This document shows, one piece after another, positions 1 to 39,642 of a stretch of DNA of 39,642 bases; the first letter of the stretch is position 1; each line of letters begins with the position of its first letter. The position numbers were made by a program, and so were the translations under genes. The notes under the pieces are model-generated. The model made no database searches, was not told where the DNA came from, and worked only from the letters and a program-made list of their open reading frames with translations. This DNA is from Gemmatimonadota bacterium. Lineage in GTDB: Bacteria; Gemmatimonadota; Gemmatimonadetes; Gemmatimonadales; GWC2-71-9. The stretch lies in contig QHUY01000016.1 in NCBI GenBank assembly GCA_003223415.1, positions 1 to 39,642 of the forward strand. The letters run 5' to 3'.

Positions 1-202
1 TGTCCCGCTCGTGTCGCTCCAGGAACACCCAGCCCGTCATGCGGTGGCGGTCGCGATCCACGAAGTGCATCCGGCCGCGCACCGCGGCGAGCTCGCCGTC
101 GGGCTGGATCTCGACGTAGACATCCCAATGATCGTCGCCCCGATTGAGCTGCCCCATATGCTTGGAGCGCTCCTGGCCGGGAAACGCGATGCCCCCCTCC
201 AT
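1..202 (-). CDS. Unknown protein, 3' part cut off by the window edge
   Basis: The N-terminal 67 codons of a minus-strand gene run off the left edge. The peptide starts MEGGIAFPGQERSKHMGQLN and is soluble and charged; a run of alternating hydrophobic residues (DVYVEIQ, AAVRGRMHFVD) suggests beta strands. I do not recognise the family. The ATG at 202 is chosen because a TAAGCT box lies seven bases upstream with no Shine-Dalgarno sequence, as at several other genes here. It is divergent from the zinc-ribbon gene at 256 across about 53 bases, so the two probably share a promoter region. The reading frame is open for its whole visible length. Confidence 0.6.
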   Translation of the reverse strand, partial: MEGGIAFPGQERSKHMGQLNRGDDHWDVYVEIQPDGELAAVRGRMHFVDRDRHRMTGWVFLERHERD

Positions 203-209
203 GGGCTCT

Positions 210-215
210 AGCTTA
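210..215 (-). promoter_or_regulatory. -10-like TAnnnT box, leaderless start
   Basis: TAAGCT on the minus strand, followed by seven bases (AGAGCCC) and then the ATG at 202. No Shine-Dalgarno sequence fits between them. Assigned by analogy with the other boxes in this window; no -35 is evident. Confidence 0.4.
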
Positions 216-255
216 TGCTCCGTGCCGCAATCCTGCCAGTTAGATTCCTCCACCC

Positions 256-948
256 GTGAACTGCTCCAGCTGCGGTACCGCGCTCGCGGCTACTGCCAAA
301 TTCTGCCACAAGTGTGGCGCCCGCGTGGGCGCCATCCCCGCTCCCCTCCAGGCCCCCGGATGGCCGGTCGGCCTGCCCTGGGGAGTGGCCGGAGCCGCGA
401 TCGGCGCCCTGATCACCCTGCTGATTCTACGAGGCGGCGGGGAGCGGGCAGCGGGCGGTGGGAGCGACCCGGAGCAGTCCGCTCCCCGCTCCCTGCTCCC
501 CGCTCCCGATATCAGCCAGATGTCGCCCGAGGAGCGGGCCCGGCGCCTCTTCGACCGGGTGATGGCGCTCGCCGAGGCCGGGAACCAGGACAGCGTCCAG
601 TTCTTCGTCCCGATGGCGCTGGGCGCCTACCAACAGCTCCCCGCGCGTGATTTGGACGCCCAGTACGACATTGGCCTGCTCTACCTGGCGGCCGGCGACG
701 CTCTCGGGGCGCTGGCGCAGGCCGATACCATCCTGCGGCAGGTGCCGAGCCACCTGTACGGATTCGTCCTTCGGGGACAAGCCTACGAGAGGCAGACCAA
801 TCGCCAGGGGGCGCGTCGGGCATATGCGGACTTCCTCAAGCACGAGACTGCCGAGCGCGCCCGGCAGCGCCCGGAGTATGCCGAGCACCCGCGCACGCTC
901 GACACATTTCACGCGGCCGCAGTCCGTGCCATAGGACCCTCCCGGTGA
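256..948 (+). CDS. Zinc-ribbon, single-TM, TPR-like protein
   Basis: A 230-residue protein. Residues 3-21 hold a zinc ribbon with two CxxC pairs (CSSC, CHKC). Residues about 40-60 are a single hydrophobic segment, so the ribbon should be cytoplasmic. A low-complexity linker (about 60-80) is encoded by degenerate GCTCCC-type repeats. The rest is helical and TPR-like (YDIGLLYLAAGDALGALAQA; GFVLRGQAYERQTNRQGARRAY). Such proteins usually scaffold others; no enzyme motif is visible. GTG start at 256; a TAGATT box lies nine bases upstream. Its stop overlaps the start of mqnD by four bases (GTGA), so the two are probably co-translated, although a functional link is not obvious. Confidence 0.75.
   Translation: MNCSSCGTALAATAKFCHKCGARVGAIPAPLQAPGWPVGLPWGVAGAAIGALITLLILRGGGERAAGGGSDPEQSAPRSLLPAPDISQMSPEERARRLFDRVMALAEAGNQDSVQFFVPMALGAYQQLPARDLDAQYDIGLLYLAAGDALGALAQADTILRQVPSHLYGFVLRGQAYERQTNRQGARRAYADFLKHETAERARQRPEYAEHPRTLDTFHAAAVRAIGPSR
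433..505. repeat. Degenerate GCTCCC/GGGAGC repeats inside a coding region
   Basis: Units of the GCTCCC(C/T) type sit at about 478-505, and the complementary GGGAGCGGGC type at about 437-465. The two arms could pair. They encode the Gly/Ala/Pro-rich linker of the zinc-ribbon protein. Confidence 0.5.
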
Positions 949-1826
949 GCGAATCCGCAATCCGCAATCCGCAATCCGCAATCCGGACGATCCATCTCGC
1001 GCACAGTCCCGACGCCGATGACGCCTTCATGTTCTGGGCGATGGCCGAGGGGCGGATCGACACTGGCGAGCGTCGCTACGTTCACGAGCTGGCGGATATC
1101 GAGACGCTCAACCAGCGCGCCCTGGCAGGGGAGCTGGAGGTGACCGCCGTCTCGATCCACGCCTACGCGCACCTGACCGACCGCTACGCTCTGCTCGCCC
1201 ACGGCGCGAGCATCGGCGATGGCTACGGACCTCGGGTCGTAGCGCGAGCGCCACCGCCCGCCGACACACGCGCGGCCCTGGCCGGGCGCACCGTGGCCAT
1301 CCCCGGCACGCTGACCACGGCCTGGCTCGCCCTGCAGCTCTACCAGCCTCGGGTCCGGCCGGTCGTCGTGCCGTTCGATCAGATCGAGGACTACGTCGCG
1401 GCCGGTCGCGCGGACGCTGGCCTGCTGATCCACGAGGGCCAGCTCACGTTCGGCGCCCGCGGGCTGCATCTCTGGGCGGACATGGGGGAATGGTGGCACG
1501 GCGAGACGGGGCTGCCCCTGCCGCTCGGCGGCAACGTCGTGCGCCGCGACCTCGGCCCGGACCTGCTGCGCGCGATCGCCGGCGACCTCAAGGCGAGCAT
1601 CGTCTACGGTCTCGCCCATCGGGCTGAAGCCCTGCGTCATGCGCAGCGCTTCAGCCGCGGGCTGGACGCGGCGCAGACCGACCGGTTCGTGAGCATGTAC
1701 GTGAACGCCTACACCGTCGACTATGGTCCCACCGGGCGCCAGGCGGTCACCGAGCTGCTCGCCCGAGCGCACCGCGCGGGCCTCGCTCCGCCGCCGGGGA
1801 ACCTCGTCTTTTTGTCCGCGGCGTAA
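945..1826 (+). CDS. mqnD: 1,4-dihydroxy-6-naphthoate synthase (menaquinone, futalosine pathway)
   Basis: MqnD converts cyclic dehypoxanthine futalosine to 1,4-dihydroxy-6-naphthoate in the futalosine route to menaquinone. The family hallmark HSPDADDAFMF is at residues 20-30. The two-lobed, periplasmic-binding-protein-like fold typical of MqnA/MqnD is suggested by VAIPGTLTTAWLALQL, ADAGLLIHEGQLTF and GEWWHGETGLPLPLGGNVV. Length (293) is normal. The first 14 residues (MSESAIRNPQSAIR) come from an AATCCGC heptamer array and are not part of the conserved protein, so translation either starts at the overlapping GTG (945) or the array was inserted at the gene start. No other mqn gene is in the window. 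Menaquinone fits the cytochromes further along. Confidence 0.92.
   Translation: MSESAIRNPQSAIRTIHLAHSPDADDAFMFWAMAEGRIDTGERRYVHELADIETLNQRALAGELEVTAVSIHAYAHLTDRYALLAHGASIGDGYGPRVVARAPPPADTRAALAGRTVAIPGTLTTAWLALQLYQPRVRPVVVPFDQIEDYVAAGRADAGLLIHEGQLTFGARGLHLWADMGEWWHGETGLPLPLGGNVVRRDLGPDLLRAIAGDLKASIVYGLAHRAEALRHAQRFSRGLDAAQTDRFVSMYVNAYTVDYGPTGRQAVTELLARAHRAGLAPPPGNLVFLSAA
952..986 (+). repeat. AATCCGC heptamer array (5 units)
   Basis: Four perfect copies of AATCCGC at 952-979 plus AATCCGG at 980-986. Because 7 does not divide by 3, the array is read in all phases and gives a 7-residue period (SAIRNPQ) at the N-terminus of MqnD. The same heptamer is found on both strands at 38,128-38,202. Confidence 0.9.
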
Positions 1827-1905
1827 CCTGACTCCCCGGCGCGCCGGGGCTACCCAGACCGGCTGGGGAGCGCCATTTTCCCGGAAGGAAGGCAAGGAGT
1901 CCCTC

Positions 1906-2979
1906 TTGGTCGAAAGCTCGGGTCCCGTCTCCGTGTTGGTGGTGGACGACGAGGAGCCCATTCGTAACGCCCTGAAGAAGTTCCTCGCCCAGCAGCAGTT
2001 CGAGGTGTACGCCGCTGCCTCGGGGGAGGAAGCGTTGCAGCAGCTCAACCGCCACAAAGTGGCGTTGATGCTGTGCGACATCCGCATGCCCGGCACCAGC
2101 GGAGTCGACCTGGTGCCCCTGGCGTTGGAGATCGAGCCGGACCTCGCCATCCTCATGCTCACCGCGATCAACGACGCGACCAGCGCCGCCCTGTGCATGC
2201 AGCGCGGGGCCATGGACTATCTCACCAAGCCGATCGAGCTCGCCGACCTGGGCCGAGCCGTGCAGCGCGCGCTCAAGCGGCGCGAGATGCTGCTCGAGAA
2301 CCGTCAGCTCAACCAGTGGCTCAAGGAAGAGGTCACCACGCGGACCGCCGAATTGCAGCGCGAGCGGAACAAACTGGAGCGCATCTCGGTGGCGACCCTC
2401 GAGGCGCTGATCAACGCCCTGGAGGCCAAGGACCCCTACCTGCGCGGGCACTCCGCGCGCGTGGCCGACCTCTCCGCCACCGTCGCCGGCCAGTTCGGGC
2501 TCTCCGACGAGGAAGTCGAGCAGGTCCGGGTGGCCGGTCGCCTGCACGACATCGGGAAGATCGGCACTCGCGAAGCGGTGATGGAGAAGCAGGGCCCGCT
2601 CACGCCCGAGGAATACGAGCACGTCAAGCAGCATGTGATCATCGGCTCCCAAATCCTCTCGCCCTTGGGCCACCTCGGCCCGATCATCGGCGCCGTGCGC
2701 CACCACCACGAGCGCTGGGACGGCTCGGGCTACCCGGACGGCCTGCGCGGCGAGGAGATCCCCGTCGGCGCCCGCATCATCGGCGCCGCCGAGGTCTACG
2801 ACGCCCTCAGCAGCTCGCGCCCTTATCAGGAAAAGCTCACGCCGGAACAGGCGGTCCAGCGCATGAGCCAGCTCTCGGGCAACGTGCTCGACCCGAAGGT
2901 GTTCGACGCCCTCTCCAGCGTCGTCGCCCGGCGCGGCACCCTGGTGTACCTCGATGAGGGCGGCAGCGGACCGGAGTGA
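1906..2979 (+). CDS. Response regulator with HD-GYP domain (probable c-di-GMP phosphodiesterase)
   Basis: RpfG-type regulator, 357 residues from the chosen start. Receiver domain at about 8-125, with acidic pair D14-D15, phospho-acceptor D58 (LCDIRMPG), T86 and K108 (TKP). A coiled-coil linker follows (about 130-165), then an HD-GYP domain with HDIGKIG at H214-D215, HHH at 266-268 and GSGYPDG with G275-Y276-P277. All metal ligands and the GYP motif look intact, so hydrolysis of cyclic-di-GMP is likely. The start is TTG at 1906, preceded by AAGGAG six bases upstream; the open frame extends back to 1723 but would overlap mqnD. No histidine kinase is adjacent. Confidence 0.9.
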   Translation: MVESSGPVSVLVVDDEEPIRNALKKFLAQQQFEVYAAASGEEALQQLNRHKVALMLCDIRMPGTSGVDLVPLALEIEPDLAILMLTAINDATSAALCMQRGAMDYLTKPIELADLGRAVQRALKRREMLLENRQLNQWLKEEVTTRTAELQRERNKLERISVATLEALINALEAKDPYLRGHSARVADLSATVAGQFGLSDEEVEQVRVAGRLHDIGKIGTREAVMEKQGPLTPEEYEHVKQHVIIGSQILSPLGHLGPIIGAVRHHHERWDGSGYPDGLRGEEIPVGARIIGAAEVYDALSSSRPYQEKLTPEQAVQRMSQLSGNVLDPKVFDALSSVVARRGTLVYLDEGGSGPE

Positions 2980-2989
2980 CAAAAAACCA

Positions 2990-3016
2990 AACCCGGGGCC
3001 GAAAGCTCCCCGGGTT
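2990..3016 (-). terminator. Intrinsic terminator, 9-bp stem
   Basis: AACCCGGGG and CCCCGGGTT form a perfect 9-bp stem around a 9-base loop. Read on the minus strand the stem is followed by TTGGTTTTTT, so it best serves the pseudopilin gene ending at 3152. On the plus strand it lies just after the HD-GYP stop but lacks a T tract. Confidence 0.7.
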
Positions 3017-3151
3017 GGCGGTCGGGCGAAGTGGCCGTCACACTCCGACCGCGACCAGTGTATGTCGAGTCCTGGGCTGTATACGCTCGCGCCCGGACGT
3101 TTGTTTCTACTCCACCCCCTTAGATGCGAACCTCTGGGAAAGGGTTGCAGG

Positions 3152-3580
3152 CTACCAGCGCTTCACCCGCCCCAGCCGCGATGTCGTGATCGTTTCGGTA
3201 TGCGACCCCCGGCGCAGCACGACCCGGGTGTTCGACGCCCCCCACCCCATGCCCGTAGGGCCGAACACGACCTCCGGATTGGACACCTCGAGCGTCACTC
3301 CCTGCGTGATCGGGCCAGGCCAGCGCTGGTAGGCACGCCAGCCAGCCCCCTCCCAGCGATCGATCCGCAGGGTATCCCCGGCGATCGTGACGCGGGTGCG
3401 CGTTCCCCGCATCACGGCGGCGGCGCGCGCCACGGCCAGCGCCGTGGTCACATCGCGGGCGGCACTATCGGCCGCAACCCAGTCCAGGACGTCGGCTAGC
3501 CGCGGGAGGCCGACGGCCAAGAGCAGGGCGGCAACCGTCAGGGAGACGGCCAGTTCGGTGAGGGAAAAGCCGCGTGGCAT
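3152..3580 (-). CDS. Type IV prepilin-like / GspH-type pseudopilin
   Basis: A 142-residue secreted protein with a class III signal: MPRG|FSLTELAVSLTV, with Gly at -1, Phe at +1 and Glu at +5 of the mature form, followed by a hydrophobic helix. This is the substrate pattern of prepilin peptidase PilD, which cleaves and N-methylates it. The rest (AARDVTTALAVARAAAVMRG, then beta-rich sequence) resembles GspH/FimT minor pseudopilins, which sit in the tip of a type II secretion or type IV pilus fibre. The ATG at 3580 gives a four-residue leader; a TTG three codons earlier is possible. It stands alone here, with no other pilus gene around it. Confidence 0.8.
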   Translation of the reverse strand: MPRGFSLTELAVSLTVAALLLAVGLPRLADVLDWVAADSAARDVTTALAVARAAAVMRGTRTRVTIAGDTLRIDRWEGAGWRAYQRWPGPITQGVTLEVSNPEVVFGPTGMGWGASNTRVVLRRGSHTETITTSRLGRVKRW

Positions 3581-3783
3581 GAGGTCCAAAAAGGCCCCGC
3601 GCCGTCTCGATGCGTCACCAAACGCGTGCGGTGAAAAGCCAGAAAACGCGGCATTTGCCCGTCTAACGCAGGCGGCTCGGAAAAGCTATGTTGAACAGTT
3701 GGAGGACGTTGCGGGCAGGGCACAGCTACTGCCTACAGCGGCCGGTGGCGGCCCGCTCGGGGCCGAACGGGAGAACTACTGAA

Positions 3784-5055
3784 ATGGCTGACGCCGTCGC
3801 GCGCCCAACCACGCTGCCTCATGCAGTCTTTCTGGAACGCGCCACCCTGCAATTATCGACCTCTCCGCCGGTGCGCCTGGGCCAGGGAGCGTTCCTGGTG
3901 CTGCGCCTCCTCGACCTGCTGGCGTCGGATCACGAGCCGCCCGTAACGGACGACGCGTTCCGCTACCAATGGGCGGCGACTGAGCGCTATTGCCGCGAGC
4001 TGGGCGTCGGGTTCCCGGAAGCGGCGCACCTTCAGGGGCTGGTGCGCACGGCACGCGATGCTCATTCCAGTGCTGATGTGCGCTTGCTCGCGCCGGGCTT
4101 GCTGGCGTACGCGCACGCCCTCGAGGACGACGGGCACTACGACGAAGCGGCGGACATCGTGCTCACCTTGCTCCGGATCGGTGACACGCGGCTGAGCATG
4201 ACGGACCGGATCGCCGCCCAGCTACGCCTGGGCCGGGTGCGCCGCAAGGTCATGCGCTGGGGGGAGGCGGAGGCGGCGTATGCCGAGGGCGGCCGGCTCT
4301 CGCGAGAGGCAGGCGACGGCTACTCGGCGCTGCTCAGCCGGTTGGGGCACGTGAACGTGGTGCAGTTCCGCGGCAACCTAGCTGATGCCGAAAGCCAGTA
4401 CCGTGGGATCCTGACAGACGCGAGAACGGGCGCCTATGAAGAGGCGGAGGCACGAGCTGAGCACGGCCTGGGGTCGGTTCTCGCTCTACGTGGACAAGCA
4501 GATGAAGCAGTGCCCCACCTTTGGCGGGCATACGAGCGCTACCACGATGATTCCTCTCGCCTGCGCACCCTGCACGACCTCGCTCAGGCCCTCTTAACAA
4601 TGGGACAGGTTCAGAGCGCCGAGCGGGCCTTGCTGGAAGTCATTCGGCGAGACTCACGTCCCGATAACGTGAACAATGCGCTCATCGAACTGATGAATTG
4701 CGCCTCGTACCGGCGCGACAGAGTTGGGTTTGAGCGGTGGCGCGAACGGTGTGAGGCCAACTCAACAACCATGGCGCCGAACATGCGCGCTGACTTTCTC
4801 CTCAAGACAGGCGTCGGCCTGGCGCGCTTCGGGCTATTCGATAGAGCCCAGAGCATGATGGAGAACGCGCTCGAGGTCGCTGACCAGAATCAACTGCACG
4901 GGCTCGAGTTCAAGATCGAGCGAATCAAGAACGGGCTCCGCGACTGCGAGGCCGAGGTGAAAGCCGGCCAGTACGCAGCCACGGAACCTGTAGGGAGCGA
5001 GGAGGTGAGGGAAGTGTCGGCTTCCCTCGCCGAGCTCGCGCAGTCAGCGGTCTAG
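3784..5055 (+). CDS. TPR-repeat protein, unknown partner
   Basis: 423 residues, all helical, no signal peptide or membrane segment, so cytoplasmic. TPR-like units run from about residue 110 to 400 (for example LLAYAHALEDDGHYDEAADI, LGSVLALRGQADEAVPHLWR, LLTMGQVQSAERALLEVIRR, GVGLARFGLFDRAQSMMENA). There is no recognisable helix-turn-helix or enzyme domain. The ATG at 3784 follows GGGAGA; the frame is open back to 3688, but the upstream part is low in family character. The gene is tail-to-tail with a 43-residue secreted peptide gene, the stop codons sharing CTAG. TPR proteins of this size next to small exported peptides recall Rap/Phr-type pairs, but that is only a speculation. Confidence 0.75.
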   Translation: MADAVARPTTLPHAVFLERATLQLSTSPPVRLGQGAFLVLRLLDLLASDHEPPVTDDAFRYQWAATERYCRELGVGFPEAAHLQGLVRTARDAHSSADVRLLAPGLLAYAHALEDDGHYDEAADIVLTLLRIGDTRLSMTDRIAAQLRLGRVRRKVMRWGEAEAAYAEGGRLSREAGDGYSALLSRLGHVNVVQFRGNLADAESQYRGILTDARTGAYEEAEARAEHGLGSVLALRGQADEAVPHLWRAYERYHDDSSRLRTLHDLAQALLTMGQVQSAERALLEVIRRDSRPDNVNNALIELMNCASYRRDRVGFERWRERCEANSTTMAPNMRADFLLKTGVGLARFGLFDRAQSMMENALEVADQNQLHGLEFKIERIKNGLRDCEAEVKAGQYAATEPVGSEEVREVSASLAELAQSAV

Positions 5056-5183
5056 TGTTGCAGGCAGGTGTTTTGCGACTGCGTATCGCAGTTCCGGGGC
5101 GCGGTGGAATCCGCACAAGCCGCGGCGGACAGAGCGAACGCGACGAATAGCAGGCTAAAGACGAGACGGGTGCGGCGAGACAT
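5052..5183 (-). CDS. Small secreted peptide or lipoprotein, 43 residues
   Basis: Starts MSRRTRLVFSLLFVAFALSA: a basic n-region, a hydrophobic core, then AAAC, a weak lipobox. The exported part is about 20 residues (ADSTAPRNCDTQSQNTCLQH) with two further cysteines seven residues apart. The ATG at 5183 has an excellent AGGAGG five bases upstream, which is stronger than that of most genes here and argues that this short gene is real. It converges on the TPR gene and shares its stop tetranucleotide CTAG. Function unknown; it could be an entericidin-like lipoprotein, a bacteriocin-like peptide or a signal precursor. Confidence 0.65.
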   Translation of the reverse strand: MSRRTRLVFSLLFVAFALSAAACADSTAPRNCDTQSQNTCLQH

Positions 5184-5262
5184 AGTGCCTCCTAGGGCAG
5201 TGCTGTTGAGGATCGTCCGCTTCCAGGGACGTCTCAACATGGACAGGTTAGCAGGGGTGTTT

Positions 5263-5301
5263 TAGGGCGTTTTTGCGACACCATAGGGCGCTTTTGCGAC
5301 A
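5263..5301 (+). promoter_or_regulatory. Two 18-bp direct repeats, 21-bp period: candidate AraC-type operator
   Basis: TAGGGCGTTTTTGCGACA at 5263-5280 and TAGGGCGCTTTTGCGACA at 5284-5301 differ at one base. The 21-bp period puts both on the same DNA face, which is the spacing of AraC half-sites. The second copy ends three bases before the ATG of the AraC-like gene, so a bound protein would block transcription start or translation. Confidence 0.6.
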
Positions 5302-5304
5302 TTC

Positions 5305-6102
5305 ATGCTCGTTCTAGCGGCGGTCCCGGACGTACAGGTCCAGCGGCTGCGCCGCGCCACGGCGGCGCGGTTCACCTTCGTGCATGCCGCAAACTGGGGT
5401 GAGGCGCTGGCGGTCATCCGCAGCCGCCCGGTCGAGGTCGCCGTCGTGGACCCGCTGCTCACGGGCGAGGCCCGGGCGCTGGAGATCGAGCGGCTGCGGC
5501 TGCTGTTCCCATCCCTGCCGCTCATTCTTTACACGTCGCTCACCCCCCAGCTCGCCAGCGTGCTCCTGGTGCTCGGCCAGTGCGGCATCCGCCACGTCGT
5601 CTTCTCGCGGTTCGACGACCACCCGACACGGCTGCGCCAGGTCCTCGAGGCGGAATCCGCGGGCGCTGCCTCGCGGCAGCTGCTCGACCAGCTGGCCGGT
5701 CACCTCGCGCCGCTGCCGACCGAATTGCGCTGGGTGCTGGAGGAGGCGTTGCGCGCGCCCGGTCAGGTGCAGACGGTGCAACACCTGGCCGCCCGCGCGC
5801 GGGTGGATCGACGGACCTGCGAGCGGTGGTTCAGCCGGGTGGGCCTGCCGAGCCCGCGGCAGTTCCTGGCCGCGGCGCGCGTCCTCTACGCGCACCGGCT
5901 GCTGCAGGACCCGGGCTTCACGATCGAGGACGTCGCGCAGCGGCTCGGCTACATGCAGGTGAAAACGCTGCAGCAGCACGCCCGTACCTACCTGGGCCTC
6001 ACCGCAGGGGAGATGCGCTTGTCGCTGGCGCCGGTGGAAGCGCTCGAGGTCGTGGTGCGGCGGTTCCTGCGGCCTAGCGAATCCCTGGGGGTCGCCTCGT
6101 GA
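5305..6102 (+). CDS. AraC-family regulator with degenerate receiver-like N-terminus
   Basis: 265 residues. The C-terminal half (about 145-245) is an AraC/XylS DNA-binding domain with two helix-turn-helix units: VQHLAARARVDRRTCERWFS and FTIEDVAQRLGYMQVKTLQQ. The N-terminal 115 residues have the alternating pattern of a receiver domain (VEVAVVDPL, LPLILYTSL) but lack the acidic pair and the conserved lysine, so it probably does not take phosphate in the usual way. No ribosome-binding site precedes the ATG; the 18-bp repeats occupy that place. Its stop overlaps the receiver gene by GTGA, suggesting a regulatory operon with the next two genes. Confidence 0.82.
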   Translation: MLVLAAVPDVQVQRLRRATAARFTFVHAANWGEALAVIRSRPVEVAVVDPLLTGEARALEIERLRLLFPSLPLILYTSLTPQLASVLLVLGQCGIRHVVFSRFDDHPTRLRQVLEAESAGAASRQLLDQLAGHLAPLPTELRWVLEEALRAPGQVQTVQHLAARARVDRRTCERWFSRVGLPSPRQFLAAARVLYAHRLLQDPGFTIEDVAQRLGYMQVKTLQQHARTYLGLTAGEMRLSLAPVEALEVVVRRFLRPSESLGVAS

Positions 6103-6554
6103 GCGGGGGCGGCGCGGGGGGGGCGGGGGGGGCGGGGGGGGGAGGGGCGGGGACGGCGCATCCCGCCGCCACCGTGCTCGTCGTGGACGACGAGGCGCCG
6201 CTGCGGCGCGTGCTGGAGCGCGCGCTCACGCGCGAAGGATTCCGCGTGCTGAGCGCCGCCTCCGCCGAGGCGGCCTACGAGCTACTTGGCACCGAACAGC
6301 CCGACGCCATCCTGCTCGACATCCACCTGCCGACGATGTCGGGCCTCTCACTCTATCTCGCCGTCCTGGCCCGCTGGCCCGCACTAACCGGCCGGATTGC
6401 GATCGTCACCGGGGACGCGGAGGCCGAGGAAGTGTCGGCCTGGCTGGCGCGCAATCCCTGTCCGTTGATCCGCAAGCCCTTCGACCTGCGGCAGATCACG
6501 GCCTGGATCGCGTCGGTGCTCCGCTGGCGGGGGGAACAGGCGGGGAACGGCTAA
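6099..6554 (+). CDS. Single-domain response regulator
   Basis: 151 residues: a Gly/Ala-rich N-terminal tail (about 3-18, encoded by G runs), then a complete receiver domain with D30-D31, phospho-acceptor D74 (LLDIHLP), T104 and K126 (RKP). No output domain, so it acts by protein contact or as a phosphate shuttle. GTG start, overlapping the AraC-like stop by four bases. A shorter start after the glycine tail cannot be excluded. The kinase is not in the window. Confidence 0.85.
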   Translation: MSGGGAGGAGGAGGGGAGTAHPAATVLVVDDEAPLRRVLERALTREGFRVLSAASAEAAYELLGTEQPDAILLDIHLPTMSGLSLYLAVLARWPALTGRIAIVTGDAEAEEVSAWLARNPCPLIRKPFDLRQITAWIASVLRWRGEQAGNG

Positions 6555-6557
6555 GTC

Positions 6558-7196
6558 ATGACCGGCGCGCCCCAGCACGAGCCGTTGCACGTCCTGCGTG
6601 AATACCGCAGCCTCGCGCCGTGGAACCTGCGCGACCTCGCCGTCCTCGTCGGCGCCGTGCTCGACGCGTCGGCCGTGACGCCGATCAACGCCGCCGCGCG
6701 GGCCCAGCCAAGCGAGCGAACGATCCGTTTCTACGTGACCAAGGGGCTGGTGAGCCCGCCGGAGGGCCGCGGCACAGCCGCGACCTATTCCTACCGGCAC
6801 TTCCTCCAGCTCTTGTGGATCAAGCTGCGGCAGATGGAAGGCGCGACGCTGTCCGCGATCACGAAGGACATGCAGGAGCAGACGGGCGATGTGCTGGAGC
6901 GGCGCGCCGCGCAGACCCTGGGCGCCTCGCTCCCCCTGCCCGACCGACTGCCGCTGCGCGGCGCCCAAGGGATGCCGCGCGGGCGCTCTGGCCGCGCTCT
7001 CACCGCTTGGCTGGCCCGCGACGCCGCCAAGGACAACAGCGGACCGACCACGTGGCGACGCATTCCGGTGGCGCACGGCGTGGAGCTGCACGTCGACGCC
7101 AACCATCCGCTCGCCCGCGTCGGGCCCGAGGAAGCGGGGGTGGCCGAGGTCGTGCGGCAGGCGCTCGCGAAACTCCTGCCGCACGTGCCGTCGTAA
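6558..7196 (+). CDS. MerR-like transcriptional regulator
   Basis: 212 residues. A winged helix-turn-helix of MerR type spans about 35-105: SERTIRFYVTKGLVSPPEGR followed by YSYRHFLQLLWIKLRQMEG, the typical sequence in which an R-F/Y-Y recognition turn precedes the wing. The C-terminal half carries no cysteine cluster, so metal sensing is not indicated; its effector is unknown. It starts three bases after the receiver gene and precedes lemA by about 30 bases, so it may control the lemA-htpX unit or its own operon. Confidence 0.8.
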   Translation: MTGAPQHEPLHVLREYRSLAPWNLRDLAVLVGAVLDASAVTPINAAARAQPSERTIRFYVTKGLVSPPEGRGTAATYSYRHFLQLLWIKLRQMEGATLSAITKDMQEQTGDVLERRAAQTLGASLPLPDRLPLRGAQGMPRGRSGRALTAWLARDAAKDNSGPTTWRRIPVAHGVELHVDANHPLARVGPEEAGVAEVVRQALAKLLPHVPS

Positions 7197-7228
7197 GTTC
7201 ATCCGCCTTTACTCAACCTGGAGCACCG

Positions 7229-7819
7229 ATGGGCTCTGTGATCCTGCTGATTCTCGTCGCCGTCATCGTGATCTGGATGATCGGCGCCTACAACGGGCTG
7301 ATCTCCCTCAAGAACCAGACGCTGAACGCCTTCAAGCAGATCGACGTCCAGCTCAAACGGCGGCACGACCTGATCCCGAACCTCGTCAACGCGGTCAAAG
7401 GGGCGATGGACTTCGAGAAGTCCACGCTCGAGGCCGTGATCCAGGCACGGAACCAGGCCGTGAAGATCAGTGCCGGCGCGGCGGGCCCGGAGGGCATGAA
7501 GCAGATCAGCCAGGCTGAGAATGCCCTGTCCGGCGCCCTCTCGCGGCTGATGGTGGTGGTGGAGCAGTACCCGCAGCTCAAGGCCACGGGCAACATCGGA
7601 CAGCTGCAGGAGGAGCTCACCTCTACGGAGAACCGCATCGCATTCGCCCGCCAGCTCTACAACGACACGGCGACGCAGTACAACACCAAACAGCAGCAGT
7701 TCCCGACCACCTTGGTCGCGGGCCTGGCCAAGGCCCAGACTGCGGAGTTGTGGGAGACCGAGGACCAGGCCGAGCGGGCGGTGCCCCAGGTCGACCTGTC
7801 GATGAAGCCCAAGGCGTGA
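7229..7819 (+). CDS. lemA: LemA family protein
   Basis: 196 residues. An N-terminal membrane helix (about 3-20) is followed by the conserved LemA core: YNGLISLKNQTLNAFKQIDV, QLKRRHDLIPNLVNAVKG, EKSTLEAVIQARNQAV and TENRIAFARQLYNDTATQYN. LemA proteins are membrane-anchored helical bundles of uncertain role that commonly sit next to HtpX-type proteases, as here. ATG at 7229 preceded by GGAG. The stop overlaps the start of the protease gene by GTGA, so the two are translated together. Confidence 0.93.
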   Translation: MGSVILLILVAVIVIWMIGAYNGLISLKNQTLNAFKQIDVQLKRRHDLIPNLVNAVKGAMDFEKSTLEAVIQARNQAVKISAGAAGPEGMKQISQAENALSGALSRLMVVVEQYPQLKATGNIGQLQEELTSTENRIAFARQLYNDTATQYNTKQQQFPTTLVAGLAKAQTAELWETEDQAERAVPQVDLSMKPKA

Positions 7820-8904
7820 GCGACGACAGCACCCTCAGCCTGTTTCAGCAGCAGGAAGCCAATCGCCGGCGCACCACCTGGCTGGTGATCGGCTTCATCC
7901 TGTTCTTCGCCTGGCTGGGGTTCGGCGGCGACTACGTCGCCTATCTCTCCACCGCTGACTCCCCCCCTCAGGCCTACCATCACGTCTTCCCCTGGTTCGG
8001 CCTCCTGCTGACGGCGCTCGCGGCGGGCATCGCCTGGTACGCCTACAAGACCGGGCCGGAGAAGGTCCTGTGGTCCACCGGCGCGTGGGAGGTGATCACC
8101 CCCGCGGACGACAAGCAGCAGCAGCTCGTGAACGTGGTCGAGGAGATGGCCATCGCCGCTGGGGTGCCGCGGCCGCGGATCTGGATCGTCCCCGACCCCG
8201 ATCCCAACGCCTTCGCCACCGGCACGGACCCCTTCCACGCCCACGTGGCCGTGACCCAGGGGATCCTCGACATCTGCTCGCGCGACGAGCTGCAGGGCGT
8301 CGTCGGGCATGAGGTCGGCCACATCAAAAACTTCGACGTGCGCCTGATGACCACGCTGGCGGCGCTGGTGGGGGCGGTGGCGCTGATCCACGACGGCACC
8401 AGCCGCGTGATGCGGGGGGGGTTGCGGATGGGGGGCGGATGGGGAGGCGGGGGCGGGGGCGGCGGGGGCGGCGGGGGCGGCGGGGGCGGCGGGGGCGGCC
8501 GTGGAGGTAGGGGCGGCAAGGGCCTGGGCCAGCTCGCGCTGATCCTGCTCGTGGTCTCGATCATCTCCTGGATCTTCGCGCCCATCGTGACGCAGCTGCT
8601 GGTGATCGCCGTGAACCGCAAGCGCGAGTACCTCGCTGACGCGATGGGCGCGCAGTTCACCCGCAACCCCCTGGCGCTCGCCAGCGCGCTGCAGAAGATC
8701 GAGGCGGCCGACGCCCCGACGGCGGCTATCAGTCGCGGCACCGCCCACCTGTGCATCTGCGACCCGCTGGGCCGCCGCTTCACCAATCACGAGGGCTTCC
8801 TCGGCGACCTGCTCGCCACTCACCCACCGATGGTCATGCGGATCGCGCGACTCAAGGGGATGGGCTACGCCCAGTTGAAGCAGGAGGGCAAGACTGTCGC
8901 CTGA
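7816..8904 (+). CDS. htpX: HtpX-type M48 zinc metalloprotease with polyglycine insert
   Basis: 362 residues, membrane-bound. Two N-terminal membrane segments (about 17-37 and 56-74), the zinc motif HEVGH at 165-169, two further hydrophobic segments, and the downstream zinc-binding glutamate region NRKREYLADAMGAQF. These proteases degrade misfolded membrane proteins. Unusual is a stretch of about 30 residues that is nearly all glycine (encoded at 8413-8520), between the HExxH helix and the third membrane segment, ending RGGRGGKG. It is part of the cytoplasmic or periplasmic loop near the active site. GTG start within the lemA stop. It ends with SD-like AGGAGG that may serve the next gene. Confidence 0.92.
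   Translation: MSDDSTLSLFQQQEANRRRTTWLVIGFILFFAWLGFGGDYVAYLSTADSPPQAYHHVFPWFGLLLTALAAGIAWYAYKTGPEKVLWSTGAWEVITPADDKQQQLVNVVEEMAIAAGVPRPRIWIVPDPDPNAFATGTDPFHAHVAVTQGILDICSRDELQGVVGHEVGHIKNFDVRLMTTLAALVGAVALIHDGTSRVMRGGLRMGGGWGGGGGGGGGGGGGGGGGGGRGGRGGKGLGQLALILLVVSIISWIFAPIVTQLLVIAVNRKREYLADAMGAQFTRNPLALASALQKIEAADAPTAAISRGTAHLCICDPLGRRFTNHEGFLGDLLATHPPMVMRIARLKGMGYAQLKQEGKTVA
8424..8515 (+). repeat. GGCGGGGGC tandem repeats coding polyglycine
   Basis: Repeated GGCGGG/GGCGGGGGC units give an almost pure glycine stretch inside the HtpX-type protease. Length changes in threes would keep the frame. Confidence 0.85.
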
Positions 8905-8935
8905 GCGCGACTGGATCCTGTTCGGTCTCGCCGCG

Positions 8936-10369
8936 GTGCTGGCCGTCGGGCTGGGGCTCTGGCTTACCCACGCCGCTACCGCCGCGGTCCGCGCGCGGCT
9001 CCGCCGCGCCGCCCGCCGGGCGCTGCACGACTTCCGCACGCGCCTCGCCCGCTACCACCTGCAGGACCGCCGGCTCGTCAAGGAGGCCCTGGCGCGCGAT
9101 CCCGTGGTCGAAGCGGCCGTCGCCGCCCATGCCCGCATGCACGCGCTTTCGGAGGCTGCCGTGCGACGTCGGGTGGCCGCCTACATCGACGAGATCGTCC
9201 CCTATCTCAACGTCCTGTCCTACTACAAGGTCGGCTACAACCTGGCGAAGCTGCTCGTCAACCTGCTTTACAAGGTCAGCGTCGATTACCAGGACGAAGC
9301 GGCGCTCCAGGGAATCCCGAGGCAGGACGTGGTGGTGTACCTGATGAACCACCGCTCCAACGCCGACTACGTCGTGGTCGCCTACGTGCTGGCCCGCGGC
9401 GTGCACCTGAGCTACGCCGTGGGGGAGTGGGCCCGCGCCTGGCCGCTCGAGTACGTCTTCAAGTCCTTCGGCGCCTACTTCGTGCGGCGCCGCTACCGCG
9501 AGCCGCTGTATCACGCCGTGCTCGAGCGCTACGTCCAGCTCATCACGCGCAACCGCGTGACGCAGGGCATCTTCCTCGAGGGCGGCCTCACGCGCGATGG
9601 CCGGCTGCGCCCGCCGAAGCTCGGCCTGCTCGATTACATCTGCCGCACGCTGCTCGACCCGGCGTTCACGCGGGACATCTGGTTCGTCCCCGTGGCCATC
9701 AACTACGACCGGGTGCTGGAGGACCGCTCCTTGATCCGCGAGCTCACGGACGAGCGCGACCGGCCCGGACGGCTGGCCCAGCTCAGCACGGTCGCGAGCT
9801 ACGTCACCGGGAACACGATACGCCTGCTCATCGGGCGGCTGCAGCGCTACGGCCGCGCGGCCGTCAACTTCGGGACGCCGCTGTCGCTGCGCGGCTGGCT
9901 GAGCAAGGCGCCGCCGGGACTCTTGGACTGGCCGCGCGAGCGCCGGCTGCCCGCGCTCGAGGGGCTGGCGCAGGAGATGCTCGATCGCATCGGCACGATC
10001 ATCCCGGTCACCCCCGTCCCCCTCGCCGCGGCAGGGCTGCTCTCCTTCGAGCAAACGGCGATCCCCCGGCGCGCCCTGCTCGAGCGGATGGACGAGCTGC
10101 GCGACCGCCTGCGTGCGGTGAATGGCAAGGTGGTACGCGGCGGGGCGCGGATCCTAGACATCTGGGACCGCGCGTGGCGCATGCTGCGGTTGCGACGGCT
10201 GGTGGTGCAGGACGGGGAGACGCTGGTGGTGCTGCCGCGCGGCCGGCCGCTGCTCGAGTACTACGCCAACTCGATCGCGCACTTGCTGCCGATCCGTGGG
10301 CCGCGCCTCCCCTTCCACAAGAGCCACGATCGGGAAACGGATCTTCCACGGCTCCGCCCAAAGTCCTAG
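8936..10369 (+). CDS. PlsB-like glycerol-3-phosphate acyltransferase
   Basis: 477 residues from the GTG at 8936. It contains the LPLAT signature NHRSNADY, with catalytic H139 and D144 in the HX4D arrangement, then YAVGEWARAWPLEYVFKSFG, YFVRRRY and FLEGGLTRDGRLRPPK (213-228), the glycerol-3-phosphate-binding blocks of PlsB/GPAT. It likely acylates position 1 of glycerol 3-phosphate at the inner membrane. It is shorter than E. coli PlsB (about 800). An earlier CTG at 8894 has AGGAGG six bases upstream and would add MSPERDWILFGLAA, completing a membrane helix; I consider it likely but keep the conservative start. It converges on a small gene with shared CTAG. Confidence 0.85.
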   Translation: MLAVGLGLWLTHAATAAVRARLRRAARRALHDFRTRLARYHLQDRRLVKEALARDPVVEAAVAAHARMHALSEAAVRRRVAAYIDEIVPYLNVLSYYKVGYNLAKLLVNLLYKVSVDYQDEAALQGIPRQDVVVYLMNHRSNADYVVVAYVLARGVHLSYAVGEWARAWPLEYVFKSFGAYFVRRRYREPLYHAVLERYVQLITRNRVTQGIFLEGGLTRDGRLRPPKLGLLDYICRTLLDPAFTRDIWFVPVAINYDRVLEDRSLIRELTDERDRPGRLAQLSTVASYVTGNTIRLLIGRLQRYGRAAVNFGTPLSLRGWLSKAPPGLLDWPRERRLPALEGLAQEMLDRIGTIIPVTPVPLAAAGLLSFEQTAIPRRALLERMDELRDRLRAVNGKVVRGGARILDIWDRAWRMLRLRRLVVQDGETLVVLPRGRPLLEYYANSIAHLLPIRGPRLPFHKSHDRETDLPRLRPKS

Positions 10370-10563
10370 TGCGAAAGCAGGGGGAAGCGCCGGATAAGCT
10401 CGGCCGACCGGTCGAGCTGCTGGATCACCGTGAGCAGCAACTCCCGGACGATGAAGTCATCCGTCTCCATCCCCGCCAGCTGCGCCGAGCAGCGCGCGAC
10501 GCTGAGGGCATCGGTGAGCTCCGCGAGCGCCGCGAGGCGACGCTGGCGCTCGGCGTCCGGCAT
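10366..10563 (-). CDS. Small helical protein, unknown
   Basis: 65 residues, all helical, starting MPDAERQRRLAALAELTDAL, with no signal peptide or known motif. It lies 90 bases downstream of the flippase-like gene on the same strand and tail-to-tail with the acyltransferase gene, sharing CTAG. The ATG at 10563 lacks a clear Shine-Dalgarno sequence; a GTG six codons earlier is possible. Function unknown. Confidence 0.55.
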   Translation of the reverse strand: MPDAERQRRLAALAELTDALSVARCSAQLAGMETDDFIVRELLLTVIQQLDRSAELIRRFPLLSH

Positions 10564-10652
10564 CTGGACTGTGGGGGACACGGACGGAACGTAGCGCGCA
10601 CCTGAAAGACGATGGGACCGTTTTCTCTCGCGCGGGAGCGCGGCAGCGCGAC

Positions 10653-11588
10653 TCAGGCCGCCCGGGCCAGATCGCGCTCTTCGGCCAGCAGCCGCTTCAG
10701 CCCTGAGCGCCCGGCGATGGCGAGGCCGAAGGCGAGGATCGGCAGCACCTGAATCGCCTGCAGGGCGAGTCCCGCGGCCACGCCGTGCTCGGCGGCGATG
10801 CCGAAGGGCAGCAGCGCGCCGGCCATCGCCGCCTGCATCACTCCCACATTGGCGGGCGTGAACCGGACGATGCCGCCGAGGTTGACCGCGATCAGCGCCG
10901 TAAACGACGCCGCCGGCGGCGCGGCGATGTGCGTGGCACGCAGCACCAGGTAGTAGGAGCCCCACTGGGCGACCCAGTTCACCAACGCGAGGGCCGTCGG
11001 AGCGATGAGGCGGCCACCCCAGCCCATCTGCGCGAGCTCCATGGCGCCCGCCCGGATGGACCGCGGCAGGCGGGCGACCAGCCGGCCCCACACGCGGAAC
11101 CGCGCCATCACCAGGATCGTGAGCAGCAGGGCGCCGCCGCCTATCTGCAGGCCGCGCAGGGCCGGCGGCAGGTCGAGCGCGAGGGGCGCCAGCACCACGA
11201 ACAGCGCTAGACCGAGCGCTTCGACCACCCGCGCGCCGACCACGGACAGCACGGCGGCCCGCACCGGCACGTGGTCGCGCCGCACCAGGAGCGAGACGCG
11301 CGCCGCCTCCCCGCTCACCCCCACCCCCACGATGTTCACCGCGGTGCCGATCAGGTTCGCTTCCTGCGCCACCCACCAGCGGTTCGGCGCGACGGCGCCG
11401 AGCAGCACGTGCCAGCCCCAGGCCTTGGCGACCGGCGAAGCCAAGTTCACGAGGAGGGCGGCGAGCAGCAGCCAACCGTTCACTCCCACGAGCGCCGCCC
11501 CCGTCGCGCGCCAGGGAAAGTGCAGCGCGACGCGCAGCGCCAAAGCGAGCCCCACGAGCCCCAGTAGCCACCACATCCAGCGCTTCAT
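10653..11588 (-). CDS. Flippase-like membrane protein (UPF0104 / LPG synthase TM family)
   Basis: 311 residues with about eight membrane helices. Typical of the UPF0104/AglD-like family: NLASPVAKAWGWHVLLGAV, VSGEAARVSLLVRRD and RFTPANVGVMQAAM (near 245), the last resembling the conserved P-x-G-x-G turn. Members are implicated in moving or modifying lipids and often sit beside glycosyltransferases, as here. Its ATG overlaps the deacetylase stop by ATGA, the last of three overlapping minus-strand genes. Substrate unknown; the context suggests a glycolipid or lipid-linked sugar. Confidence 0.8.
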   Translation of the reverse strand: MKRWMWWLLGLVGLALALRVALHFPWRATGAALVGVNGWLLLAALLVNLASPVAKAWGWHVLLGAVAPNRWWVAQEANLIGTAVNIVGVGVSGEAARVSLLVRRDHVPVRAAVLSVVGARVVEALGLALFVVLAPLALDLPPALRGLQIGGGALLLTILVMARFRVWGRLVARLPRSIRAGAMELAQMGWGGRLIAPTALALVNWVAQWGSYYLVLRATHIAAPPAASFTALIAVNLGGIVRFTPANVGVMQAAMAGALLPFGIAAEHGVAAGLALQAIQVLPILAFGLAIAGRSGLKRLLAEERDLARAA

Positions 11589-12292
11589 GCGACCAGCTCC
11601 GCCAGCGACCGAAACTCACAACCCGCGGCTCGGGCATCGCGGATGATGCCCGGCAGCGCCTCCGCCGTGGGTCGCCGGTCCCCCATCGGGTCGTAGCCGT
11701 CCCCGTCGTGGAGCAGAACGATGGCGCCGCCCCCGCCTCCCCCTGGAGTGAGCTTGGCCCGCACCCGCCGACGGATCTCTTCGGCCGGCGGCCGGTTGGA
11801 GTCCCAGACGCCGAAGCTCCAGCCGAAGAGGGTGTACCCCAGCCGGCGCACCGCCGCCGCGACGAACGGATTGCGGTAGCCGTGCGGTGCGCGGAACGTG
11901 CGCGGCACGCGTCCGGTGGTCTCCGCGATGGTCGCGTGGGCGCGCTCGAGCTCGGCGCGAATCCGCGCCGGACCCAGCCGGTGCAACTTCACATGATGTT
12001 GGGTGTGGTTACCGATCTCGTGGCCAGCCTCCGCGACCCGGCGTGCGGTCGCCGGGAAGCGCCGCACGTGCTCGCCCACCATGAAGAAGGCGGCCGGGAC
12101 GCCCGCCGCGGCCAGGGTGTCGAGGATCGCCTCGGTGGCGACAGGGTTGGGGCCGTCGTCGAAGGTGAGATAGAGGCCCCCCGAACCCCAGCCGATCGCA
12201 CGGCCGAACAGCCGGCTGTTCGGGTAGTAGACGCCGGTGGCGAGGGCGCCGAGCGCGGCTCCGCCCACGCCGACGAGCAGCAGGTCGATCAC
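11585..12292 (-). CDS. NodB-type polysaccharide deacetylase
   Basis: 235 residues. After an N-terminal hydrophobic anchor (about 2-22) the NodB homology domain begins: TFDDGPNP with D45-D46, metal ligands H96 and H100 in GHEIGNHTQHH, RAPHGYRNP and LLHDGDG. All five catalytic blocks are present, so removal of N-acetyl or similar groups from a carbohydrate in the periplasm is expected. A Gly-rich insert (GGGGGG) precedes the last block. Its ATG overlaps the glycosyltransferase stop (ATGA) and its stop overlaps the next start. Gene order suggests that it modifies the product of the neighbouring glycosyltransferase. Confidence 0.88.
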   Translation of the reverse strand: MIDLLLVGVGGAALGALATGVYYPNSRLFGRAIGWGSGGLYLTFDDGPNPVATEAILDTLAAAGVPAAFFMVGEHVRRFPATARRVAEAGHEIGNHTQHHVKLHRLGPARIRAELERAHATIAETTGRVPRTFRAPHGYRNPFVAAAVRRLGYTLFGWSFGVWDSNRPPAEEIRRRVRAKLTPGGGGGGAIVLLHDGDGYDPMGDRRPTAEALPGIIRDARAAGCEFRSLAELVA

Positions 12293-13395
12293 CGCGTCAC
12301 CCGCTCGTAGACGGCGAGCACCCGGTCGGCGACGCGCGGCCAGGCGAACCGGGCCGCTTTGGCGAGCCCGGCGGCAGCCATCGCCTCGCGCCGGCCAGCG
12401 TCGGCCATCAGCTCCATGGTGGTCCGGGCCCAGGCCGCCGGGTCATCCTTGGGCACCAGGACCGCCTCCCCACCCCCGGCGATCAGCTCCCGGAACCCGG
12501 TGATGTCGGACACGATCATCGGCGTGCCACATGCCATTGCCTCCAGCAGCGTGATGCCGAAGGAGGCTTTGGTCGTCGGACAGAGGTAGAGGTCGGCCGT
12601 GGCGTAATACTCGGGCCGCTCGTCGTTGATCTGGCCCACGAACTTGACGCTCGATCCCAACGGCATCGCCCGGCGCTCGTAGTGGGAGCGTAGCGGCCCG
12701 TCGCCCACCACGACCAACTTGGTGACGGGGTAACGCGCCAGGATCGTCGGCATCGCCCCAAGGACGGTGTCCAGCCCGTTGCGCGGGTCGAGGCGGCCGA
12801 GGAACAGCAGCCGGGGGCCCCGGCCGAGATAGTCCGTCGGCCGCCGGCCGTTGGGGTGGAAATACTCTACATTGACGCCGTTGGGGATGATCTCCCAGTC
12901 GGCGCGAAAGTACATGGACATCGCCCGCACTACGGGCTCGCTGACGGCGATACGCGCGGCGACCCGGTCGAGACGCCGCTGCAGCACGGGGCGGAAGAAT
13001 CGGTAGGCGAGGGAGCGGGTGAACCAGGTGTGGGAAGTGGCGACGACGGGAAGGCCGAGTCGCCAGGCGGCGGAGGAGGCCACGAGGCCCAGCGTCGGCG
13101 CGATTACGTCCTGGACGTGCACCACCTCGATCCGCCGCTCCCGCAGCAAGTCGCGGACGCGGCGCGCGAGCCCCCACCCGGTAGTGACACGTGCGAACGA
13201 GCCGTTGCTGTACACGATCCGGCTGGTGCCCACCCGCCGCACGAACTCGGGGTCCCGGCCCTGACCATCCATGTTCGCCGTGACGACTGTGACCTCGTGT
13301 CCCCGGCGGCGGAATTCGAGCGCGAGATTGTGCACGTGCTCGGTGACGCCACCAAGGTGCGGGTAGTAGAACTCCGTCACCAACGCGATGCGCAT
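12289..13395 (-). CDS. GT4-family glycosyltransferase
   Basis: 368 residues, GT-B fold. The acceptor loop HLGGVTEHVHNLA is at about 13-25, WEIIPNGVNVEYF at mid-protein, and the nucleotide-sugar half has LLFLGRLDPRNGLDTVL and ASFGITLLEAMACGTP. In the usual EX7E motif the first Glu is Ala here (ASFG instead of ESFG), a substitution that may mark a subfamily or affect the donor site. The protein resembles PimA-like mannosyltransferases of lipids. ATG at 13395 with GGAG five bases upstream; longer upstream frames run into the structured leader. First gene of the GT4-deacetylase-flippase operon. Confidence 0.88.
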   Translation of the reverse strand: MRIALVTEFYYPHLGGVTEHVHNLALEFRRRGHEVTVVTANMDGQGRDPEFVRRVGTSRIVYSNGSFARVTTGWGLARRVRDLLRERRIEVVHVQDVIAPTLGLVASSAAWRLGLPVVATSHTWFTRSLAYRFFRPVLQRRLDRVAARIAVSEPVVRAMSMYFRADWEIIPNGVNVEYFHPNGRRPTDYLGRGPRLLFLGRLDPRNGLDTVLGAMPTILARYPVTKLVVVGDGPLRSHYERRAMPLGSSVKFVGQINDERPEYYATADLYLCPTTKASFGITLLEAMACGTPMIVSDITGFRELIAGGGEAVLVPKDDPAAWARTTMELMADAGRREAMAAAGLAKAARFAWPRVADRVLAVYERVTR

Positions 13396-13447
13396 GCCGA
13401 CTCCGTTGCAAGGAGCAACTGGTTCCAAGGAGGTCAAAGCTACCCGC

Positions 13448-13457
13448 GGGGGGGGGG
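13448..13457 (+). repeat. Run of 10 G between leader and GT4 gene
   Basis: Ten G in a row (C10 on the transcribed minus strand), between the leader hairpin and the GT4 start codon. It lies in the 5' untranslated part, so slippage would change spacing but not frame. Confidence 0.8.
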
Positions 13458-13465
13458 TTAGGGAA

Positions 13466-13893
13466 AGCCGAAGCCCCCGGGACGGCGCGATAGGCCGCCC
13501 GGGGGCTTCGCACACCGGCTACCCGGAGCCGGGGGATTCCTCCCTCCGTTCTTCTTCCCGCCGCCGCCGGTTGACTGTTGCGTCGCTCGGTAGGGCAGAC
13601 AGGAGCTCCGGCTTCCATCCCCAAGCAGCCTGGCCGGGCCGCAAGGTTCACCGATGTGAGTGCTGCGGGTCAGATCGGGTCGCGGACCGACCTTCCGCAC
13701 TGCGCGTCGAGGCACCACTTCGACGCGGACGGAGCACGCGACTGGCCCCATCCGCCCGAGCCGGAGAGACTCTCCCGGATCAGCAGGCGCCTGAGCCCTT
13801 GGTTGCGTCGGCGCCCTCCCCGGAATTTCCGCTCGAGCCCGTCTTGAAGGCGTAGCCGGGACGTTAGCCCCAACCCTTCCCCTCAAGCCGCGT
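13466..13893 (-). ncRNA. Candidate structured RNA or long leader upstream of the GT4 operon
   Basis: About 430 bases without a convincing reading frame. They are bounded by a good promoter (TTGCGC, 16-base spacer, TATATT at 13,927-13,900) and by a very stable hairpin at 13,469-13,510. Inside are several clean stems: CGCGTCGA/TCGACGCG around a 9-base loop (13,703-13,727), CCGGCT/AGCCGG (13,515-13,532) and GCGGCC/GGCTGC with one wobble. The hairpin ends 74 bases before the GT4 start, so this could be an attenuated leader or an independent RNA. I looked for RNase P, tmRNA, SRP and common riboswitch hallmarks and found none. Identity unknown. Confidence 0.4.
13469..13510 (-). terminator. Very stable hairpin at the 3' end of the leader/RNA
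   Basis: CGAAGCCCCCGGG pairs with CCCGGGGGCTTCG (13 bp), extended by CGGC/GCCG after a one-base bulge, around a 7-base loop. On the minus strand it is followed by GCTTTCCC, a poor T tract, so termination would rely mostly on the stem. Confidence 0.55.
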
Positions 13894-13899
13894 GGGAGC

Positions 13900-13927
13900 A
13901 ATATACGCTCGTCGCATAACCGCGCAA
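13900..13927 (-). promoter_or_regulatory. Promoter of the candidate RNA
   Basis: TTGCGC (13,927-13,922) and TATATT (13,905-13,900) separated by 16 bases on the minus strand. The start of transcription would be near 13,893. Confidence 0.5.
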
Positions 13928-14063
13928 GTGCCGATGTTTCTTCGGGTTAGCTCACGTCGATGTGCACGGAGTGTGGATGGTAACCGACGCCAGCGCCCAC
14001 CGTTCCGGCGCCCGTCCACACGATGTGGAGTTGTGAATCCACATGACCTCATCGCCCCCCCGG
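13928..14063. other. Intergenic stretch rich in GTGGA/TCCAC inverted repeats
   Basis: No gene seen between the RNA promoter and the palindrome at 14,064. GTGTGGATGG (about 13,972) faces CCGTCCACAC (about 14,014) with one mismatch, and TGTGGA/TCCACA (about 14,022-14,042) forms a second short hairpin. Function unknown. Confidence 0.4.
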
Positions 14064-14091
14064 CCCCCTCTCCACATTTGTGGAGAGGGGG
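14064..14091. repeat. REP-like perfect palindrome, possible terminator
   Basis: CCCCCTCTCCACA and TGTGGAGAGGGGG form a perfect 13-bp stem around TT. It is followed by AACGGGGGTGAGG. Elements with the same CCCCTCTCC...GGAGAGGGG core recur in many genomes as REP-type repeats. It lies just past the stop of the gene ending at 14107 and may terminate it. Confidence 0.65.
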
Positions 14092-14106
14092 AACGGGGGT
14101 GAGGCC

Positions 14107-14742
14107 TCAGGAGTCGATGGCGACTTCGTGATAGGTGTAGGGCCCGCCAGGCTGAGTGGGGAGGAAGAGGCACCCGGCGCCGCCGGTGGCGAACCAGCCG
14201 GCGAGCAGCTGCGTGGCGGGCGTCGCACCGGGCTCGGCGAACAGCGCCTGCATCCAGCGGCGGATGTGCCGCAGCTCCGGGGCGCGCCGCCCCAGCAGCG
14301 AGAGCACCGCCCCCATGCCCTGGGTGGCGCGCAGGAAGTGCGCGACGGCATGCACGCGCTGCGCGAAGATATAGGCGCGCACCCCCGGCTCGTCGTAGAG
14401 CAGGGTACCTTCGTAAGGATCGGCCGGCGGCGCGTCCATGCGCGGGCCGAAGTAGACGTACACCCGCTGGTCGCCTTGCTCCCCTCCCCGCTCGTGCCGC
14501 TCGACCACCACAGCGGCCGCATCGGTGCCGACCTGCGCCGCGTGGACCAGGTCGTCCTCGGCCAGGATGCCGATCGCGGCCGTCCACTCCAACGCCGCGA
14601 GCGCCTGATCGAGCGGGCAGCCGACGGTGTCGTCGAACGCGATGACCCGGGGCGCCTCGCCCGCGCGGACGAAGAAATGGGCCAAGGCTTCTGCCCGGTC
14701 CTCGAACGTGCGGACGATGCGGGAGGTTGCGGGAACCGTCAT
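14107..14742 (-). CDS. Unknown cytoplasmic protein
   Basis: 211 residues starting MTVPATSRIVRTFEDRAEAL. No signal peptide. A central part reads VHAAQVGTDAAAVVVERHER and VYVYFGPRMDAPPADPYEG; the second half is helical (HAVAHFLRATQGMGAVLSLL). I do not recognise the family. The ATG at 14742 is chosen because a consensus TATAAT ends six bases before it with no Shine-Dalgarno sequence; the frame is open six codons further but would include the -10 box. Divergent from the secreted protein at 14790. Confidence 0.7.
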   Translation of the reverse strand: MTVPATSRIVRTFEDRAEALAHFFVRAGEAPRVIAFDDTVGCPLDQALAALEWTAAIGILAEDDLVHAAQVGTDAAAVVVERHERGGEQGDQRVYVYFGPRMDAPPADPYEGTLLYDEPGVRAYIFAQRVHAVAHFLRATQGMGAVLSLLGRRAPELRHIRRWMQALFAEPGATPATQLLAGWFATGGAGCLFLPTQPGGPYTYHEVAIDS

Positions 14743-14748
14743 GATGGG

Positions 14749-14754
14749 ATTATA
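14749..14754 (-). promoter_or_regulatory. Consensus -10 box TATAAT, leaderless start
   Basis: TATAAT on the minus strand followed by CCCATC and the ATG at 14742. Transcription would start at or next to the start codon. Confidence 0.6.
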
Positions 14755-14789
14755 ACCCACAGCCAGAGACCCGGACCAGAGGACGAGTG

Positions 14790-15332
14790 ATGCGTGGTGG
14801 AGCAGTCCTGATCGCCCTGGTGTGCTTGACCGCAGCCGCCACCCCCTCCCAGCTGCCCGCCCAGGACACCGTCAGCCAGCGGCGAGACACGACTCGGAGG
14901 GACAGCGTGCCCTCCCCCCCCGTCCCCCCCACTCCGGCCCAGGACCGCTATGTGAATGGGCTCAAGACCGCCAGCCGGGGGATCGCCCAACTCAAGGACG
15001 GCATCGACCGCGTGGTGCGCACGCGGAGCACCGGCGACAGTTTGAAACAGAAGACGGCCGGTCGTCGGTTGGGTGGGCTGTGTGGCGCGGCGCGAGGGTT
15101 CATGGCCAGCGGCCGCGCCCAGATGCTCCCCACGGCCTACGACCCGCCCACCCGGATCGCGGCGCGACAACTCGCGCAGCAGATCGACTCGCTGATCGCC
15201 TATGCACCGACGTGCGAGCGGACGGCGGCCCGCCGCCCCGGTCCGGTCGCGGACCGACTCGCCGACCTGCTCCGCAAGTACGAGGCGGCGGTGGCGAGTT
15301 GGCGGGCGGCGGTGGGGTTACCTAACCGCTGA
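14790..15332 (+). CDS. Secreted protein, unknown function
   Basis: 180 residues. Signal peptide MRGGAVLIALVCLTAAATPS with probable cleavage before QDTVSQ. A Pro/Ser/Arg linker follows (about 30-48, with C runs in the DNA), then a helical domain (NGLKTASRGIAQLKDGIDRV; RIAARQLAQQIDSLIAYAPT) with two cysteines. Periplasmic, family not recognised. GTG at 14787 and ATG at 14790 are adjacent in frame; I took the ATG. Confidence 0.7.
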   Translation: MRGGAVLIALVCLTAAATPSQLPAQDTVSQRRDTTRRDSVPSPPVPPTPAQDRYVNGLKTASRGIAQLKDGIDRVVRTRSTGDSLKQKTAGRRLGGLCGAARGFMASGRAQMLPTAYDPPTRIAARQLAQQIDSLIAYAPTCERTAARRPGPVADRLADLLRKYEAAVASWRAAVGLPNR

Positions 15333-15352
15333 CGACGTCGCAGGACGCCCTT

Positions 15353-15386
15353 CCTCGACGATTCCCCTCGACGTTTCTCCTCGACG
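15353..15386 (+). repeat. CCTCGACG repeated three times at 13-bp period
   Basis: CCTCGACG starts at 15353, 15366 and 15379, exactly 13 bp apart with differing 5-base spacers. It lies between two convergent genes. A weak hairpin GACGCC/GGCGTC (15,383-15,408) overlaps the end of the array and may end the LVIVD transcript. Confidence 0.6.
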
Positions 15387-15398
15387 CCTTCTATATTG

Positions 15399-17372
15399 TC
15401 AGGGCGTCGCTTCCTGCTTCGGCTCCAATCTCAAAATCCACAGTCCCGAATTGATATCCGGCACGAGAATGTTGCCGTCGCGCACCACCGCCCCCCAGGC
15501 GAACGGCGTATGCGGCCGGTGCCCGGTCGAGTCGGCCGTGAGAATCCAGCTGATCTCGCGGCCCTGCCGCAGTAGGTCGCCTTTCAGCTCGCCGGACACG
15601 TCGAGCACGCGCGCCCCGCCCTGGTAGTTGCCGAGGTAGAGCGTATCGCCCACGACCCAGACGTTGTGGACGCCGCCGTCGGTCGGCTCGTACCAGGCGA
15701 CCTCCGTAGGGTGCGCGATGTCCGACACGTCGATCACGTGCATGCGGCCGAAGGTGAGGTTGTTGCCGTCCACCAGCCCCTTGTAGGGCCGCGCGGCGTA
15801 GACCTCGTCCCCGACGAACACGTATTTCCCTTCTCGCCAGGCGGTGTGCGTCCCCCGTACGAATCCGGGGCCCCAGAGCTGCTCCACACGCGCGTACGTG
15901 GCGTTCAGATCGTACTTGTATTGCGACACGAGCTGCGGGCTCTCCGGGCTGCCGCCCTTCATCCCGTTGCCCACGTCGAGGATGATCAGCCCGTCGTTCC
16001 AGTAAGCGAGGTAGGCGAGCCCGTCCTTCACCATGATGTCGTGGAGATAGCGGCCGGCCTCGGTCTGCTCGGCCTGCCAGCGTGCGACTTCCTTCGGGTG
16101 GGAGGGGTCGCGGATGTCGATCACCCGCATCGAGCCGGTGGCGTCGTCGGTGATGTAGGCGTGGCCCTGGTAGACGTAGGAGCTGTGCACCCCACCCGAG
16201 ACGGTCTCCGTGTATTCGGCGATCGGCTTGGGGTGGCACGCGTCGCTCGCGTCGAAGACGACGATGCCGTTCTTCCGGTCCGAGGCGCCCTCGCGGGAGA
16301 AGACGCCGTACTTGCCGTCCTCCGTCGTCATCACGTCGTTGACGATGCGCGCGTTGGTGAGCATCGAGTCCACGATCTTCGGCGCCGCCCAGTCGCTGAC
16401 GTCGATGGCGTACACCCGGTCGGCGATGGTCGTGAGATAGGCACACTTGCCGGAGGGGTGCATCCACACCTCGGCGGTGCTGAACTTGATCGGTAGATGC
16501 GCGCGCACCTCGATCCCGCGGGTCACGCGGCGCTGCTCCACCCGCACCACCGCGTCCGAGGAGCGGGCGCCCACCGACGCGGTCACCGTGTAGCTGCCGG
16601 GGACCTCGGCCACGAACGCGCCCTGCGGGTCGATCTCGGCCACGCCCGAGCCCGCGGCGAGCGACCACTGCACGGCCACATCGCGTACCGGCTTGCCCGC
16701 CGCGTCCTTGGCTTGGGCCGCGAACCGCACCACGTCCCCGGTCCGCACGCTGGTGGCCGCCGGCTCGACCGCCAGCTTGGCGATCGTGTTCGCTACCACC
16801 TGTATGGCGAGAGTCGCGGTCGCAGGACCAGCCGTCGCGGTGACGTTTGCCCGCCCAGGTGCCACGGCGTGCACCGCGCCGTCTGGCGTCACGGCGGCGA
16901 CACGGAGGTTGCTCGAGGCGAACGTCACCGGGTCGTGGCGCACGTCATCGTGCTTGGAGTAAGCGGTGCCGAGGAGCGTGAGATGGGTGCCGACCACGAG
17001 CTTCGCCGGCGCCGGCGTGACGGCCACGCGAGCCGGGGGCTCCGGCAAGACGGTGATCACCACCTCGGTCATCTTCTGCCCGTTTTGTCCTAGGACGAGG
17101 CCGACGGCGTACACCCGCACGTGGCCGCTGTAGCCGCCCGTGACCAGCCCGGTCGAATCAACGCTGCCTTCAGTACCTCCGGCGAACCACGCCACTTTAG
17201 AACCGGGCACCTGCTTGCCGGCGGAATCGAGCGCCTGGCCGGTGAGCCGGACGGTCTGGCCCACCTGGATCTCGGCCGTCGCCGGCGTCACGACCACCTT
17301 GGCGATCGGAAATGGGGCCTGCGCGGGCGCCGCCGGCTGCTGCAGCAACGCGAGCATGAGGCTAAGATGCAT
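15399..17372 (-). CDS. Secreted Ig-like (BIG2) and LVIVD-repeat protein, downstream paralogue
   Basis: 657 residues. A short signal peptide is followed by three bacterial Ig-like domains (about 24-110, 112-195, 197-282; recurring IAKVVVTPATAEIQVGQTV-like openings). A seven-bladed-type propeller of LVIVD units follows (about 290-650): VYAIDVSDWAAPKIVDSM, MRVIDIRDPSHPKEVARW, MHVIDVSDIAHPTEVAWY, ARVLDVSGELKG. LVIVD proteins are extracellular or periplasmic; their ligands are mostly unknown. ATG at 17372 with AAGGAG upstream, overlapping the end of its paralogue, so the pair is co-translated. It aligns with that gene along its whole length, so it is a tandem duplicate. Confidence 0.85.
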   Translation of the reverse strand: MHLSLMLALLQQPAAPAQAPFPIAKVVVTPATAEIQVGQTVRLTGQALDSAGKQVPGSKVAWFAGGTEGSVDSTGLVTGGYSGHVRVYAVGLVLGQNGQKMTEVVITVLPEPPARVAVTPAPAKLVVGTHLTLLGTAYSKHDDVRHDPVTFASSNLRVAAVTPDGAVHAVAPGRANVTATAGPATATLAIQVVANTIAKLAVEPAATSVRTGDVVRFAAQAKDAAGKPVRDVAVQWSLAAGSGVAEIDPQGAFVAEVPGSYTVTASVGARSSDAVVRVEQRRVTRGIEVRAHLPIKFSTAEVWMHPSGKCAYLTTIADRVYAIDVSDWAAPKIVDSMLTNARIVNDVMTTEDGKYGVFSREGASDRKNGIVVFDASDACHPKPIAEYTETVSGGVHSSYVYQGHAYITDDATGSMRVIDIRDPSHPKEVARWQAEQTEAGRYLHDIMVKDGLAYLAYWNDGLIILDVGNGMKGGSPESPQLVSQYKYDLNATYARVEQLWGPGFVRGTHTAWREGKYVFVGDEVYAARPYKGLVDGNNLTFGRMHVIDVSDIAHPTEVAWYEPTDGGVHNVWVVGDTLYLGNYQGGARVLDVSGELKGDLLRQGREISWILTADSTGHRPHTPFAWGAVVRDGNILVPDINSGLWILRLEPKQEATP

Positions 17373-17381
17373 GCGAACTCC

Positions 17382-19406
17382 TTATGGTAGAACGACTTGC
17401 GTTGGCTCCACCTTCACGATCCAGAGCCCGCTATTGATGTCCGGCACATAGATCAGGCCGTCGCGGTAAATGGCGCCCCAGGCATTGGCTGTGTTCGGGA
17501 CGTTGCCTTGGGCGTCGCCGGTATGCACGTGAGCGTACTCGCGGCCCTGCGCGAGGAGGTCGCCCTTCAGCTCGCCCGCGATGTCGAGCACTCGGAGGCC
17601 CCCCTGGTAGTCGCCCAGGTAGAGTGTGTCGCCCGCGACCCAGACGTTGTGCACGCCGCCATCGGTCGGCTCATACCAGGCGACCTCGTGCGGCTTCGTG
17701 AGATCGGAGATGTCGATGACGTGCAGTCGGCCGTAGGCGCGCCCCAGCCCGATGACGCCCGGGCCGCCGCCCTGCTGGCGCGCCGGGAAGACCTCGTCAC
17801 CGACGAAGACGTACCGGCCGTGGCGCCACGAGGTGTGGGTGCCGCGGATGAAGCCTGGACCCCCGGCCAGCTCCACCTTCTTGTAGAGGGCGTTTAGGTC
17901 GTACTTGAACTGCACGACGAGCTGTGGGTTCTCTGGAGTACCGCCTTTCATCCCGTTGCCGACGTCAAGGATGACGAGTCCGTCGTTCCAGTAGGAAAGG
18001 GTTGCCAGGCCGTCCCGGATATCGATGTCGTGCAGGGTGCGGCCGGCGTCCGGCCGCTCGACCTGCCAGCGCGCCACCTGCTTGGGGTGGTAGGGGTCGC
18101 GGATGTCGATCACCCGCATCGAGCCGGTGGCGTCGTCCGTGAGGTAGATGTAGCCGTGGTAGACGTAGGTGCTGTGAACGCCACCCGTCACCGTTTCGGT
18201 GAACTCCGCGATCGGCTTGGGATGCGCCGGGTCCTCGAACGAGAGGATCACGATGCCGTTCTTGCGCGTGGAGGCGCCTTCGCGCGTCATCACACCGAAC
18301 TTACCGTCCTCGGTGGTCATCACGTCGTTCACGATGCGGGCATCGACCACCACGGAATCCGTGATGATCGGTTTCGCCGGATCGGCGACGTCGATCGCAT
18401 AGATCCGGTCGCCGATGGTGGAGATGTAGGCGTGCTTCCCGTCGGGGTGCAGCCACAGCTCGGCGGCCTCGAAGCCCTTGAGCGGCAGCCGGCCCACGAT
18501 GGTCACGGGTCGCGTGATGTTCCGCGCCGAGACCAGCACAAATGCCTCGGCGCTGCGGGCGCCGAGCGCGGCGACGACCCGATAGGTGCCGGGCTGATCG
18601 GCGACGAACACCCCGTCGCCGTCGACCGTGGCGTAGCCTTGGCCCACCGGAGCGACGGCCCACTCGGGCCGCGCGTCGGCGACCGCGCGGCGCGCGGCGT
18701 CGGTCGCCGCGAAGCGGAAGCGCACGACGTCGCCGGTGCGCACCGCGGTATCGGCGGGCCCGAGCATGACGCGAGACACCGGGTTCGGCACGACGGTCAC
18801 GCTCCAGCTCTCGACCGCGCTCCCTGCTGAGGCCGAGACGGTAGTGGTGCCGGTCGTCCGGGCGCTCAGGCGGCCGAAGGCGTTCACCTCGACTACGGCG
18901 GGCCGGCTCGACTTCCAGGCCACCACGTCGTAGCGCCGGTCGTCGTTGGCGGCGTAGGGAGCCGCCTCGAGCACGAGCGACGTAGCGGCCAGCAGCCGCG
19001 CTGGCCTGGGTGTCACGACGACTCGCGCAGCGGGCAACGGGAGCACAGTGACGTGGGCGAAGCCGATGGTAGGCTTCACCGCGCGGTCCTGGACCGAGGC
19101 GATCGCGGCGACGTTTAGCGTGCCGGTGGCGCCGGCGCTCACGAGACCCGTCGAATCCACCTTCCCCTCGAATCGGCCCCCACTCGTGAACCAGCGAATG
19201 ACGACGTCGTCCATCACCTTGCCGGCGGAGTCGTAGGCGACCGCCGCGAGACGCAGCGTGTCGCCGACCTTGAGCGCGAACTCGGCCGGGCGCACGGCGA
19301 CGCGGGCGATGGGCTGGGGGAGTGTGGGAGCGGGGGGGGCCGCAGGCGCGGGCTGCTGCGCCGACACTCGGAGTGCGGCGAGCGCGAACAGAAAATACGC
19401 AGTCAT
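17382..19406 (-). CDS. Secreted Ig-like (BIG2) and LVIVD-repeat protein, upstream paralogue
   Basis: 674 residues. Signal peptide MTAYFLFALAALRVSAQ, a Pro/Ala-rich linker, three Ig-like domains and a C-terminal LVIVD propeller: IYAIDVADPAKPIITDSV, MRVIDIRDPYHPKQVARW, LHVIDISDLTKPHEVAWY, LRVLDIAGELKG. Long identical stretches with the next gene (ARIVNDVMTTEDGK, YEPTDGGVHNVWV, DINSGLWI) show recent duplication with most change in the Ig domains. The ATG at 19406 begins a proper signal peptide; the frame is open 39 codons further but without signal-like sequence. Probable surface or periplasmic adhesion/binding role, by domain type only. Confidence 0.85.
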   Translation of the reverse strand: MTAYFLFALAALRVSAQQPAPAAPPAPTLPQPIARVAVRPAEFALKVGDTLRLAAVAYDSAGKVMDDVVIRWFTSGGRFEGKVDSTGLVSAGATGTLNVAAIASVQDRAVKPTIGFAHVTVLPLPAARVVVTPRPARLLAATSLVLEAAPYAANDDRRYDVVAWKSSRPAVVEVNAFGRLSARTTGTTTVSASAGSAVESWSVTVVPNPVSRVMLGPADTAVRTGDVVRFRFAATDAARRAVADARPEWAVAPVGQGYATVDGDGVFVADQPGTYRVVAALGARSAEAFVLVSARNITRPVTIVGRLPLKGFEAAELWLHPDGKHAYISTIGDRIYAIDVADPAKPIITDSVVVDARIVNDVMTTEDGKFGVMTREGASTRKNGIVILSFEDPAHPKPIAEFTETVTGGVHSTYVYHGYIYLTDDATGSMRVIDIRDPYHPKQVARWQVERPDAGRTLHDIDIRDGLATLSYWNDGLVILDVGNGMKGGTPENPQLVVQFKYDLNALYKKVELAGGPGFIRGTHTSWRHGRYVFVGDEVFPARQQGGGPGVIGLGRAYGRLHVIDISDLTKPHEVAWYEPTDGGVHNVWVAGDTLYLGDYQGGLRVLDIAGELKGDLLAQGREYAHVHTGDAQGNVPNTANAWGAIYRDGLIYVPDINSGLWIVKVEPTQVVLP

Positions 19407-19602
19407 TCCGGGTCCTAGGGCAGAAGACGGCTTCCGGACTTCCTGGCGGCAAGAGAGGTTACCGGCCTGGGCCGCAGGGCGGAAGTGGGCGCCAATACTG
19501 GAACAGTCCGGCGCTGACTTCATGCTGTCATGATAATGTCGTTATGCCGGAAATCGTGTTGCGGTCGCGCCGCAAGCACTGCATTCCCGAACGGTTACAC
19601 TA
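19407..19602. other. Intergenic region upstream of the LVIVD pair
   Basis: No gene seen. TATCAT/CATTAT sequences near 19,530 could be the -10 of the minus-strand pair, but no convincing -35 is visible. Confidence 0.35.
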
Positions 19603-19631
19603 TTGACAGGATTTGGGCCGAATCGTAGCTT
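19603..19631 (+). promoter_or_regulatory. Promoter of the cold-shock gene
   Basis: Consensus TTGACA (19,603-19,608), a 17-base spacer and TAGCTT (19,626-19,631). It predicts a leader of about 150 bases, long as in cspA-type mRNAs. Confidence 0.6.
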
Positions 19632-19680
19632 TTGCGCCGGTTCAAGCAATACGTGGCACCGTCATCGGTTTGTCTGCGCT

Positions 19681-19713
19681 CCGCGAGGACCACTTGTCTC
19701 GCGGTTTTTGTTT
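19681..19713 (+). terminator. Intrinsic terminator inside the cold-shock leader
   Basis: CCGCGAG (19,681-19,687) and CTCGCGG (19,698-19,704) form a 7-bp stem around a 10-base loop, followed directly by TTTTTGTTT. It lies between the TTGACA promoter and the csp start codon, so it would either attenuate csp or end a short RNA of about 75 bases. Confidence 0.6.
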
Positions 19714-19789
19714 GGACCCGTCCCTGGTCGCGGTGATCAGGGTCGCTCTCATCCGGGGCAGGGCCCCTCAGTGCAGAGGTCTTAACGGT

Positions 19790-19990
19790 ATGGCAAAGGG
19801 TAAGGTGAAGTGGTTTAACGACGCGAAGGGCTTTGGCTTTATCGCGCAGGAGTCGGGTCCGGATGTGTTCGTCCACTTCACGGCGATCCAGGCCGAGGGC
19901 TTCCGCAGCCTCGCCGAGGGCGACAACGTGGAGTTCGAGGTCGCGCAGGGGCCGAAGGGTTTGCAGGCGCAGAACGTCCGCAAGGTCTGA
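19790..19990 (+). CDS. Cold-shock protein
   Basis: 66 residues, a single cold-shock domain: [20 protein letters not shown] with RNP1 (KGFGFI) and VFVHFTAIQ with RNP2. It binds single-stranded RNA and acts as an RNA chaperone, in the cold or constitutively. ATG at 19790; the Shine-Dalgarno-like GAGGT is about 10 bases upstream. The frame is open back to 19613, but the upstream part is leader. Followed by a strong terminator. The long leader with its own terminator suggests control at the RNA level. Confidence 0.95.
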
Positions 19991-20011
19991 ACGGCCGCTT
20001 CCACCGCAGCT

Positions 20012-20045
20012 GAAACGGGCCCGGGGTTTGCCCCGGGCCCGTTTC
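20012..20045 (+). terminator. Terminator of the cold-shock gene, 15-bp stem
   Basis: GAAACGGGCCCGGGG and CCCCGGGCCCGTTTC form a perfect 15-bp stem around TTTG, starting 22 bases after the csp stop. It is followed by ATTTCG, a weak T tract. Probably works in both directions. Confidence 0.8.
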
Positions 20046-20069
20046 ATTTCGTGGCGAGCGGCGACGCCC

Positions 20070-20075
20070 TATATT
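20070..20075 (+). promoter_or_regulatory. -10 box TATATT, leaderless start
   Basis: TATATT, seven bases (GGGGGCG), then the ATG at 20083. No Shine-Dalgarno sequence between. Confidence 0.55.
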
Positions 20076-20082
20076 GGGGGCG

Positions 20083-20658
20083 ATGGTGCTCCGCCGCCGC
20101 TATCTCCTTGTCACCGTGGCCTTGCCCGCCGCCCTCGCGGCGCAGGTCGCCCGACCAGGGGCGCCCCCCACAGCCCCCCCCCGCCACCCCCCTCCCGCAT
20201 CCCCGTCCTACCGGGGATTCGCGCCGGGTGGCGCGTATCGGGAGTTCGCCACCCGGGCGCGGGCGTTGACCCGGCAGGGCGCCGATCCGATGGTGTGCAA
20301 CACCTCGCGTAACACGGCTCAGCTCATGGAGTGCGGCGTCGTCATCCGCGATCCGACCGACAGCGCGTCGTTCTATCTCAGCGCCTATGTGCTCGAGGGG
20401 AAGGTCGCGATGATCTCGTTTGGGGACTCCGGCGGGGTGCAGCTCGTCGATCGGCTCAAGGCCGATCTGACGGCCCGGTTTGGCCGCCCGCACGCCGCCA
20501 AGAACGGCACTTGGCAGTGGAACTACCGAGGGGGAGGGGGCGCCCAGACGGTGCGCTTCAACTGGCGGGGCCGCGGGTCGGCCCGCTGGATCTTCATCAC
20601 GCTCTGGGACAAGCGCGTGATGGACGGCATCGCGCGGTACGTGGGTCGAAAACCGTAG
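20083..20658 (+). CDS. Secreted protein, unknown function
   Basis: 191 residues. Signal peptide MVLRRRYLLVTVALPAALAA, a Pro-rich linker (about 27-42, C runs in the DNA), then a compact domain with two cysteines (MVCNTSRNTAQLMECGVVIR) and a beta-rich end (GTWQWNYRGGGGAQTVRFNW; RWIFITLWDKRVMDGIARYV). Periplasmic or surface. I do not recognise the family. The ATG at 20083 is preferred over the TTG at 20074 because that TTG lies inside the TATATT box. Confidence 0.72.
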   Translation: MVLRRRYLLVTVALPAALAAQVARPGAPPTAPPRHPPPASPSYRGFAPGGAYREFATRARALTRQGADPMVCNTSRNTAQLMECGVVIRDPTDSASFYLSAYVLEGKVAMISFGDSGGVQLVDRLKADLTARFGRPHAAKNGTWQWNYRGGGGAQTVRFNWRGRGSARWIFITLWDKRVMDGIARYVGRKP

Positions 20659-20704
20659 CCCCCAGCCAACAGCCGTCCGCCATCAGCCATCCCCCCCCAT
20701 CGCC

Positions 20705-21649
20705 TTAGCGGCCGGCGGCGATGAGGCGGTCGGCGAGGCGGCGGACACCCGGGGCTCCAGCGACCTGCTCGACCCAGCGCGGCGGGATGCCGGCTTCGCC
20801 GTCGCGGGCCCCCAGCAGCGCCCCGGCAAGCGCCGCGTTGGTGTCGGTGTCCCCGCCCGCCTGGACGAGGAAGACGAGGGCGTCTTCGAGGGTCCGCTCG
20901 TGGGTCGCGAACCAGAAGGCGATCTCCACACAGTGGACGACGTATCCCGACTCGCCGGCGACGCTGATCGGCAGGTCGGCTTGCTGCTCGCGGAGCACGC
21001 GGTGAATCGCCTGCACGAGCACACGGGGCGCCTTGTCACCGATACGATGGAGGACCTCGTCCACGAAGTAGATATTGCCGTGGAGCAGCTCCCGCACGGC
21101 GAGGTTCACCGCGGCCGCCCCCCAGAGACAGCGCTCGTCCGCGTGGGTGATGGCGGCTTGTTGGGTGGAGACGCGCATCAGCTTGTCGACGTTGTCGTGG
21201 AAGCGCAGCGCCACCGGCAGGCAGCGCATCACGCTGCCGTTGCCCGCGGCACGACGCGGCCCCAGCTCGGCGAACACGCGCCGCCCCGCCTCGAAGGGCT
21301 CCACGCCGCGATCGATCAGCCGCAGCGCCGCGCGGGTGGTGCCGCCGGCCCCACGCCCGTCCAGCTTCAGCCACTTCGCCCAGCGCGCCGCGACGTCCTG
21401 GACGTCGAAATCCCCCCGCTCGACCAGGGATTCCGCCAGGAGGAGGGTCAGCGCTGCGTCGTCGTCGTACGGGGAGCCTTTGGGAGGTGGCGCGGGATCC
21501 CACACGCCATTGGGGAAGGCGGCGCGGATGGCCTCGGGCGTGCCCAGGTGCTCGGTCGGGACCCCGAGCTGGTTACCGGCGACGAGCCCGAGCAGCGCAC
21601 CCCGGGCGCGCGTCAGGAGCTGAGGGTCGGAGGCGGTGCCGCCGCTCAT
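20705..21649 (-). CDS. ADP-ribosylglycohydrolase (DraG/ARH family)
   Basis: 314 residues, soluble. Family blocks are present: ARGALLGLVAGNQLGVPTEH, the metal-binding SPYDDDAALTLLLAE with D62-D64, GNGSVMRCLPVAL, and the C-terminal QAGGDTDTNAALAGALLG with DTDT at 267-270. These ligate two magnesium or manganese ions in DraG-type enzymes, which remove ADP-ribose from proteins or from small molecules. Target unknown; no nitrogenase or ADP-ribosyltransferase gene is in the window. The ATG at 21649 has a TAGCTT box eight bases upstream and no Shine-Dalgarno sequence; upstream open frame is not conserved. Confidence 0.9.
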   Translation of the reverse strand: MSGGTASDPQLLTRARGALLGLVAGNQLGVPTEHLGTPEAIRAAFPNGVWDPAPPPKGSPYDDDAALTLLLAESLVERGDFDVQDVAARWAKWLKLDGRGAGGTTRAALRLIDRGVEPFEAGRRVFAELGPRRAAGNGSVMRCLPVALRFHDNVDKLMRVSTQQAAITHADERCLWGAAAVNLAVRELLHGNIYFVDEVLHRIGDKAPRVLVQAIHRVLREQQADLPISVAGESGYVVHCVEIAFWFATHERTLEDALVFLVQAGGDTDTNAALAGALLGARDGEAGIPPRWVEQVAGAPGVRRLADRLIAAGR

Positions 21650-21657
21650 CGGCCCGA

Positions 21658-21663
21658 AAGCTA
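21658..21663 (-). promoter_or_regulatory. -10-like TAGCTT, leaderless start
   Basis: TAGCTT on the minus strand, eight bases (TCGGGCCG), then the ATG at 21649. It lies in the 53-base divergent gap with the next promoter. Confidence 0.45.
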
Positions 21664-21690
21664 GTCTCCGGCTTCCCCCCCGAACAGGGT

Positions 21691-21696
21691 TAACTT
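21691..21696 (+). promoter_or_regulatory. -10-like TAACTT, leaderless start
   Basis: TAACTT, six bases (CAGGCC), then the ATG at 21703. No Shine-Dalgarno sequence. Confidence 0.5.
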
Positions 21697-21702
21697 CAGG
21701 CC

Positions 21703-22572
21703 ATGCCGCTCGTTCGCGTCGGGATCGGCGTTGTCGTGGCCTACCTGTTGCTGGTCCTACTCGCCTGGGTTTTCCAGGAACGCGTCGCGTTCCCCGCTCC
21801 CCGCGGCGCACCACCCGACCCAAAACGGGTCGGCTTCGCCGCCGGCGAGCGGATCGAGCTGGTCACAGCCGAGCGGACGAAACTAGTGGGGTGGTATCTG
21901 CCGCCCCGCACGCCACCCGTTGGCCCGGCGCGCTTCCCCGGCCTGCTTTGGTTCTACGGCAACGGCGAAACCATCGCCGCGATCTGGCCGGTGCTGCGGG
22001 ACTTTCAGCCGCCCACCGCGGCGCTGCTGGTGGTGGACTATCCCGGCTACGGTGGCAGCGAGGGCCGCCCCACCGAACCGAGGCTGTACGAGGCGGCGGA
22101 CCTCGCATACGCGGCGCTGCGCGGGCGGCCCGGCGTGGACCCGGCCCGAATCTTCATCTACGGTCGCTCGCTTGGTAGCGCCGTGGCCACCCGCACGGCC
22201 GCGACCCACCCCGCTGCCGGCCTGATCCTCGAATCGCCGTTCACCACCGCGGCCGCGATGACCCGCGAGCATTACGCCCTGCTGCCGCGGTTCATCCTCC
22301 GGCTCCGACTGGACAACCTGGACACCATCCGGCAGGTGCACTGCCCGGTGCTGGTCTTCCACGGCACCGACGATCGCCTGGTGCCCAGCGCGATGGGCAT
22401 GCAGGTCGCGGCTGCCGCCCCGGGGCCCACCGAGGTAGTCCTCATCCAGGGCGCCGGGCACAACGATACGTACGATCGGGGGGACGCGAGCTACCGGAAT
22501 AAGCTGGCGGAGTTCGTGGGAGGCGTGCGCGGTGAGCGGTACGCGGTGCGCCAACACCGCACGCCGGGTTAG
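21703..22572 (+). CDS. Alpha/beta hydrolase, membrane-anchored (ABHD13/BEM46-like)
   Basis: 289 residues. An N-terminal membrane helix (about 5-24) followed by an alpha/beta hydrolase fold: oxyanion-type GLLWFYGNGET, nucleophile S156 in GRSLGS, acid D223/D224 in HGTDDRLVP and H253 in GAGHND. This order and the YGNGE and GRSLGS motifs fit the BEM46/ABHD13 group of serine hydrolases or acyl thioesterase-like enzymes; substrate unknown. Divergent from the ADP-ribosylglycohydrolase across 53 bases. The stop is interlocked with the convergent gene (TTAG). Confidence 0.85.
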   Translation: MPLVRVGIGVVVAYLLLVLLAWVFQERVAFPAPRGAPPDPKRVGFAAGERIELVTAERTKLVGWYLPPRTPPVGPARFPGLLWFYGNGETIAAIWPVLRDFQPPTAALLVVDYPGYGGSEGRPTEPRLYEAADLAYAALRGRPGVDPARIFIYGRSLGSAVATRTAATHPAAGLILESPFTTAAAMTREHYALLPRFILRLRLDNLDTIRQVHCPVLVFHGTDDRLVPSAMGMQVAAAAPGPTEVVLIQGAGHNDTYDRGDASYRNKLAEFVGGVRGERYAVRQHRTPG

Positions 22573-23411
22573 ATCACCGTCACCGGCTTAAGCCGGTCGC
22601 GCTCGGCCTCGAAGCGCCGCTCGGCCTCATCGAGGGTGCGCCGCACCTCCGGGGCGTCGGGATCGGGGAACTTGGAGCTCGAGGCCACCCGCCCGGTGAG
22701 CCGTCGGACCGCGATCAGGGCGCGCGTCACCTCGCAGCGGTCCAGGTCGGGATCAGTATGGCCGGTCACCAGCAGCTCCTCGAACAACGGCAGGGCTGCC
22801 GCATCTCCCAGCACGAGCAGCGATTCGAGGATCTTGGGGCCGAGGAAGCGGCGCCGCAGCTGATCGCGGCGGATGCGCTCGAACACGTCGATCAAATCGG
22901 CGGTGCGGCCGGGGTAGTAGCGGGCCGCTTCAACGGCTGCCGCGACGAAGGCGTGGTGCGCCTCGGGCCGGCGCAGATACTTCGCGAACAGGCCCCACGC
23001 CCCGGGCGGATGCCGTTCGGCCAGCGCCAGGAACGCGAAGTAGCGCCGGCCCAGCGGCGCGCTGGTGTCGGCGATGACCGTGCGCAGCCCGGCCACGCCC
23101 CAGCGCGCGCCCACCAGCGCGGCGGCGGCGGCGTGCTGCCAGCGCTCGAGCTCCGGCACGCGGAACGTGACCACGTGTGAGTCGACGAACGCACGGCAGC
23201 GCTCCAGCACCGCGAGCAGGCGCTGATCCACTTCGGCGAGCACCGGCTCGAGCGCCTCGGTGTTGGCCCGGCGGGCCAGGGCGAGCGCCTCCCAGCCCAG
23301 CTGCTGCAAGTCCTGCGCGATCCATTCGGCTTCGAACGCCGCCGCGTCCCGCGCGGCGAGCAGCCGCTCGAGGGCCGCTGAAAAGCCGCAGAGTCGCCAC
23401 CGCGCTTCCAT
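22569..23411 (-). CDS. Unknown helical-repeat-like protein
   Basis: 280 residues, starting MEARWRLCGFSAALERLLAA; rich in Ala, Leu and Arg and helical throughout (WQHAAAAALVGARWGVAGLR, FLGPKILESLLVLGDAAALP, RALIAVRRLTGRVASSSKF). The pattern recalls HEAT-like helical repeats, but no repeat profile is clear enough to name. No signal peptide. The ATG at 23411 follows TATGTT by six bases. Its end overlaps the hydrolase gene end to end. Function unknown. Confidence 0.68.
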   Translation of the reverse strand: MEARWRLCGFSAALERLLAARDAAAFEAEWIAQDLQQLGWEALALARRANTEALEPVLAEVDQRLLAVLERCRAFVDSHVVTFRVPELERWQHAAAAALVGARWGVAGLRTVIADTSAPLGRRYFAFLALAERHPPGAWGLFAKYLRRPEAHHAFVAAAVEAARYYPGRTADLIDVFERIRRDQLRRRFLGPKILESLLVLGDAAALPLFEELLVTGHTDPDLDRCEVTRALIAVRRLTGRVASSSKFPDPDAPEVRRTLDEAERRFEAERDRLKPVTVI

Positions 23412-23417
23412 GACGCC

Positions 23418-23423
23418 AACATA
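23418..23423 (-). promoter_or_regulatory. -10-like TATGTT, leaderless start
   Basis: TATGTT on the minus strand, six bases (GGCGTC), then the ATG at 23411. Confidence 0.5.
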
Positions 23424-23467
23424 CCCCGCGCGCGCCGGGTCGGAAGAGGCGCTCGCCCGCGGCGCCG

Positions 23468-23511
23468 TTGTCCACACGGTCTGGAAAAGCCGGTGCAAAA
23501 CCCGTGGATAA
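23468..23511. promoter_or_regulatory. Two DnaA-box-like sites in opposite orientation
   Basis: TTGTCCACA (23,468-23,476) and, on the minus strand, TTATCCACG (23,511-23,503). Each differs by one base from TTATCCACA. They lie upstream of the binding-protein/chemoreceptor pair. Chance occurrence is possible. Confidence 0.3.
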
Positions 23512-23619
23512 ATGCTTGCCACGACGTTGCGCTCCGCCCGGTCGCCGCTTAACCTTGCCGCGCGACCGCAACCCGGCGTTTCCGTTCACGTTTCCACCTA
23601 GCAGGAAGGGGGGGGAGTT

Positions 23620-24726
23620 CTGCGGAGATTCGCGTTCCTGTGCGCCACCTTGGTCGTCGCGGCCTGCGCCGGCGCCGGCCGCCCGATCCTGATCGGCGTG
23701 TCGGGGCCGTTCTCCCAGCCGCGGGGCGTCTCGATGCGGCACGCCGCGCAGCTGGCGGCCGACGAAATCAACGCGGCAGGCGGGATCCGCGGCCGCCGGC
23801 TCCAGCTGGTGTTCGCCGACGACAGCGGCAGTGAAGACCTGGCGGTCCGAATCGCCAAGTCCTTCTCCGACAGCGCGGCGATGGTCGCCGTCGTGGGCCA
23901 TCTCTCGTCCAACACCACGCTCGCCGCCGGCCGGGTCTACGGCGCCGGCGCGAATCCCCTCCTCTTGATCAGTCCATCGGCTTCGAGCCCCGACTTGACC
24001 GGCTTCAGCCCGTACGTGTACCGGGTGACGCCGAACGACCTGAACCAGGGCCGTCAGATCGCGCGCTTCGCGCGCCGTGCCCTGGGGGCGCGACGGGCCG
24101 GCGTGATCTTCATCAACAACGAATACGGCCGGGGCCTGCGGCGGGCGTTCGCCACGGAGTTCTCCGGGCTCGGGGGCGGGGTCTTGGAGGAAGACCCGTA
24201 TCTGCCGGCCACGCCGTCGCTCGAGCCGTACCTGTCACGCATGCGCCAACGCGGCGGGGTGGACGTCCTCATGCTGGCTTGCGAGCGCCCCGGTGCTGAG
24301 CTCGCGCTCCGCGAGGTCCGCCAGCTCGGCCTGCGCTGGCCGGTGATCGGCGGCGACGCGTTGACCGGCATCGAGGGCCCGCTCGCCGAAGGCGTACGCT
24401 TTTCGTCGACCTACCTGCCACAGCAGCCGGGCGATCGCAACGCCCGGTTCGTCGCCGCGTACGCGCGGGCGTTCCACGGGGAGCGGCCCGATCATCGCGG
24501 CGCCGGCGCGTACGACATCCTCCGGCTCCTGGCGCAGGCGATCGGCGAGGTGGGGCCCGGTCGCCGGGCGATCCGGGACTACATCGCTCAGGTGGGCACG
24601 ACCAAGCCCGCGTTCGAGGGCGTGACGGGCATGATTGCCTTCGACACGAATGGAGATGTGCCGGCCAAGCCGGTCGTCATCGGCGTGATCCGGCAGGGGC
24701 TGCTGGAACCGGAGTCCGTCCGATGA
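23620..24726 (+). CDS. Branched-chain-type substrate-binding lipoprotein
   Basis: 368 residues from the proposed CTG start. The N-terminus ([18 protein letters not shown]) is a lipoprotein signal with lipobox VAAC. A type I periplasmic binding protein of the LivJ group follows: [94 protein letters not shown] and [11 protein letters not shown]. Such proteins bind amino acids, amides or aromatic acids. The frame opens after a TAG at 23,599 and offers only CTG 23620 before TTG 23650, which would remove the signal; G8 lies just upstream as a Shine-Dalgarno substitute. Overlaps the chemoreceptor gene by ATGA, and no permease or ATPase gene is near. Confidence 0.85.
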
Positions 24727-26423
24727 GAGGAGGAGCCTTGGAGACGCTGCGCTGGCGCATTCTCCTGGGCTTCAGCGGGGTGCTGGCCGGACTGGTCGTG
24801 GCGGCGATCATCGGGGCCGCGGCGTTGCGGGCCATGCGGACGGCGGTGGCGCAGGAGCTCCAGGCGCTGCAGGCCGCCAGCCTCGTCGGCAGCGGGCTCG
24901 TGAGCACGGTGTTCGATGAGATCCGGGCCGCCGAGCAGTATCTCAGCCAGCCGTCGGATGACCCGCGCCGGGAATTCCAGCTCGCGGCCGACGAGGGGTT
25001 TCGCTACGAGAAGGCGCTGGAGCAACTCGAGGGGCTCTCCCTCGAGGACCGCCTGACGGTCAACCGCATCAAAGGGCTCCAGGCCTCGATCCAGGTCGAC
25101 TATTCCGTCGCGCACGCGCTCAAGGATCTGGGCCGCGATCGCGAGGCGCTGGGCCGGTCGGAGGCCGTGCGCGACCAGGCGCGCGATCTCACCAGACTGG
25201 TTCGCGATCTCTCCGCGCGCCAGGCGCAGCGGGCGGGCCAGGCAGGCAACCGGCTCGAAGGTCTGGCGGCGCGCCGCCAGCTCTTTCTGTGGGTGGTGCT
25301 CGCCGTCACCATCGCCGGCGGCCTGCTGATCTCCTGGTTCACCCTCCAGGCCGTCGAGTTACCGCTCGGCCGGCTGGTGACGGCGGCGGAGCGGTTCGGC
25401 GCCGGCGATCTGCGGCCGGTGACCACGGGCCGGATGCCGCGCGAGTTTCAGGTCCTGGCCGACGCGATGCGCGTGATGGGCGAGCGGCTCCGCGGGATCG
25501 TGGGCGAAGTGATCGGCGAGTCGGACCGCATCGCCGGCTCGGCGGGCGACCTGTCGGCGGTGAGCGAGCAGCTCGCCGCCTCGAGCGCCGAGGTGTCGAC
25601 CGCCATGGTGGAGATGTCGGGCGGCGCCGAGGAGCAGCGCAACGAGCTGAACGCGATGGGGACCGGCCTGGAGCGGCTCCAGAAGGCGGCCGCCGAGATG
25701 GCGGAGGCCACCGGGCGCGTGGCACAGCTGGGCGAGGAGATCCGCACCGTGGCCGACCGGCACCGGGGGGACGTGCTGGCGGCCGGGAGCGCACTGCTCT
25801 CCGTGCGTGAGGTGGTGCAGACGACGTCGTCGCAGGTGCAGCAGCTGGCGCAGCAGAGCGCGGCGATCGACGATTTCGTGGAGCTGATCAAGCGGATCTC
25901 CTCCCAGACAAACCTGTTGGCGCTGAACGCGGCGATCGAGGCCGCCCGGGCCGGCGAGCACGGGAAGGGATTTGCGGTGGTGGCCGAGGAAGTGCGCCAG
26001 CTGGCCGACGAGTCCGCCAAGGCGGCGGCGGACGTGGCGGCGACGACCGCGGTGATCCGTACCCAGGTGGAGGACGTCACGGCGACGATGGCAGCGGGCC
26101 AGGCGAAGGTTCGGGGGGTGGAGTCGGTGGCTGAGGGGGCGGCGCGCGGGCTGGCGGAGATCGTGGCGGCGATCGAGCAGGTGGAGCAGGCGGCGGCGCG
26201 GGTGACGGTGGCGGCGCAGCAGAACCGGGAGGTGGCGCAACAGCTGGGGGAGAAGGCGCAGCAGGTGGGCGGGCGGGCCGTGAGCCACGCGGCGAGCGCC
26301 GAAGAGGTCACGGCGGCGGCCGAGGAGCAGGGGGCCTCCACCCAGGAGATGGCCGCCGCAGCCGGCGCCCTGCTGCAGGCGGCTGAGAGGCTACGCTCAT
26401 TGGTGAAGGAGTTTCGGGTCTAG
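24723..26423 (+). CDS. Methyl-accepting chemotaxis protein
   Basis: 566 residues. Membrane helix 1 at about 12-33, a periplasmic four-helix-type domain of about 150 residues, membrane helix 2 at about 187-211, a HAMP domain ([20 protein letters not shown] onward) and a long signalling coiled coil. The hairpin tip, [20 protein letters not shown] and [17 protein letters not shown], is at about 390-430 and should contact CheA/CheW. Overlap with the binding-protein gene (ATGA) suggests that this lipoprotein is its ligand partner. A TTG at 24738 with GGAGG upstream is an alternative start. No che genes in the window. The stop is interlocked with the next gene (CTAG). Confidence 0.93.
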
Positions 26424-26734
26424 CGACGGGCCTTCTTTTTCTTCGGCTTTGCCTTTGCCTTGGCGCCGCGCCCCCCCCCCCCTTTGCGCTTTGCCTTCAA
26501 CGCGACTTGGACATCCGCCAACACCCGGTCCCCTTCGTCAGGGCCGATCAGGCCCCGGCGGACCGCGTACCGCACCAGCTCCTCGGCGTCCTCGGCCGCG
26601 AAGTCGCCGATGCCCGCCGCGGCGCGGATCGCTTTGACGAGCGCGTCCGCGACCGGGCTTCGGAGGACGCTGGCGATTCCGGGGAGAGCCTCGAGCAGCG
26701 AGGAGAGTTGCGACCCGCCGAGCTCGGCTGGCAT
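26420..26734 (-). CDS. Small protein with Lys-rich tail, unknown
   Basis: 104 residues. An acidic/helical front part ([59 protein letters not shown]) and a basic tail [20 protein letters not shown] that could bind nucleic acid or the membrane. C12 in the plus strand encodes the glycine run. Tail-to-tail with the chemoreceptor gene, sharing CTAG. No Shine-Dalgarno sequence is obvious. Function unknown. Confidence 0.6.
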
Positions 26735-26805
26735 CGGAAGCGCTGCTCCGGCGTTGAAGGTGGCGCCAAGCTACTACCCACCCCCCGGGACCGTCAAGAA
26801 TTCCG

Positions 26806-27948
26806 CTACCGCTGATAGCGCACCCACAGCGTGCAGCCCGTGCCCGTCAGGTCGGCGAAGCCCCGACCGCGGGCATAGACCCACCCCGTGTCCAGCCGGC
26901 CCGACAGGCTCGCGGAGAGCCGGTCGTTGATGCCATAGTGGGCCGCCAAGCCCGCCGAATAGAGGCGACCGCCGCGATAGTCAGCCGGGGTCCACTGCCG
27001 GAATCCCACCATCGGCTCCAGCTGCAGCCGCGCCGCCACCCGATGCGCGAACCGGAGCTCGGCGTTGAGCACGTTCTCCTTCGTCTCCGGACTCGACGCG
27101 CTGTTGGTGTCGCCGGCCAGCCGGTAGAAGTCCCAGGCGGCGAGCGTCAGCGTCGAGCTGCCGATCACCCGGAGGTACGCCACGTCGCTGATGAACCGCA
27201 CCCCCGGCCTGTAGGTGCCGCTCGTGATCGTGCCGGTGCCCGTGAACACGTCGGACGAAAAGGTGCTGGTCGTCAGACCGAGCAGCAGCCGCGCCGAGGG
27301 GCCGAGCAGCCGGTCGGCCCCGGCGCGGATGCGCAGTTCCACGCCCGGGTTGTAGGTGACCGGCTGATCGCTGAAGGGCGAGTAGGAGCCCAGGAATCGC
27401 AGGCTGCCCGAGAAGCCGAGGTTCCAGCTCCCCGCCTGCTGCGCGTAGGCGAGTCCGCCGGTCACACCGAAGGCCGTGCCGAAGCTGGACACCGGGAAGG
27501 AGAGGTAGTTCGAGCCGACGGCCCCGCTCACCTGAAACTGGCTGGTCGAGACCGAGCGCTGACCGGTCGGCAGATTGAACGACAGCGAGGCCACCGCCCG
27601 GTCGCGCCGCAGCGTGTACAGCAGGCGGAGCTGGGTGTCCGTCAACCCAGTGAGGGTTTCCGTCCTGCCGGCGTACGTCTCGACGCGGCCGCTCACCAGG
27701 TAACCCGTCATGTCCACGGAGACGCTGCGCCCCACAGGCGTCACGAGCACGAGCGGCAGGTTCCACTGCGACACGGACTTGACCGAGAGTCCCGGATCGA
27801 AATGGTAGCCGCGGTACTCCCATCCCGAGAGCGCGTTGAAGCGGTCGTACAACGCGTCGCTCCCTCCGCCCCCCCCGCCCCCCTGGGCGCTGAGCTGCAG
27901 CGGGGCGACGACGGCGAGGGTGCCGACGAAGGCGGGGACGAGGCGCAC
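26806..27948 (-). CDS. Outer-membrane beta-barrel protein
   Basis: 380 residues from the proposed GTG. Signal peptide MRLVPAFVGTLAVVAPLQLSAQ, then a glycine run and about 12-14 amphipathic strands (for example WEYRGYHFDPGLSVKSVSQW, VDMTGYLVSGRVETYAGRT, AVASLSFNLPTGQRSVSTSQ, RLSASLSGRLDTGWVYARG). It is probably a porin-like barrel. The stop of the CsgG-like gene is 11 bases upstream, so the two form an operon. The GTG start gives a clean signal peptide; a longer frame reaches 28,029 but overlaps the previous gene. Confidence 0.75.
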   Translation of the reverse strand: MRLVPAFVGTLAVVAPLQLSAQGGGGGGGSDALYDRFNALSGWEYRGYHFDPGLSVKSVSQWNLPLVLVTPVGRSVSVDMTGYLVSGRVETYAGRTETLTGLTDTQLRLLYTLRRDRAVASLSFNLPTGQRSVSTSQFQVSGAVGSNYLSFPVSSFGTAFGVTGGLAYAQQAGSWNLGFSGSLRFLGSYSPFSDQPVTYNPGVELRIRAGADRLLGPSARLLLGLTTSTFSSDVFTGTGTITSGTYRPGVRFISDVAYLRVIGSSTLTLAAWDFYRLAGDTNSASSPETKENVLNAELRFAHRVAARLQLEPMVGFRQWTPADYRGGRLYSAGLAAHYGINDRLSASLSGRLDTGWVYARGRGFADLTGTGCTLWVRYQR

Positions 27949-27958
27949 GCTGCGGGTC

Positions 27959-29347
27959 CTATGGCCGGCGGATGATGATGATGATCGTGCCGACCAGCGC
28001 CGCCCGGGCGGGCCCGTCGCAACTTGCACCCTCGCAGATGCGGTTGGGATCGGTCGGCGGCAGTTGAATCCCTCCGCTCGTCGGGGTCGCGGTCACGTTC
28101 GCCGCCCCTGACGGGACCGCGTTGTTGATCGCGTTCGTCAGCGTTCCTTGATTGGGAGAGGGCGGTGCCTCGCCGCCCTCCCCCCCCCCAGCCCCGCCGA
28201 CCGTCGCGGCCACCTCCGTGGGCGGCGTCGCGGTGGCGGTCTGCGCCGCCTGGCTCGTCTGCGCGCCCTGTGCGGCGGCGGAGAAGCCGGGATCGCGCTG
28301 CGCGGCGGCCTGGAAGGCCTGGGCGGCCGCCGCGAAGTCGCCGCGGTCCTGCGCCTCGAGGCCGCGACTGTAGAGGAGGAACGCCTGAATGTCGCGCGTC
28401 GGGCGCTCGCTGATGGCGGTGCGCTCACCCGGCGTCAGCGTGATGGCCAGCTTGTCGAGCAGCTGGAAGACGACCGCCTTCTCGATGTCGAACAGCGCGC
28501 GCAGCTGGTCGGACCCGGAGCCGGTCGCGGCGATCTGCGCGTCGCTGGCGCGCACGACCGACGCATCCACGCGGAAGTTCGCCCCCGCCACCTCGGAGAA
28601 CTGCCCTTCCACCACCTGGCTCGCGCCCACGAGCCGCCCGGAGCGGGCGCCGGTCGCGGGATCGACCCGGCCGCTCGCCGCCAGCTGCAGCTCGTCGAGC
28701 AGCGCCTGCAGCCGCTCGCGCTCGACCAGACGTAACCGCCGCACCCGCGACAAGTCGGTGACGACGAGGGCCGCGAGTCCGCGCTCCAGGGGCCGCAGCG
28801 AGCTGTCGGCGCCGGTGTAGCGAAACGGCATAACCGCGATCGTGTTCGGGTCGGGAGGCGTGCGCACCAGTAGCGACTCGCGGGCGATCGCGAGCCGCGC
28901 GCGTTGCTGCAACTCCTTGCGGGTCAGCAGCGCGAGGCGGCCGTCCAGCAGGCGACGCACCGGCCGGCCAGGGGGGGGCTGGGCGAACAGCAGCCTGGTG
29001 TAGACCGCCCGGGCGGAGTCGTACTGCTCGAGCCCTTCGTACGTGAGGCCCAGATAGGCGCGCGCCGACGCGTTGCCGGGCTGGGCGACCAGCACGATCT
29101 GGAGCGCGCGACGGGCGTCCGCGTACCGCTGGGCGGCGTAGTAGGCCCGGGCAAGCCGGAGATTGACGTCGGGGTCGGTGGGATGCTGGGAACGCTGCGT
29201 CTCGAGAGCGCTCTGGTCCGCCGGCGAGACCGTGGCGGGTCTCCCCCCCCCTCCACCCCCGGCGCGGCCGGCGCAGGCAGTGGCGATGAAGGCGCAGGCC
29301 ACCGCGAGGCGGCGTGCGCCGGAGCCGGGGCCGGTTGAGACCGTCAT
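27959..29347 (-). CDS. CsgG/TolB-N-like lipoprotein with TPR region
   Basis: 462 residues. Lipoprotein signal with lipobox ATAC (C25), a glycine run, a TPR part (LETQRSQHPTDPDVNLRLAR, ADARRALQIVLVAQPGNASA), then a CsgG-like domain: IAVMPFRYTGADSSLRPLER, GLAALVVTDLSRVRRLRLVE and VGASQVVEGQFSEVAGANFR. It ends with a Thr/Ala-rich linker, two cysteines (ICEGASC) and a tail ALVGTIIIIIRRP, where five Ile codons are a microsatellite. CsgG proteins form outer-membrane export pores, but many relatives are of unknown function, so the role here is unproved. The ATG at 29347 has AAGG upstream. Followed by a beta-barrel gene, 11 bases away. Confidence 0.75.
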   Translation of the reverse strand: MTVSTGPGSGARRLAVACAFIATACAGRAGGGGGGRPATVSPADQSALETQRSQHPTDPDVNLRLARAYYAAQRYADARRALQIVLVAQPGNASARAYLGLTYEGLEQYDSARAVYTRLLFAQPPPGRPVRRLLDGRLALLTRKELQQRARLAIARESLLVRTPPDPNTIAVMPFRYTGADSSLRPLERGLAALVVTDLSRVRRLRLVERERLQALLDELQLAASGRVDPATGARSGRLVGASQVVEGQFSEVAGANFRVDASVVRASDAQIAATGSGSDQLRALFDIEKAVVFQLLDKLAITLTPGERTAISERPTRDIQAFLLYSRGLEAQDRGDFAAAAQAFQAAAQRDPGFSAAAQGAQTSQAAQTATATPPTEVAATVGGAGGGEGGEAPPSPNQGTLTNAINNAVPSGAANVTATPTSGGIQLPPTDPNRICEGASCDGPARAALVGTIIIIIRRP

Positions 29348-29418
29348 CGAGCGCCTTCTGGTGGGATCAGGGGAAAGGATGGAGCTGACGCGGGGCCGAG
29401 CGCCGTGACAAGCAGCGG

Positions 29419-29682
29419 TCACGACCGGTGAGCACGGTCACGACGGGCCCGCAGCGCGGTGAGCGGCGCCGCCGGCGCTCGCCGGGAGATCGTCAGCTCG
29501 GCGTGCGAGAGCAACTCGCCTAGGACGGTCCGCGTGCGCGCGTCGAGCGGCAGCTCGAAGTGCAAGTCGAGCCGATACTCGGCCTGGTCGGGTCCCTGCC
29601 CCGTCAGAGTGAATCCCTGGTGCTCGGGCTTGACCTGGTCGACTTCGATCTCGGCGAGGCGCTGGAAGTCCGGGCCGTCCAT
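29419..29682 (-). CDS. Small protein, unknown
   Basis: 87 residues starting [20 protein letters not shown]; predicted beta-rich ([20 protein letters not shown]) with a basic tail. No signal peptide. The ATG at 29682 has an excellent GGAGG five bases upstream. It lies about 70 bases upstream of the CsgG-like gene on the same strand. Function unknown. Confidence 0.65.
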
Positions 29683-29779
29683 GGCAACCTCCGGTTGGAG
29701 CTAGAGATACGTCCCGGCCAGGGGCTGTCAAGGCGAGCAGGGGCGGGCTAGATTTCGAGGTTGGAGGTGCACGCCACAG

Positions 29780-30046
29780 GTGGGGCGACGCGGCATTAAG
29801 GAATACCGGGCGCCGGAGGCGCTCGCGCTCATCGCGGCCGACCGGGAGCACACACCCCTGGTCTGCCCGTCCTGCGGAGGCCGCAAGATTCTGCGGGTGC
29901 CGCGTCGACGCATTTCACAGCCCGACGTCGCGCCGACGACCGAGCGGATCAGTCTCACCTGTCAGACCTGCGGTCGGCACGCCTCCTACACCGAGCGGGG
30001 CGCCGAGCCACCGCGCGACTCGACGATGGACCCCCGCACGGCGTAG
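29780..30046 (+). CDS. Zinc-ribbon protein next to infA
   Basis: 88 residues. Two CxxC pairs (CPSCGG at about 29-34 and CQTCGR at about 60-65) suggest one zinc ribbon. An N-terminal basic region and a Pro/Arg-rich end frame it. It sits 22 bases upstream of infA on the same strand, so co-transcription is likely, but a translation role is only inferred. GTG start at 29780; GGAGG is about 11 bases upstream. Confidence 0.7.
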
Positions 30047-30068
30047 CGGAAAGGAGCCGTTTCAGAGA

Positions 30069-30284
30069 GTGGCCGGCGACGCGATCCAAATGATGGGAAC
30101 GGTGACGGAAGTCCTCCCCAACACGACCTTTCGGGTGAAGCTGGAGAACGGGCACGAGGTGCTGGCGTACGTGAGCGGCAAGATGCGGAAGAACTACATC
30201 CGCATTCTCCAGGGCGACCGGGTGGCCGTGGACCTGTCGCCGTACGACCTGACGCGTGGGCGGATTACATACAGATACAAATAA
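30069..30284 (+). CDS. infA: Translation initiation factor IF-1
   Basis: 71 residues, the usual length, a single OB fold: [40 protein letters not shown] and [15 protein letters not shown] are the conserved blocks. IF-1 binds the A site of the 30S subunit and helps IF-2 and IF-3. GTG start (VAGDAI...); AGGAG lies about 13 bases upstream. No ribosomal protein operon follows, which is unusual for infA. Confidence 0.97.
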
Positions 30285-30343
30285 AAGAGACGTCGAACGA
30301 AAGCGTCAAACGAAGACATGAGTGCAGCGTAGAGGCGTCGCGG

Positions 30344-30814
30344 TCAGTTGCCGGAATGTGGCCCCGTTTCCCCACGCAAGTACTTGATGACCCCCTGCAC
30401 CATCAGGTCCACTCCACCGTAGCCCGCGTGGTACTGGTAGACGAAGTGGTTGCTGCTGCAGTCGTGCAGGCTCAACTCGTCCCACGAGACGAGCACAACG
30501 CCGTCGACCGGAGCCGGTGCCGCCGCCGCGGTGTCGGCAGATGCCGGGCCACAGATCGCGCGCAGGGCTTCCGCTTGGGTATCCCAGGTGCCCGGGCGCT
30601 GGACGATGGCCCATCCTTGGGCGGCCAGCCGTTTCCGAACGTCCAGCGTGATGCGGAGATCCGATTGCTCGTCTGTCGTCGAGATGACACTGAGCGATTT
30701 GAACCTGGTACCGGCCACGGTCTCGCTGAACATCTCATTGTGCTTGCGGTAGGAGTGGAAGCAGCCGGCGATCGCGAGCGCCAGCGAGGCGGCGATACCC
30801 AAACATCGGTTCAT
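30344..30814 (-). CDS. Small lipoprotein, unknown
   Basis: 156 residues. Lipoprotein signal MNRCLGIAASLALAIAGC with lipobox AIAGC. The mature part has VAGTRFKSLSVISTTDEQSD, VVLVSWDELSLHDCSSNHF and GGVDLMVQGVIKYLRG. I do not recognise the family. Its ATG overlaps the stop of the beta-barrel gene by ATGA, so the two are co-translated. Confidence 0.72.
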   Translation of the reverse strand: MNRCLGIAASLALAIAGCFHSYRKHNEMFSETVAGTRFKSLSVISTTDEQSDLRITLDVRKRLAAQGWAIVQRPGTWDTQAEALRAICGPASADTAAAAPAPVDGVVLVSWDELSLHDCSSNHFVYQYHAGYGGVDLMVQGVIKYLRGETGPHSGN

Positions 30815-31452
30815 TCGAAGGCCACGGGGATGGCGAGCCCCCAGGACCAGACGACGTCCTGGTGCCACCGCCGCCGACCGGTCCCGCTGGGCTCGGCGCC
30901 GGAGTTGGTCCATGATGAGTAGCTCGCGACCTCGACAGTGAACGACGGAGAGTTCTTGAGTGCCAGGCGGCCCCCGGCCGCGAGCAGCAGAGCCGGCCTG
31001 GTGTCGCCAGCGCCGCTGCCCCGGGCGGCCCCGCCGCGATGAATCAAACCGACGCCGGGGCCGCCGTAGAGGCTCCAGCCCTCGGTGGGCCGGCGGAGGC
31101 CGAACGTGGTGCGCAGGCTGGCTAGCACGACGCCCGAGGTGGCATCCTGGGTCCGCTGCGAGTCGGTGATGGCCACCATGCTCGGTGCATAGATGGCGGC
31201 GCCCTCAACGGCGAGGTACTTCGCGGCCCACAACGTGGCCCCGATGCCGAGCGTCGGGGACATGAGCTGGCGCCGACGCACGACCTGGCCGGAGGACGGT
31301 TCGTAGGTGGCGAGCAGCACGCCGGGAGAGAAGTAGATCCCCAGGCGCGGATGCAGCTCAAAGCGGCCCTGCGCGGTCGCGCGGCTCGCCCCCAGGCTCA
31401 AGGCGCAGCCGAGCGCCAGCGTAGCGAAGCGGGAATGCCGCAGCCGTCCCAT
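30811..31452 (-). CDS. Outer-membrane beta-barrel protein (small)
   Basis: 213 residues. Signal peptide MGRLRHSRFATLALGCALSL with cleavage after ATAQ. The rest is an 8- or 10-stranded barrel pattern: LHPRLGIYFSPGVLLATYEP, TLGIGATLWAAKYLAVEGA, GVVLASLRTTFGLRR, WSLYGGPGVGLIHRG, ALLLAAGGRLALKNSPSFTV. The ATG at 31452 has AGGAGG nearby; the longer open frame starts at 31,470. Followed by a lipoprotein overlapping by ATGA. Confidence 0.75.
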   Translation of the reverse strand: MGRLRHSRFATLALGCALSLGASRATAQGRFELHPRLGIYFSPGVLLATYEPSSGQVVRRRQLMSPTLGIGATLWAAKYLAVEGAAIYAPSMVAITDSQRTQDATSGVVLASLRTTFGLRRPTEGWSLYGGPGVGLIHRGGAARGSGAGDTRPALLLAAGGRLALKNSPSFTVEVASYSSWTNSGAEPSGTGRRRWHQDVVWSWGLAIPVAFE

Positions 31453-31477
31453 CCTCCCTCCTGGCCCCACAAGACGC

Positions 31478-31514
31478 GGAGCGCACCGCGCGTCCCTGCT
31501 GCGCGGTGCGCTCC
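31478..31514 (-). terminator. 14-bp hairpin between the porin-cytochrome and the next barrel gene
   Basis: GGAGCGCACCGCGC and GCGCGGTGCGCTCC form a perfect 14-bp stem around a 9-base loop. It follows the stop of the Cyc2-like gene; no T tract. A TATAAC sequence (about 31,520) just before it could start a transcript that includes the hairpin. Confidence 0.6.
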
Positions 31515-31544
31515 GGATGTTATAACGCGCTCGGCCCGATTCGG

Positions 31545-32900
31545 CTAGAACAGGTAGTCGATGCCGAGGCTCCAGCTCTTCCCCATGAGCGGCGCTTGGT
31601 CGAGCCGCAGCGTGGTGGTGTTCGAGTACTGCAGCGACGTGATGATGTTCATTTGCGGCTGGAACACGAAATACGCGGTGTAGGCCGTATGGGCCGGAAT
31701 GTCGTGCTTCAGGCCGGTACGATCGGTGAAATTGTAGGTGGTATTCTTCCCAACCTGCAAGTCCAGCCCGTACGTCCGATCATACACGTACCGCACCCGT
31801 CCGAAGAAGCTGCTCAGCTTGGTCTTGCCGTTGTCCGCATACGTCTCGGAGTTGACGTTGTAGCCCAGTCCCGTCTCGATGCTGTGCGGGCCCCGGTCTA
31901 TGAACCCGTAGCGCAGCTCGCCACTGACCCGGTTGAAGTCCCCAAGGTCCTTGGAGACGTAACTGGCGGCCGCGGTTCTCGTAGCCGACACGCCCGTCAC
32001 CCCGTCCGTATAGACCCAATGCGGAGCGGTGTTGGCGGCGGTCGAGATGTTGGTATTGGTCAAGAGCGGGATGTCGTCGTTCCCGGCCTTCCACTCGACG
32101 TTGACGGACATCTCGCGCGCGTCGGAGTTGAAGATCCAGTAGGCGGCCTGGCCCAGGTAATTCATGCGGGCCCAGTCGAGGTTATCCTGGCCCGGGCTGG
32201 CGCCCACCGAGACGAACACGCGGTCCTTGAACCAGCCATACGCGAAGAACTGGCCCTTGTTGGGGTGGTTCCAGCCATTGAGGCCGCCGCGGTTGAGCTG
32301 CGAGCCGCCCGGCGCCCACGGCCCGAACCCGGACACCTCCGCGATCCCCTGGTTGCTGAACGCCAGGCCCAGGGTCTTGGTCGCATCCGTCTTCACGAAC
32401 CGCAGGTCGTACTCGTCGAAGGTGAACATCCCCAGACCCCACTCACCCGTGGCCTGGCCGTTGGGCGGGACGAGGTACATCTCCGTCCAGAGGCCGAAGT
32501 TGTCACCGAATGCGCCACCGGTGAAGAGCGCGAGGCGCGAGGTGGGGTTGGAGATGATGGGATTCCAGGTCGTGGCACCCGGGGTTCTGCTGCGCGACGC
32601 GAACACGCTCTGGTAGCGCAGCGTGAGGTACGGGAAGGACGACAGCGCGAGGCGCTTGCCACTGATGGCGCCGACTTCACCGGCTTCGATGCGCTCGCTG
32701 ATCCAGGGCATCCGGTAGCCGTTCATCCGGAACTTCTTGCCCGTGAACGTGAAATTCGGCACCGGGGCGCCGAACAGCACGTGGCATTGCGCGCACGTCA
32801 AGCCGGTCTGGCGAGTGAACAGGGGGACCGTGGTCGAGCCGTGCCCTCCGCCCACCCCAGCGGTCCCGACGACCGCGAGTGCTGCAAAGAGCCCTACCAT
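31545..32900 (-). CDS. Cyc2-like fused monohaem cytochrome-porin
   Basis: 451 residues. After a short hydrophobic N-terminus come VPLFTRQTGLTCAQCH with the c-type haem motif CAQCH at 36-40, and FTGKKFRMNGYRMP. This matches the Cyc2 signature (F-x-RQTG-x2-CxxCH followed by F-K-x2-GY). The remaining 380 residues are a beta-barrel of about 16 strands (LTLRYQSVFASRSR, GLWTEMYLVPPNGQATGEWG, MSVNVEWKAGNDDIPLLT, VSGELRYGFIDRG, SWSLGIDYLF with terminal Phe). Cyc2 proteins oxidise Fe(II) at the outer membrane in known iron oxidisers, but relatives of unknown role exist. ATG at 32900 with AAGGAGG. The signal region lacks a positive charge, which is odd. Confidence 0.82.
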   Translation of the reverse strand: MVGLFAALAVVGTAGVGGGHGSTTVPLFTRQTGLTCAQCHVLFGAPVPNFTFTGKKFRMNGYRMPWISERIEAGEVGAISGKRLALSSFPYLTLRYQSVFASRSRTPGATTWNPIISNPTSRLALFTGGAFGDNFGLWTEMYLVPPNGQATGEWGLGMFTFDEYDLRFVKTDATKTLGLAFSNQGIAEVSGFGPWAPGGSQLNRGGLNGWNHPNKGQFFAYGWFKDRVFVSVGASPGQDNLDWARMNYLGQAAYWIFNSDAREMSVNVEWKAGNDDIPLLTNTNISTAANTAPHWVYTDGVTGVSATRTAAASYVSKDLGDFNRVSGELRYGFIDRGPHSIETGLGYNVNSETYADNGKTKLSSFFGRVRYVYDRTYGLDLQVGKNTTYNFTDRTGLKHDIPAHTAYTAYFVFQPQMNIITSLQYSNTTTLRLDQAPLMGKSWSLGIDYLF

Positions 32901-32955
32901 GGTGATGCCTCCTTAGAAAAAAAGACGAGGGATTCAGGCGTTCGCTTTCTCCCTC

Positions 32956-33354
32956 TCACGACCCGTGCACTTTGGCATCTTCTTGCGCGATGTAGTGCAG
33001 CAGCGCATCCACCTCCTTATCGCTCAGGTGCAGGTTGGGCATCTTGGTGTTGTTGAATTGGGCGAGCAGGGCTTGGGCGGTGGAGTCACTCGCGAGCATC
33101 TGATCCGGGGTTTTCAGCCAGCGCCGCAGCCATTCCTTGCTGCGACGCTGGAAGACGCCGGCCAGATCCGGCCCGGCCAACTTCCCCTTCCCAACCGAGT
33201 GACACCCGAGGCAGCCCTTCTGGACGAACAGATTCGCGCCTTGTTTGGCGAGAGCCGGGTCTGCTGTCATTCCCCCGCCCTGCGCCTGCAACGACGTGGC
33301 CAGCGCGAGCGCCACTCCCACCGCCACTCCGATCGCCACATCTCGTGCAGCCAT
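32956..33354 (-). CDS. Periplasmic monohaem cytochrome c
   Basis: 132 residues. Signal peptide MAARDVAIGVAVGVALALAT with cleavage near LQAQ. Class I cytochrome c: CLGCH at 48-52 (haem attachment) and the axial Met in TKMPNL (M105). It follows a strong GGGAGGG and is the first gene of the unit with the Cyc2-like gene, 55 bases away, so it could carry electrons from that protein through the periplasm. Confidence 0.92.
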   Translation of the reverse strand: MAARDVAIGVAVGVALALATSLQAQGGGMTADPALAKQGANLFVQKGCLGCHSVGKGKLAGPDLAGVFQRRSKEWLRRWLKTPDQMLASDSTAQALLAQFNNTKMPNLHLSDKEVDALLHYIAQEDAKVHGS

Positions 33355-33412
33355 AGGGGACCCTCCCGTGGGTCAGAGACGCTTGCGGCAGCGGTTCAAT
33401 CTGATACTTTGT

Positions 33413-33441
33413 GTCTAATGCTCTTTTAGGACGGTTGTCAA
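33413..33441 (-). promoter_or_regulatory. Promoter of the cytochrome unit
   Basis: TTGACA (33,441-33,436) on the minus strand, with a weak TTAGAC/TAGACA 17-18 bases downstream. On the plus strand the same place reads TTGTCA with TATGTG 16 bases on, so the YceI-like gene may share it. Confidence 0.4.
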
Positions 33442-33478
33442 GTCCTCGTCCCCTGATATGTGACGTTTCATACTAGAA

Positions 33479-34225
33479 ATGACGCGGCATACCGTAGCCG
33501 GACTGCTCGCCTTGGTCTGCACGGCAGGGCTGGGCGCCCAAGCGGCCGGACACCGTTGGATCGTCGACCCTCGCACCAGCTTGGTCTGGTGGCAGGTTGA
33601 CCCCCATTACAATCACCTGTGGTCCACCACCTGCCCGAACGACCCCTCCTGGCAGCCCGGCGAGGGGCGCGACGCCGGCTGGCAGGTGAACTACAAGACC
33701 CGGCCGGTGCTCCGCGACGCCGGTGTCAGCGACCCCCGCGTGCCGCTGTTCCCGCGACTCGCGGTGCACCCAGTCTGCCGCCAAGCCGTCCACGGCGAGA
33801 TGGTCGCGGGCGACGACCGTTGGAGGGGCACCCACGGGACGGTCGTCATCCTGGCGGACTCATTCGAGACGGGCCTGCGCTTGCGCAATTCCTTCGCCAG
33901 CGATCACGTGATCGAAACATCGAAGTACCCCAGCATCGAATTCACTCTCGACAGCTTGACGAACCTACAGCCTGGCGACACCATCCGGGCGATCGCCGTC
34001 GGCACATTCAGCCTGCACGGGGTTCGCACGTCCCAACGGGTGCCGGTGGTCGCCTGGCGGGAGCCGACCGGGCTCCGCGTGCAGGGGCGCTTCGCGATGG
34101 ACGCACAGGACCTCGTGAATACCTACGGGATGTCTCGGTGGGCGTTGGGGCTGGGCGTGGTGATGCACCGCTGGAAGGTGGTCTACCTGGGACTGGATCT
34201 CGTAGTACGGGAAGCCGGCAGCTGA
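33479..34225 (+). CDS. YceI-like secreted protein
   Basis: 248 residues. Signal peptide MTRHTVAGLLALVCTAGLGA. A lipocalin-like YceI pattern follows: HRWIVDPRTSLVWWQVDP, VIETSKYPSIEFTLDSLTNL, IRAIAVGTFSLHGVRTSQRV and GLRVQGRFAMDAQDLVNTYG. YceI proteins bind long isoprenoid lipids such as ubiquinone in the periplasm. It is longer than typical YceI (about 190) because of an insert of about 60 residues with three cysteines (TTCPNDPSW, HPVCRQ). Divergent from the cytochrome unit, so a redox link is plausible. A weak CATACT lies four bases before the ATG. Confidence 0.75.
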   Translation: MTRHTVAGLLALVCTAGLGAQAAGHRWIVDPRTSLVWWQVDPHYNHLWSTTCPNDPSWQPGEGRDAGWQVNYKTRPVLRDAGVSDPRVPLFPRLAVHPVCRQAVHGEMVAGDDRWRGTHGTVVILADSFETGLRLRNSFASDHVIETSKYPSIEFTLDSLTNLQPGDTIRAIAVGTFSLHGVRTSQRVPVVAWREPTGLRVQGRFAMDAQDLVNTYGMSRWALGLGVVMHRWKVVYLGLDLVVREAGS

Positions 34226-34232
34226 GCTGATA

Positions 34233-35660
34233 CTACCGTTCCGCCGCGACTGACAGGCCGAGGTAGACGCTGCGTCCGGGGGACGGCTCGTAATAACGGC
34301 TCCGGGCGGCGTTGATCGTCACCGACCCGACGTATAACCGGTTGAACAGGTTGTAGACCCCGAGGAACGGGGTCGCTCGCACACTCCCGACCGCCCCTTC
34401 CCATCCCAGCCGCAGGTTGGTCGCCCACCAGGGCGAGGTGCGCGTGCTGAGCGTGTCGTCCACGGGGTAGGACGAGGAATACGTCGTCTCCACCTCCGCC
34501 CACCCACCCCGCGCGAACGATGGACTGACCCGCAGCATGACGTGCCCCCACGACGGCGGCACCCCCGGCAGCGCGCGGCCGTCGAGGACGAACGTGCGCA
34601 CCGTGTCGGGACTGAACCGGTAACGCACGTAACGGAAATGGGAATACGTGTAGCTGCCCCCCAGGCTCACTCCGGGCCGCAGGGCCAGCTCCGTCCCCAG
34701 CTCCACGCCGAGGTGCCGCGAGCTGCCGGCGTTGCGGAAAAAGCGCCGCTGTGGAGAGCTCGGCACCTCGTAGGAAATCAGCTCGTCGCGGACATCGGCC
34801 CGGAACAGCGCCGCCGTCCAGGTCAGGCGCCGGCCGCCGCCCGGGGTACCACGCACGCCGACCTCGTAGTTCACCGCTTGCTGGGGCTTGAGGGCGGGGT
34901 TGAAGCCTCCCGCCGTGTCCGGCCGGTTGGCCTGCTCGGTGGTCGTGGGAGTCTCGAACGACGATCCGAGGTTGGCGTAGACAGTCACCGCGTCGGCCGC
35001 ATTCACCGTGAGACCGAGGGAGCCGCTCAGCGCCGCCATGAGCCGCCGGCCGGAGTCGTCCGGGTTGGTGGCCGTGATCAGACGATCGTGCACCCCGAAA
35101 CTCACCCGGTCGTAGCGCAGGCCCGCCGTCACCGTGGTGCGTGTCGACAGGTCGAGCGCGCTCTGCAGGAACGGCCCCACCTCGGTCACGTGCTCGAGCT
35201 GGTCGAGCTGGCGGGAGGTATCCGGCTGGGATCCGGTGCGATAGTCGAAGTTCACCCGGTCATCACGCTGCCGCTGGAAGTCGAGCCCGACGGTGAGCAG
35301 CTGGGGAAGCGCGCCCAGATGCGCCGGGCGCGAGAGCGTGAACCGTCCCCCGTAGGCCACGCGGTCGAGATCGATGTATGCGAACGTCTGCGGGTTCTTG
35401 AGGCTCCGGGTGATCCCGAAGACCGTGGCCGCGACTTCGCCGCCGTCCGCCAGCTGGCGTTGCAGCGTGAGCCCGCCCTGCGCCTGGGTGACGTCCTTGC
35501 CGGCGTCGCGCTGGAGGTTGACGGCCGCCGCGGAGTCGCGGTTGGCGCGCAGCTCGTCGAGCGTGAGGGCACCGGGGTTGTCCGCGCGGGGATCATCGCC
35601 CACGTCCGCGAGGGCCGTCAATCTCCAGCCGCGGCCCCCCCCCCCCCCCCCCCCCGGCAT
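34233..35660 (-). CDS. TonB-dependent receptor, C-terminal half (frame-shifted)
   Basis: 475 residues, the barrel part of an outer-membrane TonB-dependent receptor: GWRLTALADVGDDPRADNPG, TVTAGLRYDRVSFGVHDRLI, TVYANLGSSFETPTTTEQAN (the typical S-x-F-E-x-P element), GFNPALKPQQAVNYEVGVRG and AVGSVRATPFLGVYNLFNRL. It is in a different frame from the plug half and has no start codon or Shine-Dalgarno sequence of its own; the first Met lies inside the G tract. A gene of 20 or 23 G would be read through as one protein of about 694 residues. Ends YLGLSVAAER, not the usual terminal Phe. Confidence 0.85.
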   Translation of the reverse strand: MPGGGGGGGRGWRLTALADVGDDPRADNPGALTLDELRANRDSAAAVNLQRDAGKDVTQAQGGLTLQRQLADGGEVAATVFGITRSLKNPQTFAYIDLDRVAYGGRFTLSRPAHLGALPQLLTVGLDFQRQRDDRVNFDYRTGSQPDTSRQLDQLEHVTEVGPFLQSALDLSTRTTVTAGLRYDRVSFGVHDRLITATNPDDSGRRLMAALSGSLGLTVNAADAVTVYANLGSSFETPTTTEQANRPDTAGGFNPALKPQQAVNYEVGVRGTPGGGRRLTWTAALFRADVRDELISYEVPSSPQRRFFRNAGSSRHLGVELGTELALRPGVSLGGSYTYSHFRYVRYRFSPDTVRTFVLDGRALPGVPPSWGHVMLRVSPSFARGGWAEVETTYSSSYPVDDTLSTRTSPWWATNLRLGWEGAVGSVRATPFLGVYNLFNRLYVGSVTINAARSRYYEPSPGRSVYLGLSVAAER

Positions 35661-36318
35661 GGTCGCGCTCGCCCTCGTAGCCGAGCCGGGAGACCGTGAG
35701 CTGGGCGCTGCCGGCGCCGAGGCGGAGCAGGCTGCTCGACTGCCACTTGCTCCAGGTCCGGCTGTGGTCGCGCTCCGAGCGGCCGCCGACGATTCGGAGT
35801 TCCTCGCTCATCCGCTGCGGCACGGCGGGATCGGTCCAGATACTGATGACCCCACCCGACGCGTTGCCGAACAACGCTGAGGAGGAGCCCCGCAGCACCT
35901 CGATGCGGTCGACCGCGCCGAGCTCCACGTTCGTGAGCTGCCCCTGGCCGTCGGGCAGGGTCTGGGGGATCCCGTCCAGCAGCACCTTGATGCCACGCAC
36001 GGCGAACGCTGCTCGGCTCCCGAAGCCGCGGATGGAGAGCCGCTGATCGAGGGAGAAGTTGTAGCGGTTGGCCGCGTAGACCCCCGGCACCGCGGCGAGC
36101 GCTTCGTCCAGGCCCCAGGTGGGCCGCGCGCGGCTGATCTGCGCGCGCTCCACCAGCTGGACGGCGAGCGGGATCTTGGTGAGCGGGAGGGGCGCGCGGG
36201 TGACCGAGACCGTGATAGGGAGGAGCGTCACCCGCGGCGTGGAATCCGGCCGCTGCGCGCTCAGCGCCAGCGGCAGCCAGAGGCTGGCCGCCAGACCGAG
36301 CCTGCGCCACGCCCGCAT
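35593..36318 (-). CDS. TonB-dependent receptor, N-terminal plug half (frame-shifted)
   Basis: 241 residues before the shifted stop. Signal peptide MRAWRRLGLAASLWLPLALS, then the plug domain: LPITVSVTRAPLPLTKIPL (TonB box region), TWGLDEALAAVPGVYAANRY, RLSIRGFGSRAAFAVRGIKV, LLDGIPQTLPDGQGQLTNVE and IEVLRGSSSALFGNASGGVI. These are the standard plug motifs for uptake of siderophores, vitamins or sugars. It ends in seven glycines from the G21 tract followed by shifted sequence. ATG at 36318, AGGA upstream, 16 bases after lepB. Confidence 0.88.
   Translation of the reverse strand: MRAWRRLGLAASLWLPLALSAQRPDSTPRVTLLPITVSVTRAPLPLTKIPLAVQLVERAQISRARPTWGLDEALAAVPGVYAANRYNFSLDQRLSIRGFGSRAAFAVRGIKVLLDGIPQTLPDGQGQLTNVELGAVDRIEVLRGSSSALFGNASGGVISIWTDPAVPQRMSEELRIVGGRSERDHSRTWSKWQSSSLLRLGAGSAQLTVSRLGYEGERDHAGGGGGGGPRLEIDGPRGRGR
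35635..35655 (-). repeat. G21 homopolymer in the TonB receptor gene
   Basis: Twenty-one C on the plus strand, that is G21 in the coding strand, at the junction of plug and barrel. The two halves join in frame only if the tract has 3n+2 G (17, 20, 23). The count here is 21, so the gene is out of frame in this sequence. Assembly or sequencing error cannot be excluded. Confidence 0.85.
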
Positions 36319-36334
36319 GGTCCTAGCCGTCGAC

Positions 36335-37096
36335 TCAGGAGGGGTGGCGGAACAGGCGATGCCACCGGATGCGGAACGGGTCGGTAGCGACGCTCATATA
36401 GATGAACAGCGGCCGCCCCTCGATGTGGGCCCGCGGCAGGAAGCCCCAGAAGCGGCTGTCGCGCGAGTCGTCGCGGTTGTCCCCCATCACCCAGAAGCTG
36501 TCGGGCGGGACGACGATGGGACCCCAGTTGTGGGTGTCGGGGCGGTAGCGCGCGGGGGGGGGGTCCCGGCCGATGTAGTGCGGCAGCTGGTGCGCACGCA
36601 TCTCGGCCTGCACCTGGGGGTCGATGGGCGGGCCGCCGATGTACAGCGCGTAGGGCTCCGGCAACCGTTTGCCGTTGCGGGTGATGGTGTCGTGGACCAT
36701 CTGCAGCGTGTCGCCGGGCTCGCCGATCACCCGTTTGACGATGTCCAGGTTCGGGGTCGAGTCCTCCACCGACCGGAAGATCACGATGCCGTCCCGATGC
36801 GGCACGGCGTAGCCCTTGAGGCGCAGCAGGCGGAGGCCGGTGAACGGGATCTCGAGCGCGCCGCCGTACACCGCCTTATTCACGAAGAGGAAATCGCCCA
36901 CCAGCAGGGTGTTCTCCATGCTGCCGGAGGGAATGCGGAACGCCTCGATGAGGTACGACCGCAGCACGATCCACACGACGACCGCGATGGCGATCGACTT
37001 GGTCCAGCTGATGATCTCGCCGCGCAGCGTTCGTGGCGCGGCGGGGGCGGGAGGCGGCGGCGGGGAGGGGGGGGGAGGGCGGGGGGCGCCACTCAC
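36335..37096 (-). CDS. lepB: Signal peptidase I
   Basis: 253 residues. A Pro-rich N-terminal tail (residues 5-21, C runs in the DNA), one membrane helix (about 33-50), and the S26 protease core: catalytic S59 in PSGSMENTLLVGDF, Lys121 in VKRVIGEPGD, box VPPDSFWVMGDNRDDSRDSR and FLPRAHIEGRPLFIY. It cleaves signal peptides in the periplasm. GTG start at 37096, overlapping the TolB-like stop (GTGA). Followed by the TonB receptor, so a shared transcript is likely. Confidence 0.94.
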   Translation of the reverse strand: MSGAPRPPPPSPPPPPAPAAPRTLRGEIISWTKSIAIAVVVWIVLRSYLIEAFRIPSGSMENTLLVGDFLFVNKAVYGGALEIPFTGLRLLRLKGYAVPHRDGIVIFRSVEDSTPNLDIVKRVIGEPGDTLQMVHDTITRNGKRLPEPYALYIGGPPIDPQVQAEMRAHQLPHYIGRDPPPARYRPDTHNWGPIVVPPDSFWVMGDNRDDSRDSRFWGFLPRAHIEGRPLFIYMSVATDPFRIRWHRLFRHPS

Positions 37097-38109
37097 GGCC
37101 GTTCCACCCACTCCGTGACGAAGATGTTGGTCTCGTGCGGAACTTTCCCGGGGCGGTTCGACGCCCAGACGAGTTGCCGGCCGTCGGGGGAGAACATCGG
37201 GAAGGCGTCGAACTCGGGGTTCGTGGTGACCTGCTCCAGCCCCGTCCCGTCGAGGTTGACGAGGTAAAGATCGAAGTTCCGGGAGGTGGGAGCGCGCCAG
37301 TTGGAGGCGAAGATGACCCGCCGGCCGTCCGGGGTGAACGCCGGCGCGAAACTCGCCCCCGGCAGGTGCGTGATCTGTCGCTGGCCGCTGCCGTCGGCGT
37401 TCATCACCCACAAGTCCATCTTCAAGGGACGGACGAGGTGCCGCGCCAACAGGTCCCGATACTCGGCGCTGTCGGCCGCGGTTGCCGGATGGTAGGCGCG
37501 GTACACGATCAGCTTGCCGTCCGGTGAGAAGAACGGCCCGCCGTCGTAGCCGAGGGTATGCGTGAGGCGGCGCAGGCCGGTGCCGTCGGTGTGCATCGTG
37601 TAGATGTCGAGATCGCCGTCGCGCAACGAGGTGAAGACGATGGTCTGCCCGTCGGGCGACAGCGTCCCCTCGGCGTCGTAGCCCGGGTTGTCGGTCAGGC
37701 GGCGCTTCCCCGAGCCGTCGGGATTGGCGACGTAGATGTCGTAGTCGTAGATCGCCCACACGTAGCCGCGCGAGTAGTCCGGCCGCGGGGGACAGGCCAC
37801 GCCGGCGTGCTCGGTGCTGGAATAGAAGATCCGCGTATCGTGCGCAAGGAAGTACCCGCAGGTCGTCCGGCCGAGGCCGCTCGAGACGCGCCGCAGCCCC
37901 GTGCCGTCGGCGTTCATGATGTATTCCTGATCGCAGCCGGTCGAGTCTTCGGGCGGCTGGCGCTGCAGGATCAGCTGCCGGCCGGACGCGGACCAATACG
38001 CCTCGGCGTTCTGCCCGCCGAAGGTGAGCTGCCGGATGTTGCGCAGATGGGTTTCCCCGGAATCGGGGGGGACGACCACCGCTTGGAGGACGAGGAGGAT
38101 CAGGTGCAT
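37093..38109 (-). CDS. TolB-like (PD40) beta-propeller protein
   Basis: 338 residues. A very short hydrophobic N-terminus (MHLILLVLQAVV) that may be a signal, then PD40 blades: NIRQLTFGGQNAEAYWSASG, YDIYVANPDGSGKRRLTDNP, GYDAEGTLSPDGQTIVFTSL, LDIYTMHTDGTGLRRLTHTL, MDLWVMNADGSGQRQITHLP, FDLYLVNLDGTGLEQVTTNP. This is the propeller found in TolB and in many secreted proteins of unknown role. Two cysteine pairs occur in the second blade region. ATG at 38109; no clear Shine-Dalgarno sequence. Confidence 0.85.
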   Translation of the reverse strand: MHLILLVLQAVVVPPDSGETHLRNIRQLTFGGQNAEAYWSASGRQLILQRQPPEDSTGCDQEYIMNADGTGLRRVSSGLGRTTCGYFLAHDTRIFYSSTEHAGVACPPRPDYSRGYVWAIYDYDIYVANPDGSGKRRLTDNPGYDAEGTLSPDGQTIVFTSLRDGDLDIYTMHTDGTGLRRLTHTLGYDGGPFFSPDGKLIVYRAYHPATAADSAEYRDLLARHLVRPLKMDLWVMNADGSGQRQITHLPGASFAPAFTPDGRRVIFASNWRAPTSRNFDLYLVNLDGTGLEQVTTNPEFDAFPMFSPDGRQLVWASNRPGKVPHETNIFVTEWVERP

Positions 38110-38127
38110 AGGGCCATGAAAGCTAAT

Positions 38128-38202
38128 GCGGATTGCGGATTGCGGATTGCGGAATCCCCGACTTGGCTTTCAATCCGCAATCCACAATCGCCAATCCGCA
38201 AT
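38128..38202. repeat. Head-to-head arrays of the AATCCGC heptamer
   Basis: GCGGATT three times at 38,128-38,148 on one side, CAATCCG-type units four times at 38,171-38,198 on the other, separated by about 22 bases. Since GCGGATT is the complement of AATCCGC, the block can pair as a hairpin. It lies between two divergent genes. Confidence 0.85.
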
Positions 38203-38208
38203 TAGATT
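38203..38208 (+). promoter_or_regulatory. -10-like TAGATT, leaderless start
   Basis: TAGATT, seven bases (TCATGCC), then the ATG at 38216. It abuts the heptamer array. Confidence 0.45.
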
Positions 38209-38215
38209 TCATGCC

Positions 38216-38536
38216 ATGCCCGACCCGAAAGACCAGCGCAAGTCGCGCGTGCCACTTCTGGACGCCCTCGGCAAAATGATCACCGAAGGGAAGCAGTCGG
38301 CCGACTACCTGTGGCAGGTCCCGGACGACCAGACGGAGCGCGCCAAGATCGCCACGCTCTTGGAAAAGATCAGCGTGGAGAGCGCCAAGCAGGGTCGCAA
38401 GGAAATGCCCAAGATCGCCGAAGAACTGAAGACCGCGCTCAAGGCGAGCCCTAGCCCACAACAGGTGGACTTGCTGGTGAACGGGTTCGATCGGCTGCTG
38501 CAGCTCTGGGAGGCGGCCAAGTCGGGCCTGCTGTGA
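38216..38536 (+). CDS. Small helical protein, unknown
   Basis: 106 residues, starting [20 protein letters not shown]; fully helical ([60 protein letters not shown]). No HPt histidine motif or other known site. The ATG at 38216 is taken rather than the open frame at 38126, since that would translate the heptamer array (SAIHNRQSAIRF). It precedes transketolase by 13 bases, so co-transcription is likely. Function unknown. Confidence 0.72.
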
Positions 38537-38549
38537 GCGGAGCACCCGC

Positions 38550-39642
38550 ATGACCGATGTCGTGACCGCGACCGACACCGCCCTCGACCAACTCTGCATC
38601 AACACCGTCCGCGCGCTCGCAATGGATGCCGTCCAGCAGGCGGACAGCGGCCATCCGGGGACGGCCATGGCGCTGGCGCCGCTCGCCTACGTGCTGTGGC
38701 AGCGGCACCTGCGCTACAATCCCGCGAACCCCGCCTGGCCGGACCGCGATCGGTTCGTGCTGTCGTGCGGGCACGCGTGCATCCTGCTCTACACCGTGCT
38801 GTACCTCACCGGCTACGACCTCTCCCTCGACGACATCAAGCAGTTCCGGCAGTGGGGGAGCCGCACCCCGGGCCACTCCGAGCACGGCCTCACCCCGGGC
38901 GTCGAGGCGACGACGGGGCCGCTTGGCCAGGGGGTGGGCAACGCCGTGGGGATGGCGATCGCGGAATCGCTGCTCGCCGCGCAGCTCAACCGTCCTGGCC
39001 ACGCGATCGTCGACCATCACACCTTCTTCATCGCCTCCGACGGCGACCTGATGGAGGGGGTCTCGCACGAGGCCTGCTCGCTCGCCGGCCACCTGAAGCT
39101 GGGAAAGTTGATCGGGTTCTACGACGACAACCATATCACGATCGACGGGCCGACCGAGCTCGCCTTCAGCGACGACACGGCGAAGCGGTTCGAGGCCTAC
39201 GGCTGGCACGTCCAGCGGGTCGCCGACGGGAACGACTTGGCCGCGATCGACGCGGCGATCCGGGCCGCCAAGCGCGTCGTGGAGAAGCCGTCGCTCATCC
39301 TCGTCCGCACCCACATCGCCTTCGGCAGCCCGAACCGGCAGGACACGGCCAAGGCGCACGGGGAGCCGCTGGGGGCCGAGGAAGTGAAGCTCACCAAGCA
39401 GAACCTCGGCTGGCCCTCCCTCGAGCCGTTCACCGTGCCGCCGGAGTCGCTCGCCCACTGGCGCCGGACGCGCGAGCGGGGCGCGCGGCTCGAGGCGGAG
39501 TGGCGGGAGCGCTACGCCGCCTACAAGGGCGTGCACGCCGACCTCGCCGCCGAGCTCGAGCGACGGCTCGCCGGTCGCCTCCCGGAAGGGTGGGACGCCG
39601 GGCTCCCCGCTTTCACCGCGACCGACGGCGCCCTGGCGACGC
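38550..39642 (+). CDS. tkt: Transketolase, N-terminal part (window edge)
   Basis: First 364 residues of a roughly 670-residue enzyme of the pentose-phosphate and Calvin cycles. Thiamine diphosphate-binding parts are present: [58 protein letters not shown], and the [20 protein letters not shown] motif (163-182) that binds the cofactor, ending [11 protein letters not shown]. The loop at 72-77 reads SCGHAC. ATG at 38550 with GGAG seven bases upstream. Confidence 0.97.

Follow-up and report, generated by a model that had tools for sequence, protein, structure and literature searches.

The locus and its genes

The window, by which we mean the whole 39,642-nucleotide stretch of DNA analysed here, is contig 37 of a 3.53-Mb genome that is 97.5% complete; going by gene content, we take the phylum to be Gemmatimonadota. 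The features with which we are concerned lie next to each other and are the following.

30344-30814, minus strand: putative lipoprotein of about 156 aa, counted from MNRCLG..AGC; homologues in all five modules described below
30811-31452, minus strand: OMP219, a putative small outer-membrane protein with a signal peptide, accessory part of the module; homologues beside Cyc2L in genomes G030, G313 and G140
31545-32900, minus strand: Cyc2L, a divergent Cyc2-related monohaem cytochrome-porin candidate of 451 aa (open reading frame, relatives, profiles and tree)
32715-32825, minus strand: haem region of Cyc2L, P26-Y62, reading PLFTRQTGLTCAQCH-VLFGAPV-PNFTFTGKKFRMNGY, conserved in all relatives with an N-terminus; CXXCH at 32781-32795
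32956-33354, minus strand: class-I monohaem cytochrome c of 132 aa (Pfam PF00034, alignment A4, PDB 2l4d)
33355-33478, no strand: divergent intergenic region of 124 bp between the cytochrome c gene and the YceI-like gene
33479-34225, plus strand: YceI-like lipocalin variant of 248 aa that has an insert in its N-terminal part (Pfam PF04264 matches residues 104-211)
33632-33634, plus strand: codon of Cys52 in the YceI-like variant, a residue of the motif SLAWWQ.PH..HLWATTC, invariant in copies covering the position
33776-33778, plus strand: codon of Cys100 in the YceI-like variant, a residue that may form a disulfide with Cys52 and is present in all 13 copies
34233-36318, minus strand: TonB-dependent receptor adjoining the module (Pfam Plug and TonB_dep_Rec)

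The three genes that an earlier note had read from this DNA, namely those for the haem protein, the small cytochrome and the YceI-like protein, are borne out in position and strand by the open reading frames and, for the latter two, by Pfam. Cyc2L begins at an ATG with a strong ribosome-binding site, AAGGAGG, and the cytochrome c gene lies 55 bases upstream on the same strand, while the genes for OMP219 and the lipoprotein follow downstream, also on that strand. In particular, the ATG of the lipoprotein gene overlaps the stop codon of the OMP219 gene (ATGA), and the reading frame of OMP219 itself opens at 31470 with a likely ATG at 31452, i.e. a protein of about 213-219 residues. A promoter scan of the divergent intergenic region returned no sigma-70 consensus and nothing above chance. 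The TonB-dependent receptor lies in two frames across a tract of 21 C (35635-35655), and a receptor 64% identical to it lies beside the Cyc2L gene of genome G140.

The small cytochrome has one CXXCH, Cys48-Leu-Gly-Cys-His52 (CLGCH), with Met105 as the likely second ligand, and scores 45.6 bits against the Pfam Cytochrom_C profile, whose cut-off is 21.3 (E 1.9e-11). Both the CXXCH and Met105 are invariant in our alignment, as is expected of class I, and the best match in the PDB (2l4d, E 6e-24) is the cytochrome c domain of a Sco1/SenC fusion. What is more, a c-type cytochrome gene lies directly downstream in 5 of the 6 Cyc2-like loci on proteobacterial plasmids that we inspected. The suggestion that this cytochrome is the carrier belonging to Cyc2L gains from its being a constant upstream neighbour, and it would most likely be the periplasmic acceptor of Cyc2L electrons.

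Cyc2L and the Cyc2 family

Cyc2 is the main marker gene for bacteria that draw electrons from dissolved iron, and most of its homologues come from organisms that have never been tested. Cyc2 proteins have been defined by AXPXFAR[Q/K][T/Y] upstream of CXXCH, PXL four residues downstream of it, a minimum length of 365 residues and a barrel of 16 strands (Keffer and colleagues, PMC8406198). Cyc2L has a single N-terminal haem site in such a context, VPLFTRQTGLTC-AQCH, and carries FTRQTGLTCAQCH, followed by FTGKKFRMNGY. The upstream motif, PXFAR[Q/K][T/Y] with one N-terminal CXXCH, appears in the window as PLFTRQT-GLT-CAQCH and in the relatives as PSFTRQT, PSFVRQT or PAFVRQT, the A after F being T or V; in the ordinary Cyc2-like proteins of the class, this position is often S. 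The length also agrees, with 451 aa in the window and 447 and 479 aa in relatives. PXL, on the other hand, is not found four residues after the CXXCH. Namely, the window reads CH-VLFGAPV-PNF and genome G030 reads CH-ITFANV-PDF, such that an insertion shifts the P by 3-4 residues and F takes the place of L; in some proteobacterial Cyc2-like proteins the P is shifted by 2-3 residues and the L is kept. All Cyc2L relatives with an N-terminus follow [VM]PxFxRQTG[LM]TCxQCH, 6-7 residues, and then P[ND]FTFTGxKFR[ML]NG[YF]R, and the haem motif is kept in close relatives, in all five genomes that have the protein. The ordinary Cyc2-like proteins of the class read PSFSRQTGLACSACHxxFPxLTPFGRxFKLNGYT instead.

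How far does the resemblance extend beyond the haem site? In profile comparisons with hhalign, residues 24-187 of Cyc2L match 23 ordinary Cyc2-like proteins of the class with a probability of 98.9%, which upholds the proposed relation to Cyc2 cytochrome-porins. Residues 130-451 taken alone reach a probability of 1.5%, the same level as unrelated controls, and the similarity between the profiles ends after about 165 residues. Consequently, an end-to-end alignment obtained in an early profile comparison had to be given up, since the split profiles leave signal in the first 165 residues or so only. In a similar manner, a search of 295 genomes of the class with the window protein gave matches in 49, nearly all of them over the first 150 residues or so only, and the protein has no match in Pfam, NCBIfam or the PDB.

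In a tree of the Cyc2-like proteins of the class together with six plasmid-borne ones (from Caballeronia, Ideonella, Paraburkholderia, Methylocystis, Polymorphobacter and an A. ferrooxidans plasmid), Cyc2L forms one clade with a support of 99/99 and a stem of 2.55 changes per site, its exact position being unsure given the long branches. Among these class and plasmid proteins it falls outside the ordinary Cyc2-like clade. The shared signature, RQTG-x2-CxxCH, is not sufficient to call the protein Cyc2, given the lack of PXL, the long separate branch and a C-terminal two thirds that is dissimilar. For these reasons, we file Cyc2L as Cyc2-related: judging by its sequence, it is a divergent subfamily and not an ordinary Cyc2. 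One could still argue that it belongs to one of the three described clusters and oxidises iron as in known iron oxidisers, for its PXFXRQT stands upstream of a single CXXCH and it is longer than 365 aa; with PXL missing, similarity confined to the N-terminal third and such a long, well-supported stem, we consider this highly improbable.

The comparison with clusters 1-3 of the family (PMC8406198, PMC7029218) can be put as follows. Like their members, Cyc2L is a putatively exported protein, has over 365 aa and one N-terminal CXXCH after PXFXR[QK][TY], and shares an FxxNGY-like stretch, a C-terminal aromatic residue and an adjoining c-type cytochrome gene. Unlike them, it has 3-4 residues inserted after the CXXCH, PNF or PDF for PXL and FTFTG for LTPFG, a C-terminal two thirds without detectable similarity, a long branch of its own and a linked YceI-like variant. 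Within the same genome family, a haem domain of the Cyc2L kind is found in the ordinary Cyc2-like proteins and also in a relative of 395 aa that is encoded in a bc1 operon (loci L005-L031; L039, 7022-8209); these proteins differ in their LTPFGRxFKLNGYT motif and in that the YceI variant is found in their genomes only where Cyc2L is present too. As the signature is kept while the downstream motif differs and the C-terminal part looks different, Cyc2L lends itself to testing how much can be predicted from the signature by itself.

The nature of the C-terminal part deserves a separate comment. The earlier note had described an open reading frame with a haem motif, FTGKKFRMNGY and then a barrel of about 380 residues; all but the last of these stand, while the barrel was not confirmed. 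Namely, a single-sequence AlphaFold2 model of Cyc2L has a pLDDT of 30, and a scan for strands of alternating hydrophobicity is uninformative, as it does not set Cyc2L apart from shuffled sequences, nor most ordinary Cyc2-like proteins, while being positive for the TonB receptor and another barrel. The C-termini of all relatives that have one end in an aromatic residue (YLF, FLF, YMF, YLW, INF), and a terminal aromatic residue is expected in proteins inserted by the BAM machinery. In addition, the mature part has no hydrophobic stretch or membrane helix after the signal region. The terminal aromatic residue, the lack of a transmembrane helix and the short Cyc2-like profile match are consistent with a barrel, and most likely the C-terminal part would be an outer-membrane beta-barrel plugged by the haem domain.

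A lipocalin variant that accompanies Cyc2L

A profile search (E<=1e-15) finds Cyc2L in 5 of 395 genomes of the phylum, all from one densely sampled family, where it occurs in 5 of 102. These five genomes, G000 (the window), G330, G030, G313 and G140, represent four genera. Identity to the window protein is 56.5% in G330, 37% in G030 and 35-38% for the C-terminal fragments of G140 and G313; in the latter two genomes contig ends interrupt the gene, of which there are at least two copies. No relative was found on viral contigs, and on plasmids there are distant Cyc2-like proteins only and no YceI variant. Among the genome contigs, the single match is a 99% identical contig in a MAG named ANGP1. 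This separately binned contig is collinear with window positions 27083-32028 at 99.2-99.5% identity and so supports the sequence of the window. It is most likely misbinned, because the synteny of the window with G330 puts the window in this genome family: from 20705 to 30284 the gene order is as in G330, with 61-99% protein identity, except that two window genes (26806-29422) are extra, and the lipoprotein that follows the syntenic block is 36% identical.

Strong matches of the YceI variant (E<=1e-25) fall in the same five of the 395 phylum genomes. Within the family, it is present in the same 5 of 102 genomes, and 25 further genomes have only an ordinary YceI, which matches the second half; full-length relatives occur, among the 395, only in genomes that have Cyc2L. 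Counted by genus, the two proteins occur together in 4 of 138, and although fewer of these cases are independent, the genomes being related, neither protein is found without the other in the genomes searched. We found no paper linking YceI to Cyc2, and it is this exact association that is the novel part. It offers a concrete partner for Cyc2L and suggests that other cytochrome-porins, too, may have overlooked periplasmic companions.

The gene set itself recurs. In all five genomes, Cyc2L lies in or near a group that has the YceI variant, cytochrome c and a small lipoprotein, and usually also a putative outer-membrane protein of 215 residues. In the window and in G330 the YceI-like gene is divergent from cytochrome c, Cyc2L and lipoprotein genes, and in G330 the OMP219 homologue is not beside Cyc2L. 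G030 has two cytochromes c, Cyc2L, an outer-membrane protein and two lipoproteins, facing two YceI-like genes, and G313 has the same set in two incomplete copies. In G140 the module is divided between two contigs, one of which has cytochrome c and the beginning of Cyc2L, and the other the end of Cyc2L with lipoproteins, an outer-membrane protein and a TonB receptor. Taken together with the collinear contig, the recurrence of the haem motif and of the gene set in four other genomes makes the observation more than a matter of chance. In G030, G313 and G140, genes for cytochrome-c maturation, named Ccm from sequence resemblance (CcmA, B, C, E and F and, where seen, CcmH and a CcmG-like thioredoxin), adjoin those of the module.

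What is known of the lipocalin? The protein matches Pfam YceI (PF04264) with E 7e-7 and 30.1 bits, the cut-off being 23.7, over residues 104-211 only (profile positions 29-127 of 150). In place of the normal first strands it has SLAWWQ.PH..HLWATTC and an insert with a second cysteine at its end. The added cysteines pointed out at the outset are real and are two, C52 and C100, both in the extra N-terminal stretch and both invariant in the copies covering them, with 13 examined. An AlphaFold2 model of the protein alone has a pLDDT of 36. Compared with YceI/BcnA lipocalins (E. coli 1y0g, Saccharophagus X158 2x32; PMC9113575), its second half matches the Pfam family, and PDB structures weakly; it is unlike them in its SLAWWQ.PH..HLW.TTC start and two-cysteine insert, and in having c-type cytochromes as partners instead of cytochrome b561.

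The ligands of known YceI proteins are prenyl compounds, ubiquinone-8 among them, and cytochrome b561 is a partner of such proteins; BcnA together with cytochrome b561 limits lipid peroxidation (PMC9113575). YceI proteins fused to c-type cytochromes also occur (PMC8981238). In particular, Cbp2D of Cellvibrio resembles the module in combining a YceI (X158) domain with monohaem cytochromes and is thought to be an electron carrier outside the cytoplasm; it differs in being a single secreted multidomain protein with a cellulose-binding module, whereas the window has separate genes and a Cyc2-type haem-porin candidate (PMC8981238). Quinone binding by the variant would fit this known biology, and given these ligands and cytochrome partners, a redox or ligand-carrier role beside the haem-porin would seem reasonable. 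A stronger version, in which the lipocalin with a bound quinone or other redox ligand would be an obligate redox partner of the outer-membrane haem-porin, giving a new trans-envelope path undescribed for Cyc2 systems, strikes us as conceivable but unlikely.

The same facts can be given a protective meaning. That is, the variant with a bound quinol might scavenge lipid radicals in the envelope, as proposed for BcnA/LcoA, with the cytochrome pair recycling it and any transfer across the outer membrane being incidental. The ligand and the peroxidation effect known for its relatives (PMC9113575) speak for this, as does the presence of the variant and Cyc2L in exactly the same genomes. Here, however, the place of cytochrome b561 as redox partner is taken by two c-type cytochromes, one of them with a Cyc2-type haem domain, and extra YceI copies sit away from Cyc2L. 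Altogether, we regard an oxidative-stress module as improbable.

A possible path for electrons

The earlier note also raised electron transfer across the outer membrane, possibly with iron oxidation, and proposed a look in the genome for oxidases or reverse electron transport. Terminal oxidases are indeed there, in two aa3-type operons, and could take the electrons. No cytochrome b of a bc1 complex was found at E<=0.001 in this 97.5% complete genome. The one RuBisCO-family match is an incomplete gene that reads KDDH at the place of KDDE in catalytic RuBisCO, and from this and its other form-IV features we take it to be a form-IV RuBisCO-like protein. With no bc1 found and a RuBisCO of this kind, nothing indicates that the organism grows autotrophically on iron; as read from its genes, the genome has an outlet to O2 and no sign of carbon fixation or of bc1-driven reverse electron flow.

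Our best explanation is that the module takes electrons through the outer membrane by way of a haem-plugged conduit and hands them to cytochrome c, with O2 as the last acceptor. Cyc2L would be an exported single-haem protein whose haem domain, of the Cyc2 kind, plugs the C-terminal barrel, and its electrons would come from a small reduced compound in the surroundings, dissolved Fe(II) in the first place and possibly others. These would pass to the co-encoded periplasmic cytochrome c and on to an aa3-type oxidase. The YceI variant, presumably closed by a disulfide, would work with the Cyc2L/cytochrome c pair, most simply as a holder of quinone or another prenyl ligand, either exchanging electrons with the pair or protecting the periplasm. 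For a heterotroph, the gain from such a flow to O2 might be extra energy or detoxification. The haem motif in five genomes, the recurring module, the joint occurrence of Cyc2L and the YceI variant, the N-terminal profile match, the terminal aromatic residues, the nearby Ccm genes and the two oxidase operons support the conduit, as does the c-type cytochrome gene that mostly follows Cyc2-like genes on plasmids. Counting against it are the lack of a predicted barrel, the dissimilar residues 130-451, the missing PXL, the lack of bc1 and of catalytic RuBisCO, and a signal peptide that in the window protein has no positive charge near its start. On balance, we give the conduit an even chance. That Fe(II) is its main donor is a more tentative proposal, and one should recall that Cyc2-like proteins occur in many organisms not known as iron oxidisers (PMC8406198). 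If it does work in this way, the module would be one more means by which uncultured soil bacteria may take up electrons from outside the cell.

Could the donor be something other than iron? The haem-porin might oxidise another small substrate, such as an organic radical or phenol, Cu(I) or Mn(II), with the lipocalin binding a hydrophobic one. This would suit a C-terminal part without sequence similarity to its Cyc2-like counterpart, a cytochrome c closest to a Sco-fused cytochrome, and a dedicated lipocalin, which is absent from described Cyc2 pathways (the component list in PMC10654088 has no YceI). Yet we found no catalytic domain or metal site, and there is no direct evidence for any such substrate, which leaves this reading rather unlikely.

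The conduit could also run the other way, as the direction of flow cannot be read from sequence. Respiratory electrons would then leave from cytochrome c through Cyc2L to Fe(III) or humic quinones, the module being a reductase path. Near the module, G140 and G313 have a dihaem and an octahaem-TPR cytochrome, the octahaem protein occurs in the window genome as well (on another contig, 56% identical), and quinones are among the ligands that YceI proteins can carry (PMC9113575). However, a conduit that has a single haem, and whose relative Cyc2 of PV-1 has a high potential (208 mV, PMC8406198), is better suited to uptake, and the genome has its two O2-reducing aa3-type oxidases; export appears unlikely.

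Returning to the conduit from outside to O2, a close described counterpart is the rus operon of Acidithiobacillus (cyc2-cyc1-cup-coxBACD-rus; PMC10654088). The window likewise has a haem-porin gene beside that of a periplasmic cytochrome c, and an aa3-type oxidase elsewhere in its genome. Unlike that operon, its cluster is without cox genes, rusticyanin and the dihaem Cyc1; what it encodes beside the haem-porin and the cytochrome is a lipocalin, a lipoprotein and the putative outer-membrane protein OMP219.

Homopolymer runs of G or C

The window's genome is rich in G/C runs compared with its relatives. Namely, the window together with five further contigs of its own genome (L088, L089, L091, L094 and L095; 84.5 kb in all) holds 34 runs of at least 8 nucleotides, whereas its relatives have 11 over 260 kb; for runs of at least 10 the counts are 11 and 1, respectively. 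Runs of lengths equal to those in the window are carried by an independent contig, L001 (VBAL01000226.1), which matches the window at approximately 99.4% identity. It is filed in a MAG named ANGP1 (Terrabacteria group), where it is most likely a misbinned contig from the window's species. Several of the genome's runs sit within coding sequence, and two window genes with such tracts are:

11585-12292, deacetylase gene, containing a GGGGGG run
34233-36318, TonB-dependent receptor gene, containing a 21-C run at 35635-35655

The halves of the receptor gene on either side of its tract read in different frames, reflecting either an assembly slip or a phase-variable receptor.

Further Cyc2-like proteins, cytochromes and a RuBisCO-like protein

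L039 7022-8209, Cyc2-like protein of a third kind, 395 aa, with IPAWARKYNMNCNGCH
L095 4784-7159 (own genome), octahaem cytochrome with TPR repeats; also on L090 and L035
L094 1-1026 (own genome, small contig), RuBisCO-like protein, probably form IV

The gene for the 395-aa protein lies amid cytochrome bc1 genes, together with a cytochrome c gene, and N-terminal matches similar to it in length turn up in several more of the family's genomes. Near Cyc2L, the divergent cytochrome-porin candidate, the octahaem-TPR cytochrome is adjoined by a dihaem cytochrome in two genomes (G140 and G313).

Putative lipoproteins and repeat proteins

L080 7116-7517, L082 7614-8090, L086 5355-5756 and L061 3413-3922, small putative lipoprotein family
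Window 15399-17372 and 17382-19523, tandem pair of paralogues containing repeat regions of Ig-like and LVIVD type

The putative lipoproteins, for which a search of the window gave no match, lie close to YceI variants (lipocalin-like, with a two-cysteine insert) or to Cyc2L in the four other Cyc2L-bearing genomes.
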